The notes below the pieces were generated by a model. The model was given only the letters and a program-made list of their open reading frames with translations, ran no database searches and was not told the origin of the DNA. From the NCBI GenBank assembly GCA_018061065.1, contig JAGOUV010000001.1, positions 52,217 to 116,216 on the forward strand: a stretch of 64,000 bases of DNA, read 5' to 3'. Position numbers and translations under genes: made by a program. Position 1 is the stretch's first letter, and every line of letters begins with the position of its first letter. Shown in pieces: positions 1-64,000 of the stretch. This stretch comes from Candidatus Altimarinota bacterium. GTDB taxonomy: Bacteria; Patescibacteriota; Gracilibacteria; UBA1369; UM-FILTER-53-11.

Positions 1-2
1 TG

Positions 3-938
3 CCACCTCCACCAGGTGGACAACAGGGTGGACAGCAAGGTGGTCAGCAAGGCGGACAACAGACGTTCCCTTCATCGGGTGGATTGATGCCTTGTATGAG
101 TATGGCACAGCCTGGTCAGCAACCTCCAATGGTAACTCCTCAGGAATGTGATGCTGCAGACTCAGCATCTGGCAGAACACGTCCATCAGGAACCGACGCT
201 AATCGTCCACAGACTGACTCTACAAGACAGTTTACGGAACCAAAAGATACTCAATTTGATTCCACACGTTCTACAAATCAGCGCCGTCCAAGTCCTGAAG
301 AGGACAAGAAAATGATGGAGCAAAAACAGGGCGAACAAGAGAGTCGCCGTATGATGCCAGAATCTCAAACAAGCACAACTACTCGCGGTGCACCATTTGC
401 TGCACCAAAGTTCATGATGCCATCATTTGATATGCCTACTGGCACAAAGTCATTTGAGAAGCAGGTTGCAAAAATGACCAAGAATGTCGACGGTGGTTTG
501 AAGAAGATTACTAAGGATCAGGATGCATTGGCTGCAAAGCTCAAGAAAGCTAAGAATGCAAACAGTGCAATCAGAGCTATTATGACAGCTTCAAACAAGC
601 TTCCTATGTACTGCAGATACTTAAATATGCCAGGTTTGCCATTTGAGATCGCAGAGCCTGAGGTTGAGTGTCAGGATATCGTCGATGAGGCACAGGAGGC
701 AATGCAAGATGCTCTTGATGAAAAAGATGCCAAGACAGCTATCACTGCTCTCTACGATGCTTTCAATAAATTTGCCGATGCATTGACTGCACTTAAGCAA
801 TCAATTGCTGATGGTGCTGCTGCTGCAGAAGAAGAGCAGGATTCATTCGGCGGAGGATTTGGAGGTGGAATGGGAGGTGGTGACTTCGGAGGCGGTAACT
901 TCGGAGGTGGAATGGGAGGTGGTTTCGGAGGTTTCTAG
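3..938 (+). CDS. C-terminal part of Gln/Gly- and Gly-rich low-complexity protein (5' partial)
   Basis: The reading frame is open to the left edge, so the gene starts outside the window; 311 residues are visible. The first residues are Pro-rich followed by repeated GGQQ units, then a polar linker rich in Thr, Gln and Arg. A helical, charged core (roughly residues 145-280 of the visible part) contains three cysteines, and the last 35-40 residues are almost pure Gly with Phe and Met (GGGFGGGMGGG-type). No catalytic motif is recognised. The composition suggests a secreted or surface protein with a flexible tail, but no signal peptide can be checked because the N-terminus is missing. A strong terminator follows the stop codon. 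Function unknown. Confidence 0.7.
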   Translation, partial: PPPPGGQQGGQQGGQQGGQQTFPSSGGLMPCMSMAQPGQQPPMVTPQECDAADSASGRTRPSGTDANRPQTDSTRQFTEPKDTQFDSTRSTNQRRPSPEEDKKMMEQKQGEQESRRMMPESQTSTTTRGAPFAAPKFMMPSFDMPTGTKSFEKQVAKMTKNVDGGLKKITKDQDALAAKLKKAKNANSAIRAIMTASNKLPMYCRYLNMPGLPFEIAEPEVECQDIVDEAQEAMQDALDEKDAKTAITALYDAFNKFADALTALKQSIADGAAAAEEEQDSFGGGFGGGMGGGDFGGGNFGGGMGGGFGGF

Positions 939-969
939 TCGAAATAACTCCATAGGATAAGAATAAAAA

Positions 970-1002
970 GGGGGCTGCACATATAGCGCAGCCCCCTTTT
1001 TT
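970..1002 (+). terminator. Rho-independent terminator
   Basis: A perfect 9-bp GC-rich stem (GGGGGCTGC / GCAGCCCCC) with a 9-base loop is followed by six T residues. It lies about 30 bases after the stop codon of the Gly-rich protein and just before the promoter of the next gene. Confidence 0.9.
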
Positions 1003-1003
1003 G

Positions 1004-1012
1004 TGGTACAAT
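1004..1012 (+). promoter_or_regulatory. Extended -10 promoter element TGGTACAAT
   Basis: TG-G-TACAAT matches the extended -10 consensus and the same nine bases recur before the Calx-beta gene at 56037. It lies 30 bases before the ATG at 1043, directly after the terminator. No clear -35 box is seen. Confidence 0.5.
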
Positions 1013-1042
1013 GATATGATTAAAAATTAATACAAAAACTTT

Positions 1043-1648
1043 ATGGAACGACGTGGACCATACAACAAGGGAAGAGCAGGACATGCACGCGGTGCAAGTA
1101 CCTACCGAATTTATCAGGAACATTTTAAGAAGTGGCGTGGACCCCTCACGGGTTTCATGGCTGCCGTACTTATTTTTGCTGTTGCGCCTATGGTTGGTCA
1201 GGATGGCGTTGCCAGCGAGGTTTCTGTATTGAGCTCAAGTGGTACAACTGCGCAGATCCAGGCAGACCCGGTAGCTGCAAAGAAATCAGTAGTAGCACTT
1301 GCACATGAAATTGTTGAAGACTGTCGCACCTATGGACTGGAAGCATGTGTTCAAGATGGTGAACAACTTGTTCAGAATGTTGGCACAAAGACACTCTCCG
1401 CTAATGAAGTAGTAGCAGCACTTGCTGACTTTGATGGTAAATACTCAAGCGCAGTAGCACAGGCCGCATGTACCTTTGATTTCCAGAATGCGCTCACTGA
1501 GATGAATAATGCTCAGAAAAAATTGAGTGCCTTTGGTGCAAAGTATGGTTCTGACTTTACCGTCGACTCATTTGCCGACCGTTCAGAAGATTTGGCCAAT
1601 AGCTTGAATGCCTTTGAGGTATTTGTGAAATCCTGCAAGTCGTTGTAG
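1043..1648 (+). CDS. Hypothetical membrane-anchored extracytoplasmic protein
   Basis: 201 residues. A basic N-terminus of about 32 residues precedes one hydrophobic segment (about residues 36-52, LTGFMAAVLIFAVAP), fitting a signal anchor with the rest outside the cell. The remaining 145 residues look helical and hold four cysteines (CRTYGLEAC in the middle, then one at AACTF and one near the end), which could form disulfides. No family is recognised. It has its own upstream extended -10 element and lies 9 bases before yceD, so it may be the first gene of the yceD-rpmF-nusB-rnc unit. The anchored topology is inferred from the hydrophobic segment alone. Confidence 0.65.
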   Translation: MERRGPYNKGRAGHARGASTYRIYQEHFKKWRGPLTGFMAAVLIFAVAPMVGQDGVASEVSVLSSSGTTAQIQADPVAAKKSVVALAHEIVEDCRTYGLEACVQDGEQLVQNVGTKTLSANEVVAALADFDGKYSSAVAQAACTFDFQNALTEMNNAQKKLSAFGAKYGSDFTVDSFADRSEDLANSLNAFEVFVKSCKSL

Positions 1649-1657
1649 GATCTCAAC

Positions 1658-2098
1658 ATGATTACCTTCCAGCTAGCGAACCTCTTATCTAAGCCCCACG
1701 GAGCACGTGAGGAATATGAGATAGAGGAGCCAATGATTTTTGAGCCTGAAATGGGCATGGATCTGGCTGCCCCCGTGACCGCCGAGGTCTCGATTATGAA
1801 TATGGCCCACGAGGTGCACGTAGGACTTGAGCATATAAAGACAAAGGTGAATGTTCAGTGTAGCCGCTGTGGGAAGCTCTTTGAGCTCGATTTAGAGGTA
1901 AAAGAGGCGGGCCGGCAGTTTATTTTGGACCTTCCTAAAGAGGCTATCGGTGAGCAGGAGGATGTATTTTATGTAGACAAGGGACGCAATGAGATCGATA
2001 TTGAGCCTTTATTAAGAGAAGAGCTGCTCTTGCATTTACCAGCTTTTCCGGTATGCTACGTGGGCTGCGAAGGCATTAGTACTACTTCAAATTCCTAA
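1658..2098 (+). CDS. yceD: YceD/DUF177 family protein (23S rRNA accumulation factor)
   Basis: 146 residues, matching the usual size of DUF177. The family signature is visible in the middle: a VQCSRCG pair of cysteines followed by a strand with Phe/Leu/Asp residues, then an acidic D-IDIEPLLREELLLHLP segment. The family is required for normal 23S rRNA accumulation in E. coli and plants and is classically encoded immediately before rpmF, as here, with a 2-base gap. The neighbouring L32 gene raises confidence more than the weak sequence conservation does. Confidence 0.85.
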   Translation: MITFQLANLLSKPHGAREEYEIEEPMIFEPEMGMDLAAPVTAEVSIMNMAHEVHVGLEHIKTKVNVQCSRCGKLFELDLEVKEAGRQFILDLPKEAIGEQEDVFYVDKGRNEIDIEPLLREELLLHLPAFPVCYVGCEGISTTSNS

Positions 2099-2100
2099 AT

Positions 2101-2358
2101 ATGGCAAAACATCCCGTCCCCAAAAAAAAGATGAGTCAGGCACGTACAGCCCAGCGTTATGCTGCGTTCGTACGTAAGAAGCGTATCAAGATGACGAATA
2201 AAATCGTTATTCGCACCTGCCCATCTTGTGGTGAGGCAATGATGAACAACTTTGCTTGCAAGGCTTGTGGTATGTACCGTGGTCGCTCAACAAGAGGCGA
2301 TAAGCCAACGACAGGTGGTGCTACTAAAGCTAAGAAGGTAGTAAAAGTAAAAGCTTAA
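2101..2358 (+). CDS. rpmF: 50S ribosomal protein L32 (bL32)
   Basis: 85 residues beginning MAKHPVPKKKMSQ, the characteristic L32 N-terminus (AVPKRKxSxxR). A zinc ribbon is formed by CPSC and CKAC (CPSCGEAMMNNFACKACG). A lysine-rich C-terminal extension of about 25 residues (KAKKVVKVKA) goes beyond the usual ~60-residue core. It follows yceD by 2 bases and precedes nusB by 10 bases, so these are almost certainly co-transcribed. Confidence 0.95.
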   Translation: MAKHPVPKKKMSQARTAQRYAAFVRKKRIKMTNKIVIRTCPSCGEAMMNNFACKACGMYRGRSTRGDKPTTGGATKAKKVVKVKA

Positions 2359-2368
2359 GTTTTTTCTT

Positions 2369-2827
2369 ATGGCAACGTCCCGCCATTTAAGCAGAGTCAT
2401 CGTCTTACAGACGGTGTTTTCTCACGAGCTTCATAACGGAGATCCCGAGCGGGCTTTCAATTATATTGCGAGTGATTTTGATGAAAAATTAAACGACTAT
2501 ACCTTTGCAAAGTCGCTTTTGAATGGCGTTATTAAGGAAATACCTAATTTGCGTGAGCATATTGTGAAGCACGCGCCCCAGTGGCCCATCGATAAAATTG
2601 CACCGATTGATCGCGTGATACTTGAAATTGGTACCTATGAGCTTCTATACTCTGGAGATGTACCGGAGGTGGTGGCTATGGATGAGGCGATTGAGCTGGC
2701 GAAAGCCTTTGGAAACGAAAATTCCCCTAAATTTATTAACGGAGTACTCAATGGAATATTTAACGACACAACTATTGCGCGAGCGCCTCGGAAGCCTAGA
2801 GACGATCGTGGGAGTGCCATTCAATGA
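2369..2827 (+). CDS. nusB: Transcription antitermination factor NusB
   Basis: 152 residues, all-helical NusB fold. Family landmarks are the N-terminal SRHLSRVIVLQTVFSHE (R-x-x-A-x-Q-x-L-F-type motif), the central PIDRVILEIGTYELLY and the C-terminal AIELAKAFGNENSPKFINGVLNGI. NusB binds boxA RNA with NusE/S10 during rRNA antitermination. The stop is TGA, which shows that UGA is a normal stop in this genome. The last 77 bases overlap the start of rnc in another frame. Confidence 0.95.
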   Translation: MATSRHLSRVIVLQTVFSHELHNGDPERAFNYIASDFDEKLNDYTFAKSLLNGVIKEIPNLREHIVKHAPQWPIDKIAPIDRVILEIGTYELLYSGDVPEVVAMDEAIELAKAFGNENSPKFINGVLNGIFNDTTIARAPRKPRDDRGSAIQ

Positions 2828-3467
2828 TCTGACACTTTTGTTAAATGCCTGTGTGCATAAGTCGTATTTGAACGAGCATGAGGAAGAGACGATTAGCTCA
2901 AACGAGCGTTTGGAGTTTTTGGGTGATGCAGTGCTTGAGTTGGTGACGACTGAGTTTTTGTTTAAAAAATATCCGACTTCCGGAGAAGGTGAGCTGACAG
3001 CGTTGCGTTCGGCATTGGTAAAGGGAAATCAGCTCGCAGAAGTAGCTGCGGGATTAGATATCGGTGTATTTTTATTATTGAGTCACGGCGAGGAAAAATC
3101 CGGTGGTCGTGAGAAGGGATATTTGTTGGCGAATTTTATGGAGGCGATTATTGGCGCGGTGTATTTGGATCAAGGATTTGAAAAGGTGAAGGATTTCATT
3201 CATCGACATATTTTGATGCACGTCGATACGATTGTGGAGTTGGGCTTACATATTGATGCAAAGTCTAAGCTGCAGGAAATGATGCAGGACAAGCGCAGTA
3301 TGACACCTGCGTATGAGGTAGCAGGGGAAAGCGGCCCGGATCACAACAAAGTTTTTGAGGTGGTGGTTTCTGTTGGCGAGGAAATTTTGGGTCGTGGAAA
3401 TGGCTCAAGCAAGCAAAAAGCCGAGCAAGCGGCGGCCGAGAATGCGCTAGCGAATTTAAACGCCTAG
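2751..3467 (+). CDS. rnc: Ribonuclease III
   Basis: 238 residues. An RNase III endonuclease domain (about 1-150) contains the signature NERLEFLGDAVLEL with the metal-binding Glu/Asp residues and the second acidic site FMEAIIGAVYLD. A double-stranded RNA-binding domain (about 165-238) ends with GRGNGSSKQKAEQAAAENAL. The start at 2751 is chosen because a GGAG Shine-Dalgarno sequence sits at 2741-2744 and because the frame upstream of it is shared with nusB coding sequence. The enzyme processes rRNA precursors and other dsRNA. The 3' end overlaps the convergent mrp gene by 12 bases. Confidence 0.93.
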   Translation: MEYLTTQLLRERLGSLETIVGVPFNDLTLLLNACVHKSYLNEHEEETISSNERLEFLGDAVLELVTTEFLFKKYPTSGEGELTALRSALVKGNQLAEVAAGLDIGVFLLLSHGEEKSGGREKGYLLANFMEAIIGAVYLDQGFEKVKDFIHRHILMHVDTIVELGLHIDAKSKLQEMMQDKRSMTPAYEVAGESGPDHNKVFEVVVSVGEEILGRGNGSSKQKAEQAAAENALANLNA

Positions 3468-4211
3468 TTTGTCTGCGATAAATCGGGCCATCTTGGTGAA
3501 GACAAATTGTAGTTCTTCACTGGAAAATAATGCGGGTTTGCCTTCGTCACAGGAGACGGCGATGTTTCTGCGTAGGGGAATACTGCCGATCATGCTCGTG
3601 TGGAACTCTTCGGCGAGTCGATTTGAACCTGCCTCACCAAAAATCTCTCCGCGCATGTTTTCTACAATGCCGAGAATCGGAACTGAAAAAATTTCCGCGC
3701 TCTTTAGCAGGCGGCGCGTGTCTTGGAGAGCGGCTTTCTGCGGTGTGGTCACTGCAATCAAGCCATCAATGGCGTAATGCTGTAAGAGGGTGAGTGCGTG
3801 GTCACTGATATTTGAGGGGAAGTCGATAAATAAGATATCGAGCGGGCCCCAGGTCGTTTCCTTAAGAAACTGCTGCATAATCTTTACATTAATAGGGCCG
3901 CGCCACATAAGGGGCTCGTCGGGCTGCTCAGAAAGTCCTGCCATGCTCACGCTGCGAATGCCGTACTTTTCTACCGGCTGCATTTTGTTATCCATCGTGG
4001 GGTTGATCTTGCTCGTGATGCCCAGAAACTGAAACACATCAGGAAAGGCAATATCCGCATCCATAAGCCCCACCGTGAAGTTATTTTTAGCAAAAATCAG
4101 CGCCAGATTGGTCGCCAGAAAAGTTTTCCCCACTCCTCCTTTTCCACTCACAATACCGATTATTTTCTTGATGCCCTCGAGGCTTTGCGGCTGTAATTTT
4201 ACTGTTCCCAT
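3456..4211 (-). CDS. Mrp/ApbC-family P-loop ATPase lacking the CxxC cluster site
   Basis: 251 residues. The deviant Walker A SGKGGVGKT (22-30), the LMDADIAFPDVF switch region and WRGPINVKIMQQFL followed by DILFIDFP match Mrp/NBP35 iron-sulfur carriers better than MinD. In typical Mrp proteins GVVENM is followed by a CPHC segment that bridges the dimer with an Fe-S cluster or zinc; here ENM runs straight into RGEIFGEAGS and no CxxC exists. There is also no MinD-type C-terminal amphipathic helix obvious. The role is therefore uncertain: a degenerate Fe-S scaffold or another Mrp-like partitioning ATPase. The start overlaps the upstream MFS gene by 13 bases, implying coupled translation. Confidence 0.8.
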   Translation of the reverse strand: MGTVKLQPQSLEGIKKIIGIVSGKGGVGKTFLATNLALIFAKNNFTVGLMDADIAFPDVFQFLGITSKINPTMDNKMQPVEKYGIRSVSMAGLSEQPDEPLMWRGPINVKIMQQFLKETTWGPLDILFIDFPSNISDHALTLLQHYAIDGLIAVTTPQKAALQDTRRLLKSAEIFSVPILGIVENMRGEIFGEAGSNRLAEEFHTSMIGSIPLRRNIAVSCDEGKPALFSSEELQFVFTKMARFIADKLGV

Positions 4212-5395
4212 GTGATCTTTGATTTGAATTCTCTCATACGATAGGCATTAAATGCAAAAAGTGTCGTAATTATGCCGCCGATAACAAACCAGGCTTGAAT
4301 CGAAATAAAGCAGAGCATGATCATTCCCAGACCCTGACCAACAAGGTAGGGAAGTGTGTCTGCGGTGCGGTAGATGGCAACGGTTCCCACGTCTTTTTCT
4401 TTAATTTGGCGGTAGAGGTATGAGTCGCTCGTCATTTCTACAAATGTCGTGCCCACGGAGGCGATGAAGAAAAAAGTAATAAAAAGGCGTAGATCTCCGG
4501 TAAGACCCAGCATCGCGGTAAATAGTCCCATGACGATATATCCAATAATCGCTAAGCGGCGCTCGCCCGTTTCTTTGTCCGCCATAGTTCCCAATGGATA
4601 TTCAAATAGTGATTGTGGCAGACCCATCATGCTGCGCGTCATGCCGATAACCGGAACGCTGGCGCCAATACTGGTCATGAGCAACGGAAGCAAATCCCAG
4701 AGAGAATACATAAAGCCCAATCCAATTTTGTTCAAGTAGGTGCGGCGCAGATTAGGAACTTTGAAAAAACTCATGAGGGTTTTTGCCACGGAGCTTTCAT
4801 GGTGCACCACCACATGTTCGTCATCTAGGCGGTGGAAGAAAAATATGAGGAGAGCTAAAGAAGAGAACATTGATGAGATCATAAAGACTGCTGCAAAACC
4901 GAATTTTGCGGCGACTAAACTTCCAAAAAACGGCCCGATCAGCCAGCCGATATTGCCAAAAGTTCCCAGCTTTCCTGAGTTGGTAGCGATGGTGCCAAAA
5001 TTTGAATAATGTTTAATATAAAGGCTTATATCCGTGATAAATAGCGAGAGGCCAAATTGATAACAGCCGAATAAAAAGAGCAAAACCACGTAGTGACTGG
5101 TAATACTAAAAAACGCAAAACTGACGGTAAAAAGCGCGAGCGCCAGTACAAGCGACTTACGACGTTTTAAGATTTCAATGACATAGCCATTCATGTAATT
5201 CGCAAACGTCGCCACTAAATATCCCACAAAAAAAATCGCTCCCACCGCCGCATCAGAGTCTACAAATTGTCGGAAAAAAAGTGCCGTCACTGCAGAGATC
5301 GTGGCAGAAGATAGATGGCGCAAAAAATTTACCTCAAAAAGAATAACGAGCGGTGAAGATGCGGGACGTAATTTTAGTATTAATTGTTTCGCCAT
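4199..5395 (-). CDS. MFS-type transporter
   Basis: 398 residues with about 12 hydrophobic segments in two halves separated by a charged cytoplasmic loop (FHRLDDEHVVVHHESS, about residue 190), the major facilitator layout. Motif-A-like basic residues appear after the second helix (EILKRRKSL) and in the second half (PLGTMADKETGERR, which resembles G-x-x-x-D-R-x-G-R-R). Substrate cannot be assigned. It forms a minus-strand pair with the Mrp-like ATPase (13-base overlap) and lies 41 bases after the adenosyltransferase gene. Confidence 0.8.
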   Translation of the reverse strand: MAKQLILKLRPASSPLVILFEVNFLRHLSSATISAVTALFFRQFVDSDAAVGAIFFVGYLVATFANYMNGYVIEILKRRKSLVLALALFTVSFAFFSITSHYVVLLFLFGCYQFGLSLFITDISLYIKHYSNFGTIATNSGKLGTFGNIGWLIGPFFGSLVAAKFGFAAVFMISSMFSSLALLIFFFHRLDDEHVVVHHESSVAKTLMSFFKVPNLRRTYLNKIGLGFMYSLWDLLPLLMTSIGASVPVIGMTRSMMGLPQSLFEYPLGTMADKETGERRLAIIGYIVMGLFTAMLGLTGDLRLFITFFFIASVGTTFVEMTSDSYLYRQIKEKDVGTVAIYRTADTLPYLVGQGLGMIMLCFISIQAWFVIGGIITTLFAFNAYRMREFKSKITWEQ

Positions 5396-5436
5396 TTTTT
5401 ATACTTTACTCCGCGGTGTACAGCGCAGCAATGCTA

Positions 5437-5973
5437 TTACGCATGCCACATAGTTTCTTTTTCCCCGGCTTTGAAATTTTCGTAGCGTGCGATGGTGAAG
5501 AGCAGGTCAGAGAGGCGATTGAGATAGATAATAACGTCTGCGGATAGGGAATGTTGTGTGCCAAAGGCAATGACCACGCGTTCGGTTCTGCGGCAGATGG
5601 CGCGCGCCAGGTGGGTGTGTGCTGAAGTGGCTGTGCCTCCGGGCAGGATGAAGTTGGTGAGAGGTGGAAGCACTGCAGTGAGCTCGTCTATATACTGCTC
5701 CATCTCGTGAATTTCTGTCGTGAGTGGCTTGGGTTCGGGTTTGTCTTTTCGAACATCCGCTAACTGCGCACCGATAGAGAACAGTGTTCGCTGAATCCGC
5801 TCGAGCGTTGCTTGTACCTCTTTCTGCGGACGCGCACTTACAATCACCCCGATCGCCGCATTGAGCTCATCAAGCGTACCAATCGCGTGCATGCGACAGT
5901 CGGTTTTTGAGATCCGGTCGCCACCCAGCAAGCCGGTTTCTCCCAGATCTCCCGTTTTCGTATAGATCTTCAT
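5437..5973 (-). CDS. Cob(I)alamin adenosyltransferase, PduO type
   Basis: 178 residues. It transfers the adenosyl group of ATP to cob(I)alamin to make coenzyme B12. The N-terminal ATP loop is KIYTKTGDLGETGLLGGDR, then the conserved AIGTLDELNAAIG; the C-terminal half has LPGGTATSAHTHLARAICRRTER and YLNRLSDLLFTIAR, all typical of PduO/MMAB enzymes. No B12-dependent enzyme or corrinoid synthesis gene is in this window, so it probably serves salvage of imported corrinoid for an enzyme encoded elsewhere. The small membrane protein gene upstream ends 2 bases before this start. Confidence 0.92.
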   Translation of the reverse strand: MKIYTKTGDLGETGLLGGDRISKTDCRMHAIGTLDELNAAIGVIVSARPQKEVQATLERIQRTLFSIGAQLADVRKDKPEPKPLTTEIHEMEQYIDELTAVLPPLTNFILPGGTATSAHTHLARAICRRTERVVIAFGTQHSLSADVIIYLNRLSDLLFTIARYENFKAGEKETMWHA

Positions 5974-5975
5974 GG

Positions 5976-6209
5976 CTATTTATTGCTATACACTGCGCCC
6001 AGGATCGAGCCGATGATTGTGCCAAATCCCATGCCTAAGAAAGCGGTGAAAGCTGCGTCTGTAGCGGGGTTGAACTCTTCTCCGCCAAACTGAATGACGA
6101 TATAGTGGATGGCAAGGGCAAAAAGCAAGCCAGAAGCAAGCCCCAAAACCGCACCCGTAAGCGTTCCCACGATCATTTTATGAAAGGCAGATTGACGTTG
6201 AAAAAACAT
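5976..6209 (-). CDS. Small two-helix membrane protein with glycine-zipper pattern
   Basis: 77 residues with two hydrophobic stretches (about 12-36 and 50-73), both Gly-rich with small residues every four positions (GTLTGAVLGLASG; GMGFGTIIGSILGA). Between them is a short polar loop with acidic residues. No named family is recognised. It is the first gene of the minus-strand run and is separated from the adenosyltransferase by 2 bases, so the two are likely co-transcribed; a corrinoid-related role would be guesswork. Confidence 0.6.
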   Translation of the reverse strand: MFFQRQSAFHKMIVGTLTGAVLGLASGLLFALAIHYIVIQFGGEEFNPATDAAFTAFLGMGFGTIIGSILGAVYSNK

Positions 6210-6232
6210 ATAAAAACTGATTAAAGAATATA

Positions 6233-6241
6233 TGGTAAAAT
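6233..6241 (+). promoter_or_regulatory. Extended -10 promoter TGGTAAAAT for the tRNA
   Basis: TG-G-TAAAAT follows the same extended -10 pattern seen at 1004 and 56037 and lies 44 bases before the mature tRNA 5' end. It is the best promoter candidate in the gap between the divergent membrane-protein gene and the tRNA. Confidence 0.4.
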
Positions 6242-6285
6242 CCCTCTGGATTATGGTCGGAGTATAGCATGTTCTTTTACAGTAC

Positions 6286-6361
6286 GGGCCCGTAGCTCAG
6301 TGGTTAGAGCAGTCGGCTCATAACCGATTGGTCCCTGGTTCAAGTCCAGGCGGGCCCACCA
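6286..6361 (+). tRNA. tRNA with CAT anticodon, probably tRNA-Ile2 (lysidine type)
   Basis: A full 76-base cloverleaf: acceptor GGGCCCG/CGGGCCC, D arm GCTC...GAGC, anticodon stem GTCGG/CCGAT with loop CTCATAA, T arm CCTGG/CCAGG with loop TTCAAGT, and an encoded CCA end. It is not the initiator: position 1 pairs with 72 and the anticodon stem lacks three G-C pairs. The D loop and the T arm with TTCAAGTCC resemble E. coli ileX (CAU read as AUA after lysidine modification) more than elongator tRNA-Met. The tRNA itself is certain; the Ile2 identity is inference. The defence operon starts 80 bases downstream. Confidence 0.95.
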
Positions 6362-6440
6362 AAATTGCTAATTGCTTAATTTCGCAGTGTATTAGTTAAT
6401 TTTTAGAGATTGTTCTATGCGATTTAACTACTGAAGTAAC

Positions 6441-8861
6441 ATGACTGATTTAAAAAAAGATTTAACGGAGCAAGATATCCGTACAAAATTCATAACTCCT
6501 GCCATTAAGAATGCGGGCTGGGATGAAATGCTTCAGTTGCGTGAAGAGGTTTATTTTACTCATGGAAGAATTGAAGTAAGAGGTAAACTTACGAAGCGTG
6601 GTAAAGCCAAAAAGGCCGACTATGTGCTTTATTTCAGGAATAATTTCCCGATTGCCGTTGTTGAGGCTAAAGACAACAACCATACAGTAGGTGACGGAAT
6701 GCAGCAGGCCATGGAATATGCAGCTACACTGGACATTCCTTTTGCTTACAGCTCAAACGGTGACGGTTTTTTAGAGCACGATTTTTTGACTGGAAAAGAA
6801 AAGGAATTACAAATGCATGAATTACCATCGCCTGCAGAACTTTACGAGCGTTATACCGAAAATTTAAAGATTGATGAGCAAACTCAGGAAGTTATGGCAG
6901 TTCCCTATTATTCGGACGGTTCAGGGAAAACTCCTCGTTACTACCAAGAAATCGCAATCAATAGAGCGGTAAAGGCTTTTGCAGAACAGAGGAAAAGGAT
7001 TTTGCTTGTTATGGCAACGGGTACTGGAAAAACTCTCGTCGCAGGCCAGATAATTTGGAGATTATGGAAAGCTGGATCAGCCAAGCGCATTTTGTTTTTG
7101 GCGGATAGAAATATTTTGGTGGATCAGACGATGACGAATGATTTCAAGCATTTTGGTGATAATATGGCGAAGTTGTCAGGAAAACATGGCTCGATTGAAT
7201 ATCAGGACAAACAGAATTTAGCGCTTGGAGGAAAGAGCAAAAAGGTTGATAAGGCTTACCAGATTTATTTAGGGCTCTATCAATCTTTGACTAGTAATGA
7301 CGAGGTTGATGATGTTTTCAAGCAGTTCTCTCCTGATTTTTTTGACCTCATAATTGTTGATGAATGTCATCGCGGCAGTGCATCGGAAAATTCTGCTTGG
7401 CGCAGAGTTTTGACATATTTTTCATCGGCGACGCATATTGGTTTAACCGCGACACCAAAGGAAACAAAAGATGTTTCAAACATGGAATACTTTGGCGAAC
7501 CTATTTATACGTATTCCCTTAAACAAGGCATTGATGACGGTTTTCTTGCTCCTTACAAGGTAGTGCAAATCATGCTTGATAAGGATGTTGGTGGCTATAG
7601 ACCAAGCATCTCAGATAGAGATCGCGAAGGCCGTGAAATTGAGGATAAAATTTACACCACTAAGAACTTTGATAGAAATATTGTTTTAACGGAGAGGACA
7701 AAGACCGTTGCAAAAGAAATCACAAGATTCCTAACGGCAACTGATCCGTTTGCAAAGACAATTGTCTTTTGTGTGGACATTGATCATGCCGAAAGAATGA
7801 GGCAGGCTTTGGTGAATGAAAACGCTGATCTTGTAAAAGCAAATCGCAAATATGTCATGCGCATTACAGGCGATAACGAAGAAGGGAAAGCCGAATTGGA
7901 CAACTTCATCGATCCTGAAAGTCTTTATCCTACTATTGTCACGACAAGCAAATTGATGACAACGGGCGTAGATGCGCAGACCTGCAAGGTGATTGTGTTG
8001 GATTCAAACATCAACTCAATGACTGAGTTTAAACAGATTATTGGGCGTGGTTCACGCATCAAAGAAGACTTTGGCAAAACTCATTTTACTATCCTTGATT
8101 TCCGCAAAGTAACAGAGCTTTTTGCCGATCCAGATTTTGACGGTGATCCAGTGCAGGTAAAGGAAATTAAAGAGGGTGAAGAGTTTGTGGATGATTCAGC
8201 TCAAGTTGATCAAGATACTGACCATGAAGAAGAGAATGAGATTTTTACAGAAAAGCCAATAATAATCGCATGTGGAGGAGCAATTGGAGCAGGAGGAAAG
8301 GGGAAAATCTATATCGATGGTGTTCCAGTCAGCCTTGCTTACAAACAAACTCAGTATTTGGGCGCTGACGGAAAACTGATAACAGAGTCTTTGAAAGATT
8401 ATACGAAGAGGAAAATTTTGCAGGAATATTCTTCGCTGGATGAATTCATCAATAAATGGGATAAAAATAAGAAAAAGTACTTCATTTTGGAAGAGTTGAG
8501 TCAGCAAGGAGTGATGCTTTCGGAACTTCAAAGGGATATCGGGCAGGATTTAGACCCGTTTGACCTTATTTTGCATGTGGCGTTTGGTAAAAAGAAATTA
8601 ATGACTCGCAAGGAGAGAGCCAATCATGTTCGCAAGAAAAACTACTTTGATAAATATAGCGCAAAAGCTCGCGAAGTTTTGGAGGCTTTGCTCGATAAAT
8701 ATGCGGATGAAGGACTACAGCATCTTGAAGATATCGACATTTTGAACGTTCAACCTTTTTCGCAGTATGGTTCACCTGTAGAAATTATTCACGAATTTGG
8801 TGGCCGCGATCAATATTTGCAGGCGATTGAAAGCCTCGAGAAAGAAATTTATGCATTTTAA
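6441..8861 (+). CDS. hsdR: Type I restriction enzyme, R subunit (HsdR, EcoEI-like)
   Basis: 806 residues, close to the EcoEI (type IB) R subunit and shorter than EcoKI. The N-terminal PD-(D/E)xK nuclease site is visible as D60 and E75-A-K77 (ADYVL, VVEAKD). The SF2 translocase follows: Walker A ATGTGKT at 192-198, DECH box at 307-310, GLTATPKET motif III, and motif VI region IIGRGSRIKED. The C-terminal third should bind the methylase complex. HsdR translocates DNA and cuts unmodified DNA at a distance. It is the first gene of a five-gene operon; hsdM follows after 10 bases. All key catalytic residues appear intact. Confidence 0.96.
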   Translation: MTDLKKDLTEQDIRTKFITPAIKNAGWDEMLQLREEVYFTHGRIEVRGKLTKRGKAKKADYVLYFRNNFPIAVVEAKDNNHTVGDGMQQAMEYAATLDIPFAYSSNGDGFLEHDFLTGKEKELQMHELPSPAELYERYTENLKIDEQTQEVMAVPYYSDGSGKTPRYYQEIAINRAVKAFAEQRKRILLVMATGTGKTLVAGQIIWRLWKAGSAKRILFLADRNILVDQTMTNDFKHFGDNMAKLSGKHGSIEYQDKQNLALGGKSKKVDKAYQIYLGLYQSLTSNDEVDDVFKQFSPDFFDLIIVDECHRGSASENSAWRRVLTYFSSATHIGLTATPKETKDVSNMEYFGEPIYTYSLKQGIDDGFLAPYKVVQIMLDKDVGGYRPSISDRDREGREIEDKIYTTKNFDRNIVLTERTKTVAKEITRFLTATDPFAKTIVFCVDIDHAERMRQALVNENADLVKANRKYVMRITGDNEEGKAELDNFIDPESLYPTIVTTSKLMTTGVDAQTCKVIVLDSNINSMTEFKQIIGRGSRIKEDFGKTHFTILDFRKVTELFADPDFDGDPVQVKEIKEGEEFVDDSAQVDQDTDHEEENEIFTEKPIIIACGGAIGAGGKGKIYIDGVPVSLAYKQTQYLGADGKLITESLKDYTKRKILQEYSSLDEFINKWDKNKKKYFILEELSQQGVMLSELQRDIGQDLDPFDLILHVAFGKKKLMTRKERANHVRKKNYFDKYSAKAREVLEALLDKYADEGLQHLEDIDILNVQPFSQYGSPVEIIHEFGGRDQYLQAIESLEKEIYAF

Positions 8862-8871
8862 CTTTTAGACC

Positions 8872-10302
8872 ATGGGTAACTTATCAGGAATTATCAAATC
8901 CATTCAAAACATCATGCGCGAAGATCATGGCGTGGATGGCGACGCGCAAAGGCTTTCGCAACTTTGTTGGATGTTGTTTTTGAAAATCTTCGACGAAAAA
9001 GAAGCGGAAAGAGAGGTTTTAAATCCAAAATACAAGTCTCCAATTCCTGAGGAGCTACGTTGGAGAAATTGGGCAGCAAATGAAGAGGGCATGACTGGTG
9101 ATACATTGCTGGATTTCATCAATAACAAGCTTTTTCTGATTTTTAAAAAATTTCCATACACTGCAAAGGATAATGAGGCGGGTTTCATCGTAAAGGCCGT
9201 TTTTGAGGACAGTTACAATTACATGAAGAGCGGTACGCAGATGCGTAAGGTCATCAACAAACTTAATGAGCTGAATTTCAACCGCAAAGCGGACAAAGAT
9301 CAGTTTGGGCACATATACGAGGAATTGCTCCAAAGTCTGCAAAGTGCGGGCAATGCGGGCGAATTTTACACCCCCAGAGCGCTGACCAGCTTTGTTGTTG
9401 AGATGGTCAACCCCAAACTCGGCGAACAGGTTTTTGATCCTGCTTGCGGTACGGGTGGATTTTTGACCTCCGTGATTGAACATTTACGCAAAAGTGAAGT
9501 ACATACTGCCGAAGATGAGGCATTTATAAAAAAGACGGTGCAGGGAGTAGAGCTAAAATCCCTTCCCCACATGCTTTGTGTAACGAATATGATTTTGCAT
9601 GGCATCAATACGCCGACCAATATTAAGCATGATGATTCGCTTGCACGTCCAATTAAAGACATCGCGCCATCAGAACGTGTCGACGTGATTGTCGCAAATC
9701 CTCCTTTTGGAGGATCGGTAAAAGATGGAATTTTGGCAAACTTTCCAAAGACTTTTCAAACAAAAGAAACGGCGGATTTATTTTTGGTGCTTTTTATGAA
9801 ATTACTCAAACCAAGTGGCCGTGCAGGCATTGTGCTGCCCGATGGTTCACTTACGGGTGAAGGAGTGAAAGCTAAAATCAGGGAGCAGTGGCTTACGGAA
9901 TGTAACCTTCATACTATTATCAGGCTTCCAAACTCAGTTTTTGCACCTTATGCAACGGTGGCTACAAATCTGCTCTTTTTCCAGAAAGGAGAGCCTACTA
10001 AAGAGATTTGGTATTACGAACATAGGTTACCAGCAGGCGTAAAGGCTTATTCTAAGACGAAACCGATCAATGTAAAAGAGTTTGAGCCGATTAAAAAATG
10101 GTGGAATGATCGTAAGGAAAGCGATCAAGTTTGGAGAGTGGCAATCAAAGATATTGAAGGTCGTGGTTGGGATTTGGATATCAAGAATCCCAACAAAAAA
10201 GAGGAAACAATTGAGCATTCAAGCAAGGAACTCATTGATATGCTTGAAGCTTCTTTTGCCGAGAGCAAGCAAATTTTAGAATCTATTAAATTTGAATTAT
10301 GA
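8872..10302 (+). CDS. hsdM: Type I modification methylase, M subunit (HsdM)
   Basis: 476 residues. A helical N-terminal HsdM_N domain (about 1-140) precedes an N6-adenine methyltransferase domain with the SAM-binding motif FDPACGTGGFL (188-198) and the catalytic NPPF (276-279) in DVIVANPPFGG. QFGHIYEELLQSL and AGEFYTPRAL are standard HsdM landmarks. It methylates adenine in both half-sites as M2S1 with HsdS. Stop and the next start overlap as ATGA, so hsdS is translationally coupled. Confidence 0.97.
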   Translation: MGNLSGIIKSIQNIMREDHGVDGDAQRLSQLCWMLFLKIFDEKEAEREVLNPKYKSPIPEELRWRNWAANEEGMTGDTLLDFINNKLFLIFKKFPYTAKDNEAGFIVKAVFEDSYNYMKSGTQMRKVINKLNELNFNRKADKDQFGHIYEELLQSLQSAGNAGEFYTPRALTSFVVEMVNPKLGEQVFDPACGTGGFLTSVIEHLRKSEVHTAEDEAFIKKTVQGVELKSLPHMLCVTNMILHGINTPTNIKHDDSLARPIKDIAPSERVDVIVANPPFGGSVKDGILANFPKTFQTKETADLFLVLFMKLLKPSGRAGIVLPDGSLTGEGVKAKIREQWLTECNLHTIIRLPNSVFAPYATVATNLLFFQKGEPTKEIWYYEHRLPAGVKAYSKTKPINVKEFEPIKKWWNDRKESDQVWRVAIKDIEGRGWDLDIKNPNKKEETIEHSSKELIDMLEASFAESKQILESIKFEL

Positions 10303-11813
10303 GTACTGCCAAGAATGTAAAGATGCTTGATTCGATAAAATTTAAATATTTTCCTTTAACTTTTATCAAAAGTCGTGAAGAGAAAAAAAGACAAATTTTA
10401 AATACTGTCATTTTTAAATATATCGAAGATCGTTACAACGATAACCGTGAGTTATCAGACCTCATTGAAAGTACACAATATGGCTATAATGCTTCAGCTT
10501 TAAAGAAGGGGGGGAACAAATTTTTAAGAATAAGCGATATTAAAGAAGGTGAAGTGGACTGGCAGAATGTTCCATTTTGCAATTGTTCCGATGATAAAAC
10601 CTACATGTTAAATATAGATGACATTTTGATTGCAAGAACTGGCGGAACAACTGGCAAGAGCTTCTTGATTCAATCAGCGCCTAGTGGTGCTATCTATGCG
10701 GGATACTTGATAAGACTTCGATGTAAAAAGAATGTTAATCCACGTTATATCTATGCGTTTCTAAATAGTTATGCATATTGGCCACAAATCTCTGAGCTTA
10801 AGGGTGGCTCTGCTCAGCCTAATGTGAATGCTGAAAAGCTCAAAAAAATAATCATCCCAAACTGTCCACTAGAAGTCCAAGATAAAATTGTTAGCTTTAT
10901 TGAGAGTAACGAAATAGATGATGAAAATCTAAAAATAAAAATTAAGAAAATAGACAGAAGTTTTGAGTATTTCGACAGAAATAAAGCATTGTTTTCTACT
11001 CAAGAAATCAGCATTAACAATCTTCGTCAGCAAATCCTACATGATGCTATCTCAGGTAAACTGACTGAAAATTGGCGCAGAGAAAATACAGATGTTACGC
11101 CAGCAAGTGAGATTCTGAAGCGAACAAAAGAAGAAAAATTGACCAAAGAGAAAAAAAATAAAAAGGGAAAGCCACTCCCTTCAATAACTGAAGGTGAAAC
11201 TTTATTTAAATTACCTACAGGGTGGGCGTGGACTCGATTAGGAGAATTGGGGTTGATTACTAGAGGTAAGTCACCAAAATATAATGCAGCATCATCAGTT
11301 GGAGGATTAAATCAGAAATGTATTAGATGGGGTTATATTGATACGTCTTTTTGCAAAAAAGTTGAAGAGAGATGGTTTAATAACTTGGATAGCGAGACTT
11401 TAACAAAAGATGGAGATATCCTAGTTAATTCTACTGGTGAAGGCACTATTGGGAGAAGTGCTTTAGTTGAAGATAGTGCTATCGGCTTGATTTATGATTC
11501 TCATGTTTTGTGTTTTAGGGGATTAGATATTGTTGAGTCTCAATATATTATGTTTTTAATAAATGGGAAATTTGGCCAAAAACAGATTGAAGACTCCAAA
11601 GGGGCAAAAACTACAAAACAAACTGAGCTTGGGGTTGAGAATTTAAAAAATCTTTATATTCCACTGCCTCCATTTTTCGAACAAAAAGCTATTGTTGCGA
11701 AGGTTGAATCATTGACGCGAAAGTGTGATCAAATTGAGGCAAAAATGAATCAAACCGAGCAAAATGCTGAACTACTACTGCAGGCATTTTTGGCGGAAGC
11801 GTTTAAGGCATAA
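10299..11813 (+). CDS. hsdS: Type I specificity subunit (HsdS) with two target recognition domains
   Basis: 504 residues. TRD1 covers about residues 30-205 (YGYNASALKKGGNKFLRISDI, ILIARTGGTTGKS) and TRD2 about 310-470 (LPTGWAWTRLGELG, DILVNSTGEGTIGRS). Between and after them are the conserved helical spacers (LRQQILHDAISGKLTENWR; EQKAIVAKVESLTRKCDQIE) that set the gap in the bipartite target and bind HsdM. A run of seven G residues at 10508-10514 lies in TRD1, encoding part of KKGG; it is a potential slippage site. The target sequence cannot be predicted by eye. Confidence 0.95.
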   Translation: MSTAKNVKMLDSIKFKYFPLTFIKSREEKKRQILNTVIFKYIEDRYNDNRELSDLIESTQYGYNASALKKGGNKFLRISDIKEGEVDWQNVPFCNCSDDKTYMLNIDDILIARTGGTTGKSFLIQSAPSGAIYAGYLIRLRCKKNVNPRYIYAFLNSYAYWPQISELKGGSAQPNVNAEKLKKIIIPNCPLEVQDKIVSFIESNEIDDENLKIKIKKIDRSFEYFDRNKALFSTQEISINNLRQQILHDAISGKLTENWRRENTDVTPASEILKRTKEEKLTKEKKNKKGKPLPSITEGETLFKLPTGWAWTRLGELGLITRGKSPKYNAASSVGGLNQKCIRWGYIDTSFCKKVEERWFNNLDSETLTKDGDILVNSTGEGTIGRSALVEDSAIGLIYDSHVLCFRGLDIVESQYIMFLINGKFGQKQIEDSKGAKTTKQTELGVENLKNLYIPLPPFFEQKAIVAKVESLTRKCDQIEAKMNQTEQNAELLLQAFLAEAFKA

Positions 11814-11825
11814 TTAAAAAGTTTT

Positions 11826-14597
11826 ATGAGTCATGTAGACAAAAACAACCGAGGATCAGAATGGAGGAAGTGGGACTTGCACGTTCATACTCCTGCTTCG
11901 TTGCGCCAGAATTACGGTGGTGCCACAGATGAGGTATGGGAGCAATTTATTACTGATCTAGAAAAACTTCCTCAAGAGTTTAAAGTTATTGGAATTAATG
12001 ATTATCTGTTTCTTGATGGTTACGAAAAGGTTTTGCAGTACAAGAAATCTGGACGGTTAACAAATATAGATCTGATCCTCCCAGTTTTAGAGTTTAGATT
12101 AGCAGAATTTTCGGGGGTTGATTTTGCTGATTACAAGAGACCGAATATTCACGTGATTTTTGCTGATGAAAGTACTCTCAAACCCGACATTATTAAGAGT
12201 CAATTCCTAGCGACTCTTGATGCAGCGTATCAGTTGGAAAAGGACGGTAAAAAATTTCATAGGACATTAACCAAAGAATCCTTAATTGTCTTTGGGCAAA
12301 AGATTATTGATTCGGTTCCTGCCGCTGAGAAATCGAAATGTGGAACAGCTGAAATAGAGGGTTTTAATAATCTGAATTTGAGACTTGAGCAGATAGAGGA
12401 ATCCCTAAAAAACGACTGTTTTGATGGCAAATACCTTCTAGCGATAGGAAAAACTGAATGGGACGAAATGAAGTGGAGCGATGCAAGTATTGCATCGAAG
12501 AAGAACTTGATAAACTCCTGCAGCATCATCTTTACCTCATCCGCATCGGTTGAGTCTTTTCAAAAAGCAAAAAGAAAACTGACCGAGCAAGAAGTAAAAG
12601 ATCTCTTGCTCGATTGTTCTGATGCACATAGTTTTTCTGATTCAAAAGATAAGGATGACAATCCAATAAAGGATAGGATTGGAAAATGTTTTACGTGGAT
12701 CAAGGCTGATCCAACTTTTGAAGGATTGAAGCAGATTATTTATGAACCGTTGGAGCGAGTGAAGATTCAGGAATCAAATCCTGAAGAAGAAAAGAAACAT
12801 TATAAATTAAAAACTTTACAAATTTCTAACTCAAGGAACGATTTAATTGTTGATCAAGAAATTGTCTTTAACTCAGGTTTATCAAGCGTGATTGGAGGAC
12901 GAGGGGCTGGCAAATCGGCACTTTTGAATCTCTTGGTGTTATTTAATGGTCAGAAAGATAATTTTATTGATTGGGCTAATGAAAATGGAGATGCTGATCT
13001 AAAATGTATATTTTTGAATAGAGATGGTCAAAAAGAGGAATACGAATCAAAGTTATCTAGTTGTGATAATCATTCTTTACCAATTTATTATCTTTCACAG
13101 GGCAATATAGAAGATTTCTCAACCGAAAAAGAAAATGTGAGGGAAGAATTTCTAAGTACTTTGGGGATTACTGAAAATTTGTACTACTACAATGACCAAA
13201 TAAGCGAAGCGGAAAACCTTATTAATAATTTAAGAAGTTTGGATATTGAAGAGCAAGAAATATCGGATTCTTATAAAAAGGAGGCAGAAGGAAGTAATAT
13301 CAAATGGGAAGATTTTGAAAAATATTACACCTGCAGAAAAAGTGTTTTGGAAGTACAAAAAAAGAAATATTCAACGAAAGAAACTCAGGATGCCTTGGAG
13401 AAAATTTCCCAAATTAGCATAAATGGAATTCGCCTCAAAAAGATATTAGAATCAGAAAAGATTTCGGAAATTAGAACTTTGGCCTCACAACTCAATAAGA
13501 ATATTGAGGAGTATTTTAATTTATTTATTCAAGAAGATGATGATTTAAAGAAGAATATTCAGCATCTGACTCAATATAATGTTGAGGTTTTTGAAGGTCA
13601 AGTTTCTCAAAATAAAACTATTATAGAAAAGCAACTAGAAGAATTAAGAAAGTTAGCAAGCACTGAAATCCTCAAATTAAAAATATTAGGTATTCAAGAT
13701 TATAAGAACCTCACTGAATCAATCGAGAAAATTGATAGATCATTAATACAATTGGAAAAATCAAAATCAAGACTTGTGGAAATTAAAGAAGGCAAAAAGG
13801 ATATTAAGAACAAATTAATAGAACTTTCCATTAGTTATAAAGAAAATATCAAAGTTGCAATCGCAGATATTGATGATAAATTTCGGGAATTTAGGACAGA
13901 TCAGACAGACCTATTTAACAAGATATTTGAGGGGGTAATGGTTTCCGGATCTGTATATTTCGATGTGAAAAAATTTAAGAATCTTTTAAAGGAAGAGTTC
14001 TACAGTGGAAAAGCAGACTGTGTCGATACGTTGTTCCCTGCTTTAAGTGATAATGACTATGAAGCATTTCTCAATCAATCTAATAATTTTTGGGGAATAT
14101 TGGATGAAGAGAAGAAACACTTTAAACAAAATGGTTATTATGATTTTCTATCATTGATTTTCCAGAATTGTATGAGCCATATCCTTGTTCATCCAAAAAT
14201 TGAATTATATGGACGAGAGCTAGGAGGTATGTCAGGTGGTCAACAAGCAACACTTTTGTTGAAATTAAAGTTAGCATCTGAAGGTTTACAAAAAGATATT
14301 ATAATATTAGATCAACCAGAAAATCATTTAGATAATAAGTTTATTACGGAGAGCTTGGTAGGGTTATTGAGAGAACTTAAAAAAGAAAAACAAGTTATTA
14401 TCGCCAGTCATAGTGCAAATGTTGTTGTCGGTTCTGATGCTGAGGAAGTTATAGTTTCTAGAATGGATGGTGAAGATAAGAAATATTTTTCTGGTTCTTT
14501 GGAAAATCCTGAAATACAAGCGGAAGTTATAGGGATTTTAGAGGGTGGGAAAATAGCTTTTGAACAGAGGAAAAAGAGATATGGAATGCAAAATTAA
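11826..14597 (+). CDS. PHP-domain and SMC-like AAA ATPase (TrlF-like), RM-associated
   Basis: 923 residues. The N-terminus holds a PHP-type metal site: WDLHVHTPAS with H19 and H21, then INDYLFLDG and further His/Asp residues (HVIFADE), as in PHP phosphoesterases. An ABC/SMC-like ATPase follows: Walker A GGRGAGKS near 357-364, a long charged coiled coil (about 440-700), signature LGGMSGGQQ near 798-806, Walker B IIILDQPENHLD near 825-837, and a switch His in IASHSANVV. This architecture is often annotated as 'TrlF family AAA-like ATPase'. It starts 12 bases after hsdS, so it belongs to the RM operon. Coupling ATP-driven DNA sensing to phosphodiester or nucleotide hydrolysis is inference. Confidence 0.85.
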   Translation: MSHVDKNNRGSEWRKWDLHVHTPASLRQNYGGATDEVWEQFITDLEKLPQEFKVIGINDYLFLDGYEKVLQYKKSGRLTNIDLILPVLEFRLAEFSGVDFADYKRPNIHVIFADESTLKPDIIKSQFLATLDAAYQLEKDGKKFHRTLTKESLIVFGQKIIDSVPAAEKSKCGTAEIEGFNNLNLRLEQIEESLKNDCFDGKYLLAIGKTEWDEMKWSDASIASKKNLINSCSIIFTSSASVESFQKAKRKLTEQEVKDLLLDCSDAHSFSDSKDKDDNPIKDRIGKCFTWIKADPTFEGLKQIIYEPLERVKIQESNPEEEKKHYKLKTLQISNSRNDLIVDQEIVFNSGLSSVIGGRGAGKSALLNLLVLFNGQKDNFIDWANENGDADLKCIFLNRDGQKEEYESKLSSCDNHSLPIYYLSQGNIEDFSTEKENVREEFLSTLGITENLYYYNDQISEAENLINNLRSLDIEEQEISDSYKKEAEGSNIKWEDFEKYYTCRKSVLEVQKKKYSTKETQDALEKISQISINGIRLKKILESEKISEIRTLASQLNKNIEEYFNLFIQEDDDLKKNIQHLTQYNVEVFEGQVSQNKTIIEKQLEELRKLASTEILKLKILGIQDYKNLTESIEKIDRSLIQLEKSKSRLVEIKEGKKDIKNKLIELSISYKENIKVAIADIDDKFREFRTDQTDLFNKIFEGVMVSGSVYFDVKKFKNLLKEEFYSGKADCVDTLFPALSDNDYEAFLNQSNNFWGILDEEKKHFKQNGYYDFLSLIFQNCMSHILVHPKIELYGRELGGMSGGQQATLLLKLKLASEGLQKDIIILDQPENHLDNKFITESLVGLLRELKKEKQVIIASHSANVVVGSDAEEVIVSRMDGEDKKYFSGSLENPEIQAEVIGILEGGKIAFEQRKKRYGMQN

Positions 14598-14629
14598 GAT
14601 AAATTATTAATCATTAAATCAAATTTTTT

Positions 14630-15856
14630 ATGGCAGACCAAACAATTACATGTCCGAAGTGCGGTGAACAGATTCAGCTCAACGATGCTCTTACTGGAAA
14701 AATTAGAGAACAGTTGAAAGGTGAAATTGAAAAGGGAGTTCTTGAAAAAGAGAAACAACTAGCCATCAAAGAGAAAGCTGTAGCGGAAAGTCAAAAAAAT
14801 ATTGATGAACAGGTGAGCAAAAAACTGGATGCTGAAAAGACTAAAATTATGGCTATTGCAAAGGAGGAAGCAGGCAAGAAACTTGAATTAGAAATGCAGA
14901 ATTTGGTGAAAGCGGATGAAGAAAAAGAGAAAGAACTTGAAGAAATGAGAAAACAGGCAATTGCTTCTATGGATAAGGCGCGTGAACTTGAGACAAAAGA
15001 TAAAAAACGCGAATTGGAATTTGCTCAAAAAATGGATGAAGCTACAAGGAAAATTGCAGAGCAAGCTAAGCTCGAAGCTGATGAGGCCTCAAAGAAAAAA
15101 TTACTTGAAAAAGATAAGACAATTGAGCAAATGCAAAAAGCCCTAGAAGAAGCACAGCGTAAGGCTGAACAAGGTTCAATGCAGATTCAGGGGGATGCCC
15201 AGGAAACTGATCTTAAATTGGCTTTGCAGAGTGCATTTATGTCCGACACGGTGGAGGATATTGCTACGGGCACAAAAGGTGCAGATCTCCTTCAGACAGT
15301 ATTCTCATCTATGGGGCAAAAACAGGGTGTCATTCTTTGGGAATCAAAAAATACTAAGAATTGGAAGGAAGAGTGGGTAAGGAAGTTAAAAGATGATCAG
15401 GCTCATGTAAAAGCTGATGTAGTTATTATTGCCACTCAAGTTTTGCCAGAAGATGTTGAGACTTTCGGTTTTAGAGACGGCGTATGGATCACAGCCTATA
15501 AGTACGCTTTGCCTTTGGTGGCGGCATTGAGGTATCAGCTTTCTGAGATGAGCAAAGTTAAACAATCATTAGTTGGAAAAGATGCCAAAATGGAGCTTTT
15601 GTATAACTATTTAGGTGGAGCAGAATTTAAGAACCGCATCGAGACAATTGTATTGGCTTTTGGAAGTTTAAAGAAAGGTCTGGATGCAGAAAAACGTGCA
15701 ATGGAAAAGATATGGAACAAGCGAGAGAAGGAAATCGACAGAGTGATGAAAAATACAGCAGGATTCCACGGTGATTTGGAAGGAATCATGGGTGCTGCGG
15801 CTTTACCTAGTATTAGTGCTCTTGAATTAGGTAGCGGTGAAGAAGAAGAAATTTAG
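14630..15856 (+). CDS. DUF2130 family coiled-coil protein with nuclease-like motif
   Basis: 408 residues. An N-terminal CPKC knuckle (residues 9-12) precedes a long Lys/Glu/Ala-rich coiled coil (about 35-185). The C-terminal DUF2130 domain contains GTKGADLLQTVF and ILWESKNTKNW; D219 together with E238-S-K240 fits the D...ExK pattern of PD-(D/E)xK nucleases, and ADVVIIAT follows as a core strand. The family has no established function. It is the last gene of the RM operon, 32 bases after the PHP-ATPase, and its stop overlaps the convergent membrane gene by 4 bases. Nuclease activity is a hypothesis from the motif. Confidence 0.85.
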   Translation: MADQTITCPKCGEQIQLNDALTGKIREQLKGEIEKGVLEKEKQLAIKEKAVAESQKNIDEQVSKKLDAEKTKIMAIAKEEAGKKLELEMQNLVKADEEKEKELEEMRKQAIASMDKARELETKDKKRELEFAQKMDEATRKIAEQAKLEADEASKKKLLEKDKTIEQMQKALEEAQRKAEQGSMQIQGDAQETDLKLALQSAFMSDTVEDIATGTKGADLLQTVFSSMGQKQGVILWESKNTKNWKEEWVRKLKDDQAHVKADVVIIATQVLPEDVETFGFRDGVWITAYKYALPLVAALRYQLSEMSKVKQSLVGKDAKMELLYNYLGGAEFKNRIETIVLAFGSLKKGLDAEKRAMEKIWNKREKEIDRVMKNTAGFHGDLEGIMGAAALPSISALELGSGEEEEI

Positions 15857-16434
15857 ACAGTGCCTATCTGTCTCCGCCTCACCGCAATCATCCCCGCATA
15901 AACAAAATCGAGCGTAAGTATTGTTATGGGGTACGCAAGGACAAGGAAAGAGAAAACACCGTAGGCGGGAAATGAAAAGACGTACTCAAGTCCAGAAATG
16001 AAAAACGTCAGCGCAGAGTCTTCATGCGGTTTTTTGAAAGATTTTCTGAAACTGGGAACAAAGGCAAAAATATCGATGAGACATGAGAGCAGAACTGAAT
16101 ACAGTGGTGTTTTTGACATCACATAGAGCACGATGGTAACGATGGCGAGCAATAAGCATACCCAGTCGATCGTGTCGTATTTGGTCTCACCCTTAATGAC
16201 GCAATATACAAAAATGATGAAACAAAAAAGAGCATTGGTTCCTAATAAAAAGGAGCTCTCGCCAACGTGTGAAAAATATTGTACGAGAAAGTTGATTGAT
16301 GTGATCAGCGACCAGGCCAAAAACGTGAGCGCATGTGGCTTGATGCGTCCCTTAAACATCCCATAGAGATATATGAGGTATGCTGAAATATTTGTAACGA
16401 TGGCGAGCAACAGGAGCATCCGGACGAGTATCAT
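15853..16434 (-). CDS. Multi-pass membrane protein with PQ-loop-like internal repeat
   Basis: 193 residues with six or seven hydrophobic segments. Two halves each contain a KPH...LTF sequence next to a helix (GRIKPHALTFLAWSL; KKPHEDSALTFF), reminiscent of the duplicated three-helix units of SemiSWEET/PQ-loop proteins. No exact family can be named. It is convergent with the DUF2130 gene (4-base overlap) and lies 12 bases after the 338-residue protein gene on the same strand, so it may be in an operon with it. Its position just outside the RM operon suggests it marks the island boundary. Confidence 0.6.
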   Translation of the reverse strand: MILVRMLLLLAIVTNISAYLIYLYGMFKGRIKPHALTFLAWSLITSINFLVQYFSHVGESSFLLGTNALFCFIIFVYCVIKGETKYDTIDWVCLLLAIVTIVLYVMSKTPLYSVLLSCLIDIFAFVPSFRKSFKKPHEDSALTFFISGLEYVFSFPAYGVFSFLVLAYPITILTLDFVYAGMIAVRRRQIGTV

Positions 16435-16446
16435 AGCGTCAGGGTA

Positions 16447-17463
16447 TCATAAGACCGCCCCAAGACGATCACCAAACTCTGTGCGAATATTGGCAATTGT
16501 TTCTTTTGTAATGCCCGGGAAACATACTCGTGTGAGATAAGAGTTTTTTTCTTTGCCCCTTTTATTTGTGTATGGATTGACCTCAGGGCTTAAACGACAG
16601 GGGAGATCGCCAAATCCGCTTGCGTGTAATGTTTCTTGGAATACATCGCGTCGTTGGCGTGATATTTCTTCATCTTCATGGGCAGGAATCCATCCACTAT
16701 ATCCATGCTCAGGGCGATGCGTGGTTCTAATTGCAAAAAAAGCCAAACTAAAATCGCGCAACATACGACGAGCGGTTTCCACTTCTTCTTGCTGATCTCC
16801 AATTCGTAACGAATTATGTGCTCGTTCAAAAATTTCGGGGAATACCTGGTCTGTCTCAGCTTTGCTGCCCACGATTTTGTTCATTAATGCAATGAGACGC
16901 GCGACGGGAGCAACAACGCGGCCGCCCCTTCTTGTTCCTTCATAAGGAGTGCATATGCCTTTTCCCTTTAATCCTTCTATAAAAGTATCGATCTTATCGA
17001 TCGCCTCTGGATCTGCTGCATCACGAGTTAGTAATACTAAATCTTTGGTTGTTCTATTGGAAAGAGCCGGAGATCCTGTGGGAGTTAAGTTTCCCGTCAA
17101 AAATCCAAAAGCACTGAGCATGGAGAGTAATTCGAAATGATTATTATGAATATCAAAAGATTGAGGTTCAGCACCTTGTAAAATCCCCAATGTTTGCAAA
17201 GCAACTAATGACTGAATCGCGGGAGGATATCGCCCATCTAAAAACCGCTGCATGGCCGCATGTCTATTGTTATATTCTTGTCGATGAGAGCTGCGACTAA
17301 TACCTATAGATTTGGCATAGTCTGCTGGGGTGAGACCTGCTTCAGCGTTTTGGGCTAACTCTAAATGACGGGCATAGGCGCTCTCGCCCTCAAAGTAGTC
17401 GGCAGCTATTGCTTCTGCCCCCAGTGAGAAATTTCCTAAAGTCTCTACGTCATTCTGTTGCAT
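16447..17463 (-). CDS. Hypothetical protein with possible helix-turn-helix
   Basis: 338 residues, soluble, no signal peptide. Residues about 39-70 (LTPADYAKSIGISRSSHRQEY) look like a helix-turn-helix: a short helix, a GIS turn, then a basic helix. The rest alternates Leu-rich helices with polar loops and contains conserved-looking features such as FGFLTGNLTPTG and a basic loop GTRRGGR. No known family is recognised; a regulator or a protein derived from a homing enzyme is possible, but neither is shown. Start ATG at 17463; the 103-base gap to the divergent exchanger gene holds A/T-rich promoter-like sequence. Confidence 0.55.
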   Translation of the reverse strand: MQQNDVETLGNFSLGAEAIAADYFEGESAYARHLELAQNAEAGLTPADYAKSIGISRSSHRQEYNNRHAAMQRFLDGRYPPAIQSLVALQTLGILQGAEPQSFDIHNNHFELLSMLSAFGFLTGNLTPTGSPALSNRTTKDLVLLTRDAADPEAIDKIDTFIEGLKGKGICTPYEGTRRGGRVVAPVARLIALMNKIVGSKAETDQVFPEIFERAHNSLRIGDQQEEVETARRMLRDFSLAFFAIRTTHRPEHGYSGWIPAHEDEEISRQRRDVFQETLHASGFGDLPCRLSPEVNPYTNKRGKEKNSYLTRVCFPGITKETIANIRTEFGDRLGAVL

Positions 17464-17566
17464 AAAGAGATGATTTTAATATCATTTTACGACTTAGTCA
17501 AGCATGCAGCCATGGCAATTGTCAGGTTAGCATAATTATGTTATTATATCCTGATTATCATACATT

Positions 17567-18496
17567 ATGGTTAATGACGTATTTATCTTTATCGTGGCCA
17601 TGCTGATGGTTATAAAGGGGGCGACCATGGCAACAAAACACGCAGCTTTGTTGGCGGAAAGCTATCGGCTGTCAAAATATATTGTCGGTTTTATTGTTGT
17701 CGCTATTATTTCAATACTTCCTGAAACGCTCATCTCACTCAATGCCGCATATGATGGTAATCCATCATTTGGACTCGCAACACTTTTTGGCTCGAACATT
17801 GCCGATTTAACGTTATTATTTGCGATACTGGTATTTGTCGCTGGACGAGGATTAAAAGTTGAAAGCAAAATTTTAAAAAATAACTTAATTTTTCCATTTT
17901 TGTTATTTATCCCGCTGTTATTAGGATTTGATGGCTATTTTTCACGATGGGATGGTGCTGCATTGATTGTCATGGGAATTGTCTTTTATTTCATTACATT
18001 ACAAGGTGGAGTTGATACTTCATTGCCTTTTCATAATGGGATTGGAAGATATAAACATCTATGGAAGCTATTATTAAGCATGGGAATATTGCTTGTAGGT
18101 GCGCATTTTACAGTTACATCAGCAGCATCTATTGCGCATTATTTGGGAATAAATCAAATATTAATTGGAATGCTCGTTGTTGGACTTGGTACGACCATGC
18201 CAGAGCTGCTTTTTTCAATTCAATGCGTTAAAAAGAAAGATGATTCATTGGCCATCGGAGATTTGCTTGGAACAGTTTTGGCTGATGCGACTGTTGTAGT
18301 GGGAATACTTGCCCTAGTTTCTCCGTTTGCATTTCCCATAACGATAATACATATAACGGGATTGTTCATGGTTACCGCTTCTTTTTTATTATTATTTTTC
18401 ATGAACACGGGACGCAGTCTTTCAAAAAAAGAAGCTCTGTTTTTACTCTTATTCTGGGTGTTGTTTGTGTTGGTAGAGTTTTATGCGAATAAATAA
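17567..18496 (+). CDS. CaCA-family Na+/Ca2+ exchanger-like protein
   Basis: 309 residues, about ten hydrophobic segments in two inverted halves. The alpha-repeat motifs are visible: first half GFIVVAIISILPETLIS with FGSNIADLTLL, second half VVGLGTTMPELLFS with DLLGTVLADATVVVGI. The acidic Glu of each PE motif, which coordinates the ion, is present; the first repeat has ISILPE in place of GTSLPE and the second has GTVLAD in place of GSNIxD, so ion specificity may be altered. The family exchanges Ca2+ for Na+ or H+. A TATCAT -10-like box ends 5 bases before the ATG. Confidence 0.88.
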   Translation: MVNDVFIFIVAMLMVIKGATMATKHAALLAESYRLSKYIVGFIVVAIISILPETLISLNAAYDGNPSFGLATLFGSNIADLTLLFAILVFVAGRGLKVESKILKNNLIFPFLLFIPLLLGFDGYFSRWDGAALIVMGIVFYFITLQGGVDTSLPFHNGIGRYKHLWKLLLSMGILLVGAHFTVTSAASIAHYLGINQILIGMLVVGLGTTMPELLFSIQCVKKKDDSLAIGDLLGTVLADATVVVGILALVSPFAFPITIIHITGLFMVTASFLLLFFMNTGRSLSKKEALFLLLFWVLFVLVEFYANK

Positions 18497-18584
18497 ATGG
18501 CTTTCTGCTCATGTTCATTGGGCATTTTTATTTGTGCTTGGAGTTATTATCTGGGCGGTGGTATTTTCACATTATGGAAATTAA
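18483..18584 (+). CDS. 33-residue single-helix membrane micropeptide (candidate)
   Basis: An ATG at 18483 inside the end of the exchanger gene opens a frame of 33 codons ending at TAA 18582-18584. The product starts MRINKWLSAHVHW and is then one hydrophobic helix (AFLFVLGVIIWAVVF), so it would be a single-span membrane peptide. It overlaps the exchanger by 14 bases and the PhnA-like gene by 11, a layout typical of translationally coupled genes. No homolog is known to me; a chance frame cannot be excluded. Confidence 0.35.
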   Translation: MRINKWLSAHVHWAFLFVLGVIIWAVVFSHYGN

Positions 18585-18786
18585 AGACAGCAATGGTGTT
18601 GTATTACAAACAGGTGACAGTGTTCAGGTGATAAAAGATCTCAAGGTTGGGGGATCGTCGATGGTACTCAAAAGAGGAGATACGATTAAAAATATTTTGG
18701 TAAGCGAAGATGAAGAAGAGGTGGAGTGCCGTATTGGGGGATCGACTATTATGTTGAAGCCGGAATTTCTGAAGAAAAAGAAATAG
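18574..18786 (+). CDS. Stand-alone PhnA C-terminal (YjdM-like) domain protein
   Basis: 70 residues from ATG 18574 (MEIKDSNGVVLQTGDSVQ). The sequence DSVQVIKDLKVGGSSMVLKRGD...IKNI and the ending MLKPEFLKKK match the C-terminal SH3-like domain of PhnA/YjdM closely. The N-terminal zinc ribbon of full PhnA (about 40 residues with CxxC pairs) is absent. An earlier in-frame start would only add a Leu/Phe-rich leader that overlaps the preceding small frame, so the later ATG is preferred. Despite the name, PhnA-type proteins are not known phosphonate enzymes; function unclear. Confidence 0.8.
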   Translation: MEIKDSNGVVLQTGDSVQVIKDLKVGGSSMVLKRGDTIKNILVSEDEEEVECRIGGSTIMLKPEFLKKKK

Positions 18787-18818
18787 GCGGCCGCGGAACT
18801 TTTGACTAACATATATTT

Positions 18819-19088
18819 ATGACTCACCCCTCAGACCTCTCGAACTTGGAGCAGCGCATTACAAAGATTGAAGAGCGCAATCGCAGTGTCGAGCTTGATA
18901 AAAAATGGGAGGGGAGTTGGACGCGCCGCATATTGTTGGCGGTTTTTACCTACCTGGCGGTGTTGTTTTATTTTATCGCGATTGGTTTAGAGGCTGCGTT
19001 TCTAAGCGCGCTCGTGCCTACGATTGGTTTTATGCTCTCTACGCTCACGCTGCCTTACTTTAAGAAAATGTGGATAAAATATTTTTAG
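18819..19088 (+). CDS. Small two-helix membrane protein with N-terminal coiled coil
   Basis: 89 residues. The first 35 residues form a charged helix (LSNLEQRITKIEERN), followed by a WEGSWTRRI basic-aromatic stretch and two transmembrane helices (about 40-60 and 62-82). This short layout occurs in uncharacterised proteins of several phyla; no function is known to me. It lies 9 bases before the LysE-type gene and may be co-transcribed with it. Confidence 0.65.
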   Translation: MTHPSDLSNLEQRITKIEERNRSVELDKKWEGSWTRRILLAVFTYLAVLFYFIAIGLEAAFLSALVPTIGFMLSTLTLPYFKKMWIKYF

Positions 19089-19097
19089 TGCTTGAAC

Positions 19098-19721
19098 ATG
19101 GATGTACATTTTTTTATCAAAGGGCTTATCATCGGATTTACCATTGCAGCGTCCATTGGTCCCATTGGAATATTATGCATCCGGCGTAGCCTCGCAAATG
19201 ACTATGTATCCGGACTTGCTAGTGGAATGGGAGTTGCAACTGCCGATGGATGTTATGGCGCCGTCGCTGCTTTTGGCTTAACATTTATCTCTTCTTTTCT
19301 TATTAAACAGCACATGTGGCTGCAAATAATTGGAATCATTTTTCTCGTATATTTGGGAGTGAAGATGTTCATCGAAAAACCAAAAGACATTAACAAGGGA
19401 AAAATTGAGAGCAGAGGATTAGTTGGGGATTATGTATCAATGTTCTTTTTAACGATATTCAATCCAATGACTATTCTGCTATTTTCCGGAGTATTTGCAG
19501 GTCTGGGAGTAGCTCAAGGATCAGGAAATTACGCTTCCGCATCGATGCTGACGCTCGGTGTTTTTACCGGCTCTGGCCTGCTTTATTTTCTATTAAGCAT
19601 TGTCTTCGGAGTATTCGGCAAGAAATTAAAATCAAATGTTATCACTGTAGTTAATAGAATTTCCGGCTCAATAATAATAGGCTTCGCACTGGTAACGGTT
19701 ATTTCTTTAATTAAAGGTTAA
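19098..19721 (+). CDS. LysE/RhtB-family exporter
   Basis: 207 residues with six hydrophobic segments. The N-terminal GFTIAASIGPIGILCIRRSLAND matches the LysE motif (PGP-type sequence followed by a basic residue), and the third helix region has YLGVKMFIEKP, also typical. The family exports amino acids such as lysine, threonine or homoserine. The ATG at 19098 is preferred to the TTG at 19092. Substrate is not predictable. The next gene, a DUF1801 protein, starts 9 bases after the stop. Confidence 0.85.
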   Translation: MDVHFFIKGLIIGFTIAASIGPIGILCIRRSLANDYVSGLASGMGVATADGCYGAVAAFGLTFISSFLIKQHMWLQIIGIIFLVYLGVKMFIEKPKDINKGKIESRGLVGDYVSMFFLTIFNPMTILLFSGVFAGLGVAQGSGNYASASMLTLGVFTGSGLLYFLLSIVFGVFGKKLKSNVITVVNRISGSIIIGFALVTVISLIKG

Positions 19722-19730
19722 AAAAAATCT

Positions 19731-20117
19731 ATGCATAAAGATATCCAATCATATAACAGCTCACAGGCAGTCGATGATAGAGCGATGTGCGACCGACTTG
19801 CTCAGGAAATTGATGCTGCGTTGCCGCAGGCAGAAGGCAAAGTCTGGCACGGTCACCCGGTGTGGTTTCTGGATGGGAATCCTGTGGTGGGATACAGCAA
19901 GCTAAAAAATAATGTGAGGTTACTCTTCTGGAGCGGTCAGTCCTTTGATGAAAAGGAGCTACTGCCGGAAGGTAGCTTTAAAGCTGCCGAGGCCCGCTAT
20001 ACGAACGTAGATCAGATTGATAGTAAGGATCTCAAACGCTGGCTCGAAAAAGCTAAGAGTATTCAATGGGACTACAAAAATATTATTAAGCATCGTGGAG
20101 TGTTGGAACGACTTTAG
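19731..20117 (+). CDS. DUF1801 family protein
   Basis: 128 residues. The signature of the YdhG/DUF1801 fold is visible: KVWHGHPVWFLDGNPVVGYSKLKNNVRLLFW, then a C-terminal helix after DLKRWLEKAKSI. Members are small cytosolic alpha/beta proteins with an iron-chaperone-like (CyaY-type) fold and no proven role. A second DUF1801 protein lies on the minus strand at 20569, so the family is represented twice within 1.3 kb. Confidence 0.75.
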   Translation: MHKDIQSYNSSQAVDDRAMCDRLAQEIDAALPQAEGKVWHGHPVWFLDGNPVVGYSKLKNNVRLLFWSGQSFDEKELLPEGSFKAAEARYTNVDQIDSKDLKRWLEKAKSIQWDYKNIIKHRGVLERL

Positions 20118-20127
20118 TACTTTCATG

Positions 20128-20136
20128 TGATACAAT
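20128..20136 (+). promoter_or_regulatory. Extended -10 promoter TGATACAAT
   Basis: TG-A-TACAAT sits 27 bases before the DoxX ATG and just after the DUF1801 stop codon. It fits the extended -10 pattern found elsewhere in the window. Confidence 0.45.
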
Positions 20137-20163
20137 ACGCGCATTATTTCACTAAATTTTTCT

Positions 20164-20565
20164 ATGAAATCTTTTTTCACAAAAGAAAAAGCGGTTGCTG
20201 TTAGCCTCACGCTGTTGCGTTTGGTTGTTGGTTTGATGTTTTTGCAAGCAGGAGGAATGAAAATATTGGGATGGTTCGGTGGTATGCCTGCTGAGGCAAT
20301 GACCCCGCTCATTCAAGCTGCAGGATGGATTGAGTTGATCGGTGGTTCACTTTTCTTCCTTGGACTTATGACCCGCCCCGTTGCCTTTATCCTTTCTGGA
20401 CAAATGGCTTTTGCTTACTTTATCGGACATTTTTCAACTGCATTTTGGCCTATTCAAAATGGCGGTCAGCCTGCCGTGCTGTACTGTTTCATCTTCTTGT
20501 TCTTTGCTGCATACGGAGCAGGAAAGTGGAGTTTGGACGCTGTTATCTGCAAGCCTAAGAAATAG
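20164..20565 (+). CDS. DoxX-family membrane protein
   Basis: 133 residues with four hydrophobic segments. LLRLVVGLMFLQAGGMKILGWFGG at the start (R-x-x-x-G-x-x-F-x-x-x-G-x-x-K), ELIGGSLFFLGLMTRPVA in the middle and YGAGKWSLD at the end are DoxX landmarks. DoxX-like proteins are found as quinol oxidase subunits in Archaea and as redox-stress membrane partners in bacteria; which applies here is unknown. It ends 3 bases from the convergent DUF1801 gene. Confidence 0.88.
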   Translation: MKSFFTKEKAVAVSLTLLRLVVGLMFLQAGGMKILGWFGGMPAEAMTPLIQAAGWIELIGGSLFFLGLMTRPVAFILSGQMAFAYFIGHFSTAFWPIQNGGQPAVLYCFIFLFFAAYGAGKWSLDAVICKPKK

Positions 20566-20568
20566 ACC

Positions 20569-21030
20569 TTAAGACGTAGCGCCTACAAGTCCTGGAGATT
20601 TCTCAGCAATCTTCAGGACTTTTTTTAGTGTCTCAAGATTGAGATCCTCCAGCTTTTTAAAGCGTATGCAGCTTTTACCTACGCTTACTTTTCCGAGCTC
20701 ATCTTTATATTTTTCAGCAATGTACTGCCCCTTATCAATCGCGCAGAGGTAGAGACTTATGTAATTTTTCTGATTCGCAATGCCGACCGTAGGCCATTCG
20801 ATGATTTCTTTTTTGTAGTTCTTACATTTAAAACTCCCATACCCTGGCATATTGTAGAGGAAGTTGGGCTTCAGTTTGGGCGCCGTTTTTTTAATAAACT
20901 TGTGCAAAAACTCGAACGACACGCGACGATCCTCTGGAAGCATCTCAAAATATTCTTTGATGGAGGTTGCCTTGACTGCCTTGAACATATTCATGTCACC
21001 AGTATATAAAATGTAATGCTTCCGTGCCAT
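20569..21030 (-). CDS. DUF1801 family protein (second copy)
   Basis: 153 residues. The core runs from about residue 17: VKATSIKEYFEMLPEDRR, then LKPNFLYNMPGYGSFKC, IIEWPTVGIANQKNYISLYL, and GKSCIRFKKLEDLNLETLKKVL, the typical DUF1801 ending. The start at 21030 is supported by a TACAAT box 7 bases upstream, though an internal Met at residue 13 or 15 is possible. It is more divergent from the 128-residue paralog than expected for a recent duplication. Function unknown. Confidence 0.78.
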   Translation of the reverse strand: MARKHYILYTGDMNMFKAVKATSIKEYFEMLPEDRRVSFEFLHKFIKKTAPKLKPNFLYNMPGYGSFKCKNYKKEIIEWPTVGIANQKNYISLYLCAIDKGQYIAEKYKDELGKVSVGKSCIRFKKLEDLNLETLKKVLKIAEKSPGLVGATS

Positions 21031-21037
21031 AGACTGT

Positions 21038-21043
21038 ATTGTA
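21038..21043 (-). promoter_or_regulatory. -10 element TACAAT, 7 bases before a start codon
   Basis: On the minus strand TACAAT ends at 21038 and the ATG begins at 21030, leaving 7 bases between. This spacing places transcription start at or next to the start codon, so the mRNA would be leaderless. Confidence 0.4.
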
Positions 21044-21087
21044 TAGCGAAGACACCGGAATTACTTTTATACTTAACCTACTTTTTT

Positions 21088-21189
21088 ATGGCAGGAATAG
21101 GAGATTTTTTCAAAGCAGGTATTGTTTCTTGGTTGCTGGGCGGAGGTTTTATTTTTGCGATCGTTCTCTATTTTTTGTTCTTTAGATAG
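21088..21189 (+). CDS. 33-residue single-span membrane micropeptide
   Basis: A 33-codon frame from ATG 21088 to TAG 21187-21189. The product starts MAGIGDFFKAG and has one hydrophobic helix (LLGGGFIFAIVLYFLFF) ending in a single Arg, a coherent single-span peptide. It fills the otherwise empty 165 bases between two minus-strand genes, and no other gene overlaps it, which makes it more credible than a random frame. Function unknown. Confidence 0.45.
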   Translation: MAGIGDFFKAGIVSWLLGGGFIFAIVLYFLFFR

Positions 21190-21195
21190 TATCGC

Positions 21196-22260
21196 TTACT
21201 TCTCCCGTGCAAAGGCCTTAAACGTATAGGGATAATTATTCGCCGCATTCCAGACGATATATTGAGTGATGCCCAAATCTTTGAGTGCCTTAATCTCCTC
21301 CGAGACGTAGGTGGAATCGAAATTCGTCACGCGGTAGACGAAGCCCTGTAACCACGGGCGAATTTCTGCACCACTGCCGGCGGTTTGTTCAATGAATTTT
21401 TTAGTGGTCTCGTAATTGAAAAAATACGGCTCGTCCGCAGGGTTTTCATGACCGCCCCAGCCGGGCCCAAAGTGCGAGGGATACGACATCGGATAAATGG
21501 CATCCACATAGGGCGCAAGCGCCGCAATATCCTGACCTATAATCGGCCCGCTGATCTTGTCCCACACGATAATGCCAAACACATCTATTCCCACCGCTAC
21601 GCCTTTTTTGTGCAAGACCTCGCCCAAGTACTTCACCGCATTGGTAATCGTCTGCTCGCGCGTGATGGTCTCGTGACCCGTATAGTTGTATCCAATGTAG
21701 TAATTTTTTCCCGCCTCAGGAAAGCGCACATAATCAAATTGAATCTCATCAAAACCAGCATCCGCCAGCTCGCGGCATATATCGGCGTAGTAGCTCAATA
21801 GTTCGGGATGGCCTGGATCAAGCCATATCGCACCGTCACGATTGTTAAATGTTTTTCCCGTATTTTTGTCCTTGAGCGCCCATTCTTTTTTTGCACCCGT
21901 CAAAAATTCATTTTTAAATAAAATAAAACGCCCAATCACATAGATGTCTTTTTTGTGGAGCTTTGCTACCGCCGCGCGCAAGTCCGGAATCACATTTCCG
22001 CCACTACCCAATGCAACTGAAGCCGTAACCTTAGAAGGATAGGCAAATTTTCCTCCTGCTTGTACATCGATTACCACCGTATTGCCACCTACTTTTACCA
22101 ATTGATCCACAAGCTCGTCACCACGGCTGCTTCCTATAGAGCTCGCGGTCAAATAAATCCCACTCATCTGTGCCGGAACCGGTACGTGCAGAGCAATGTA
22201 ATTCGAGACAGAGATGACCGCTAAAATAAAAAATTGTGCGAATCCCATTGTTGCAGTCAT
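21196..22260 (-). CDS. Putative glycoside hydrolase (DUF4015 TIM-barrel type), membrane-anchored
   Basis: 354 residues. A hydrophobic N-terminal segment (about 5-25) acts as signal anchor. The rest fits a TIM barrel of the DUF4015 family: SGIYLTASSIGSSRG, NTVVIDVQAGGKFAYPS, DIYVIGRFILFKN, WLDPGHPELLSYYADIC, FDEIQFDYVRFPE and PMSYPSHF. The Asp/Glu residues in the QFDYVRFPE strand are the expected catalytic or substrate-binding positions. Members resemble enzymes acting on surface or exopolysaccharides, but no substrate is established. Divergent from the release-factor-like gene by 58 bases. Confidence 0.82.
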   Translation of the reverse strand: MTATMGFAQFFILAVISVSNYIALHVPVPAQMSGIYLTASSIGSSRGDELVDQLVKVGGNTVVIDVQAGGKFAYPSKVTASVALGSGGNVIPDLRAAVAKLHKKDIYVIGRFILFKNEFLTGAKKEWALKDKNTGKTFNNRDGAIWLDPGHPELLSYYADICRELADAGFDEIQFDYVRFPEAGKNYYIGYNYTGHETITREQTITNAVKYLGEVLHKKGVAVGIDVFGIIVWDKISGPIIGQDIAALAPYVDAIYPMSYPSHFGPGWGGHENPADEPYFFNYETTKKFIEQTAGSGAEIRPWLQGFVYRVTNFDSTYVSEEIKALKDLGITQYIVWNAANNYPYTFKAFAREK

Positions 22261-22303
22261 ACCGCGCCTAGCCGGACAAGTCCAGGTGGTGATGCTGATT
22301 TTT

Positions 22304-22312
22304 TGTTATGAT
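22304..22312 (+). promoter_or_regulatory. Extended -10 promoter TGTTATGAT, 6 bases before a start codon
   Basis: TG-T-TATGAT ends at 22312 and the ATG is at 22319. Transcription would begin at or within one or two bases of the ATG, predicting a leaderless mRNA. There is no room for a Shine-Dalgarno sequence in the transcript. Confidence 0.55.
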
Positions 22313-22318
22313 AAGGAT

Positions 22319-22714
22319 ATGAACTTCCCCGTAACCCTTCCGCCGCAGTTTTTGCAGAAAGCTCAAGAGCTCAAGATTTTTCCGCAGGATATAGAGGAGC
22401 AGTTTGTGCGTGGTAGTGGATCGGGCGGGCAAAAAATGAATAAAACATCATCGACCGTGATGCTGCGACATGTGCCGAGCAATACGGAAGTTCGTTGTCA
22501 GAAACATCGTGAGCAGAGCAAAAATCGATTGTCGGCGTATAAGTTGCTCATTACAAAAATTGAAGATCAGATAAAGGGACGGCACTCTGAGCACGCTCAA
22601 AAAATATTCAAACTTATTAAGCAAAAACGCAAACGCTCAAAACGCGCTCAGCAAAAAGTTTTGGAGGGTAAGAAACATCGCGGTGAAATAAAGGAGCTGC
22701 GCAGAAAACTCTAA
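22319..22714 (+). CDS. Peptide chain release factor-like protein with GGQ motif (ArfB-like)
   Basis: 131 residues. The RF-1 catalytic domain is present with RGSGSGGQKMNKTSS (GGQ at 36-38), which hydrolyses peptidyl-tRNA in the ribosome, and REQSKNRLSAYKLL. A Lys/Arg-rich C-terminal tail (KQKRKRSKRAQQKV...RRKL) resembles the tail that ArfB/YaeJ inserts in the mRNA tunnel of stalled ribosomes. No stop-codon recognition domain exists. A role in ribosome rescue is therefore likely; ArfB versus the RF-H/PrfH type cannot be settled by eye. The start is set by the ATG 6 bases after an extended -10 box. Confidence 0.85.
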   Translation: MNFPVTLPPQFLQKAQELKIFPQDIEEQFVRGSGSGGQKMNKTSSTVMLRHVPSNTEVRCQKHREQSKNRLSAYKLLITKIEDQIKGRHSEHAQKIFKLIKQKRKRSKRAQQKVLEGKKHRGEIKELRRKL

Positions 22715-22738
22715 ATATTCTAGTGGCGCTGAGTTTGG

Positions 22739-22747
22739 TGCTATCAT
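22739..22747 (+). promoter_or_regulatory. Extended -10 promoter TGCTATCAT, 6 bases before a start codon
   Basis: TG-C-TATCAT ends at 22747 and the helicase ATG is at 22754, the same 6-base spacing as the preceding gene. It predicts a leaderless transcript. Confidence 0.55.
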
Positions 22748-22753
22748 GACGTC

Positions 22754-24289
22754 ATGATGGAGCTGAACGAGCAATTTAATCGTGCCATGGCGGCGATGAA
22801 TGAGGGAAGCCAAAATGTCTTTATTACAGGTAAGGCCGGCACGGGAAAAACGACACTGCTTTCGTATTTTATCGAGCACACGGAAAAAGAAATTGCGGTG
22901 CTTGCGCCTACCGGTGTTGCCGCGCTCAATGTGAACGGAGAAACCATTCACTCGTTTTTTAAATTTAAACCCAATATTACGATTGAGGAGGCTAAGAAAA
23001 AGGCTAAGACGCAGGGCAAAAGTGAAATGTATACTAAGCTGAAGACGATTGTCATTGATGAAATTTCCATGGTGCGTGCCGATCTTTTGGACTGTGTGGA
23101 TACGTTTTTGCGTGTGGCGCGAAAAAACGAGAGAGCCTTTGGTGGTGTGCAGATGATTTTTATCGGTGATCTTTACCAACTGCCGCCGGTAGTGAGCACG
23201 CATGAACGCGAACATTTTGCACAGCTCTATAAAAGTCCGTGGTTTTTTGATGCGCATGTGTTTGCAGATAAACATTGTCCGCTCGTGTTTATTGAACTTG
23301 AAAAAATTTACCGCCAAAAAGATCCAAACTTTATCAATCTCCTCAATGCGATCCGTACTAATACGGTGGAAGACACACATATTAAGGAAATTAATGAGCG
23401 CTTTACACGCACGGAAAACCGCGATGCGATTTGTCTGACGAGCACCAATGCGCGAGCGCTTGAGATCAATATGCAGCGACTAAGCGAGATAACCTCACCG
23501 CTTCATACGTATACGGGAAGTGTCGATGGTGGGTTTGATACGAAGCAACTTCCGACTGAGATGGCGCTTGAGCTGAAAAAAGGTGCGCAGGTGATGTTTG
23601 TGAATAACGATACTGCGGGGCGTTGGGTAAACGGCACGCTGGGTACGGTGGTAGATATTGATACGGATATACTTCTTGTTCGTACGCACGATGGCCAGGT
23701 GGTGGAAGTAGAGGAGCATACGTGGGATTTGTATCGCTATTTTTATGACAAGAAAAAGCTTTCACTGGGGCAGGAGGAAATTGGTTCATTTTCTCAAGTG
23801 CCGCTGCGCCTTGCGTGGGCAATTACGATTCACAAAAGTCAGGGAAAGACATTTGATCGCGTGGTGATTGATCTTGATCGTGGAAGCTTTGCCTCCGGTC
23901 AAACCTATGTGGCACTGAGCCGCTGTAGGACGTTTGAGGGGATTACCCTTCATAAACCGATCAAAGCCTCTGATATACGGCTCGATTGGCGCGTGCAGCG
24001 TTTTCTTACCGATTATCAATACGCGCTTTCAGAAGAAGCGATGCCGCTCGAAAAAAAGATCAAACTCATTCAACACGCCATCGATATGGAGAATGAGATT
24101 GAGATTCTGTACCTCAAAGCAAAAGATGTGAAATCTCGACGGCGCATTAAGCCACAGGCGGTGGGCCAAATGGATTATAACGGCAAAGAATTTTTGGGTC
24201 TTGAGGCCTGGTGTTGCTTGCGCGAGGAAATTCGTGCATTCCGCGTTGATCGAATTTTAGAAATTCGCACGGATCTTGCTGTTTCTTAG
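22754..24289 (+). CDS. Pif1-like helicase with C-terminal WYL-like domain
   Basis: 511 residues. Superfamily 1B helicase motifs: Walker A GKAGTGKTT (26-34), APTGVAALNV, IHSFFKF, VIDEISMVRADLLD (Walker B), FIGDLYQLPPV, and the C-terminal AWAITIHKSQGKTFD and YVALSRCR. These are Pif1/RecD-type signatures. The last 65 residues (IEILYLKAKDVKSRRRIKPQ onward, with EFLGLEAWCCLR and FRVDRILEIR) fit a WYL domain, which binds nucleic acid or ligands; bacterial Pif1 proteins with WYL tails are known, for example in Thermotoga. The likely role is unwinding of difficult DNA structures in replication or repair. It ends with a 4-base convergent overlap. Confidence 0.9.
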   Translation: MMELNEQFNRAMAAMNEGSQNVFITGKAGTGKTTLLSYFIEHTEKEIAVLAPTGVAALNVNGETIHSFFKFKPNITIEEAKKKAKTQGKSEMYTKLKTIVIDEISMVRADLLDCVDTFLRVARKNERAFGGVQMIFIGDLYQLPPVVSTHEREHFAQLYKSPWFFDAHVFADKHCPLVFIELEKIYRQKDPNFINLLNAIRTNTVEDTHIKEINERFTRTENRDAICLTSTNARALEINMQRLSEITSPLHTYTGSVDGGFDTKQLPTEMALELKKGAQVMFVNNDTAGRWVNGTLGTVVDIDTDILLVRTHDGQVVEVEEHTWDLYRYFYDKKKLSLGQEEIGSFSQVPLRLAWAITIHKSQGKTFDRVVIDLDRGSFASGQTYVALSRCRTFEGITLHKPIKASDIRLDWRVQRFLTDYQYALSEEAMPLEKKIKLIQHAIDMENEIEILYLKAKDVKSRRRIKPQAVGQMDYNGKEFLGLEAWCCLREEIRAFRVDRILEIRTDLAVS

Positions 24290-24822
24290 CGCTTGATTGG
24301 TCGCTTGCCCTTTGGCTTAAGCTTGAAAGCAGGCTTTTCGTCCTCTGCCTTTTCCATCGGTGCTGCGTCAGAAGGCTTGATGAGTGCTTTCATAATGCGA
24401 TCCAATTTTGCATTGAGAATCTCAAATTGTTCCTTGCTCATTGAGCTGCTTGGGCTTGAGCTCATGCCACCACCACCCAATGGACCACCCGTATTTCTGC
24501 TTGGATTTTTACCAAAACAATTCTGACAGAAAATAGGCTTCTGGCCTGATGGTCTAAAAGGAACTTCGCACTGATTACCACAGCTGCTACATGTTGCACG
24601 GTGCATGACTGCATCACCGCGGTCGCTTTGTTTAAAGCATGCATTGCACAAAACAGGCTTTTTGCCGTTTGGCTTAAAAGGCACCTCGCACATCATGCCA
24701 CACTCGCTGCAAGTAGTTTTATGCATAACTGAACGATCAGCGTCTCTGTCTCTGCCGCCAAATCCGAATCCGCTTTTCTTCTGAAATCCCCCGAATTTTT
24801 TTCCTCCACCTGGATACGCCAT
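24286..24822 (-). CDS. Protein with two CxxC-x17-CxxC zinc ribbons
   Basis: 178 residues. Two near-identical zinc ribbons are seen: CSECGMMCEVPFKP...KPVLCNAC and CSSCGNQCEVPFRP...KPIFCQNC, each with exactly 17 residues between the two CxxC pairs, matching the TIGR04272-type domain. The N-terminus is Gly/Phe/Lys-rich and the C-terminus ends in basic Lys/Pro/Arg repeats (KPKGKRPIKR), with a helix (FEILNAKLDRIMKALI) between. It probably binds nucleic acid, by inference from the ribbons and basic ends. Such proteins are common in CPR genomes. Confidence 0.82.
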   Translation of the reverse strand: MAYPGGGKKFGGFQKKSGFGFGGRDRDADRSVMHKTTCSECGMMCEVPFKPNGKKPVLCNACFKQSDRGDAVMHRATCSSCGNQCEVPFRPSGQKPIFCQNCFGKNPSRNTGGPLGGGGMSSSPSSSMSKEQFEILNAKLDRIMKALIKPSDAAPMEKAEDEKPAFKLKPKGKRPIKR

Positions 24823-24906
24823 ATAGTTTTTTTAAAGAATGAACTGGAGTCTAGGCTATTACTGGCCAAAAAGCAAGGGTACGGCCTCAGATTTCCAGAA
24901 TAACCG

Positions 24907-24935
24907 TTGATTGCTAAAAAAGTTGGGCGTAGTAT
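24907..24935 (+). promoter_or_regulatory. Candidate sigma-70 promoter of the SulP gene
   Basis: TTGATT at 24907-24912 and TAGTAT at 24930-24935 are separated by exactly 17 bases. The -10 box ends 26 bases before the ATG at 24962. Both boxes match the consensus at four of six positions. Confidence 0.35.
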
Positions 24936-24961
24936 GCGTTCGCAATTTTTAAACCAAATAT

Positions 24962-26611
24962 ATGAAAAATAAGGTATCGACATACTTTGCCAAGGACTTT
25001 AAGGCAGATCTGATCGCGGGGCTTATTGTAGGTCTCATCTCATTGCCGTTGGCGATTGCGTTTGCGGTGGCGAGCGGTGTGCGTCCGGAGCAGGGAATTT
25101 ACACTTCTATTATAGCGGGCTTGGTGATGGGGGCACTTTCTGGCTCACGGTTTCAGATTTCTGGTCCCACGGGTGCATTTATCGTCATTTTGCTTGGTAT
25201 TGTGAATAAATTTGGGGTCGATGGACTGCTGGTGGCGGGGTTTATGGCGGGAATTATTTTGCTCGTGCTTGGTCTGTTTAAATTTGGCTCAGTAATTAAA
25301 TTCATGCCGTATCCGGTAACTGTGGGATTTACCTCGGGTATTGCGCTCATTATTTTTTCCGGACAAATTAAGGATTTTTTGGGTTTGCAATTTGAACATC
25401 GTCCGCATGATTTTGTTGAGACGGTTCAGTTAATTGCAAAAAGCCTTACTGAAAACGTGAATAGTAGTTCAATTATTATTGGCCTTATGACGCTGCTGGC
25501 TTTTTTCCTCTGGGGGAAATTTGGTACAAAGCGTTTGCCGCCTGCACCGATTGCACTTGTGATAGGAATTATTTCCAGTTTTGTCATTACGGCATTTTTT
25601 AAGGATGTTCTGCCTGCGCCTGCGCTGGTGGGGGAGATACCTTCAGGGCTTCCTCAATTTCACTTTCCGCATTTGGATCTTGAGACAATGAGACTACTTT
25701 TGCCTTCTGCCCTGACTGTGGCCATGCTCGGCGCTATTGAGTCACTGCTTTCCGCGGTGGTGGCGGATGGTATGACGGGAACAAAACATGATTCCAATCG
25801 CGAGTTAGTTTCACAGGGAATTGGAAATATCGTGCTTCCTTTTTTTGGTGCGATTCCTGCTACCGGTGCGATTGCTCGTACCGCGACGAATATAAAAAAT
25901 GGTGCTCGCACAAGAGTCTCTTCTATTATTCATGCGCTCACGTTACTCATTATTTTGCTCGTTGCAGCACCCTATGCAAAATATATTCCCATGGCATCGC
26001 TCGCCATGCTGCTCATGATCGTGGCATACAACATGTCTGAAATCCCGCACTTCATACATTTATTGAAAGCACCCAAACAAGACGTACTTATATTAGTAGC
26101 AACTTTTTTGCTGACGGTGTTTGTAGATCTTACCGTCGCGGTGGGATCTGGTGTGGTGCTTGCTTCACTGCTCTTTGTACAGCGCGCAAGCAGACTTACT
26201 GTGGAAGAAGTGTCTGTTCATGACGGAGAAATTGGCACAGAGGGATCGGAAAAAATGCATGCGGCACTTTCTGAAGATCAAAATATTATCGTCTATGAAT
26301 TGGCAGGGCCATTATTTTTTGGCGTCGCGGCGGAGTTGGAAAATGCAATTCGTCATCGCCGAGGTGACATACTTATTTTGCGTATGAAACATGTAAATCA
26401 TGTGGATGCGAGTGCAATTAATATTTTAGAAATCATTATTAATCGTGCACGAAAAAATCACGGAAGTATATTTCTTGCCACGTTAAAGCCTACTATTAAA
26501 GCAAAATTCGAAAAGTTCGGTATCATAGAAAAAATTGGCGGCGCGGAATATGTTACCGAATGTACGACAGAGGCAATTGAAAAAGCAAAAAAACTTCGCG
26601 CTAAAAATTAA
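24962..26611 (+). CDS. SulP-family anion transporter with STAS domain
   Basis: 549 residues. About 10-12 membrane segments occupy residues 10-410; landmarks are ADLIAGLIVGLISLPLAIAFAVASG, SGPTGAFIVIL, MLGAIESLLSAVVADGMTG and GIGNIVLPFFGAIPATGAIARTATN. A cytoplasmic STAS domain (about 430-545) ends with DILILRMKHVNHVDASAINILE. SulP proteins carry sulfate, bicarbonate or dicarboxylates, often with Na+ or H+. No sulfur or carbon-fixation genes sit nearby to choose between substrates. The gene is monocistronic as far as visible. Confidence 0.93.
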   Translation: MKNKVSTYFAKDFKADLIAGLIVGLISLPLAIAFAVASGVRPEQGIYTSIIAGLVMGALSGSRFQISGPTGAFIVILLGIVNKFGVDGLLVAGFMAGIILLVLGLFKFGSVIKFMPYPVTVGFTSGIALIIFSGQIKDFLGLQFEHRPHDFVETVQLIAKSLTENVNSSSIIIGLMTLLAFFLWGKFGTKRLPPAPIALVIGIISSFVITAFFKDVLPAPALVGEIPSGLPQFHFPHLDLETMRLLLPSALTVAMLGAIESLLSAVVADGMTGTKHDSNRELVSQGIGNIVLPFFGAIPATGAIARTATNIKNGARTRVSSIIHALTLLIILLVAAPYAKYIPMASLAMLLMIVAYNMSEIPHFIHLLKAPKQDVLILVATFLLTVFVDLTVAVGSGVVLASLLFVQRASRLTVEEVSVHDGEIGTEGSEKMHAALSEDQNIIVYELAGPLFFGVAAELENAIRHRRGDILILRMKHVNHVDASAINILEIIINRARKNHGSIFLATLKPTIKAKFEKFGIIEKIGGAEYVTECTTEAIEKAKKLRAKN

Positions 26612-26702
26612 GAAACTAAGCTGGCTTTCATCAAGATCATTTCTTTCACAACAGGTAAAGAAGTGAGTATCTTTATTGAAGTATTCTTTAATTTGTTTTC
26701 TT

Positions 26703-28081
26703 ATGAGTCTTCAAACTCTCCGCAAAGGGGCGATACTCCTTAGTATCTCGAGCCTTCTTGCAGTCGCAAACATCTCGCCCGTGTTTGCCGCAAGTACAAT
26801 TGGTACCAATCTTTCAACAGATGGTACGTTAGCTGTTACTGGTGCTAGTACTTTGACTGGTGCAGTAACTGCATCAGCTGGTCTCACCGCAACGACAGGC
26901 GGTGTCACGATCACCGCAGGTGGTTTGACGGTCACCGCAGGTGGCGCAACGATCACAGCAGGTGGTTTGACGGTAACCGCAGGTGGCCTAACAGTCACTG
27001 CAGGTACTACTGCTTTGAACGCTAACGTTACATTGGGTGATGCAGCAGCTGAATCGTTACCGTAAGTGGTACGATTGCAGGTGCTTCACCATTGGTATTC
27101 GAGGCTTTGACAGCAGATGCATTTGAGACAACAGTCGCAGTTACTGAAGCAACAGCAGACAATACAATTACCATTCCAAATGGATCAGGTGCAGTTTTGT
27201 TATCAACAGCAGGTGTTGCTGATATAGCAAGTGCTTTCTGGGGTGCATCAAATGGAATCGTATTTGAGGGAGCTACAGCAAACGGATTTGAGACAACAAT
27301 TACTCTCACAGATCCAACAGCAGACAACACAATTACTTTTGGAGATGAAACAGGAACAGTAATCACTACGGGATCAACAACTGGTGTTACTTCAACAATG
27401 ATAACTGATGCAACAATTGCAGGAGGTGATCTTGCTGCTGATATTGCTATTACGACAACAGGAGCTGCCGCCCTCAATGGAAATGTGGACTTAGGAAATG
27501 CAGCAACGGACCTCATTAATGTTAATGGAGCTATACAGACTGGTACACCATTCATATTTGATGGAGCTACCCTCGATGGAAATGTGGTGGCCTTGTTGGT
27601 GGCCGATCCAGGAGCAGACTTCTCAGTTACTTTGCCTGCAGTAACAGGAACACTTATTACTACGGGTGATACAGGCACAGTTTCCTCAACAATGATCACG
27701 GATGCAACAATCGCAGCTGCAGATCTAAATGGTGGTATTATTATTAGTACGACAGGTTTGATTACTGCGAATGGTGGTATCGTTCAAGATTACTCAACGG
27801 CAATTAAAGCTGATGCATTTAGCGCAGCTGGATTGAACGTTATTAATCTTGAGGCAACAAGTGCAGATGTAAATACTATAACTAATGGTGTTGCTGGTCA
27901 GATGCTCATTTTGCTCTTTAATGATGCGGTAACCGTAGCTGATGATGATACAGCTACTGCAGCAAATGCAATAAATCTTGTTGGTATAGCAACATCTTTT
28001 GTAGCAGCAGCTGGAGATACACTAACATTGGTTAGCGATGGAAGCAGCTGGAGAGAAGTAACTCGTTCAGTAAATAACTAA
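26703..28081 (+). pseudogene. Secreted Gly/Thr/Ala-rich repeat protein, split by a frameshift
   Basis: From ATG 26703 the product has a basic N-terminus and a signal peptide (GAILLSISSLLAVANISPVFAAS), then beta-rich repeats. The frame ends at a TAA at 27063-27065, but the same style continues at once in another frame through 28081 (TVSGTIAGASPLVFEA..., TAVADNTIT-type motifs, ending REVTRSVNN). The shift lies within about 20 bases near 27045-27065. Joined, the product is about 458 residues, with three or more copies of a unit containing VFE/DGAT...GFETT...ADNTIT. Either a one-base sequence error, a real inactivation, or a phase-variable gene. No enzyme domain; likely a surface or fibre-like protein. 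Confidence 0.75.
26898..27002 (+). repeat. Five tandem 21-bp repeats encoding GGLTVTA units
   Basis: Five consecutive 7-residue units read GGVTITA, GGLTVTA, GGATITA, GGLTVTA, GGLTVTA. The period of 7 with alternating Thr/Val suggests stacked short beta strands. The repeats sit shortly before the frameshift. Confidence 0.85.
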
Positions 28082-28120
28082 GATAATATAGTTTAGTTAC
28101 TATTTATTTAGTACAAAATT

Positions 28121-28156
28121 CCGCTCTCACCTTTCAATAGGTGGTGGCGGTTTTTT
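28121..28156 (+). terminator. Rho-independent terminator
   Basis: An imperfect stem (CCGC...CACCT with AGGTG...GCGG) around a 6-base loop is followed by six T residues. It follows the split repeat protein and precedes the pheA promoter. Confidence 0.75.
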
Positions 28157-28158
28157 AA

Positions 28159-28167
28159 TGCTATATT
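28159..28167 (+). promoter_or_regulatory. Extended -10 promoter TGCTATATT, 6 bases before a start codon
   Basis: TG-C-TATATT ends at 28167 and the pheA ATG is at 28174. It is the same leaderless arrangement as at 22304 and 22739, here placed immediately after a terminator. Confidence 0.5.
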
Positions 28168-28173
28168 ATTCCT

Positions 28174-29049
28174 ATGAAAAGATCTGAAGGCGGTATGGAT
28201 CATCTCCGAAAAAAAGTTTCTGCTATTGATCGAAGTCTCATGAAGTTGTTGGCTCAGAGAATGGAGATTGCTCATGAAATCGGCGAGTACAAGCGCGTGA
28301 ACGAGCTGCCGGCGGAAGATCCGCATATTGAGATGAAGAAGCGTAAGGAACGCCAGCAAATGGCGCGGGAATTGAAAGCTAATTCTCGTGATATTGAGAC
28401 GATTTTTTCTACGATTGTGAAGGTGGCACGGCAAGTGCAACGACGCACGGCGGCAGGAGAAATGATCGATCAACGAAAAAATACGGGGGTTACACGCATC
28501 GCCATCATGGGTTCGCGGGGAAGTTTTACAGAAGAAGCCGCGTTGTTTTACCTTAAGCGTGAGGGAATTACTGCATCGGAATTGCTGTATCCCGTTTCTG
28601 CAGAGGGTGTGTTATTGGCTTTAGATAGAGAAGAAGCTGACGTAGGCATTTTCCCAATTCACAACTCAATTGGTGGGGTAGTGACAGAGAGTATTTATGC
28701 TGCCAGCGAGCATCATTTTTTTATCGAGGATTTATTTGATATCGATATTCGTCAGTGTCTCATGGTGCGCCCCGGCGTGAAGCGCAGTGAAATAACTAAA
28801 ATTATGTCGCATCAACAAGCACTTGCTCAATGTAAGGGATATATAAAAGAGCACTTCCCCAATGCGGAAATAGTAGAGGCGAGCGATACGGCGACGGCTG
28901 CACAGTTTTTAGGTATGTCATCTAAAGAAATTCACACGGCTGTTATTGCACCGCAGCGCTGTGCCAAACTCTATAAATTAGCTTTATTGGAAGAGGGAAT
29001 TCAGGATCAGAAAAAAAATCTTACTACGTTTATTGCCGCGCGCGTTTGA
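28174..29049 (+). CDS. pheA: Bifunctional chorismate mutase / prephenate dehydratase without ACT domain
   Basis: 291 residues; E. coli PheA has 386. A chorismate mutase helix bundle (about 8-92: MDHLRKKVSAIDRSLMKLLAQR, AHEIGEYKR) is fused to a prephenate dehydratase domain (about 107-290: IAIMGSRGSFTEEAA, PIHNSIGGVVTES, IMSHQQALAQC, AAQFL). Together they make phenylpyruvate from chorismate. The C-terminal ACT domain that gives phenylalanine feedback inhibition is missing, and the catalytic TRF motif near the end reads NLTTF, so Arg is replaced by Thr. Activity or regulation may differ. tyrA follows after 4 bases. Confidence 0.87.
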   Translation: MKRSEGGMDHLRKKVSAIDRSLMKLLAQRMEIAHEIGEYKRVNELPAEDPHIEMKKRKERQQMARELKANSRDIETIFSTIVKVARQVQRRTAAGEMIDQRKNTGVTRIAIMGSRGSFTEEAALFYLKREGITASELLYPVSAEGVLLALDREEADVGIFPIHNSIGGVVTESIYAASEHHFFIEDLFDIDIRQCLMVRPGVKRSEITKIMSHQQALAQCKGYIKEHFPNAEIVEASDTATAAQFLGMSSKEIHTAVIAPQRCAKLYKLALLEEGIQDQKKNLTTFIAARV

Positions 29050-29053
29050 TGTT

Positions 29054-29896
29054 ATGAAAGGACCAGTTATTGCCATAATCGGAGGTAAAGGTGTGATGGG
29101 TCGCGAGTTCGGCCGTATTTTAAAAAATGCCAAAGCCGATATTTTGACCGTGGATCTGGGAACGTCCCTGACACTAGAGCAGGCTGCAGAGCGTGCCGAT
29201 ATTATATTTTTTGCCACGCCGATTTCTCTGACGCCGGATTTGATTCGTCGGCTCAAGGGACATATTAAACATGGCTCGCTTATCACTGACATCACTTCTT
29301 TAAAAGTTCCTGTCATGCAGGCGATGCGCGAGGTAGCGACGATAAAAACAGAACTTCTCGGTATGCATCCGCTCTTTGGCCCCAGCGTTGTTTCTAATAT
29401 GAAGAATCAAGTAATTGCGATGTGTCCGGAGGGTTCTGGGCAGTGGACGCGGTGGATCACCACTGTATTTCAGAAGCAGGGCGCAGTTATGCAAAAAACA
29501 ACGGCGGAAAAACACGACAGCATCATGGCGATTATTCAAGGCATTACGCACTTTTCTGCGATTGCCAGCGGTATTGCGCTGCGTGAGCTGGGAGTAGATC
29601 TGCAGGAGACGTTGAAATTCGCGAGTCCGATTTATGATCTGCGCTTTGCGATGATCGGACGTATTTTGAGCCAGTCGCCACAGTTATATGCCGATATAGA
29701 AATTCAAAATCCCCATACGCTCAAAGCGGTTAAAGCTTATCAGGAAGCCATCGAAGAGTTGAGTAAAGCGGTCGCAAAGAAAGATACGACAGCATTTAAA
29801 AAACTTTTTTCTGAGGCGGCCAAGTACATGGGCGACTTCAAAGAAAAAGCGCAGAAAAAAACGGATGCAGTGATCCGCAAGATGAGTGAGAAGTAG
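29054..29896 (+). CDS. tyrA: Prephenate dehydrogenase family protein
   Basis: 280 residues from ATG 29054. An N-terminal Rossmann fold binds NAD(P) through IIGGKGVMGREF, then FATPISLTPDL, LITDITSLK and LLGMHPLFGPSV, all TyrA signatures; the C-terminal helical domain has QGITHFSAIASGIALRE. The enzyme oxidatively decarboxylates prephenate to 4-hydroxyphenylpyruvate. With pheA 4 bases upstream, the pair would supply both aromatic keto acids from chorismate. No other shikimate genes are visible here. It ends 10 bases from the convergent folA. Confidence 0.9.
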   Translation: MKGPVIAIIGGKGVMGREFGRILKNAKADILTVDLGTSLTLEQAAERADIIFFATPISLTPDLIRRLKGHIKHGSLITDITSLKVPVMQAMREVATIKTELLGMHPLFGPSVVSNMKNQVIAMCPEGSGQWTRWITTVFQKQGAVMQKTTAEKHDSIMAIIQGITHFSAIASGIALRELGVDLQETLKFASPIYDLRFAMIGRILSQSPQLYADIEIQNPHTLKAVKAYQEAIEELSKAVAKKDTTAFKKLFSEAAKYMGDFKEKAQKKTDAVIRKMSEK

Positions 29897-29906
29897 GCTA
29901 TAGAAG

Positions 29907-30425
29907 TTACTGCTTGTTATACACGACGAACCTGAATGTTATTCTATTCTCCTGCATTGCTCCGCGGGGATCTTCAGTGCGCATGAATGTACTTTTATCA
30001 AACTCGGGGAAAAAGGTATCACAGTCAAATGTTCCCTCAATTTCGGTGAGATACATAGTTTTGAGCGCCGGATGCTTTATTGCCCCAGCAAAAATCTGCG
30101 CACCACCAATAACAAATACCTCATCGTGATCCTGACGTTCGATAATTTTCAGTGCCTCATCTAAGCTGCCAGCGGTCATCACTACGTCGTGCACCAAATA
30201 TTTTTCCTGTCGCGTAATCACGAGATTTCTGCGTCCCGGTAACGGTCGATGCTTAGCGGGCAGCGACTCCCACGTATTGCGCCCCATAATCACCCAATTG
30301 TTTGGACTGCTCGCCGTCTTCTCTGAAAAATACTTTAAATCAGCCGGCAGACGCCAGGGCAGGAAGTTACTTTTCCCAATCCCGCGCTCCTCATCAACCG
30401 CCGCAATAATTGAAAATGTCACCAT
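29907..30425 (-). CDS. folA: Dihydrofolate reductase
   Basis: 172 residues, usual size. Landmarks: FSIIAAVDEERGIGKSNFLPWRLPADLKYF (substrate pocket with the conserved Trp and acidic Asp), VIMGRNTWESLP, NLVITRQ, and VFVIGGAQIFAGAI (cofactor binding), ending with ADCDTFFPEF-like sequence. It regenerates tetrahydrofolate after thymidylate synthesis. It lies 12 bases after thyA, the standard thyA-folA operon. Confidence 0.96.
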   Translation of the reverse strand: MVTFSIIAAVDEERGIGKSNFLPWRLPADLKYFSEKTASSPNNWVIMGRNTWESLPAKHRPLPGRRNLVITRQEKYLVHDVVMTAGSLDEALKIIERQDHDEVFVIGGAQIFAGAIKHPALKTMYLTEIEGTFDCDTFFPEFDKSTFMRTEDPRGAMQENRITFRFVVYNKQ

Positions 30426-30437
30426 CTCATAAACATA

Positions 30438-31247
30438 CTACACCGCAACCTTAAATTTGATAAACGGATGGTGCTGATAATTTTCGAGTTTTATGTCTTC
30501 AAACTGCAGGTCCCAGAAAGGTTTTTTCGCCACGGTGAGCGTGGGAAGGGGATATGGTTTGCGCGTGAGCTGTTCCTTGAGCCCATCGATGTGATTTGTA
30601 TATATATGCGCATCACCCAGCGTATGAGTGAAGACACCGGGTACTAAATTGCACTCCTGAGCCATCATGTGCATCAGCACTGCGTAGCTCGCAATATTAA
30701 ACGGCACGCCCAACGCCATGTCTGCACTGCGCTGATAGAGCTGACAATCCAAACGGCCCTTCACCACATAAAATTGAAATAACAAATGACAGGGCGGCAG
30801 CTTCATACGGTCAATATCCGCCACGTTCCACGCACTCACAATAATACGGCGCGACTCAGGATTGTGTTTAATCTGATCGATCGCCTGCTGAATCTGATCG
30901 ACATGTCCGCGCTGCCACGCAGCTCCATCCCACTCAAATTTCTCCCACTGACGCCACTGGTATCCATATACCGGCCCCAGTGAGCCGTCTTCGTTTGCCC
31001 AGGCATTCCAAATGGGCGTGTATTCCTTTAATCCATCATTAATATTCGTCGATCCCTTGAGAAACCACAGTAACTCCCTCACCACTGCATCAAACAAGGT
31101 TTTCTTCGTCGTTACCAAGGGAAATCCCTCGCGCAAATCATATTTAGCTTGCATGCCAAATAACGAGATAGTTCCCACGCCGGTGCGGTCTTTTCGCTCC
31201 TCACCATCGCGCAAAATATCACGGACAAGATTCAAATAGGTTTCCAC
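30438..31247 (-). CDS. thyA: Thymidylate synthase
   Basis: 269 residues, close to the 264 of E. coli ThyA. The catalytic Cys is C153 in [12 protein letters not shown]; phosphate-binding arginines are in KDRTGVGT and [29 protein letters not shown] and [13 protein letters not shown] are intact. It converts dUMP to dTMP with methylene-tetrahydrofolate. The start is a GTG at 31247, 7 bases after a perfect extended -10 element, so the mRNA is probably leaderless. Confidence 0.97.
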
Positions 31248-31254
31248 GGCCGTA

Positions 31255-31263
31255 ATTATAACA
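31255..31263 (-). promoter_or_regulatory. Extended -10 promoter TGTTATAAT, 7 bases before GTG start of thyA
   Basis: On the minus strand TG-T-TATAAT is a perfect extended -10 element ending at 31255; the GTG starts at 31247. The expected transcription start coincides with the start codon. Confidence 0.6.
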
Positions 31264-31266
31264 CAG

Positions 31267-32568
31267 CTATTTGACTAGCAAGTTTTTCGTCTCCGGGATG
31301 ATAAATCTAAAGTTCGGCACAATGATAGAAGGAACAGTTGGCGCAACTGTAGTTGTCTGTTGTTGAACAGTAGGTGCGATAATTCTTGGTGCGGGGGCTG
31401 AGTTCGGCTGTGTATAGGTATTTTGCTGTGGCTGCTGCTGCTGTTGTTGTTGCGTTGTCGGTGCGCGGTAGTAGTAGGTAGGAGGAGTAGCTACTTGTTT
31501 AGGTAATGCCTGGAAACGAATTGCGTCAGCCTTAACACCGATTGCTTTCATAAGTTCAGGTTTGTTCAAGATGCGCTTTTTTGCCACGCGTGAGAGTCCC
31601 AATCCAATGCCGACTTTTCCATTTTTCAATGCGCTTTCTGCGCTATCAATATCATTTGAGATCGCGACGCGCTCTTCTTGTGGAATCAAATCGAGATTTA
31701 AGGCGCCAACAAAATCACGTACCTCGGTAATGGTCGTTTCTGCCTCAGCGAGCTGTTGTGCACGTGCTAAGCGAGGGGAGGTTAAGTTAACCTTTACACG
31801 ACTAATCTCCTGACGGCGTGCTTCTTTTGTCTCGTCGATAGCCTCTACTATAGCCGAAAGCTGATGCTCTTGCTCATCAGAAAAGTTGGTCAATAGGGGA
31901 GCGACCTCAATAGGTGCAGTCTCAGTGAAACGTCCAAGACGTGTCACGTGATCATCCGTAGCATGTTCTATAGTAATGAGTGCCTGCTCTGCCTCTGTTA
32001 CGGGGAGATCGTTGGTTTCGATAATATTAGTTGCTTGTCCAATAGATGACTGCATATCTGTGACCGTGCGAGAGATGTTTGCCTGAGCACCCGCTGTTAC
32101 GTGTGTATTACTTGTATATGCGTAGGCCGTTTGTATCCAGAATGCGGTAACGCCGGGTTTGTTAGTTCCATCAAGAAGATTCTCAAGCTCCGCCATACGG
32201 CGATTTGCAAAGCGAATATGGGTCTGTACTTGATCGATAGGCTTATTTGCAAACGAAAGTTCAATTTTTTCAGCGCTTCGTTTTAGTCCATAAAGAGGAT
32301 CTCCGTAGGTAACCGTATCTTGATAGCTCCACGCAGTCGTACCTCCTAATAATACTAAGAAGGTAGTTCCTGTAGCGAATACGTATTTTCTGAATATTGA
32401 AAAACCACTTTCGCGCTTGGGAGCCTGTTGCGCGGCTGCTTGCTCATTACGAAGCACGGCAAGGCGGTGTATCCCTGCAAAGACCTTAGTATCGAGGTTT
32501 GTACGAGTTTGATATTGCGGCAATTTGCTCAAGAGTGATTCGAGCTGTTGGTCCTGATATTCAGACAT
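31267..32568 (-). CDS. DUF5667-domain membrane protein, likely anti-sigma-type partner
   Basis: 433 residues from ATG 32568 ([16 protein letters not shown]). A cytoplasmic N-terminal region (about 1-60) precedes one transmembrane helix ([19 protein letters not shown]), then the DUF5667 domain ([35 protein letters not shown]), helical repeats, and a Gln/Thr/Pro-rich C-terminus with a run of Gln. The start overlaps the sigma factor stop by 8 bases, so translation is coupled. This one-helix layout downstream of an ECF sigma factor suggests a signal-sensing anti-sigma partner; that role is inferred. An earlier in-frame start would add 24 residues within the sigma gene. Confidence 0.78.
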
Positions 32569-33124
32569 TGGAGGGGAAAGGATTATGGGTGGCGTTAGTT
32601 GCCGATAGGTGCTGATTGTAGAGGTTCCGAAGTGATGCAATTGACCGCGAGAGTCCGGTGCGTATAGCTCCCTCCTCTTTTTTCATAACGGATGCAATTT
32701 CACTATTGGATAGATCGTTTACAAAACGCATAGTCAGAAGCTCACGCTGTGCCTCGGGAAGTTGTTCAATAAGGTCATGAACAATATCGAGCTGCATTTG
32801 CATGTCTACTTCTTCACCAAATTTCATGCCGCTGTCGCTCGACGGAATTTCAATAGATTCATCGAGTGATAATACGTCTTTTTTAGACGTCACGTAATTA
32901 ATGAGGTGATTGTGCGCTATCGTAAAGATCCATGTTTTGAATGAGCGTTTGCGATCATATGAATCTAGGTGTTCGTAGGCTTTTATGAAGACTTCTGCGG
33001 TGAGGTCTTCAGCTACATCCTGATCAAACGATACGCGGTATAAGAGGTAGTTATAGATCGATTTCTTAAACTCCTCATAATACTTTGTGAACTCTTGTAG
33101 TGCGTCGTTGTTATTACGAGTCAT
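32561..33124 (-). CDS. ECF-type RNA polymerase sigma factor
   Basis: 187 residues. Region 2 is seen in YNYLLYRVSFDQDVAEDLTAE-VFIKAYEHLDSY and FKTWIFTIAHNHLINYV (the -10 recognition helix), region 4 in LPEAQRELLTMRFVNDLSNSEIASVM with its helix-turn-helix and GAIRTGLSRSIASLR. It directs transcription of a stress or envelope regulon, and is coupled to the DUF5667 membrane protein. A perfect 8-bp inverted repeat lies 22-40 bases upstream. No target promoters could be identified by eye. Confidence 0.93.
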   Translation of the reverse strand: MTRNNNDALQEFTKYYEEFKKSIYNYLLYRVSFDQDVAEDLTAEVFIKAYEHLDSYDRKRSFKTWIFTIAHNHLINYVTSKKDVLSLDESIEIPSSDSGMKFGEEVDMQMQLDIVHDLIEQLPEAQRELLTMRFVNDLSNSEIASVMKKEEGAIRTGLSRSIASLRNLYNQHLSATNATHNPFPSNV

Positions 33125-33145
33125 ATTGAGAATTCACGAGTAAAT

Positions 33146-33164
33146 ATACATTCAAAGAATGTAT
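33146..33164. promoter_or_regulatory. Perfect inverted repeat upstream of the sigma factor operon
   Basis: ATACATTC and GAATGTAT flank three A bases, giving a perfect 8-bp dyad centred 31 bases before the sigma factor ATG. There is no T run after it, so it is not a typical terminator. It could be an operator for the sigma operon, or a weak hairpin between rpsT and the sigma gene. Confidence 0.4.
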
Positions 33165-33193
33165 TCGTTACAGTGAACTAGTTTTAATATACG

Positions 33194-33457
33194 TTAAGCT
33201 GTTTTTTTCGCAAGAGAAGCGAGTGCTGACTTCTTACGAGCTGCGTTGTTTTTGTGGAGCAGATTATGCTTTACTGACTTATCGATAACACTCATTGCTT
33301 CAGGCATCTTCTTGATAAATTCATCCATTTTCTTAGCCTTAACGAGCTTCATCATGTCTTTCATGGTGTCTTTCAACGTATCTCGGTAAACACGGTTTAC
33401 GAGACGTCGCTTGTTTGACTTGCGGAGATCCTTGATGGAAGCTTTAATGATTGGCAT
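33194..33457 (-). CDS. rpsT: 30S ribosomal protein S20 (bS20)
   Basis: 87 residues, Lys/Arg-rich and helical. IKASIKDLRKSNKRRLVNR at the start and KSVKHNLLHKNNAARKKSAL near the end are the S20 hallmarks. S20 binds 16S rRNA early in 30S assembly. A good sigma-70 promoter ends 10 bases before the ATG, so the leader is only a few bases. Confidence 0.95.
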   Translation of the reverse strand: MPIIKASIKDLRKSNKRRLVNRVYRDTLKDTMKDMMKLVKAKKMDEFIKKMPEAMSVIDKSVKHNLLHKNNAARKKSALASLAKKTA

Positions 33458-33467
33458 AGGCTGGCGT

Positions 33468-33497
33468 ACTATAATCTAGCCACCAGTCAGGAGTCAA
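33468..33497 (-). promoter_or_regulatory. Sigma-70 promoter of rpsT
   Basis: On the minus strand TTGACT (33497-33492) and TATAGT (33473-33468) are 18 bases apart, each one mismatch from consensus. The expected start site is about 4 bases before the ATG at 33457. Confidence 0.6.
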
Positions 33498-33525
33498 GAG
33501 TAAACATTAAATTAATTTTCCTTCT

Positions 33526-34104
33526 ATGATCGAGAACTTAGAACCTCATACATCAATAATCCTGGCTTCGGGCTCAAAATGGCGCAAAAGACTCATGAAA
33601 AAGTGGCATATACCCTGTAAAATTGCGGTAACTGACTTTGAGGAACGGCAAAAAGGGGAGCCTTCTGAGTTGGTGAGGTATAACGCGGAAGGCAAGGCGC
33701 AGATAGCTGCACTACGTTTTCCAGATGCGCTCGTCATTGGGGTGGATACGATTGGGGTTATTGGAAAGCGGATTTTAACAAAGCCGGTAGATATGGATGA
33801 TGCGCGGAAGATGCTCAAACGCCTTTCGGGAAGTACCCATGAGGTGCTCACGGGGCTGACGCTTATATATAAGGGTAAGAAAAAGAGCGTTGTGGTTCGT
33901 ACCGGATTGAAATTTAGAAAAGTTTCAGCTGCAGAAATTGAAAAATATCTTGGGTCGGGTCAGTGGAAAGGGAAGGCGGGAGCGTATGCAATTCAAGGAC
34001 GAGCAAAAGGTTTTCTTGACGAAATAGAAGGGGATTTTACAAATGTGGTCGGATTGCCTATGCCTACGTTGATTAAGATGTTGAAAGCCTGGAAGGTAGT
34101 GTAG
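33526..34104 (+). CDS. maf: Maf-family nucleotide pyrophosphatase
   Basis: 192 residues. SIILASGSKWRKRLMKK is the N-terminal S-x-S-x-x-R signature; VIGVDTIGVIGKRILTKP carries the catalytic Asp; MLKRLSGSTHEVLTGL and WKGKAGAYAIQG complete the fold, followed by EGDFTNVVGLPM. Maf proteins hydrolyse non-canonical or canonical NTPs to NMPs and have been linked to septum control. The gene is 68 bases from the divergent rpsT start and 11 bases before the YtxH-like gene. Confidence 0.92.
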   Translation: MIENLEPHTSIILASGSKWRKRLMKKWHIPCKIAVTDFEERQKGEPSELVRYNAEGKAQIAALRFPDALVIGVDTIGVIGKRILTKPVDMDDARKMLKRLSGSTHEVLTGLTLIYKGKKKSVVVRTGLKFRKVSAAEIEKYLGSGQWKGKAGAYAIQGRAKGFLDEIEGDFTNVVGLPMPTLIKMLKAWKVV

Positions 34105-34115
34105 GATGGTGAGTA

Positions 34116-34529
34116 ATGGGAGCTCGCAGTAAAATTGGTTGGTTATTTGGACTTTTATTTGGCGGACTTATGGGGATTTTATTTGCGCCGCGAAAGGGTA
34201 TTGATTTGCGGAAAAAAATTAAGAAAGATCGCGATGATGGAAAGTTGGGAGTGGCTCCATTGCAGGATGATGTGAAGCAAATCATGCACGATATTGGTTC
34301 AATGGCGAAGGATTTTTATGATTCACCGGGGGTAAATGAGATGATTCAAAAAGGCAAAAAAGCCATTGGCGAGGTAGCTCATACGGTGAAAGAAGATTTT
34401 AGCGAGGTATTGGAAAAAATGAATGCCGAACAGCAACCGCCGGTAAAAATTAAGAAACGCGCGGTGTCTTCTAAGGTTTCAACGAATAAAAAACACGTAA
34501 GCCGTAGCCGCAAGACAAAAGAAAAATAA
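34116..34529 (+). CDS. YtxH-like membrane-anchored protein
   Basis: 137 residues. A short N-terminal hydrophobic helix with glycines (IGWLFGLLFGGLMGILFAPRKG) is the YtxH signature, including the basic FAPRKG turn. A helical charged region and a Lys/Arg-rich tail (KKHVSRSRKTKEK) follow. Related small proteins are stress- or envelope-associated in Bacillus; function here is unknown. The last 51 bases overlap the 3' end of the convergent frdD. Confidence 0.75.
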   Translation: MGARSKIGWLFGLLFGGLMGILFAPRKGIDLRKKIKKDRDDGKLGVAPLQDDVKQIMHDIGSMAKDFYDSPGVNEMIQKGKKAIGEVAHTVKEDFSEVLEKMNAEQQPPVKIKKRAVSSKVSTNKKHVSRSRKTKEK

Positions 34530-34829
34530 CAGAATACAGAGGACGTCGACTGCCTTTTGAATTTTGTGGAATCCAAGATCAAAAACGATGGTTTTTACGC
34601 GATACAGTCCGTGGTAGGCCGCAGCCAGAATGATCACTGAAAAATAAATTGAAGTGATGAGCGGATGGATGAGCTCAGCGGTTGGCATTTCTTTCGTATA
34701 GAGAAGTGCGGCAATAAATCCCGGGAGCACAAAGGCACAGAGCATGGCAGTGCCACTGAAAAGGAACCAGAGTACGCCTTTTAGGTAGGCGGGTTTGTTA
34801 GTTGATGGGGTTGCCTGAGAAGATGCCAT
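34479..34829 (-). CDS. frdD: Fumarate reductase membrane subunit D
   Basis: 116 residues, three hydrophobic helices. VLWFLFSGTAMLCAFVLPG aligns with the FrdD WGLFGAGGMWSAIIAP start, and HGLYRVKTIVFDLG with its LHRMHHAMHDL segment. The second His of the E. coli pattern is not conserved. It anchors the FrdAB head to the membrane with FrdC and forms the quinone site. It overlaps frdC by 32 bases, and its 3' end overlaps the convergent YtxH-like gene by 51 bases. Identification rests on synteny plus these partial matches. Confidence 0.85.
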   Translation of the reverse strand: MASSQATPSTNKPAYLKGVLWFLFSGTAMLCAFVLPGFIAALLYTKEMPTAELIHPLITSIYFSVIILAAAYHGLYRVKTIVFDLGFHKIQKAVDVLCILLFFFCLAATAYVFFIR

Positions 34830-35175
34830 AGAAATAAATAATGAGAGCGCTCACGCAAAGGAACGTGAGCATGAGGCCAATGAAGAGGAGGATCTGGATT
34901 TTTTTTGGCAATTGAAACGGGGTGACTTGTGCCGTGACCCAGAGCCAGGTGACGGTGTGAATGAGGCTGGCGATGAGCGTGACGATGCTCGCGATGTAAA
35001 AGTGCGATGAGCGTAAAAATAAGAAAATTTCGTCATTGAGGGTGAACTTGAGTGCGAAGATGACAAAATAAATTGCGTAGGCAGCGATGACGACTCCGGT
35101 GAATTCACGGAGGAAATATATGATGGTTTTTGGATTGCGGGTCCACCAGAGTGCGGATTGTTTTTGTTCGTACAT
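34798..35175 (-). CDS. frdC: Fumarate reductase membrane subunit C
   Basis: 125 residues, three hydrophobic helices. LWWTRNPKTIIYFLREFTG closely follows the E. coli FrdC TWWKKLPFYRFYMLREGTA, including the Glu of LRE (E24 here, E29 in E. coli) reported to act in menaquinol oxidation; LIASLIHTVTWL matches the second helix. The resemblance to FrdC places the complex among haem-less type D quinol:fumarate reductases. It is 3 bases after frdB and overlaps frdD. Confidence 0.9.
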   Translation of the reverse strand: MYEQKQSALWWTRNPKTIIYFLREFTGVVIAAYAIYFVIFALKFTLNDEIFLFLRSSHFYIASIVTLIASLIHTVTWLWVTAQVTPFQLPKKIQILLFIGLMLTFLCVSALIIYFYGIFSGNPIN

Positions 35176-35178
35176 AGT

Positions 35179-35916
35179 TTATTTGCTTACGACTTTTTGG
35201 CCGAGTCTGAGCGCGCCCATGAGTTTAAGGCGCTGGAGTGCAAGGGCAGGATCAACACGTTTAGGACAGGCAGATGAACATTCGCCTACAAAGCTACATT
35301 TCCACACGCCTTTTTCTCCGATCACGTTATCCATGCGTTGTTTTTTTGCCGGTTTTTCTTCGCGTGAGTCTGATTGATAGCGATACGCGAGCGCAGCGGC
35401 GGCGGGTCCGACGAAATCTTTTGTCTCTCCGTAGACGGGACACGCCGAGTAGCAAATCATGCACTTGATGCACTGGCTTGTTTGGTCTAATTTTTCGCGA
35501 TCTTCCGGCTCTTGTAAATACTCGCCTTGGCTCAATGCTTTTTTCTGCATGCGTTCTATGTACGGCATGGTGGAGCGCATTTTTTCAAAGACATCAGAAA
35601 TATCCACCACTAAGTCTTTCATCACGGGGAAGTTTCTCAAGGGCTCAATTTTCATGGGCTGCTTAACATCTTTCATGTAGGTCTGGCAGGTGAGCACCGG
35701 TTTGCCATTTACCACTGCAGCGCAGCTCCCGCAAATTCCCATACGGCATGACCAACGATAGGTGAGGGAGGTGTCTTGTTTATCTTTTATGCGATTGAGC
35801 GCGTCGAGTACCGTCATATCTGACTCAAATCCCAACTCAAACGTCTGATAATACGGTTGGGTATTTTTCTCCGGTAGATAGCGCTTGATTAATACGCTCG
35901 TGCTTGTGGTTTCCAT
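35179..35916 (-). CDS. frdB: Fumarate reductase iron-sulfur subunit
   Basis: 245 residues. The [2Fe-2S] cluster ligands are C57, C62, C65 and C77 (SCRMGICGSC and LTC), the [4Fe-4S] cluster is CIKCMICYSACP (C149, C152, C155, C159), and the [3Fe-4S] cluster lies in CSFVGECSSACPKRVDP plus the earlier Cys-Pro. All expected cysteines are present. It relays electrons between the membrane quinone site and FAD. The gene overlaps frdA by 28 bases. Confidence 0.96.
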   Translation of the reverse strand: METTSTSVLIKRYLPEKNTQPYYQTFELGFESDMTVLDALNRIKDKQDTSLTYRWSCRMGICGSCAAVVNGKPVLTCQTYMKDVKQPMKIEPLRNFPVMKDLVVDISDVFEKMRSTMPYIERMQKKALSQGEYLQEPEDREKLDQTSQCIKCMICYSACPVYGETKDFVGPAAAALAYRYQSDSREEKPAKKQRMDNVIGEKGVWKCSFVGECSSACPKRVDPALALQRLKLMGALRLGQKVVSK

Positions 35917-37595
35917 TTAGTAATGGTTACGGGTTTTTTCGTGATCTGCATGGCTCCTTCTGCAGATTTTACGGCGAGTGAGTGGTGTAGATAATTCGCG
36001 TCGTCGCGCTCTAGGTGATCGGTGCGGAAATGCGAACCGCGGGATTCTTTTCGTGCAGCTGCGCTCAGAATAACTGCCTCAGCGGCGATCATCATATTTT
36101 GTAATTCTAAGTATCCGGTGAGGTCGGTATTAAATGTTCTGCTTGAATCGTGAATGCCGATATGTTCTGCGCGTTTTTTTATATCGTTGAATTTTGTGAT
36201 TCCGGCCTGAAGTGTTTTTTCATCGCGTTCGATACTTACATAATCCTGCATGCATGATTGCAAATCCTCGCGGACACTTGCGAGCGATTCAGTGCCTTTT
36301 TTCTCGAGCAGTTTCAGGATGCGCTGCTCTTCATTTCTGGCTTCAGCCGAGGCTTCAGTCGAGGTATTCTTTTTTTGCTTTATCGAAAATTCAGCTGCTT
36401 GTTCTCCGGCAACTCTTCCAAAAACTAAACACTCAGCGAGTGAGTTTGAGCCTAGACGGTTGGCACCATTCATACTTACACAGGCTGTTTCACCTGCGGC
36501 AAATAATCCTGCAATATTCGTCTTTGCGTCTTTATCCGTATCCACGCCACCCATAAAATAATGGGCTACGGGCATAACGGGAATGGGTTCTTTAATAGGA
36601 TCAATGCCGGCAAAATCCATAGCACACTCGCGCACGAGAGGAAGACGCTCGTTGATGATTTTTTCACCCAAGTGGCGAATGTCTAAGTGTACGTAACTTC
36701 CATAGGGACCTTTCCATCCGCGGCCTGCTTTGATCTCGCTGATGATGGAGCGCGATATGATATCGCGCGGACCTAACTCCATTTTAGTGGGCAAATAATC
36801 TTTCATGAAACGCTCGCCCTTATTGTTCAATAAATATCCGCCTTCACCACGCGCACCCTCGGTAATTAAAATGCCTGTTCTTGGTAGTCCTGTGGGATGA
36901 AACTGTACAAATTCCATGTCTTTTAATCCCACTCCTGCGTTGTATGCAAGTGCCATTCCATCGCCCGTTTTAATTCCTGCATTGGTTGTAAATGCGTACA
37001 CTTTTCCTGCACCGCCCGTTGCCAAAATAATTGCGTTTGCCGCGAATTCAGAAATCTCACCGGTAGGTAAATGTATGGCCACCACACTGCGCGCCGTCTG
37101 ATGTTCCGTAATAAGTTTTGTCACAAACCACTCGTCGAATCGAATGATATTTTCATATTTTAGAGTGCGCTCAAAAAGGCTGTGAAGCATGTAGAACCCC
37201 GTTTTATCTGCGGCATAGACGGTGCGTTTCACACTCATGCCACCGAAGGCGCGTACGGCAATTTTTCCGCCTTCTTCACGGCTCCACGGACATCCCCAGT
37301 GCTCCATTTGAATAATTTCTTTGGGAGATTCAGTTACAAAAAAATCCACCGCATCTTGGTCTGCTAAATAATCGCTTCCGCGAATCGTATCGAAGCAGTG
37401 CTGCTCATGGCTGTCGTACTCGCGCATGACACCTGCAATACCACCTTCTGCTGAGACGGTGTGACTGCGGACAGGATACACTTTTGATATTAAGCCGATT
37501 CGTAATTGAGGATAGTTCTCGGCTGCAGCTAGGGCAGCGCGTAAACCAGCGGCTCCTCCTCCTACAATAAGTATATCGACTGAGTGGCGATTCAC
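35889..37595 (-). CDS. frdA: Fumarate reductase flavoprotein subunit
   Basis: 568 residues. FAD binding: GGGAAGLRAALAAAE (12-26) and the covalent-FAD His45 in SHTVSAEGG. Active site: VQFHPTGL and ITEGARGEGGYLLN with the catalytic Arg, and MPVAHYFMGGV plus NRLGSNSLAE. These are the complete SdhA/FrdA signatures; the operon order A-B-C-D and subunits C and D favour fumarate reductase, not succinate dehydrogenase. It reduces fumarate to succinate as terminal electron acceptor. The start is a GTG 6 bases after a TATAAT box, predicting a leaderless operon mRNA. Confidence 0.96.
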   Translation of the reverse strand: MNRHSVDILIVGGGAAGLRAALAAAENYPQLRIGLISKVYPVRSHTVSAEGGIAGVMREYDSHEQHCFDTIRGSDYLADQDAVDFFVTESPKEIIQMEHWGCPWSREEGGKIAVRAFGGMSVKRTVYAADKTGFYMLHSLFERTLKYENIIRFDEWFVTKLITEHQTARSVVAIHLPTGEISEFAANAIILATGGAGKVYAFTTNAGIKTGDGMALAYNAGVGLKDMEFVQFHPTGLPRTGILITEGARGEGGYLLNNKGERFMKDYLPTKMELGPRDIISRSIISEIKAGRGWKGPYGSYVHLDIRHLGEKIINERLPLVRECAMDFAGIDPIKEPIPVMPVAHYFMGGVDTDKDAKTNIAGLFAAGETACVSMNGANRLGSNSLAECLVFGRVAGEQAAEFSIKQKKNTSTEASAEARNEEQRILKLLEKKGTESLASVREDLQSCMQDYVSIERDEKTLQAGITKFNDIKKRAEHIGIHDSSRTFNTDLTGYLELQNMMIAAEAVILSAAARKESRGSHFRTDHLERDDANYLHHSLAVKSAEGAMQITKKPVTITKWKPQARAY

Positions 37596-37601
37596 GCTCG
37601 T

Positions 37602-37607
37602 ATTATA
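37602..37607 (-). promoter_or_regulatory. -10 element TATAAT, 6 bases before GTG start of frdA
   Basis: A consensus TATAAT on the minus strand ends at 37602, 6 bases before the GTG at 37595. It follows the terminator of the upstream gene. No convincing -35 box is seen. Confidence 0.5.
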
Positions 37608-37624
37608 TAGCGGTTGGCTACATA

Positions 37625-37655
37625 TAAAAAGCCCCGGGATATTATTCCCAGGGCT
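37625..37655 (-). terminator. Rho-independent terminator of the 443-residue protein gene
   Basis: A 10-bp stem with one mismatch (AGCCCTGGGA / TCCCGGGGCT on the minus strand) and a 6-base loop is followed by TTTTTA. It lies 16 bases after the stop codon at 37671. Confidence 0.85.
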
Positions 37656-37670
37656 CTAAATTTCTCGTTA

Positions 37671-39002
37671 CTATTTCTGTGCCTTTTTCTTGCGGCGGAG
37701 GAAGTAAGCCAAGTTTGCTATACCAATTCCCATTGGATAGAGGAGCATTTCAGGGCCTGTTTCTCCACGGATTGATGCACCGTGCAATGCACGTGCTCTA
37801 CTTGCGTTGAGCGCGAGTGCCTGTTGCGCTGCTAAACGTTCTGCAGCGGCTGCAGCATTTGCGGCAGCGGTGTCTTGAACGTCAGTACTTGTATCACTGG
37901 TTCCTACAGTTGGTGGCTCTTGAGAATTTAAATCAAATTCACTGCCTACTGAATCAAAACCATTGTCTCGTAATGCGGCAAAGTCACTATTGTTGCGAGC
38001 GGATTCATCTGCTGCGGCGCCACGCTGTTCCTCTACGACGGGAGCCACTACGGGGGCAGCGGCTGGATCTACGACTGGATCTGCAACAGCGACTGCACCA
38101 CCATCACCGCGTGCGGCGGCGGCATTTGCAGCATCGAGAGCTGCTTGTCTATCAAGTTCAGCTTGGCGAGCAGCGCGATCTGCTTCTATACGTGCAGCTT
38201 CTTCTGCTGCTTGTAGGGCAACGGCGCGTCGAGCCATTTCTTCTGGAGACACACAACCATCGTCATTTGGATTAGCGGCGCAACGTTCAGCTTCAGCGCG
38301 GGCAGCGGCAGCTGCTTCTTCAATAGGATCGAGAGCCTGATCTCCAACAACGACACAGCCTTCAGCTGCTGGGTCAGAGGCACAACGTTCAGCTTCAGCG
38401 AGAGCGGCAGCCTCGACAATAGCGCGCTCTGCTGCTTCACGAGCAGCAGCATTTGCGGCCTCAGCGCAGCCTTCTCCATCTGGATTAGCGGCGCAATCTA
38501 CATCAGCAGCAGCGGCTTGGTCACCGGCACCAGCGTCAGCGGCTTGATCATCAGCGACAGGAACATCGCCAGCACCGGCATCAGCGGCTTGATCATCAGC
38601 GACAGGAACATCGCCAGCACCGGCATCAGCGGCTTGATCATCAGCGACAGGAACATCAGCAGCACCAGCGTCAGCGGCTTGATCATCAGCGACAGGAACA
38701 TCAACAGCACCAGCGTCAGCGGCTTGATCATCAGCGACAGGAACATCAGCAGCACCAGCGTCAGCGGCTTGATCATTAACTGGTGGAGCAGCTTCAGCAG
38801 CTGGATCGGGACAAACATCGCCTTCAGCTGGATCACAACCTAATATTACGCGCTCGTCACCTTTATAAAGTTTTCCGCCACTAAATATAACCATGCTCCC
38901 AATCACCAGTACTCCCAGGAGAGATGCGATAATTACAAATTTATTTCGTTTTGCTTTAGGAGCATTTGGCTCCGCACCGCTAACTTGCAAGATATTTTCC
39001 AT
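37671..39002 (-). CDS. Surface protein with 15-residue repeats, Cys pairs and TGP-type C-terminal tail
   Basis: 443 residues from ATG 39002; a strong promoter at 39029-39058 lies downstream of the only earlier start, which excludes it. One N-terminal transmembrane segment (FVIIASLLGVLVIGSMVIF) precedes six tandem copies of a DQAADAGA-VPVAD unit, then Ala/Glu-rich helix with spaced cysteine pairs (CAANPDGEGC, CASDPAAEGC, CAANPNDDGC), and a Gln/Thr-rich linker. The C-terminus reads RGETGPEMLLYP, a hydrophobic stretch and RRKKKAQK, a sorting-signal-like tail shared with the 1311-residue protein. It probably spans or decorates the envelope. Function unknown. Confidence 0.75.
   Translation of the reverse strand: MENILQVSGAEPNAPKAKRNKFVIIASLLGVLVIGSMVIFSGGKLYKGDERVILGCDPAEGDVCPDPAAEAAPPVNDQAADAGAADVPVADDQAADAGAVDVPVADDQAADAGAADVPVADDQAADAGAGDVPVADDQAADAGAGDVPVADDQAADAGAGDQAAAADVDCAANPDGEGCAEAANAAAREAAERAIVEAAALAEAERCASDPAAEGCVVVGDQALDPIEEAAAAARAEAERCAANPNDDGCVSPEEMARRAVALQAAEEAARIEADRAARQAELDRQAALDAANAAAARGDGGAVAVADPVVDPAAAPVVAPVVEEQRGAAADESARNNSDFAALRDNGFDSVGSEFDLNSQEPPTVGTSDTSTDVQDTAAANAAAAAERLAAQQALALNASRARALHGASIRGETGPEMLLYPMGIGIANLAYFLRRKKKAQK
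38523..38785 (-). repeat. Six tandem 45-bp coding repeats
   Basis: The sequence GGCTTGATCA on the plus strand recurs at exact 45-base intervals (38541, 38586, 38631, 38676, 38721, 38766). The units encode VPVADDQAADAGA followed by VD, AD or GD. Near-identity at the DNA level makes copy-number change by recombination or slippage likely. Confidence 0.92.
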
Positions 39003-39028
39003 ATGTTTTGGTTTAAGATTATCAACTA

Positions 39029-39058
39029 ATAATATCATATATTAAGTGAATATGTCAA
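39029..39058 (-). promoter_or_regulatory. Strong sigma-70 promoter of the 443-residue protein gene
   Basis: A perfect -35 TTGACA (39058-39053) and a -10 TATTAT (39034-39029, one mismatch) are 18 bases apart on the minus strand. The expected start near 39022 gives a leader of about 20 bases to ATG 39002 and excludes the earlier ATG at 39038. Confidence 0.65.
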
Positions 39059-39072
39059 ATACCGTCATGGGT

Positions 39073-39111
39073 TATAAAAATAGACGCGTTCCCTGAGGTC
39101 GGCGTCTATTT
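39073..39111 (-). terminator. Rho-independent terminator of the 1311-residue protein gene
   Basis: A perfect 10-bp stem (AAATAGACGC / GCGTCTATTT) with a 14-base loop leads into TTTTTATAA on the minus strand. It lies 25 bases after the stop at 39136. Confidence 0.8.
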
Positions 39112-39135
39112 AATGTTTATTTGTTAACCTTCTTT

Positions 39136-42100
39136 TTACTTATGCTTCTTCTTTCTGCGCCCCTTATTTAAGAAGAAAGCGAGATTTGCCGCCCCAACCG
39201 TTACTATGTAAGGAATCAAGCCCGGTCCAGTACGGCCACGTTCAGGTGCTCTCACGATACGTTGAGTCTGTCCCAAATCTGGTGCTGCTTCTCGGAGATC
39301 GCCGTTACCACTATCATCCGCTGCAGGAGCTACATCATCAATAACTTCTGCTTGAGGTGCCTCACATGCGCCGCCAAATGCGATGTATGTTTCAGTAGGA
39401 CAGGGGATGCACATGCCAACAATGCGTACACCTGGTCGTTCGGGGCCATCGTAGGTGAATTGACCATGACTCTCGCATGTTTCTGCAGGTACAGGATCCT
39501 CGTTTAGGACAACATCATCAACTGGATCTTCTGCGGCAGGATGAGGAACAGTAATTGTCACCGCGTTACTCAATACCGGCGTGCCGGTAAGACCTGCTTC
39601 CGTTTCTTCTAAAGTAGTGAAGCTCATGTCGTGTGCTCCCGTAATTCCTACGCGGAAACTTGCTGCATCTGCACTGCTGCCATCTTTTACGCGTACTTTT
39701 ATAATAATCTTATGAGCAACTTCTGGTGGGTCAAATAACACACTTTGACTCATGCCATTTTGCTCACCAAAAACAATATTGTTTGAGGCTGCATCAAAGG
39801 CGCGAATTTCAGTAAATGCGGTTTCTGCACCATTTTCATTTATTACAAATAATTGAGCTTCAACATCGCTTGTCGTAAAAGCGGCTGTTGGTTGAATGCT
39901 TACGGTAATTCCGTTCGCACGTACCACGCGCCGTGGAGTAAGGGTAAAGCTACCAACGGTAACAAAACTTCCACCCGGATTCATATTCTGTCCTGCCGGC
40001 ATGTCTGCTGCTGCGGCGATGCCGTGAGCTGAACGCTGACGTTCTTGAATTGCTACGGGAGAAGTGAAGAGAGGGAAATTGCCACTAATCTCTGCACCTG
40101 CTGGATACAAGAACATATCTTCTTTTTCCGTGAGACCAATTGAAAGCATTTTTCCACGGACACTATCGGGGTTGCGTACACGCACAGAGATACCAATATA
40201 TTCCGTTTGTGTTGAATCATAACCACGATCGCCGGTTAATTCACCACCATTGCCAGATCTAAACTCAGCGATATTATTTGCATTAAATTGTATAGCAGTA
40301 CTCAAGTCGGCCAGTGGCGTATTTAATTGTTTGCGCGTTAGTTTCACTTCGATATCGTTCTTATCCAGGCTGTTTGCCACCGCATTAAAGTGCAATTTTG
40401 TAGTACGAATAGTAAGATTATCGGTTGCACTCATCATGATTTTACCCAGTTCAAAGAATTCTCCGTTGAGTGGATTATTCGGAAGTGCAGTGCTTTCAAC
40501 CGTGGTTGGTTGAAGAATTTCAAGTTGTGGTAGCTCAATAGTATTTCCATAGATCGGCAATACTTCCTGGACGTGCTGTGAAAGATCAGCAAAAGTTATA
40601 CGGGATATACCAAGTGCAATTTTTTTGCCCCTCACTGCGTCGAGTGTCGTATTTAATAATTTTGCCCGCAAAATGAGATCATATTGTCGGCCAGGTGTAT
40701 AAATAAATTGAGATGCCTGTATTGCTTTTTCACCCGATGCATTGAGCGGCGTTGAAGCACCTCCGCTTGCGGCGACGCCCTCTCCTAGGGGAAGATGTCC
40801 TTCGTGAAGATCAACCATCAATTCTGGTACGATATTTGCAAAAGGTAGGGGATTATCTAGTCCCGGCTTCATTTTGAGAGTTACATTAGTTATTGTTGCG
40901 TTTACGTTTGGCGTAAAGGTAAAGCGTGCAACCTCGAATGATTGTGAATCATAATTGAACGAATTTTGTGATGGGCTTTTAGCATCCAGTACAAGTGAAA
41001 GAGTGCTTGCAACTCCACATGCTGGATTGATAAAACTTTGAATACTTGCCCATGTTTCTGCATCTACCGTTGCGGTTCCTGGTAGTCCTTTTGAGCGTTT
41101 ATAGGCAATAACCTGATCTGCGGTTGCTTGATCAAAGTTGGTGTTAATTACAAGATTGGTGTGCATGAGCACGTTCAATTCTTTTTTTAGATGAGATACT
41201 TTTTCGTTGTTCATTCCTTTAGACAACTGGGGGTAACCGTCATGGCTATGTGCAGGACAGGTAGAGTTATTTGGGTCAGCCTGAAGAGCATCTGCTGCGG
41301 CTTGATCTTCAGCGGCATCTCGCGCAGCCTGTTCCCGTGCAGCTGCTTGAACTGCTTCCACCTCTGCACGTCGTGCTTGTGAATCGATTGTTTGTTCATT
41401 ACCCCATAAGGCGAATGTTCCCGTAGGAGTTGGTTCACCGTGTAATACGATGTCTTCAGCATTCAGTACTCCCAGTGTGAATTTTCTTCCTAAAAGGCTA
41501 TTTTCTTCTACCGTATTTGCTTTTACGATAATTTGGTGTGGGCCTTCAGCAAGAGGTAAACGTCCTCCTCTAATAAGGGGGATACGTGTTTTTCCTCTGG
41601 CCTCCATGACTGTTGGTGCAGACATGGCAGCTTCTACTCCGGCTGCATTTTTCTTGAAAATTTGTACAGTTAACTTTGTTCCTTCAAGGTCTCCCTTTCT
41701 TGCTCCACTTGGTTTGAGTGAGAGAAACATCGTATCTACCGTAATATCTTTTGTGGCGCTTACTAAAAGTGCCGTGACGGGGGCCATCTGCCCTCCATTT
41801 CTACCCCAAGGGAATGGTGCAGCTGGAGGAGTATTGGGACTCACCTGTATCTGTGTTTGTGCAGCAGCAGCTGCATTGCCGATTTTGAAGTCAGCACCCA
41901 TCATGCGTTGTGTGGAAAAAACTCCAGCTCGAGCAAAATTTCCACTGATAACCTGTGCAGGAGGATCAAGTAGGAAATCTGCTGGCGACTGGAATCCAAC
42001 GGCGAAATATCTATCACCAACGGCATCGGCTTTAACCCGTGCCTTAATAATTAATTCGTATGCACCTCGTTGAAAACGATTCGCGTCAGCTGCTGAAATA

Positions 42101-43071
42101 AATTCAGCTTGTTCAAATGAAGCCCCATTACCGGTCATACTTTTCAGCTGCGTGATGGCTACTTCAATATTATCTTTTTTCTTAAAGAGCTGGACTTCTA
42201 TATCTTCTGGTCTGATTAAAGGATTCATTATCTGTCCCACATTAGCGCCGCCAACTGCACGAATGTCATCTCTCAAACTTACTTTCATATGAGAAGGACG
42301 AAATTCTCCATTTGCGGTTAAGTCATAAATAGCTATCGGTGTTAATGGGCTACCGGGTAGCAGTGTTGGGGGGTTTAAAAGATCCCCCGGCGTACTTCGA
42401 GAGAGTGCTATTGCATTACTTACATTTGCCTGTGAAATGCTAAATTCATTGCCATAAATGGGAAGAGCTGTACCTGCATTCTGACGGTTTGCCTGAGTAT
42501 AGGTAACGCCTTGTAATCCGATACTAAAGTGTTTGCCTCGAGTTGCCGCTGAATTGCGTGCACGGACTTTGATAATAATTTTGCTTATTCGGTTTTGTGC
42601 TCCAGCGGGAACATTAAAGAAATTTACTCCGGTCAATTCATTAAGATTTGCTGCAGGATCTTCCGTAAATGTTGCTGTTTTAGTTGCAGCATTAAAATAT
42701 TGGGGACTCGTTGTCATGGCATCGTCCGTATTAAAAGCTTCCGTACGGCGATATACCATGACTTCTAAGTCACCGGGAGAAATTTCATTTGCGATTCCCG
42801 GTTGCATTTTAATGGTAAACGATTTATAGGTAATGGATTGCTCTGGAGCTACATCGATTGAAGCCACGGGAACAAACTCGCCCGGGTTAATTTCTGCAGC
42901 CGCAATTTGTGGATTTGTTGCACTTAATCGTACATTGACCACTCCGGCATCACCTGCACTTCCTCTTAGCTGGTTTATACTTTTCGAGGTAAACATCCAG
43001 AGACTTCCTCCTACAACGGCGAGAGAGGCAAGGGCGATGATTATCCACAATTTCATATTTTTATTTCCCAT
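39136..43071 (-). CDS. Giant secreted repeat protein with peptidoglycan-binding domain and TGP-type tail
   Basis: 1311 residues. A signal peptide or anchor (IIIALASLAVVGGSLWMF) precedes repeated modules of about 160-200 residues; each pairs a strand containing 'P-x-A-x-I/F-D-L/V' and 'M-K-P-G/S-x-x-x-x' with a closing GK-F/L-S/A-I/L-G. At least five copies are seen. Residues about 610-690 form a PGBD-1-like peptidoglycan-binding domain (LSKGMNNEKVSHLKKEL, DQATADQVIAYKRSKGLPG). Near the end a Cys-rich module (CESHGQFTYDG, GMCIPCP) is shared with the 189-residue neighbour, then RGRTGPGLIPY, a hydrophobic stretch and KGRRKKKHK. An S-layer- or adhesin-like wall protein is likely. Confidence 0.8.
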   Translation of the reverse strand: MGNKNMKLWIIIALASLAVVGGSLWMFTSKSINQLRGSAGDAGVVNVRLSATNPQIAAAEINPGEFVPVASIDVAPEQSITYKSFTIKMQPGIANEISPGDLEVMVYRRTEAFNTDDAMTTSPQYFNAATKTATFTEDPAANLNELTGVNFFNVPAGAQNRISKIIIKVRARNSAATRGKHFSIGLQGVTYTQANRQNAGTALPIYGNEFSISQANVSNAIALSRSTPGDLLNPPTLLPGSPLTPIAIYDLTANGEFRPSHMKVSLRDDIRAVGGANVGQIMNPLIRPEDIEVQLFKKKDNIEVAITQLKSMTGNGASFEQAEFISAADANRFQRGAYELIIKARVKADAVGDRYFAVGFQSPADFLLDPPAQVISGNFARAGVFSTQRMMGADFKIGNAAAAAQTQIQVSPNTPPAAPFPWGRNGGQMAPVTALLVSATKDITVDTMFLSLKPSGARKGDLEGTKLTVQIFKKNAAGVEAAMSAPTVMEARGKTRIPLIRGGRLPLAEGPHQIIVKANTVEENSLLGRKFTLGVLNAEDIVLHGEPTPTGTFALWGNEQTIDSQARRAEVEAVQAAAREQAARDAAEDQAAADALQADPNNSTCPAHSHDGYPQLSKGMNNEKVSHLKKELNVLMHTNLVINTNFDQATADQVIAYKRSKGLPGTATVDAETWASIQSFINPACGVASTLSLVLDAKSPSQNSFNYDSQSFEVARFTFTPNVNATITNVTLKMKPGLDNPLPFANIVPELMVDLHEGHLPLGEGVAASGGASTPLNASGEKAIQASQFIYTPGRQYDLILRAKLLNTTLDAVRGKKIALGISRITFADLSQHVQEVLPIYGNTIELPQLEILQPTTVESTALPNNPLNGEFFELGKIMMSATDNLTIRTTKLHFNAVANSLDKNDIEVKLTRKQLNTPLADLSTAIQFNANNIAEFRSGNGGELTGDRGYDSTQTEYIGISVRVRNPDSVRGKMLSIGLTEKEDMFLYPAGAEISGNFPLFTSPVAIQERQRSAHGIAAAADMPAGQNMNPGGSFVTVGSFTLTPRRVVRANGITVSIQPTAAFTTSDVEAQLFVINENGAETAFTEIRAFDAASNNIVFGEQNGMSQSVLFDPPEVAHKIIIKVRVKDGSSADAASFRVGITGAHDMSFTTLEETEAGLTGTPVLSNAVTITVPHPAAEDPVDDVVLNEDPVPAETCESHGQFTYDGPERPGVRIVGMCIPCPTETYIAFGGACEAPQAEVIDDVAPAADDSGNGDLREAAPDLGQTQRIVRAPERGRTGPGLIPYIVTVGAANLAFFLNKGRRKKKHK

Positions 43072-43098
43072 ATATATTTTTGTTTACGTTTTTTTTAC

Positions 43099-43668
43099 CT
43101 ATTTCTTACACGTGCGAGATTGAGTAATAAAGTTGTTCATCTCGCAGGGGATACATGTGCCATAAAGCATTCCGGGCACATCCTCTCCGGTGTATGTAAA
43201 GAGTCCTTTTGATTCACATGACGCGCGACTTGCCGTCGACGTCGCAGTTTGTTCGGGAATTTTTATTTTGTTTGTTTTAGTCGGTGTAGCGAATGTTGTC
43301 TCAAGCTGCTTAGAAGAAATGACAATTTCTTTTCTCACTTCACATCCCACCAATCTTCCATTTTCTACTACGGGAGTAGTTCCGAATGAACACTCGAGAG
43401 GCGTAGTCTGGATTTGCACCGGGCCGGAAATAATAGTTTTTTTTGTTGTGACGATCGGAGATTCTGGCGTTGCGGAACTTTGAATATCATTTGATATCAC
43501 GGCAGTGGGAAGGGGAGCCAGCGGTGTGATTTGTGGCTCACTAACAACGCTATCTAAGACCGAAGCGGATAAACCGCCACTGTCTTGTGCAAAAGAAGCG
43601 GTGGCACTAATAATCATAATCGCGCCTAGCGTTCCCAACACCCAATGAGTGATATGTGTATGTTTCAT
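43099..43668 (-). CDS. Secreted Cys-rich protein
   Basis: 189 residues. A signal peptide (VLGTLGAIMIISATASFAQ) is followed by a Thr/Pro/Ile-rich linker and a C-terminal cysteine module: CESKGLFTYTGEDVPG, GTCIPCEMNNF, ending CKK. The same spacing of CES-x-G-x-FTY, CIPC and a last Cys is found in the 1311-residue protein encoded 27 bases downstream, so the two probably share a fold or partner. It may act as a small companion of that surface protein. Function unknown. Confidence 0.7.
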   Translation of the reverse strand: MKHTHITHWVLGTLGAIMIISATASFAQDSGGLSASVLDSVVSEPQITPLAPLPTAVISNDIQSSATPESPIVTTKKTIISGPVQIQTTPLECSFGTTPVVENGRLVGCEVRKEIVISSKQLETTFATPTKTNKIKIPEQTATSTASRASCESKGLFTYTGEDVPGMLYGTCIPCEMNNFITQSRTCKK

Positions 43669-43700
43669 TTTATTTTTTGTTTTATTTTTCAGCTCACTTT

Positions 43701-43805
43701 TTAGTAACCACCAGCGAGAGCGGGCACGATGACACTTACGAGAATTCCCGTAATTCCTAATACTGCCAGTACGATCGTCGCGATTCTTGTAGATTTTTTA
43801 GTCAT
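43701..43805 (-). CDS. 34-residue single-span membrane peptide
   Basis: A 34-codon frame, MTKKSTRIATIVLAVLG onward, with one hydrophobic helix, ending VIVPALAGGY. The basic start, hydrophobic core and ALA-type end look like a signal peptide with a very short mature tail. It lies 7 bases after the 729-residue PKD gene and fills the gap before the Cys-rich gene, so it probably belongs to the same transcript. No homolog is known to me. Confidence 0.5.
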   Translation of the reverse strand: MTKKSTRIATIVLAVLGITGILVSVIVPALAGGY

Positions 43806-43812
43806 AAATTAT

Positions 43813-46002
43813 TTATGGTTCAACGGTTATAGTTTTAGAGAAAACGTCGACATTATTTTCGCTATCATTTACTTCTAGAGTTACCGGATACTCTCCGGCG
43901 TCCTTAAAAATAAAGGTTGGTTTTCGCTCTAAACTTGTTTTTAAGTTGGCAAAATTCCACTTATATTTTACCACAGTTCCGGTGGAACAGGTAGGGTCGA
44001 AGCTGACGGTGAAGGGAGCTTTGCCCTTATCTGCGCTCACCTCAAAACATGCAGAAAGTGAAATTGGACGTACGCTGATGGGCACATTTGCCGAGGCGCG
44101 TTTTCCATCCTGTGTAATCGCCGTAACTTTTACGGTGAATGTTCCGATTTGATTATAACGATGAGAAACTTTTGCAGCATTAATCTGTGGTCTGCCACCA
44201 TCACCAAAGTCCCATTCGTAGCTGACGATGCGACCTTCTGGATAGCTTGAGCCAGAGGCATCGAATTTTACGGTGAGGGGAGCTGTTCCCGCTACCGGAT
44301 CCGCTGAAACATCGACTTTTAAACCTTGTTGATCAACTTTTACCACAATCGTTTCTTTGTCGGTAAAGTTCGTGGCATCTGTGACAATCACGCTTACCGT
44401 GAATGTTCCTGCCTCGCTAAAGGTGTGTTTTGCGATGGCATTTTTTTCATCAGATTTGCCGTCTTCATTGAAATCCCAATCGTAGTCGATAATATTGTCA
44501 TTGCGATCGATTGAGCCCGAGGCATCAAAAACCACATCAAATGGTGCGGCGCCAGTAATGACATTATCTTTTGCTACGGGAGTCGTTTTGATAGAGGCAA
44601 TTGGCGCTTCAGACGCGGTTGCTACGGTGAAACGCTGGGTTGTCGTCGCGGTTTCTTTTTTGTCGTTGGTGACGCGTAAGGTTGCCTCAAAAGTACCTGG
44701 TGCTTTGAATACGTGAGTTGCAGAGCGAGTTGCTGCTGCACCGCCATCACTAAACGTCCATGCGAATTTTTCAATACTTCCAGTGGGCGTAGTTGATCCC
44801 GCACCGTTGAAGATATAGGACTGACCTACCACAAGATTGGTTCCCGTAACGCCTTCTACTTTAATATCGGCAACGGGAGTGTTTTTTGCGCCGACTTCAA
44901 TCGTCGTCTCTCCTACAGCGGGTGCACCGGTAGAGTCGGTAACTTGAAGTTTTACAACATAAGAGCCAACTGCATCAAAGGTCTTTTCTACCTGTGCTTC
45001 TGCACCATCATCAAACTCACCATCAGCATCGAGATCCCATGCATATGAAGTGATCTCGCCATTGTCTGAGCTTGAGCTTGAGCCGTCGAATTTTACATTG
45101 AGTGGCGCCTCGCCGGAGCTTGGATCAGCTTTTATTACAACTGTCGCCAATACATTACTAATCGTCACATCACGACTAAACGTGAGCTCAGATTCCTTTG
45201 CGGTTGTCTTGTCTTTTAACTCAATCGTTAAAATTGCAGTGTAATCACCTAGGCTCGTATAGGTATGTGTTTGTTTTTCGCCTTTTGCTTTTGTATCGTC
45301 ACCAAAATCCCAATTAAAACTTAATACATCAAAATTTCTGCGGTTAACGGGAGCTTTTGATGCATCGAATTTTACGGTAACTGGTGCGGTGAGTCCGGTT
45401 GTCTTTACCGGCTCAGTAATAATAGGGGAGGTGAGGATCGGTGCGGTACGTTTTTGTGATAAGAAGAAGTAGGCAAAGGTCCACAATACAATGAAGAATA
45501 CCAATGCGGTTGAAGCGAAGAAGATAAATACATTCGCCTTTTTCTTTCCTTCCTTGTCTTCTTTTTTTGTTGTAGTGCGTTTGAAGACGCCAATGATAAC
45601 AACGACGAAATTAACGAATACAAAGAAGAGGAAGATGAAATTTATGAGCGTAATTAAGAAGTTCACCACTTGTCCTGCAGGGACACCCAGGAATCCGAAG
45701 ATCGGGCTCGTTTCTGGATTGCCGAAAGCGACGAAACCAAATACGACGGCGATCACCAGGAAGATGGAACAACCAAAAGCGGTGATGCATCCCCAGATTA
45801 TTTTTTTGCCAGATTTCTGTGTGGGTACTCCTGGCTTAGCAGGAGCTACTGGTGCCACGCCTGGCTTAGCCGCCGGTACGGTCGTTGTTGTTGTTGGGGC
45901 AGGGGCAGGAGCAGGGGCAGGAGCCGCGACTACGGGAGCCACTACCGGAGTAGGTTGTGGTGCGGGTGCTGGCTGTTGCTGTGGTTGTGCTGGTGTGTCC
46001 AT
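43813..46002 (-). CDS. PKD-repeat membrane protein
   Basis: 729 residues. A Pro/Ala/Thr-rich start (about 1-65) leads into three membrane helices (about 70-95, 110-140, 155-180) with a short Lys-rich loop. Outside the membrane follow about six PKD domains, each marked by a WDFGD-type strand: FNWDFGDDTK, YAWDLDADGE, FAWTFSDGG, YDWDFNEDGK, YEWDFGDGG and YKWNFANL. PKD domains are Ig-like and mediate surface protein contacts. Two of the strands have DxDxDG-like calcium loops. It sits between the 1665-residue pilin/PKD gene and the small-peptide gene. Confidence 0.88.
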   Translation of the reverse strand: MDTPAQPQQQPAPAPQPTPVVAPVVAAPAPAPAPAPTTTTTVPAAKPGVAPVAPAKPGVPTQKSGKKIIWGCITAFGCSIFLVIAVVFGFVAFGNPETSPIFGFLGVPAGQVVNFLITLINFIFLFFVFVNFVVVIIGVFKRTTTKKEDKEGKKKANVFIFFASTALVFFIVLWTFAYFFLSQKRTAPILTSPIITEPVKTTGLTAPVTVKFDASKAPVNRRNFDVLSFNWDFGDDTKAKGEKQTHTYTSLGDYTAILTIELKDKTTAKESELTFSRDVTISNVLATVVIKADPSSGEAPLNVKFDGSSSSSDNGEITSYAWDLDADGEFDDGAEAQVEKTFDAVGSYVVKLQVTDSTGAPAVGETTIEVGAKNTPVADIKVEGVTGTNLVVGQSYIFNGAGSTTPTGSIEKFAWTFSDGGAAATRSATHVFKAPGTFEATLRVTNDKKETATTTQRFTVATASEAPIASIKTTPVAKDNVITGAAPFDVVFDASGSIDRNDNIIDYDWDFNEDGKSDEKNAIAKHTFSEAGTFTVSVIVTDATNFTDKETIVVKVDQQGLKVDVSADPVAGTAPLTVKFDASGSSYPEGRIVSYEWDFGDGGRPQINAAKVSHRYNQIGTFTVKVTAITQDGKRASANVPISVRPISLSACFEVSADKGKAPFTVSFDPTCSTGTVVKYKWNFANLKTSLERKPTFIFKDAGEYPVTLEVNDSENNVDVFSKTITVEP

Positions 46003-46031
46003 AAATAATGAGTTACAAAATGCAGTCTGAA

Positions 46032-49000
46032 CTAAATGCGCAGTTTACCGCGGCGCATAAAGCCCGCGACGCCGATGACCATCAGCACAATGCCGATACC
46101 ACCTGCGATACTAAATATAATTGTGTTGCGTACGCCCAAGTCTTTAAATACTGAGGCGGCAAATAATCCACCTTCACATTTTGAGGTAAGTGCAGCTGCT
46201 GTGGCAGCGTCTTTTGGCACTTTGAAGTAAATATCAATTAAGTCTTCATCTTGTTTGTTTTGGCGATCAGTTACCAGCAAGCGTGAACGATAATCGCCTG
46301 TGCCTGGTGGATGTCGCTTAATATCCGCGCGTTCGTAGTGTTTGGTAAAGCAGTTTTGAGACTGTGTTCCCGTGCCTACCACCGTACATGTCGGATTTGT
46401 ATTTTCAATATCATCTGCGCGCTGCCCATTGCCATCTGCGTCGTTAAATACGTTTGAGTCAAATGAATAATTAATAATATCGCCGCGTGAATCAGACCAG
46501 AAATAAGTGATATCTTCACCACAAGAAGTTTCTGGAATATATATAACTTTTTTCTTACAGTTATCGTTTGCGGAAATCTGGCAATTTGGAATTGTTTCAA
46601 ATTCTTGAGTTGATCCGTCTGAACGTTTTGCGGTGAGCTCTGCGCGTAAGATCGCTGCATTTGGGGTAAGACCCGGTGCAGAAGCGCTTGTGTTTCCTGG
46701 AATCAAATCGATGAATTGCGTTTTATTCATAACATTTCCATCAGAATCTTCCACCATCATTTTTACTTGATAGCGCTTGCTGAGAGGGAAGTCGAAGCGA
46801 GGATTTGGATCAGTTGAATCCACATCATCATTCTTATCTCCGTTACAGTGTTTTGGTTTTGGATCTACGTCACAACCCAATTCTTCAGTTGTATCAAAAT
46901 CCCATTTCCATGAAATAATTTTTGCACCGTGTTCAGTATCAGCTTTGCTGCTGTCATAGAACTGCACGCGGCGTGGGGGATCGCGGAGAACTTCATACGT
47001 GAAGTTTGGCTCTGGATCATTTGATTTTGCGGTGACGTTAATGGACACTTCTCGTGAAACTGCCTCGGCACCCTTATCATCAATTACTTTTAATTTTACG
47101 CGGTAGCCGCTCTGCGGACTCTTTTTTGCATAGATATGGGTAATACTTGCTTCCGTAGTTGGATTGTCGTTTTGGAATCCATCACCTTCCATATCCCATA
47201 TATAATTTACAATCGCACCATCTTCATCTTTTCCGCTCGAGGTGAGCGTCACTGATTCACCTGCACGAATAGCTGTTCTTGAAGCCTCAAACTTTGCAGT
47301 AGGTGCTTTGTTTGGGCCATTTTTTACCGTAACTTTTGGCAATTGTTCTTCATTGAATAATTCACTGCACTGAGTAGTGCTATTATCATTATCTGTTAAG
47401 CTCACGCAGAACGTATATTCATGTTCCTCATTTTCTTCTCCAATCGTATCAAGGCGAAGTAGGGCAGTATTTACCGTTGTATCGATAACGCCCAGTTTGT
47501 GTTCAGCATCTGCGGGATCGAAGTACCAGAATTGATATCCGGTAATTTTTCCATCAGGATCGTAGGCGCCCTCTGCAGTAAGTTGAACTTCTACTGGCGT
47601 CACATTTCCCGCGGTCTTTTTTTCAATCGAGAGGGAAGTGGCCTGTGGTTTTTTGCTTATGACCGTAATAGGGAATGTTGTTTCACTGCGCTTGTTTGGA
47701 TTTGCGTCTTCGTAGACGGTGAGTCGCACCAAGCGTGGTTCATTTTCCGCAGTAAGATCAGTAAATGAGTAATCGATCGTCTTTTTTGTTTTTTCAGTTC
47801 CATCACCAAAATTCCAGATATATTTAAGCCCTGAAGTAGTTCCGTTGCTGTTGATCGAATCACCAGCATCAAAGCGCAATAACTGTTTTCGAATAACTTC
47901 TAATGAGCCTGTTTGGCCCTCGATTACTGACTCCGGCAAGATGACCGGAACCCCATCAATTGAGACGTTGATAATCGCAAATGGATTATCATCGGGAGTT
48001 ACATAAACACGGCGAGAGAAAATATTTTCGCCATTATCTTTATCGGACTTTGCAGTTACCTGAAGAAGATATTCGCGTGGTTGAGTATAAATATGAGAGA
48101 ACTGATATGAGGTCGTAGTCGCATTGTCATTTTTACAGCTGCTTTCTTTGTCCTCTGAAATTCCCTCACAATTTTCTGCTGCGAGTTCTGCAGTTTCACC
48201 ATCTCCAAAGTCAACTTCTACGGCATCTGCATATGTTGTTTTAAAGGCTACGGTAAGCTCTGCTTTGCCTGTTACCATGCGTGCGATAGGCTTCATCTTT
48301 GCATCCCAAGTCGCCTCAATTATTGAGCCGATGGTCACTTCTTTTTCTATACGATCTTCTTGGCGAATCGTATCGCCGTGTGAATCATTTACCGTGAGCA
48401 CTACTTTATATTTTCCTACTTTATTAAATTTAACACGCAATTTTTTAGTGTCTTTGCTCGGTAGTTTTACATTTGGAGTCACAATACTCATGACTGAAGA
48501 ATCTTTTACTTCTTCGCCAATTTGATTATAGATCTGCCAGTTATAAGTCAGCTCGTCTTCCTTATCAGGGTCGAAACTTCCCGTTGCATCCATCTCAACC
48601 AGAGAAGGTTGTGCAGGATCTACACAGCTGTCTGGGCATGAACGCAAAATGAAATTTGCGCGTGGTTTGCGGGATTTTACGCTCACATGAACCTCTGAAG
48701 TTGCCGTGCTGTTACCATCATTGACCATCAGATGCACGGTATAACTTCCGGGTTTCTTGAATTTGGCGCGGAGTACACTTGCATCATTTGCACCAATTAC
48801 ATCGATTTCATTTTTCAAATTTAATACATCTTTGCCCTCAGCATCATTAATAATCTGCCACTCATAAGAAGTAATCTGGCCGTTATCACTGCGTGAGATA
48901 CTGCCATCGAACTCTACCAACTCTTCAGGCTCAGTAATTGTTTTTGTGGCACTGATACGTGCAGCAATTGCCGAGATATCAATAATCACTAATTTTCTAT

Positions 49001-51029
49001 CTTTGCGGTTGTTTCGGTCAGTGACCTCTAATGTGAGCGTATATTTGCCATCTGCTTTATATTTATGAGTCACCGTTTTTTTATCGGCACCCGTAATAAT
49101 TGGCGTAGTGTCACCAAAACTCCAGGAATATCCCTGTAGCTGTGAGTCACTCTCACCACGAGAGTCAGTCGCATCAAAAGTCACGCCGATCTGTTGTGCT
49201 TCTTTTGTCGTGACATGATACTCGGTCACATCTGTCTGAATATATGAGTTTCCACGGTTGTCTTTTGCGTAGTTGCGGAGATACTCTGCCTCGGCGTTTG
49301 GACCTGCCTTTGCAGTCAAAATAATACGCGCAATCGGTGGCTGAACCACGATTGCTACAGAGTTCTGTCCGGTTGCTACGTGTGCACTGTCCTTACTCTT
49401 AATAGTAAGACGTGCATAATAGGTTCCCGGTTGATTATAAATACAGTGAATTGTTGCGCCCGTGGTGTCGTCACCACAGTCAACAGCGGCAAAACCTTCA
49501 CCACCTCGTGCGGGAGTACGATCGATGCCATCACCATCTGGATCCCATACGTATTCATTATCATCAATGGTCGTACCTGCGGGATCACGCGAACTCAATC
49601 CACTGAGCTCTACAATAAGTGGTGCATTGCCACGCGTAATAGTTGCTGTTGGCTGTACATCCACAAACTTGATTGAGCGGATGACCAAATATAATTGGTC
49701 TAGTTTTTTGAGTGTCTTAATAAAGGTATCAATATTTGCTTTTTCCTGAGGTGCGTCTTTTATGCCGCGAAGTTTATCTACCTCTGCAATTGTTTCTTTC
49801 ATCATTGAACCCACCGTTGCAGTTGGATCAATTCCGGCGAGAGCTTTTTGAATTTCGGCTGTATTTGATACGTCATTCTTGATCGCATTTTCTGCATTTG
49901 CGTCTGCAATCGGGCCCAGAATTTTCCACACAATAAGAAGTGTCCCTTCTACAGTTTCACCAGAATCTGGTCGAGAAGATATGTTCGCTCCAATTGGTCC
50001 TACTAACCCCTTGATCTCTTCTTCAAAATCTTCCTTTGCTGCATCAAAAATTGAAGGATCAATTTTTGTCTCGGTCTCAGTCTTAATTCTTTTTCCCGTT
50101 AGGTTTCCCGATGCACCTATATACTCTAACATTTTCGCATCGCTGAAACTTTGGAAGGTAATAAAATAATCATCAATTACTTTCTGAGTTGCAATGCGTG
50201 TGTGACTTAGCGGCGCACTTGAAGTGCGAATCTGCGTGATACTTGAGTTTACACTTGATATATATGAACGGTGTTCGCTCGGTGTTGTTGGAGCAGGCAA
50301 TTGTTTAATGCGATTAATCGTGCGCTCTGTCTCAACTAAATGTTTATAGGCATCTAGCAGCGAAAGAGCTGCGCGATAGACCTCTACTGATCCCACGTTG
50401 TAACTATTTGTTGCGCTTCCATGAACCGTTGTATTCTCGCCCGGTTTGATGGTATCCGTCCCATCGGTTCCCACAAAATTAATAATCGTATTCACAAAAG
50501 CAAATGACGCAATGATGATAATGATACCAATCGCTGCATACTGAATTGCCTTTTTTCCTTTCGTTGCCTGGTCTTCATTTCCTCCAGAAGTGACGTATAG
50601 AAAGCCGCCATAAATTACAACGACCACTGCCATCAATCCTAGAAAACTCAATGCGAAATTTACTGTTTTTACCACAAAGTCACGAGCGCTTGAAGTTCGT
50701 GTAAGAGTTGAGTCTAAGCCTTCTTTGCTTGGTGGTTGAAGTCCGCCTTTGAATCCAATAAATGTCGTGACATCTCCACTGTCTCCACTGAGATCTCCAA
50801 ATAATGCACCGAGTGTATCACCCACTGCGTCACCGGCAACATTTAACGCGCCGCCAACAAATCCACGATGGTCGCTATCAAATCGCTGCCATCCCTCGTC
50901 GTCCATATTTGAGTACGGATTTGAAAACGCATATGCCGTAGGTGCACTTATAAAAAATACGCCACAGATCATGCTCACGATCATGGCCACAAAAATTCCA
51001 CGGAAAATTCCTGTTTTTTTGTTTTTCAT
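46032..51029 (-). CDS. Giant protein with T4SS-pilin module and PKD array
   Basis: 1665 residues. A signal peptide (IVSMICGVFFISAPTAYAF) precedes a T4SS-pilin (VirB2/TrbC-like) module at about 95-175: FLGLMAVVVVIYGGFLYVTSGGNEDQATKGKKAIQYAAIGI, split by the GGNE-D-Q turn. After a helical segment come about nine or ten PKD domains (YVWDPDGDGID, YSWSFGDTTP, YIWNFGDGTE, YIWDMEGDGFQ, WKWDFDTTEE and others). A C-terminal helix (IAGGIGIVLMVIGVAGFMRRGKLRI, cited in two parts: IAGGIGIVLMV, GFMRRGKLRI) anchors the end. A TATAAT box 9 bases before the ATG suggests a leaderless mRNA. The fusion suggests a membrane pilin-like base carrying an extracellular stalk. Confidence 0.87.
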   Translation of the reverse strand: MKNKKTGIFRGIFVAMIVSMICGVFFISAPTAYAFSNPYSNMDDEGWQRFDSDHRGFVGGALNVAGDAVGDTLGALFGDLSGDSGDVTTFIGFKGGLQPPSKEGLDSTLTRTSSARDFVVKTVNFALSFLGLMAVVVVIYGGFLYVTSGGNEDQATKGKKAIQYAAIGIIIIIASFAFVNTIINFVGTDGTDTIKPGENTTVHGSATNSYNVGSVEVYRAALSLLDAYKHLVETERTINRIKQLPAPTTPSEHRSYISSVNSSITQIRTSSAPLSHTRIATQKVIDDYFITFQSFSDAKMLEYIGASGNLTGKRIKTETETKIDPSIFDAAKEDFEEEIKGLVGPIGANISSRPDSGETVEGTLLIVWKILGPIADANAENAIKNDVSNTAEIQKALAGIDPTATVGSMMKETIAEVDKLRGIKDAPQEKANIDTFIKTLKKLDQLYLVIRSIKFVDVQPTATITRGNAPLIVELSGLSSRDPAGTTIDDNEYVWDPDGDGIDRTPARGGEGFAAVDCGDDTTGATIHCIYNQPGTYYARLTIKSKDSAHVATGQNSVAIVVQPPIARIILTAKAGPNAEAEYLRNYAKDNRGNSYIQTDVTEYHVTTKEAQQIGVTFDATDSRGESDSQLQGYSWSFGDTTPIITGADKKTVTHKYKADGKYTLTLEVTDRNNRKDRKLVIIDISAIAARISATKTITEPEELVEFDGSISRSDNGQITSYEWQIINDAEGKDVLNLKNEIDVIGANDASVLRAKFKKPGSYTVHLMVNDGNSTATSEVHVSVKSRKPRANFILRSCPDSCVDPAQPSLVEMDATGSFDPDKEDELTYNWQIYNQIGEEVKDSSVMSIVTPNVKLPSKDTKKLRVKFNKVGKYKVVLTVNDSHGDTIRQEDRIEKEVTIGSIIEATWDAKMKPIARMVTGKAELTVAFKTTYADAVEVDFGDGETAELAAENCEGISEDKESSCKNDNATTTSYQFSHIYTQPREYLLQVTAKSDKDNGENIFSRRVYVTPDDNPFAIINVSIDGVPVILPESVIEGQTGSLEVIRKQLLRFDAGDSINSNGTTSGLKYIWNFGDGTEKTKKTIDYSFTDLTAENEPRLVRLTVYEDANPNKRSETTFPITVISKKPQATSLSIEKKTAGNVTPVEVQLTAEGAYDPDGKITGYQFWYFDPADAEHKLGVIDTTVNTALLRLDTIGEENEEHEYTFCVSLTDNDNSTTQCSELFNEEQLPKVTVKNGPNKAPTAKFEASRTAIRAGESVTLTSSGKDEDGAIVNYIWDMEGDGFQNDNPTTEASITHIYAKKSPQSGYRVKLKVIDDKGAEAVSREVSINVTAKSNDPEPNFTYEVLRDPPRRVQFYDSSKADTEHGAKIISWKWDFDTTEELGCDVDPKPKHCNGDKNDDVDSTDPNPRFDFPLSKRYQVKMMVEDSDGNVMNKTQFIDLIPGNTSASAPGLTPNAAILRAELTAKRSDGSTQEFETIPNCQISANDNCKKKVIYIPETSCGEDITYFWSDSRGDIINYSFDSNVFNDADGNGQRADDIENTNPTCTVVGTGTQSQNCFTKHYERADIKRHPPGTGDYRSRLLVTDRQNKQDEDLIDIYFKVPKDAATAAALTSKCEGGLFAASVFKDLGVRNTIIFSIAGGIGIVLMVIGVAGFMRRGKLRI

Positions 51030-51038
51030 ATTCAGATC

Positions 51039-51044
51039 ATTATA
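51039..51044 (-). promoter_or_regulatory. -10 element TATAAT, 9 bases before a start codon
   Basis: A consensus TATAAT on the minus strand ends at 51039; the ATG of the 1665-residue protein is at 51029. Expected transcription start is 2-3 bases before the ATG. Confidence 0.5.
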
Positions 51045-51141
51045 CCTGAATTTGCGTGTTAGGTAAAGCCACCCCGGGCTGTCTCACCTACGGTCTACGT
51101 TGACTTATTACTATAATATTCTCCAGTATACCTTGTGTATC

Positions 51142-52116
51142 TTACGGTCGTGAGTTGAACGTGGCAATCGTCGTCACAATGGCGAAGGCCGTTATGGCTA
51201 TAACCACGCCAATCAATGCACTCTGAATGATTTTTTTTGCTTTGCCGGTCTGGTCTTCATTACCAAAAGAGGCGACATACAGATAACCTCCGTATACCAA
51301 CATTAAGAACGATCCAAATCCAATAAATGCCGCCACAAAGTTCGTAAAATTGATCACGAGCATATTGGCACTTGCGACATCAATTCCTTCTTTTCCGCCG
51401 TCTCTAAATATAATTCCTTTGATAGCAAACTCAGCAACTGCAGATACGAGCAAGCCTGCAATGGAAAAGCCGATACGTTTTTTTGCTTTGCCGATAACAT
51501 CATCATTTCCTGCAGCACTCACCATGCGGAATCCGGAGAGCACCAAAACAAAAAGTGAGACGCTCGCCATCATAGCCAAAATAAAATCATAAATTCCTTT
51601 GATCAAACTGCTTCCCACTTTTGAACATTCTTTTGCATTTGAGGCGCTCGCAATACACTCACCATAGTCGCCAAAAAATACTTTTGTTACGAGCTGATCA
51701 GCAATCATTACGAGGATCAATCCGAAAATAATATATTTCAGTGCGGTGCGTTCTTTTTCAAACGCTTCGTCTGCTTTGCTTCCCGCTGTTATGAGCTTTA
51801 CACCGCTAATCGTAGCCATAATCACCGCAATTGTTCCCAGTACATATTTGAGTATATCGATTGCGGTAAAAATTAAACTCGTGATGGTATCCGCGCCAGG
51901 ATCTACTGAAGAAAGTTCGTGAGGTTTATTTTGAAAACTATTGAGGCCTGATTTACCCAGAGCTTCGTTTAGATCAGTAGAGGCATCATGTATCGTGCGA
52001 TCTCCCGGAGTGGTTGCAGCAGCAGCGGGCGCAGGAGCGTTTTGAGCATAGGCAAGCGGTGCTGCCGTAACGCAGAGTACGCTAATAAGTGTGAGAGTGA
52101 AGAAAAGTTTTTTCAT
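51142..52116 (-). CDS. Membrane protein of three tandem T4SS-pilin-like modules
   Basis: 324 residues from ATG 52116 (MKKLFFTLTLISVLCV), with a signal peptide ending near AYAQ. Three modules, each of two helices split by a glycine/charged turn, follow: module 1 with ISGVKLITAGSKADEAFEKE, module 2 with LSGFRMVSAAGNDDVIGKAK, module 3 with VYGGYLYVASFGNEDQTGKA. The same layout occurs singly in the 1665-residue protein. Its start and the stop of the upstream 312-residue gene overlap by one base (TAATG), so they are translated together. A longer frame start at 52197 would lie inside that gene and is not used. Confidence 0.85.
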   Translation of the reverse strand: MKKLFFTLTLISVLCVTAAPLAYAQNAPAPAAAATTPGDRTIHDASTDLNEALGKSGLNSFQNKPHELSSVDPGADTITSLIFTAIDILKYVLGTIAVIMATISGVKLITAGSKADEAFEKERTALKYIIFGLILVMIADQLVTKVFFGDYGECIASASNAKECSKVGSSLIKGIYDFILAMMASVSLFVLVLSGFRMVSAAGNDDVIGKAKKRIGFSIAGLLVSAVAEFAIKGIIFRDGGKEGIDVASANMLVINFTNFVAAFIGFGSFLMLVYGGYLYVASFGNEDQTGKAKKIIQSALIGVVIAITAFAIVTTIATFNSRP

Positions 52117-53054
52117 TATCCGTTGAATTGACGAGCTACAAAGGTACTTACAATGGCGAACGATCCATAAATAATAACGATACCAATAATTGCCCACTGA
52201 ATGATTTTTTTTGCTTTGGCTGTTTTTTCTTCGTCGCCTCCCGCAAGTGCATACATGAGTGAAGCACCCACGAGCGCGAGCAAAGCGATTGGCCCAGTAA
52301 TAGCGGCAATTACATTCGTCACTCCTGCGATTTCTTGAATCAAGCGGCCAGCATCAATACCCGGTCGTACGGCCTGCAATCCTGGGAACGCATTTGTATC
52401 CACCTTGAAAAATACTTTCTTAATAATTGGATCGGCCATCAAAATAATCGCCAGACCCAAAATGCCGTACATGATGCTCTTTTTGTCTTTTCCTACCTCA
52501 TCTTCATTGCCTCCCAATGTCACCATGCGTAGACCGCTACGTATGACAAATGCCACGGAGATACTACCAATAATATATTTCAAAAAGGTCATGACCACCT
52601 CAACAACTCTATTAAAAATACGTGTTTTTTGAAGTGCTTCATTCGCATTGCTTAATATGTCGCTGCCGTTTGAAACTTTAAATATATCTGAAATTTCACT
52701 TGCCAATCCGATCACAAACAAGCCGATAATACCCCAAATTATTGTGGTGCTCTGCTTAGTAAACTCTTCTTCGTTTCCACCGGATGCCACTAATTTTACT
52801 CCCGCAATTATAATAAATAATACTGCCACTGCACCGATCACTACTTTTAGTGACCCGGCTAACTGTTCTACAAAATTTTTACTTGTTTCTAGGGAAGTCG
52901 ATCCTTCCGGGCAGGGAAGTGGGCCGCATAGTTCTTTTGGCACATCAAAAATTTCTGCTGCATAGACCGTAGGCGTCATCACCGTGGCAAAAACACCCAC
53001 GAGCGCCAGTGAGAATGAAATGGTCATTACTATAGATAAGAATTTTTTGTGCAT
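52116..53054 (-). CDS. Membrane protein of three tandem T4SS-pilin-like modules
   Basis: 312 residues. A signal peptide (MTISFSLALVGVFATVM...VYAAE) precedes three modules at about 65-125, 145-215 and 230-305, marked by IIAGVKLVASGGNEEEFTK, IRSGLRMVTLGGNEDEVGK and ASLMYALAGGDEEKTAKAKK, each followed by a second helix (IIWGIIGLFVIGLA, IMYGILGLAIILMA, IIQWAIIGIVIIYG). One extracytoplasmic Cys pair (CGPLPC) lies near the N-terminus. VirB2/TrbC pilins normally contain a single module, so a triple fusion is unusual. It is the first gene of the surface-protein run and has an extended -10 promoter 15 bases upstream. Confidence 0.86.
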   Translation of the reverse strand: MHKKFLSIVMTISFSLALVGVFATVMTPTVYAAEIFDVPKELCGPLPCPEGSTSLETSKNFVEQLAGSLKVVIGAVAVLFIIIAGVKLVASGGNEEEFTKQSTTIIWGIIGLFVIGLASEISDIFKVSNGSDILSNANEALQKTRIFNRVVEVVMTFLKYIIGSISVAFVIRSGLRMVTLGGNEDEVGKDKKSIMYGILGLAIILMADPIIKKVFFKVDTNAFPGLQAVRPGIDAGRLIQEIAGVTNVIAAITGPIALLALVGASLMYALAGGDEEKTAKAKKIIQWAIIGIVIIYGSFAIVSTFVARQFNG

Positions 53055-53069
53055 TTTTGTTTCCGAACA

Positions 53070-53078
53070 TTATACCAC
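53070..53078 (-). promoter_or_regulatory. Extended -10 promoter TGGTATAAT
   Basis: On the minus strand TG-G-TATAAT is a perfect extended -10 element. It ends 15 bases before the ATG at 53054, giving a predicted leader of about 8 bases for the tandem-pilin operon. Confidence 0.6.
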
Positions 53079-53169
53079 AATTTGCCCTTGCAGGAAACTC
53101 GCCCTTGCGGTACTTTAGTGCTTGGTCAGGCGCCGCTTTTTAGGAGCGCCGTTAATAGCAGAATAATTT

Positions 53170-53448
53170 ATGGCCTCAAATAAATTAATGCAGTACTTCA
53201 GAGATAGCTTCCACGAACTTACAAAAGTAACGTGGCCTACCCGTAATCGCGCAATTAACATTTGTATATTAGTAGTGGCATTTGTATTTGTTGCTGCTGT
53301 GGTATTTGCAAGTATTGATTACCTATTCAATCTCGGCATGCGCCAAGTTATTGATTACGCTGCGACAAACAACCCAGCTCCTATAGTGGATGCAGTTGAT
53401 GCGTCAGCAACGGCAACTCCGATTACTATTCCAACTCCTCAACAATAA
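53170..53448 (+). CDS. secE: Preprotein translocase subunit SecE
   Basis: 92 residues. YFRDSFHELTKVTWPTRNRA is the conserved SecE amphipathic helix and hinge (E-L-x-K-V-x-W-P), followed by one transmembrane helix (ILVVAFVFVAAVVFASIDYLF). A polar Thr/Pro tail of about 25 residues follows. SecE stabilises SecY. nusG starts 12 bases later, the classic order. A GGCGC/GCGCC hairpin lies at 53129-53150 upstream, without a T run. Confidence 0.95.
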   Translation: MASNKLMQYFRDSFHELTKVTWPTRNRAINICILVVAFVFVAAVVFASIDYLFNLGMRQVIDYAATNNPAPIVDAVDASATATPITIPTPQQ

Positions 53449-53460
53449 CTTAATACTTAT

Positions 53461-54006
53461 ATGGCAAAGCAAGCTCCCGGTACTGGCCGGCATTGGTACG
53501 TAGTTCACACTTATTCTGGTTATGAGGACGCGGTTCGTGAGGCGCTCTTGCAACGTATAGAGTCGACCAACATGCAGGATTATATTTTTGACGTTGTTGT
53601 GCCAAAAGAAACTCAGATTGTTATTAAGAAAGGACAGCCTAAAGAAGAGAAAAAGAAGTTATTTCCCGGATACGTATTAGTAGACATGATTGTAACTGAT
53701 GATTCTTGGTATGTGGTTCGTAACACACCAAATGTAACGGGATTCGTGGGTTCAGGAACAATTCCCGTTCCTGTTTCAGCTGAAGAGTGGGGTGTAGTAA
53801 AGACTCGTATGGGTCAGCAGGATGCCAAATTCAAGGTGGACTTTGCCGTTGGCGATCATGTGGTTGTCTTGGATGGTCCATTCGTTAATTACGATGGAAT
53901 CATCAAGTCAGTCGATGACGAAAAGGGTAAGGTAAAGGTGATGATCACGATCTTCGGTCGTGAGACGCCGGTGGAGTTGGACTTCACGCAGGTTAAGAAA
54001 AAATAG
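53461..54006 (+). CDS. nusG: Transcription termination/antitermination factor NusG
   Basis: 181 residues. The NGN domain (about 8-115) has HWYVVHTYSGYEDAVREAL, KKLFPGYVLVDM and WYVVRNTPNVTGFVGSG; the KOW domain (about 125-181) has VGDHVVVLDGPFVNYDG and VMITIFGRETPVELDF. NusG binds RNA polymerase and, through the KOW domain, Rho or S10. It continues the secE-nusG operon; the next gene begins 10 bases later. Confidence 0.97.
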   Translation: MAKQAPGTGRHWYVVHTYSGYEDAVREALLQRIESTNMQDYIFDVVVPKETQIVIKKGQPKEEKKKLFPGYVLVDMIVTDDSWYVVRNTPNVTGFVGSGTIPVPVSAEEWGVVKTRMGQQDAKFKVDFAVGDHVVVLDGPFVNYDGIIKSVDDEKGKVKVMITIFGRETPVELDFTQVKKK

Positions 54007-54016
54007 TTCACATCGC

Positions 54017-54736
54017 ATGAGTAAATTTGCTGTCTTTACCATGATTCTCTCAATCTCGGTGATCACTATCACTGCGGATTTGCTTATACATAAGTACATT
54101 GCAGAAGCGGGGCAGACGAGTGTGCTTGGGGGTGCTCAAAATTCGCCTGTATTAGATGATGGAACAACGTCAGACCCCTTCACTCCAGAAGTACCAAAAT
54201 ACAATACTTCAGATAAAACGCAAGTTGATTCGACGGAAACTACCACTCCTCCCGCGACAACCACACTTCCAACTCCTCCTACCACTCCGGTGGTAAAGGC
54301 ACCTTCTAAGCCAGTTGTTACCAATGAAATGGTAAAACAGGCAGGATTTACGGGTACTCTCCAGGAGAAGCTTTTCTTGGGTAAGCTCTATCAATTATTA
54401 GATATAAGCCAATTTCCCGTCCAATCTATTGGAAACTATCAGCTCAATGAAAATGGAGTAGCTGCAATCACGATTACCGAGATAACGTTACCTGATGAAA
54501 TTCAGGCTCTCTCCCTGTATTCTCTCTTGCAAAACAAAACGAAAACCTATATAGATTTATCACTTAATCAGACGAACGCCTACGGAGATCGCTCGTTCTA
54601 CATTAATCACAGTAAGAAGAAAGACGAGGCATTCCTTACCGTGAAGATTAAGAATCGATTGTACGGATTCGCTTATGTGAAGTTCTATCATCCGGAGGTA
54701 CAGAAGTTGCTTCTACTTCTCGCCGCCGCTCAATGA
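54017..54736 (+). CDS. Signal-anchored hypothetical protein between nusG and rplK
   Basis: 239 residues from ATG 54017. An N-terminal helix (VFTMILSISVITITADLLI) anchors the protein; a Thr/Pro-rich linker (about 45-95, with PATTTLPTPPTTP) follows; residues about 105-239 form an alpha/beta domain with no recognised family (FTGTLQEKLFLGKLYQLL, ITITEITLPDEIQALSLY, RLYGFAYVKFYHPEVQ). Its position inside the otherwise universal secE-nusG-rplK-rplA cluster is unusual. It may be co-expressed with the secretion and ribosomal genes. Function unknown. Confidence 0.7.
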   Translation: MSKFAVFTMILSISVITITADLLIHKYIAEAGQTSVLGGAQNSPVLDDGTTSDPFTPEVPKYNTSDKTQVDSTETTTPPATTTLPTPPTTPVVKAPSKPVVTNEMVKQAGFTGTLQEKLFLGKLYQLLDISQFPVQSIGNYQLNENGVAAITITEITLPDEIQALSLYSLLQNKTKTYIDLSLNQTNAYGDRSFYINHSKKKDEAFLTVKIKNRLYGFAYVKFYHPEVQKLLLLLAAAQ

Positions 54737-54768
54737 TGGTCTCACCTCAATAATAATAATAAGACATT

Positions 54769-55194
54769 ATGGCTCGAAAATTACTCACTATCGTAAAACT
54801 TCAGATCCCTGCAGGAAAGGCAAATCCAGCACCTCCAATCGGTCCTGCCCTTGGTCAGCATGGTATTCAAATTGCCGATTTCTGCAAAAAGTTTAATGAC
54901 CGAACGGGAAAAATGGGTGACACCATCGTTCCGGTTGAAATTAGCGTGTTTGATGACCGTACCTTTACCTTTATCACCAAGACACCTCCTGCATCATTCT
55001 TGATCCGCAAGGCTGTCGGTGCAGAAAAAGGTTCAGGTGTACCAAATAAGAACAAGATTGGTGAACTTACACAGGATCAGCTTCGCAAGATTGCGGAGAC
55101 GAAGATGCCTGACCTCAATGCAAATGACATTGAGTCTGCTATGAAAATTGTTGCGGGAACCGCACGATCGATGGGAGTCACGATCAAATTATAA
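54769..55194 (+). CDS. rplK: 50S ribosomal protein L11 (uL11)
   Basis: 141 residues, usual size. The N-terminal domain has [22 protein letters not shown] and the C-terminal RNA-binding domain has [15 protein letters not shown]... and [10 protein letters not shown] at the end. It binds the GTPase-associated region of 23S rRNA and contacts release factors and elongation factors. rplA follows after 55 bases. Confidence 0.98.
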
Positions 55195-55249
55195 TTCAAC
55201 GTGACGTTTGCACCATCTAACCACTCTGGTCAAAAGCCGGAGGTTATAT

Positions 55250-55957
55250 ATGAAGAAACACGGTAAAAAGTATCGCGCAGTCAAAGCGCTCGTCGATACT
55301 ACAAAGGTATATCCTATGTCAGAAGGCATTGCCCTTTTGAAGAAAACTTCTACGACGAAGTTTGATTCATCATGCGAAGTTCACATGCGCATGGGACTCG
55401 ATCCTAAGCAGGCAGATCAGCTTATTCGTGGAACGGTGGTCATGCCACACGGTACAGGTAAGTCTGTTCGTGTTATTGCTATCGTCATGGAGGCAAACGT
55501 AAAAGCTGCTAAAGATGCAGGTGCTGTGGAGGCTGGTGGAGAAGAGTTGATCGAAAAAATTGCAAAAGGTTGGTTGGAATTTGATGTTGCGATTGCTACA
55601 CCAGACATGATGAAAAATATGGGTAAAGTTGCTAAGACATTGGGTCAAAAAGGTCTTATGCCAAACCCAAAGGCAGGTACCGTTACTACGAATGTTGCTC
55701 AGACGGTAGAAGAAATTAAGAAAGGTAAGGTGGAGTTTCGCTTAGACAAGCTCGCAAATGTACACAATATCTTTGGAAAAGTTTCTTTCGACGATAAGAA
55801 TCTCGAGGAAAATCTGAAGGCATTTATCCGCGCGATTGTTACTGCTAAGCCATCAGGAGCAAAAGGTATTTACATTAACTCTATTACCTTGGCAACTACG
55901 ATGGGTCCCGGTGTTCCATTGGATGTAACCCAGGCACTTAGTGGCTTAGGTGCATAA
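55250..55957 (+). CDS. rplA: 50S ribosomal protein L1 (uL1)
   Basis: 235 residues from ATG 55250, preceded by GGAGG at 55239-55243. Landmarks: AIALLKKTSTTKFD, VVMPHGTGKSVRVIAI, ATPDMMKNMGKVAKTLGQKGLMPNPKAGTV (cited in parts: DMMKNMGKVAKTLG, GLMPNPKAGT) and INSITLATTMGPGVPLD. It forms the L1 stalk and can repress its own operon. rplJ and rplL do not follow; a terminator ends the operon here. Confidence 0.97.
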   Translation: MKKHGKKYRAVKALVDTTKVYPMSEGIALLKKTSTTKFDSSCEVHMRMGLDPKQADQLIRGTVVMPHGTGKSVRVIAIVMEANVKAAKDAGAVEAGGEELIEKIAKGWLEFDVAIATPDMMKNMGKVAKTLGQKGLMPNPKAGTVTTNVAQTVEEIKKGKVEFRLDKLANVHNIFGKVSFDDKNLEENLKAFIRAIVTAKPSGAKGIYINSITLATTMGPGVPLDVTQALSGLGA

Positions 55958-55984
55958 GCGTAAAGCTATTAGGAACTAAATATG

Positions 55985-56018
55985 AGACCACTTGCAGAAA
56001 TGCGGTGGTCTTTTGCTT
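55985..56018 (+). terminator. Rho-independent terminator of the rplK-rplA operon
   Basis: A 7-bp outer stem (AGACCAC / GTGGTCT) plus a short inner TGCA/TGCG pairing is followed by TTTTGCTTTT. It begins 27 bases after the rplA stop. Confidence 0.85.
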
Positions 56019-56036
56019 TTATTTATATTTGACATA

Positions 56037-56045
56037 TGGTACAAT
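56037..56045 (+). promoter_or_regulatory. Extended -10 promoter TGGTACAAT
   Basis: TG-G-TACAAT is identical to the element at 1004. It lies 24 bases before the ATG at 56070. A TTGACA at 56029 is only 5 bases upstream and cannot be its -35 box. Confidence 0.55.
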
Positions 56046-56069
56046 ATCTTGATTATTAACAAAATAAAT

Positions 56070-59000
56070 ATGAAAAAATACAGCAACAAAAAGAAATTTC
56101 TGGTCGGGATTTTTCTTGTTTCGTTCTCAATCTGGCCGGGAGCAGCATACGCAGCATCACAAACGCTCACATGTAACTCCGGTGAGACGCGTGCAATTAC
56201 TGCTGGTACATACGTTGATGCGGCAGGTACTACATTCACTGCTGGTTCAGATCTTACGTTAAATTCAAGTGGTGGCACATGTACATTTACACTGACACTT
56301 GATCAAGCTGCCTCTGCAGTTGAGCTCGCTTCTTTGACGATTGATACAGATGTTACGCTTAGTCATGATATTAGTGGCACAACAGCTGATACTTACAACC
56401 AATTAAAATTAGCAATCACTGGAGCACTTACTATCAATAGTAGTGGTAAGATTGATGTGTCCGGTAAAGGTTATCAAGGTGGTAGTTATTTTGTATATCC
56501 TTACTCAGGTTACACTGTAGGTAATACAGCGGGAAGTGAAGGACTCAGTGGTGGATCACACGGAGGTGAAGGTGGTTATATTGGTTATACGCCACCTGTA
56601 TACGACTCGATTAGTAATCCAGTATTACCGGGTGGTGGTGGTGGTGCCTCAAGTTTTCTAGACGGTGGTGATGGTGGAGGTGTCATCATTATTACTGCAG
56701 CTAGTGTGGTAAATAACGGTAGTATTTTGGCTGATGGTACTGGTGCATTTCCCAATTTCTCAAGTGGTGCCGGTGGTTCGATTAATATCACTGTTACGGG
56801 CACGATCACTGGTGCGGGTACTATAGGTGCTCGTGGTGCTGATAGTGCGAACTATGGCGCTGGTGGTGGTGGACGTATTGCACTCAAGGGATATACAAGT
56901 CTCGATGGCGCGCTCACTATTGCTGCAAATGGTGGTAATTTTACCTCATTTAATCCTAACCGCGATGGTGCTGCAGGTACAATATTCCAAAGATCTTCCA
57001 CGGGTACATATGGTGATTTGATCATCAAAAACACATCATCCATAACATCGCCTAATTTCCCTACACACTTGCCCGCTACGGTTCCTACTTCGGATCAGTA
57101 TGCAAAATATGGAAGTGGTTATGTATTTGATTCGGTAACCGTGTCTGATTATGGACTCTTATCGATTTCTACAACCTTTGATTCCGTGCAGGATGGCACA
57201 GCCAACTTTTCAAGAAAATTCTATTCGAGCAGCTGTACCGCTGCAGATGATAGTGTTGCAAATGGTGAAATTATTTTTAACGCAGATTTTTATACAGATT
57301 CTGTTTCAAATTCCACTTATGATTATACGTGTGCAGCTCCTGCTTTTTTAGTAGGTTTCGCAACTTCAGCTACATCGGGATCTGAAACTTCAACAAGTAA
57401 AACATTTACGGTGAGCACTTCGGGTGTTGCTGATGCACAAGTTACCGTTGATTATGCAATCACAGGTACCGCTACTGCAGACGCTGACTATACTTTGGCT
57501 GCCGGTACGGCGACGATTCCTATTAGCTCAAGTTCTGATGATGTCTCATTTACCGTTATCAATGATCTCGATCGTGAGTCTTCAGAAACGATGATCATAA
57601 CGCTTTCTAATCCGACAAATGCAACGCTGCCAACAGGTAATGCTGTTTTTACCTACACCATTACTGATAATGATACTCCGGGAATTACGGTGACAGAAAG
57701 TAGCAGTTCTACGGATGTTACGGAAGGAACGTCTACGGATGATTATACGGTGGTGCTTCTAACTCAGCCTACTGCTGATGTAACGATCACACCAACTGGA
57801 GATACTCAGGCTACGGTGAGTCCCTCAAGTCTTACATTTACCAGTACCAACTGGGCAACACCCCAGACTATCACGGTGACAACAGTAGACGATGCAACTG
57901 CTGAAGGAAGTCACACAGCCACAATTACCAATGCTTCAACCAGTACAGATGTTGATTACGGAGGTATGCCTGTCTCAAGTGTGACTGCAAACATTACAGA
58001 TAACGATTATGCAGGTACTACGGTAACTCAGAATAATGGTTATCAAGTAACTGCGTCCGAGCAGGATCCTACTAATAATACGGGTTGGTATAGAATTGCA
58101 TTAAATACTCAGCCAACTGCTGATGTCACCATTACGCCTTCTCCTAGCGCGGAATGTACGGTGAGTCCAAGTTCCATAACGTTAACAACTTCAAACTGGG
58201 CAACACCGCAGACAATTACGGTAACTGCAGTAGATGACGCGGATGCAGATGCATACGATAGTTGTAATATTACTCATAGTATTACGACAACTGACTCACA
58301 GTATGCGTCACAGTATATAGGCATCACTGCAAGCATTACGGATAATGACACAGCGGGAATGACGGTGACACCAACATCTATCACTGAAATTGAAGGTGGC
58401 ACGCCAGGAACCTATACAGTAGTTTTAACTGCTGCTCCTACTGACGATGTTACGGTGACCATTACTGATGATGAAGCTGAAGGAGTAAATGAAGCTACAT
58501 TTTCACCAGCAACACTGACATTTACTTCTGCCAACTGGAATACTCCACAGACGGTGACGGTGACCGCAGTAAATGATGCTGTTATCGATGCTGTTACTTC
58601 AGTAAATCTAACAAATACTACAACGAGTGCTGACACGAGATATCAAGGTATTTATACACCAGGTGTTTCTACCTATGTGTATGATAATGATCACTTTACG
58701 ATTACGCAGAGCTCAAGTTCAACGGATGTTTTAGAAGAAGGTGCAACCACTGATACGTTTACTGTCGTCATGGCAGTTGAGCCCACTGGTTTCAGCGATA
58801 TTGAGGTAACGGTCACTTCTACTGCAGATGCAACCGTTGCAACCGACCCAGTTACCAGTCCTGTCATGTTAATCTTTAACACAGCCAACTGGAATACGCC
58901 GCAGACGATTACCGTAGCAGCAGTAGATGATACTGATGTTGAGGTAGGTGATACCGCTACCGTTAGTTTCTCTGTTAATGATAAAGGCTGGGGTAACTTC

Positions 59001-61766
59001 TTAAATACTTCAATTGATCCATTGACCGTAAATGTCACTGATAATGACGGTGCAACCGCAGGTGTTACTATTACTGAGGTAACTGGAACAGCAGTTACGG
59101 AAGGCGGCGCAGGCGATACGTATACGGTAGTACTTGATGGCGCACCAACTGCTTCAGTGACGATTAATCTTACCGCTGGAGCTGATCTTACATTAAGCGA
59201 TAGTTCATTGCTTTTTACAACAGGTAACTGGGATACGCCGCAGACCGTAACGGTGACCGCATACGATGATTCGATTGTGGAAAGCGAAGAAACCCCCTCC
59301 ATCACCCATGCGGCAGTCTCAGATGATACTGATTATCAGGGAATCAGCATTGCTTCAGTGACAGTGACGGTGACGGATAATGATATTGCGGGCATCACCG
59401 TAACCCCAACTTCTGGGTTAAACACCACAGAGGGGGGAGTAACAGATACGTTTACCGTGGTTTTAGATACTCAACCAACGGCTGATGTCTCAGTTGGTAT
59501 ATCAAGCAGCAATACGGACGAGGGAACTGTCTCACCAAGCAGTTTAACATTTACTAATACGAACTGGGCAACGCCGCAGACAGTGACGGTAGCGGGCGTA
59601 AACGACTATGTTGATGATGGTGATATTGCATATACTATTATTACCGCAGCAGCTACGTCTTCCGATGGAAATTATAATACGGTGAATGCAGCGAATGTCT
59701 CTGTTACAAATACTGATAATGATACTGTAGGTATTACGGTCACGCCAACATCTGGTTTGACGACGACAGAGGCTGGTGGAACCGATACCTTTACTGTGGT
59801 GCTTAATACCATGCCGACAGCCGATGTGTCAGTTGGTGTAACTTCATCAAATACGGATGAAGGAACTATTTCAGCAGCTTCATTGGTCTTTACTAATACG
59901 AACTGGGCAACGCCACAGACGGTGACGGTGACGGGAGTGAACGACGATGTAGATGACGGCGATGTCGCCTATACGATTGTGACGGCAGCAGCAACATCTT
60001 CCGACGGAAACTATAATACCGTCAATGCAGCGGATGTCTCTGTTACAAATACTGATAACGATACCGCTGGAATTACGGTGACACCGACTTCCGGTTTAGC
60101 AACGACTGAATTATCAGCCGGCACTGCAACCTTTACTCTTGTGTTGAACTCAGAGCCAACAGCTGATGTGTCTATTGGTATCTCCTCATCTGATACGACG
60201 GAGGGAACTGTTTCAGCAAGTTCACTTACCTTTACAACTGCGAACTGGGATTCTGCACAGACAGTGACCGTAACGGGAGTTGATGATTATATTGATGATA
60301 ATAATGTTACTTATTCAATCGTCACTGCAGCAGCAACATCTTCCGATGGCAGCTATAACACGCTAGATGCATCGAACGTATCAGCTACTAATACAGATAA
60401 CGACACTGCAGGAATTACGGTAACGCCGACTTCTGGATTAACCACTACTGAATCCGGCGCGGGTACGGCAACATTCACTGTTGTACTTGGTACACAACCA
60501 ACCGCTAATGTAGTAGTTGGTATTACGTCATCGGATACAACGGAGGGAACCGTCTCAGCAAGCACACTTACCTTTACGACAACCAACTGGGCAACGGCAC
60601 AGACGGTGACGGTGACGGGTGTGGATGATGGTGCTGATGATGGTGATGTTGCTTATAGTATCGTGACTGCAGCGGCGACATCTACAGATGATACCTATAA
60701 TACGATGAATGCATCGAATGTATCTGTTACAAATACTGATAACGATGTAGTTGGAATAACCCTTACGGAAAGCCAAGGATCAACAAATGTCACAGAGGGC
60801 GGTGATAACGATAGTTTCATCGTAATTTTGACTAGCGCACCAACGAGCGGTGTTACGATCACGCCAACATGTGATGCACAATGTACTATTTCGCCAGAAT
60901 CGGTGATATTTACTGATAGTAACTGGAATACTGCACAAACATTTACAGTTACGGCACAAAATGACACTACCGTTGAAGGTGCTCATACGGGAGTAATAAC
61001 CAATGCAATTCAGAGCGCGGACCTTCTCTATAGTGTTTTGACGATTGGAAATATTAGCGTTGCAATTGGTGATAACGACGCCGCAGCTGCGGTGGGAGGA
61101 TCGGCATCGGGACTTGGTTCATTGACTACACCTGCGGTAAGACCAGCAGCTGATGAACAAATCACAACAGCCGCTCCAACTGATGGTGGATCGCCAACTA
61201 TTGAACCAATACCTCAACAGGCAGTTCCCGTTACGCCTACTGCGGGAATATCAGTTCGTTTCTCAGTTGGTGGGGTTAATCATTCATTGCGAGTCCAAAG
61301 TTCCAATGATGGTGCAATTACCTTTATTCTTCGTTCAAAGCCACTTACGCTCACGCTAAAGAAAGGTGAGACCACGGATGTGGATACTGATCTTGATGGA
61401 ATAAAAGATGTTCGTGTTACCTATAAAGGACTATTGGCTTCCGGCAAACCAGAATTGATATTTGTTAACTTAACAAATAAAGCTGAACTATCGCATAAGA
61501 TGTCGATTAATGCAGGAGCATATCAAACAGATGTTTCTGATATTAAACTCAAACTTAATGCACCTGCAGCAAGTAAAATGGCAATATCCAATAGATCAGA
61601 TTTTAGAGGCGCTTCATACGTGCCTTATAATCCCTCAGTGAACTGGAAATTGACTCCAGGCAAAGGACGAAAAACCGTTTACGTTCGGTTTAAGGACAAG
61701 ACAGGAAAAATTACGCAAGCCCGCGACACCATTCAAGTAGTAAAAACGGTTACGGTCAAAAAATAA
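56070..61766 (+). CDS. Giant secreted Calx-beta repeat protein
   Basis: 1898 residues from ATG 56070. A signal peptide (FLVGIFLVSFSIWPGAAYAA) precedes a Thr/Gly-rich beta region (about 30-350) with Gly tracts (GGGGGASSFLDGGDGGG) like those of large adhesins. Residues about 400-1680 hold 11 Calx-beta-like domains, each closed by a D-N-D turn (ITDNDTPGITVT, VTNTDNDTAGITVT and so on). A C-terminal domain (about 1710-1898: VRFSVGGVNHSLRVQSS, ETTDVDTDLDGIKDVRVTY, VYVRFKDKTGKI) carries a DxDxDG-type calcium loop and may attach the protein. No membrane helix or TGP tail is seen at the C-terminus. Likely a long calcium-stiffened adhesin or surface filament. Confidence 0.88.
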   Translation: MKKYSNKKKFLVGIFLVSFSIWPGAAYAASQTLTCNSGETRAITAGTYVDAAGTTFTAGSDLTLNSSGGTCTFTLTLDQAASAVELASLTIDTDVTLSHDISGTTADTYNQLKLAITGALTINSSGKIDVSGKGYQGGSYFVYPYSGYTVGNTAGSEGLSGGSHGGEGGYIGYTPPVYDSISNPVLPGGGGGASSFLDGGDGGGVIIITAASVVNNGSILADGTGAFPNFSSGAGGSINITVTGTITGAGTIGARGADSANYGAGGGGRIALKGYTSLDGALTIAANGGNFTSFNPNRDGAAGTIFQRSSTGTYGDLIIKNTSSITSPNFPTHLPATVPTSDQYAKYGSGYVFDSVTVSDYGLLSISTTFDSVQDGTANFSRKFYSSSCTAADDSVANGEIIFNADFYTDSVSNSTYDYTCAAPAFLVGFATSATSGSETSTSKTFTVSTSGVADAQVTVDYAITGTATADADYTLAAGTATIPISSSSDDVSFTVINDLDRESSETMIITLSNPTNATLPTGNAVFTYTITDNDTPGITVTESSSSTDVTEGTSTDDYTVVLLTQPTADVTITPTGDTQATVSPSSLTFTSTNWATPQTITVTTVDDATAEGSHTATITNASTSTDVDYGGMPVSSVTANITDNDYAGTTVTQNNGYQVTASEQDPTNNTGWYRIALNTQPTADVTITPSPSAECTVSPSSITLTTSNWATPQTITVTAVDDADADAYDSCNITHSITTTDSQYASQYIGITASITDNDTAGMTVTPTSITEIEGGTPGTYTVVLTAAPTDDVTVTITDDEAEGVNEATFSPATLTFTSANWNTPQTVTVTAVNDAVIDAVTSVNLTNTTTSADTRYQGIYTPGVSTYVYDNDHFTITQSSSSTDVLEEGATTDTFTVVMAVEPTGFSDIEVTVTSTADATVATDPVTSPVMLIFNTANWNTPQTITVAAVDDTDVEVGDTATVSFSVNDKGWGNFLNTSIDPLTVNVTDNDGATAGVTITEVTGTAVTEGGAGDTYTVVLDGAPTASVTINLTAGADLTLSDSSLLFTTGNWDTPQTVTVTAYDDSIVESEETPSITHAAVSDDTDYQGISIASVTVTVTDNDIAGITVTPTSGLNTTEGGVTDTFTVVLDTQPTADVSVGISSSNTDEGTVSPSSLTFTNTNWATPQTVTVAGVNDYVDDGDIAYTIITAAATSSDGNYNTVNAANVSVTNTDNDTVGITVTPTSGLTTTEAGGTDTFTVVLNTMPTADVSVGVTSSNTDEGTISAASLVFTNTNWATPQTVTVTGVNDDVDDGDVAYTIVTAAATSSDGNYNTVNAADVSVTNTDNDTAGITVTPTSGLATTELSAGTATFTLVLNSEPTADVSIGISSSDTTEGTVSASSLTFTTANWDSAQTVTVTGVDDYIDDNNVTYSIVTAAATSSDGSYNTLDASNVSATNTDNDTAGITVTPTSGLTTTESGAGTATFTVVLGTQPTANVVVGITSSDTTEGTVSASTLTFTTTNWATAQTVTVTGVDDGADDGDVAYSIVTAAATSTDDTYNTMNASNVSVTNTDNDVVGITLTESQGSTNVTEGGDNDSFIVILTSAPTSGVTITPTCDAQCTISPESVIFTDSNWNTAQTFTVTAQNDTTVEGAHTGVITNAIQSADLLYSVLTIGNISVAIGDNDAAAAVGGSASGLGSLTTPAVRPAADEQITTAAPTDGGSPTIEPIPQQAVPVTPTAGISVRFSVGGVNHSLRVQSSNDGAITFILRSKPLTLTLKKGETTDVDTDLDGIKDVRVTYKGLLASGKPELIFVNLTNKAELSHKMSINAGAYQTDVSDIKLKLNAPAASKMAISNRSDFRGASYVPYNPSVNWKLTPGKGRKTVYVRFKDKTGKITQARDTIQVVKTVTVKK
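59391..60750 (+). repeat. Four tandem repeats of about 340 bp within the Calx-beta gene
   Basis: The segments beginning near 59391, 59731, 60069 and 60411 are highly similar in DNA and protein (GITVTPTSGL ... DTFTVVL ... PTADVSVGI ... TAAATSSDGNYNT ... NTDNDT). The preceding Calx-beta domains are clearly more diverged, so this block was expanded recently or is kept similar by gene conversion. Confidence 0.88.
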
Positions 61767-61770
61767 TGAT

Positions 61771-61824
61771 AAAAAGCCTGCAGCAGTTATGATCTAAGGA
61801 ATCTAACTCTGTAGGCTTTTTTCT
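61771..61824. terminator. Bidirectional terminator between the Calx-beta and DUF1385 genes
   Basis: AAGCCTGCAG (61774-61783) pairs with CTGTAGGCTT (61809-61818) with one mismatch, around a 25-base loop. T runs follow on the plus strand and, as TTTTTA, on the minus strand. The right arm lies inside the last codons of the convergent DUF1385 gene. Confidence 0.7.
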
Positions 61825-62747
61825 TTTTCTATAGCCAATTCAAGTGCCGCAACGGCGACCTCAATTTGTTTGTGGTCAGGTTGTTTCGTAGTTATGTACT
61901 GAGTTGCAAGCCCAGGAATTGTCACCAACTTTACGAGGGGATGAGTAATATGTTTCGCGCTCCACTTTAGAATTTCATAACCAATTCCTGCAATGACAGG
62001 AAGTAGGCTTAATCGTTGCAGCATGTTGATCCAGAAAATAGGATTGCGTGGAATAAACGTATACACCACGATACTTACGATAAGCACCGCCATAATAAAA
62101 CTTGTTCCACAACGTGGATGGCGCGGTGAGTATTTCTCAATGTGATGAGGGTTGAGAGGATCTTTATGTTCATACGCATGAATCGACATATGTTCTGCGC
62201 CGTGATATTGAAAAATGCGTTTAAATGTCTTGGTAAAACTGAGAACGCCAATATATGCAAAAAATACTAAGATGCGCAGGGTACCTTCGATAATATTAAA
62301 AAGAAGATAGTTATCAGCGATAACCGGGACACGTGCACGCAAAAATTCCGTAGAATACAGAGGAATAAACTTAAACATAAAGATCGCCAGTGCGATCGAT
62401 AGTACAAATGAAAGCGCCATTGTAATTGCCTCTAACCAGCCTTTTTGCTGGGGGTCAGTTTTTTTGCTTTTATCATCGGGCTCTTCCATGTCCGCTGCAA
62501 AATGATCGGCAGAAAAATTTAAAGCCTTCACTCCAATGCGCATCATATCTACTAAATTTACTACTCCGCGTACGAGGGGAATTTTCTTGATTTTCCCCAC
62601 ATTCAGAAATCCATCAAAGCGCTCAGCCATAGTAATGATTTCCCCATTTTGTTTACGCACCGCTACGGTGTAGAAGTGCGGCGAGCGCATCATAACGCCC
62701 TCAATGACCGCCTGTCCGCCAATTGCAAAATCAATTTTTTTATCCAC
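61803..62747 (-). CDS. DUF1385 (YqhQ-like) membrane protein
   Basis: 314 residues. The family signature GGQAVIEGVMMRSP is near the N-terminus, then VPLVRGVVNLVD-type sequence (IPLVRGVVNLVDMM), four or five membrane helices, and the conserved YHGAEHMSIHAYEH and PRHPRCGTSFI motifs. The His/Glu residues in the latter suggest a metal site. DUF1385 proteins are widespread but uncharacterised. The start is a GTG at 62747, 6 bases after an extended -10 element shared in position with the divergent MBL gene's promoter. Confidence 0.88.
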   Translation of the reverse strand: MDKKIDFAIGGQAVIEGVMMRSPHFYTVAVRKQNGEIITMAERFDGFLNVGKIKKIPLVRGVVNLVDMMRIGVKALNFSADHFAADMEEPDDKSKKTDPQQKGWLEAITMALSFVLSIALAIFMFKFIPLYSTEFLRARVPVIADNYLLFNIIEGTLRILVFFAYIGVLSFTKTFKRIFQYHGAEHMSIHAYEHKDPLNPHHIEKYSPRHPRCGTSFIMAVLIVSIVVYTFIPRNPIFWINMLQRLSLLPVIAGIGYEILKWSAKHITHPLVKLVTIPGLATQYITTKQPDHKQIEVAVAALELAIEKEKSLQS

Positions 62748-62753
62748 CTGTCG

Positions 62754-62763
62754 ATTGTATCAT
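62754..62763. promoter_or_regulatory. Overlapping divergent -10 elements with starts 6 bases away on both sides
   Basis: The minus strand reads TGATACAAT (62762-62754), ending 6 bases before the GTG at 62747. The plus strand reads TATCAT (62758-62763), ending 6 bases before the ATG at 62770. The two -10 boxes share two bases, so the promoters should compete for RNA polymerase. Confidence 0.55.
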
Positions 62764-62769
62764 AGTGGC

Positions 62770-63393
62770 ATGATCAACTTCTTATTTGAGGGCGTGCACA
62801 CGAATCACTATCATGATGGTTATTATGATATCGACCCGCTGTGCAGTAGTGTCACCCTCATTCAACACGCAGGAATGAATATGTTAGTCGATACGGGTGC
62901 GCGTTATTTTTATCCGCAGCTTATGGCGTGGCTTGCCGAGCAACATGTTAAGCCGGAAGACATTCATCACATCTTCAATACTCATTTTCATATGGATCAC
63001 TGTGCAAATGATGCATTTTTTCCCAATGCAACGGTATGGGTAGGACGATCACTTTTGGATTACAAAACGGGAAGAGCGCGTATTTTTGGCAAACTGGAAA
63101 AGATGGAATATCCCTCTGGCATAACGATGTTTCTTACGCCGGGTCACACCAATGATCACGCCTCATATATCTATGAAGAGCAGGGGGTGAAGTATGTTTT
63201 TGGTGGTGATGCAGTGCGGGAAGATATAATTCGCAGTCAGAAAATGCCGTATCCGCATGTGCCTTCGGAGTTTGTTCCCAGCATGAAGAAGATTTTTAAT
63301 TCGGGTGATATCGTTGTTCCGGGTCATGGAAGGCGATTTGAAGGCGCTTTAAAAGATGAGTTATATGAGCTAGTATGCGGGACATGGAAGTAA
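62770..63393 (+). CDS. Metallo-beta-lactamase-fold hydrolase
   Basis: 207 residues. The metal-binding HxHxDH motif is in NTHFHMDHCAND; further ligands are the His of TPGHTNDHAS, the Asp of VFGGDAV and the last His of VVPGHGRRFEG. The N-terminus has LIQHAGMNMLVDTGAR, typical of the fold. The subfamily (glyoxalase II, lactonase, ribonuclease or other) cannot be fixed by sequence inspection; the lactonase-like VDTG and TPGHTxxH favour a small-molecule hydrolase. The 3' end overlaps the dUTPase gene by 19 bases. Confidence 0.85.
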   Translation: MINFLFEGVHTNHYHDGYYDIDPLCSSVTLIQHAGMNMLVDTGARYFYPQLMAWLAEQHVKPEDIHHIFNTHFHMDHCANDAFFPNATVWVGRSLLDYKTGRARIFGKLEKMEYPSGITMFLTPGHTNDHASYIYEEQGVKYVFGGDAVREDIIRSQKMPYPHVPSEFVPSMKKIFNSGDIVVPGHGRRFEGALKDELYELVCGTWK

Positions 63394-63812
63394 CTATTAA
63401 GCAGATTGATAAGAAGTTGCCGCTCCCCAAGTATGAGACTGCCGGTGCGGTAGGCTTTGATTTTGTAGTACGTACCTCAACTGAAATTGCGCCTCGCAGT
63501 GTGGGGCTCATTCCCGCCAATGTTATTATACAGACGCCGCCGGGCTATATGTTGCTCGTGACGCTGCGATCTTCTGCCCCACGAAAAAAAGGCTTAATTA
63601 TGCCCCATGGAGTGGGAATTATTGACCAAGACTACTGCGGCACCGAAGATGAAATTAAAATTCAGGTTTATAATATGACTGATCACGATGTGTTGGTGGA
63701 GCGCGGTGAGCGTATCGCGCAGGGGATTTTTGTGCGCGTGGATCAGGTGCAATGGAATGAAGTTGATGAAGTTTCTCAGAAGACGCGCGGCGGCTTTGGC
63801 GCAACCGGCTGA
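63375..63812 (+). CDS. dut: dUTPase
   Basis: 145 residues. The five dUTPase motifs are recognisable: 1 AGAVGFDF, 2 LRSSAPRKKGL, 3 HGVGIIDQDYCGTEDEI, 4 ERGERIAQGIF, 5 RGGFGATG. The catalytic Asp of motif 3 and the C-terminal Phe-containing P-loop-like motif are present; motif 1 has VGFDF in place of the usual DLxA, and motif 2 has RSS. It converts dUTP to dUMP, the substrate of ThyA. The start may be ATG 63375 or 63384. A thymidylate-kinase-like gene follows. Confidence 0.88.
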   Translation: MRDMEVTIKQIDKKLPLPKYETAGAVGFDFVVRTSTEIAPRSVGLIPANVIIQTPPGYMLLVTLRSSAPRKKGLIMPHGVGIIDQDYCGTEDEIKIQVYNMTDHDVLVERGERIAQGIFVRVDQVQWNEVDEVSQKTRGGFGATG

Positions 63813-63829
63813 TTAACCCTATTCTACCC

Positions 63830-64000
63830 GTGCTTATCACCCTTTACGGCATCAACAATATTGGAAAGACGACTCATGCACAGCGCTTGGTTAAGCGTTT
63901 AAAGAAGAATGGTGTCGACGCGGTCTATATTAAATATCCTGTCTACGACATTAAACCGACGGGTCCCTTAATTAATAAAATTTTGCGCAGCTCAAAAAAA
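63830..64000 (+). CDS. tmk: Thymidylate kinase-like P-loop NTPase (3' partial)
   Basis: 57 codons from GTG 63830 to the window edge. The product begins VLITLYGINNIGKTTHAQRL, which carries a P-loop GINNIGKTT, then LKKNGVDAVYIKYPVYD, fitting the Tmk start I-x-F/L-E/Y-G-x-x-G-x-GKTT and the following strand with a substrate Arg/Tyr. In canonical Tmk the loop reads GxDGAGKST, so Asp and Ala are replaced. The position next to dut agrees with dTTP synthesis, but only a third of the protein is visible, so the call is tentative. Confidence 0.65.
   Translation, partial: MLITLYGINNIGKTTHAQRLVKRLKKNGVDAVYIKYPVYDIKPTGPLINKILRSSKK

Follow-up and report, generated by a model that had tools for sequence, protein, structure and literature searches.

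Tandem pilin and pilin-PKD genes in a conserved patescibacterial block, a candidate surface subassembly of a dispersed T4SS

Peregrinibacteria are ultrasmall, probably host-dependent bacteria, and the means by which Patescibacteria outside Saccharibacteria attach to and exploit their hosts are largely unknown; the T4SS of these lineages looks incomplete in surveys. The window analysed here (the whole stretch of DNA, 64 000 nucleotides) carries on its minus strand a block of four genes, in the order A-B-C-D and spanning 43813-53054 (-), in which T4SS-pilin modules are joined in threes or fused to rods of PKD domains. What might be built from such chains, and does it belong to a T4SS? A first-pass annotation had proposed a dedicated apparatus of fixed triplication with PKD stalks, standing apart from T4SS because VirB4 and VirD4 were missing. 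Conservation strongly supports the first of these proposals, while the second is contradicted by genes scattered through the rest of the genome. The features of genes A and B are as follows.

52116..53054 (-): gene A, 312 aa, signal peptide and three T4SS-pilin hairpins (six TM); PF18895, TM scan, AF2 model and order-wide orthologues
52680..52895 (-): A pilin module 1, residues 54-125; PF18895, AF2 model
52410..52646 (-): A pilin module 2, residues 137-215; PF18895, AF2 model
52125..52352 (-): A pilin module 3, residues 235-310, the best conserved module of A; PF18895, AF2 model
51142..52116 (-): gene B, 324 aa, signal peptide and three T4SS-pilin hairpins; PF18895, homology to A
51667..51897 (-): B pilin module 1, residues 74-150; PF18895, TM scan
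51397..51624 (-): B pilin module 2, residues 165-240; PF18895, TM scan
51151..51369 (-): B pilin module 3, residues 250-322; PF18895, TM scan

These two genes had been described as a coupled pair with three T4SS-pilin modules in each product, and the profile searches bear this out. Against Pfam PF18895 (T4SS_pilin; curated cut-off 26.6 bits), A matched in three stretches (84.9 bits, E=4e-24), as did B (53.2 bits, E=3.2e-14), and the stop codon of A overlaps the ATG of B as TAATG at 52118-52114. A also scored above the TrbC/VirB2 Pfam cut-off and above that of NCBIfam NF045849 (pilin-like conjugal transfer protein), which B missed by 0.3 bit. A hydropathy scan gave each protein a signal peptide and six TM segments, and the modules keep the pilin hairpin with its charged GG(N/D)E-K loop. 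The AF2 model of A, built on 49 sequences, consists of three long helical hairpins (pLDDT 76.6, pTM 0.53); comparison of this model with the PDB using Foldseek yielded no informative fold match (best E 0.13). B is homologous to A along its whole length (hhalign E=7e-52). Chance similarity as the source of the pilin matches is excluded by the PF18895 scores together with their conservation. The pattern of one module per small protein that marks PF18895 and VirB2 pilins does not extend to this block, where A and B contain three modules and C has 1665 aa.

The earlier proposal hung on synteny in related genomes as well as on the pilin profile matches, and it withstood both tests. A search with A gave matches at E<=1e-6 in all 59 of the order genomes searched (59/59), although some genomes yielded nothing beyond other pilins or fragments. 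In the loci of relatives that were read at length, the arrangement A (three modules)-B (three)-C (one plus PKD)-D (six PKD) was found on a single strand in 20/20 cases, usually divergent from secE-nusG; a few of these C or D genes are split or cut by a contig end, one D being cut in this way and another containing unknown residues. Among 53 named GTDB loci, mostly from Peregrinibacteria, Peribacteria or Gracilibacteria MAGs with two labelled Nitrospirota, the same block was seen in nearly every locus of sufficient length, a few of the C genes being split or short. Within the order, A and B proteins that are complete have three modules, almost without exception. In a tree of the modules, which rests on 88 columns only and is uncertain in its details, the modules clustered by position (9 label changes, where at least 6 are needed and shuffling gave a mean of 147), with 1-3 changes needed for each positional group, and A3, B3 and the C module formed one well-supported set (98). 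Positional clustering with so few label changes suggests that the three positions are old and specialised. The simplest reading of the sequences is that triplication predates the A/B duplication and that the positions specialised afterwards, so that the block would exemplify pilins evolving into covalently fused, position-specialised assemblies.

The third gene had been read as one pilin module fused to nine or ten PKD domains. Its features, with the two promoter-like sites of the block, are listed here.

46032..51029 (-): gene C, 1665 aa; a signal peptide and a pilin hairpin, then a helical domain, ten PKD domains and, at the C-terminus, a TM segment with basic tail; PF18895, TM scan, model, PKD profile
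50466..50687 (-): C pilin hairpin, residues 115-188; PF18895 (E=7.7e-8), alignment, model
49674..50423 (-): C helical domain between the pilin hairpin and the first PKD, residues 203-452; AF2 model
46215..49670 (-): ten PKD-like domains of C, residues 454-1605; iterated PKD profile
46065..46121 (-): C-terminal transmembrane anchor of C, residues 1637-1655, followed by GFMRRGKLRI; TM scan
51039..51067 (-): promoter-like site TTTACC-17-TATAAT just upstream of C; weak candidate from the promoter scan
53069..53074 (-): TATAAT box 14 nt upstream of the A ATG, seen in the sequence; absent from the strict promoter scan list

C has a single PF18895 match (residues 123-181, 32.7 bits, again above the cut-off) and ten PKD domains by the iterated profile, in line with that reading. 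Within the N-terminal 490 residues of the alignment, the pilin hairpin is the site of most invariant positions. The helical domain behind it was modelled largely at pLDDT 85-97, and less well around residues 370-400. It gave no convincing PDB match, and the model of the C N-terminus no informative Foldseek match in the PDB (best E 0.038); a VirB5-like identity for the domain is unsupported, as the profile matches are to generic helical bundles. By hydropathy scan, C consists of a signal peptide, two TM segments, a long outside part, a C-terminal TM segment and a basic tail. The PKD domains of C and D scored above cut-off for Pfam PF18911 and PF00801 and lie outside the cell in this topology. 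Membership in the NCBIfam CPR pilus family PamR was rejected, since the resemblance is one of PKD motifs only (24.8 bits against a cut-off of 300). A separate TATAAT box lies 9 nt upstream of the ATG of C, and A-B and C-D may therefore be two separate transcripts; the promoter scan counted no more sites in the sequence than in its shuffles.

The fourth gene was expected to encode a second PKD membrane protein, and it does, probably with a pilin hairpin of its own.

43813..46002 (-): gene D, 729 aa; a cytoplasmic N-terminus rich in Pro precedes a signal anchor, a pilin-like hairpin and six PKD domains; profiles, TM scan, orthologues order-wide
45475..45702 (-): probable degenerate pilin hairpin of D, residues 101-176, with basic loop KRTTTKKEDKEGKKK; hhalign
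43816..45432 (-): six PKD domains of D, residues 191-729; iterated PKD profile

The hydropathy scan placed the Pro-rich N-terminus of D inside, followed by the signal anchor and by a hairpin whose loop is strongly basic. In a profile-profile comparison, this hairpin aligned with module 3 of B (hhalign E=6.5e-5, probability 64%), and is thus probably a worn pilin module. The sixth and last PKD domain has two cysteines, Cys 652 and Cys 672, that are kept in 20/20 sequences.

As the first-pass annotation had noted, no VirB4, VirB6 or VirD4 gene, nor any T4SS ATPase, was recognised beside the block; candidates for all of these lie elsewhere in the genome. A VirB4 of the CD1110 family is encoded at G000:C18:152109-154166, 36 kb beyond the window end and 47 kb from A (NF045971, 367 bits against a curated cut-off of 325), and PrgI/VirB3 at C18:205084-205539 (60.8 bits, cut-off 27), adjoined by a separate protein that is similar to the N-terminal domain of VirB4. 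Two VirD4-like ATPases score above the cut-off of PF02534 and below that of NCBIfam VirD4; they also match HerA-type DUF87, so a HerA-type homology is possible as well. A polytopic family that is a candidate for VirB6 was found via sub-threshold PF04610 matches in 56/59 order genomes. The copy in this genome (G000:C20:22839-25127) sits within a conserved gene row and has no significant Pfam match. Several single-module pilins are also encoded elsewhere in the genome. A-D are not near VirB4, PrgI or the VirB6-like gene, and the latter two are at other loci. This agrees with a T4SS dispersed over several loci, as does a survey in which VirB3 and TrsD of Gracilibacteria usually lie away from VirB4 (PMC12102498). 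The same survey reports VirB6 absent in Gracilibacteria, in contrast to the VirB6 candidate seen here.

VirB4 was present in 53/59 order genomes, mostly at 62-81% identity, and adjoins gyrA in the nine order members inspected. Four high-quality genomes lack it. In two of these, G001 and G028, the assemblies are also without gyrA, while in G008 and G036 a contig ends within approximately 400 bases of gyrA, towards the expected position of VirB4. We therefore read the four absences as assembly gaps, and the idea that A-D persist without VirB4 was rejected on the same grounds.

Taken with these genes, the preferred reading, to which we give slightly less than even credence, is that the block forms a lineage-specific, pilin-derived surface subassembly of the dispersed patescibacterial T4SS, probably acting in host contact, whether to grip a host cell or to inject it. 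It is favoured by the essentiality of pilin genes within the Saccharibacteria T4SS cluster (PMC10633639) and by the presence of T4SS pilins and PKD proteins among the highly expressed Patescibacteria genes in cultures with parasitised methanogens (PMC10936435). A and B would be exported by Sec and then inserted as six-helix membrane proteins, each comprising three VirB2-type hairpins that have specialised and whose charged loops lie inside, and would very probably cooperate in a fixed ratio. The fixed module number, the position-specific divergence and the A-B coupling speak for a defined hetero-oligomer and against a filament of repeating units. The pair could replace part of the pilin assembly by a base, collar or short stub of covalently linked modules. 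As the same type of hairpin is fused to PKD rods in C and probably in D, these two proteins may join the same lattice through their own hairpins, giving a complex of all four from which rods of ten and six PKD domains would project outward, that of C being held at its C-terminus also. VirB4, PrgI/VirB3, the VirB6-like protein and the single-module pilins encoded elsewhere would supply the remainder, which implies a physical link to the T4SS, and the rods would adhere to the host. Such an ordered, order-wide pilin-PKD block, with a possible VirB6, is a testable candidate for a host-contact apparatus. Against the T4SS reading, A-D are distant from VirB4, PrgI and the VirB6-like gene, the joint occurrence of two traits that are both order-wide is little proof, and AF2 models of single chains, which gave no informative fold matches, say nothing on oligomers.

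The same distance is the starting point for a different explanation, namely a stand-alone adhesive membrane platform in which A and B form a pilin-hairpin scaffold that holds C and D as PKD adhesins, with no working link to a T4SS. The block has its own locus beside secE-nusG, no ATPase was recognised next to it and both C and D have the build of surface rods, all of which fit such a platform. However, T4SS genes are scattered in this lineage anyway (PMC12102498), which leaves distance with little weight, the C, A3 and B3 modules group together in the module tree, and the genomes carry single-module pilins too. We consider this explanation somewhat unlikely. A true filament, with A and B co-polymerising, with or without single pilins, into a pilus of tandem protomers that bears the adhesins C and D at its tip or sides, appears improbable: the retained hairpin and charged loop, the several single pilins and the presence of VirB4 would suit it, but extraction of six-TM chains from the membrane would be hard, the strong positional divergence of the modules suits a fixed assembly better and C is anchored at both ends. 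We also entertain, as a doubtful but distinct possibility, a more specific geometry in which an A-B ring of fixed stoichiometry together with the C and D hairpins would form a non-growing, PKD-bearing collar, so that pilins would have become the permanent platform of an order-wide contact organelle.

How do these proteins compare with systems already described? Patescibacteria are known to have pilin arrays in the form of tandem rows of 2-11 separate pilin genes (PMC12102498). PF18895 and TrbC-VirB2 pilins, those of the arrays included, share with this block the hairpin profile, the Sec signal, the charged loop and the several paralogues per genome, whereas here three modules, always in this number, are covalently fused, and additional ones are attached to PKD rods. 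The Saccharibacteria T4SS (SEML1_0006-0019, related to MPF-FATA) likewise has a VirB4 of the CD1110 family, PrgI/VirB3 and pilins (PMC10633639); the present system differs in its dispersed loci, in the addition of tandem pilins and pilin-PKD fusions, and in a VirB6 represented only by a divergent candidate. VirB6, a polytopic stalk protein that has been put forward as the platform for pilus assembly (PMC12624023), resembles A and B in being a polytopic membrane protein, and A and B could act at the base of pilin assembly. Their profile matches, in contrast, mark them as derived from pilins, and a separate VirB6-like candidate, of a family found order-wide, is encoded in the genome; both points weaken the idea that A and B are themselves the missing VirB6. 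The PKD surface proteins of CPR bacteria, for example in Vampirococcus lugosii (PMC8080830), are also long and membrane-associated, some with PKD domains, and have been proposed to act in host contact; the part of that account consulted describes no pilin hairpin or tandem-pilin operon. A search of the open literature, with subscription journals and bioRxiv mostly outside its reach and hence weak as evidence of novelty, found no description of tandem T4SS pilins or pilin-PKD fusions. The parts thus belong to known families, and what is apparently undescribed, on that weak evidence, is the fixed covalent triplication, the pilin-PKD fusions and the order-wide block.

The flanks help to define where the conserved block ends.

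53170..54006 (+): secE-nusG, conserved flank that diverges from the block; so arranged in most relatives
43099..43668 (-): gene E, secreted protein of 189 aa, a neighbour at family level; homologues in family members only, among the loci read
39136..43071 (-): gene F, 1311 aa, surface protein with PG_binding_1 domain, family-level neighbour; PF01471 E=2.4e-6

E and F lie downstream of D, outside 43701-53078. Homologues of F, like those of E, were confined to family members among the loci read, which places both genes, E being a small secreted protein of the kind that had been said to follow D, outside the conserved core. Other surface proteins of the same genome have SLH domains. An envelope or sensing structure unrelated to hosts, serving for instance in cell-cell cohesion or surface-layer tethering, would be in keeping with these domains and with the peptidoglycan-binding domain of F, and the block occurs throughout the order whatever habitat is given in the record names. 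A Pfam scan of A-D themselves, on the other hand, found no SLH or peptidoglycan-binding domain, and we regard this explanation as very improbable.

Beyond the order, the A profile matched at 1e-10 in 239/288 genomes of a class-wide sample, not all of these being full-length triples. Across a phylum-wide sample, nearly every match outside the class had roughly the length of one module. Most genomes of family f25 gave no match to A, with pilins and VirB4 present; A-B would thus be dispensable for such T4SS in general, which counts against the preferred reading of the block as a T4SS subassembly. The loci read from other orders of the class had A and B adjacent with different flanks, and most class loci examined had three modules per chain. 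In two members of family f20, the genes beside nusG are A-B, one further single-module protein, C and D, and in one member of family f22 the profile finds four modules in each chain. Stops interrupt a few A-B pairs in other orders of the class.

Outside the block of three-module pilin genes (A and B) and PKD-protein genes (C and D), the source genome encodes further T4SS-like proteins at three other loci (locus coordinates first, then contig coordinates where available):

L051:6632-9605 (G000:C5), five pilin genes in a row near ftsK, each with one pilin module
L164:6329-7539 (G000:C18:204329-205539), PrgI/VirB3, adjoined by a distinct protein that is similar to the N-terminal domain of VirB4
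L189:6839-9127 (G000:C20:22839-25127), a divergent VirB6/TrbL-like candidate

The PrgI/VirB3 pair lies approximately 50 kb from the VirB4 ATPase on the same contig, and the separation of the N-terminal-like protein from the ATPase looks as if VirB4 had been split. The VirB6/TrbL-like candidate is present in 56 of the 59 genomes of the order. It belongs to a conserved gene row, preceded by proteins of 177 aa and then 586 aa and followed by one of 1200 aa. According to a published survey, Gracilibacteria lack VirB6 (PMC12102498).

The block was also found on two separate contigs (L084 and L090) of JAUVQE01, a MAG labelled Nitrospirota that is probably a mislabelled or mixed bin. In another genome (L141, G068:C12), in-frame TGA codons break the A and B reading frames of an otherwise intact-looking pair; these may reflect recoding, errors in the sequence or decay of both genes into pseudogenes.

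Two other features of the window deserve mention:

55992-61766, + strand, secreted 1924-aa protein, mostly repeats, downstream of rplK-rplA
6441-15856, + strand, type I restriction-modification genes HsdR, HsdM and HsdS

A Pfam search with the repeat protein gave no match. The row of restriction-modification genes also encodes a DUF2130 protein and an SMC-like AAA protein.
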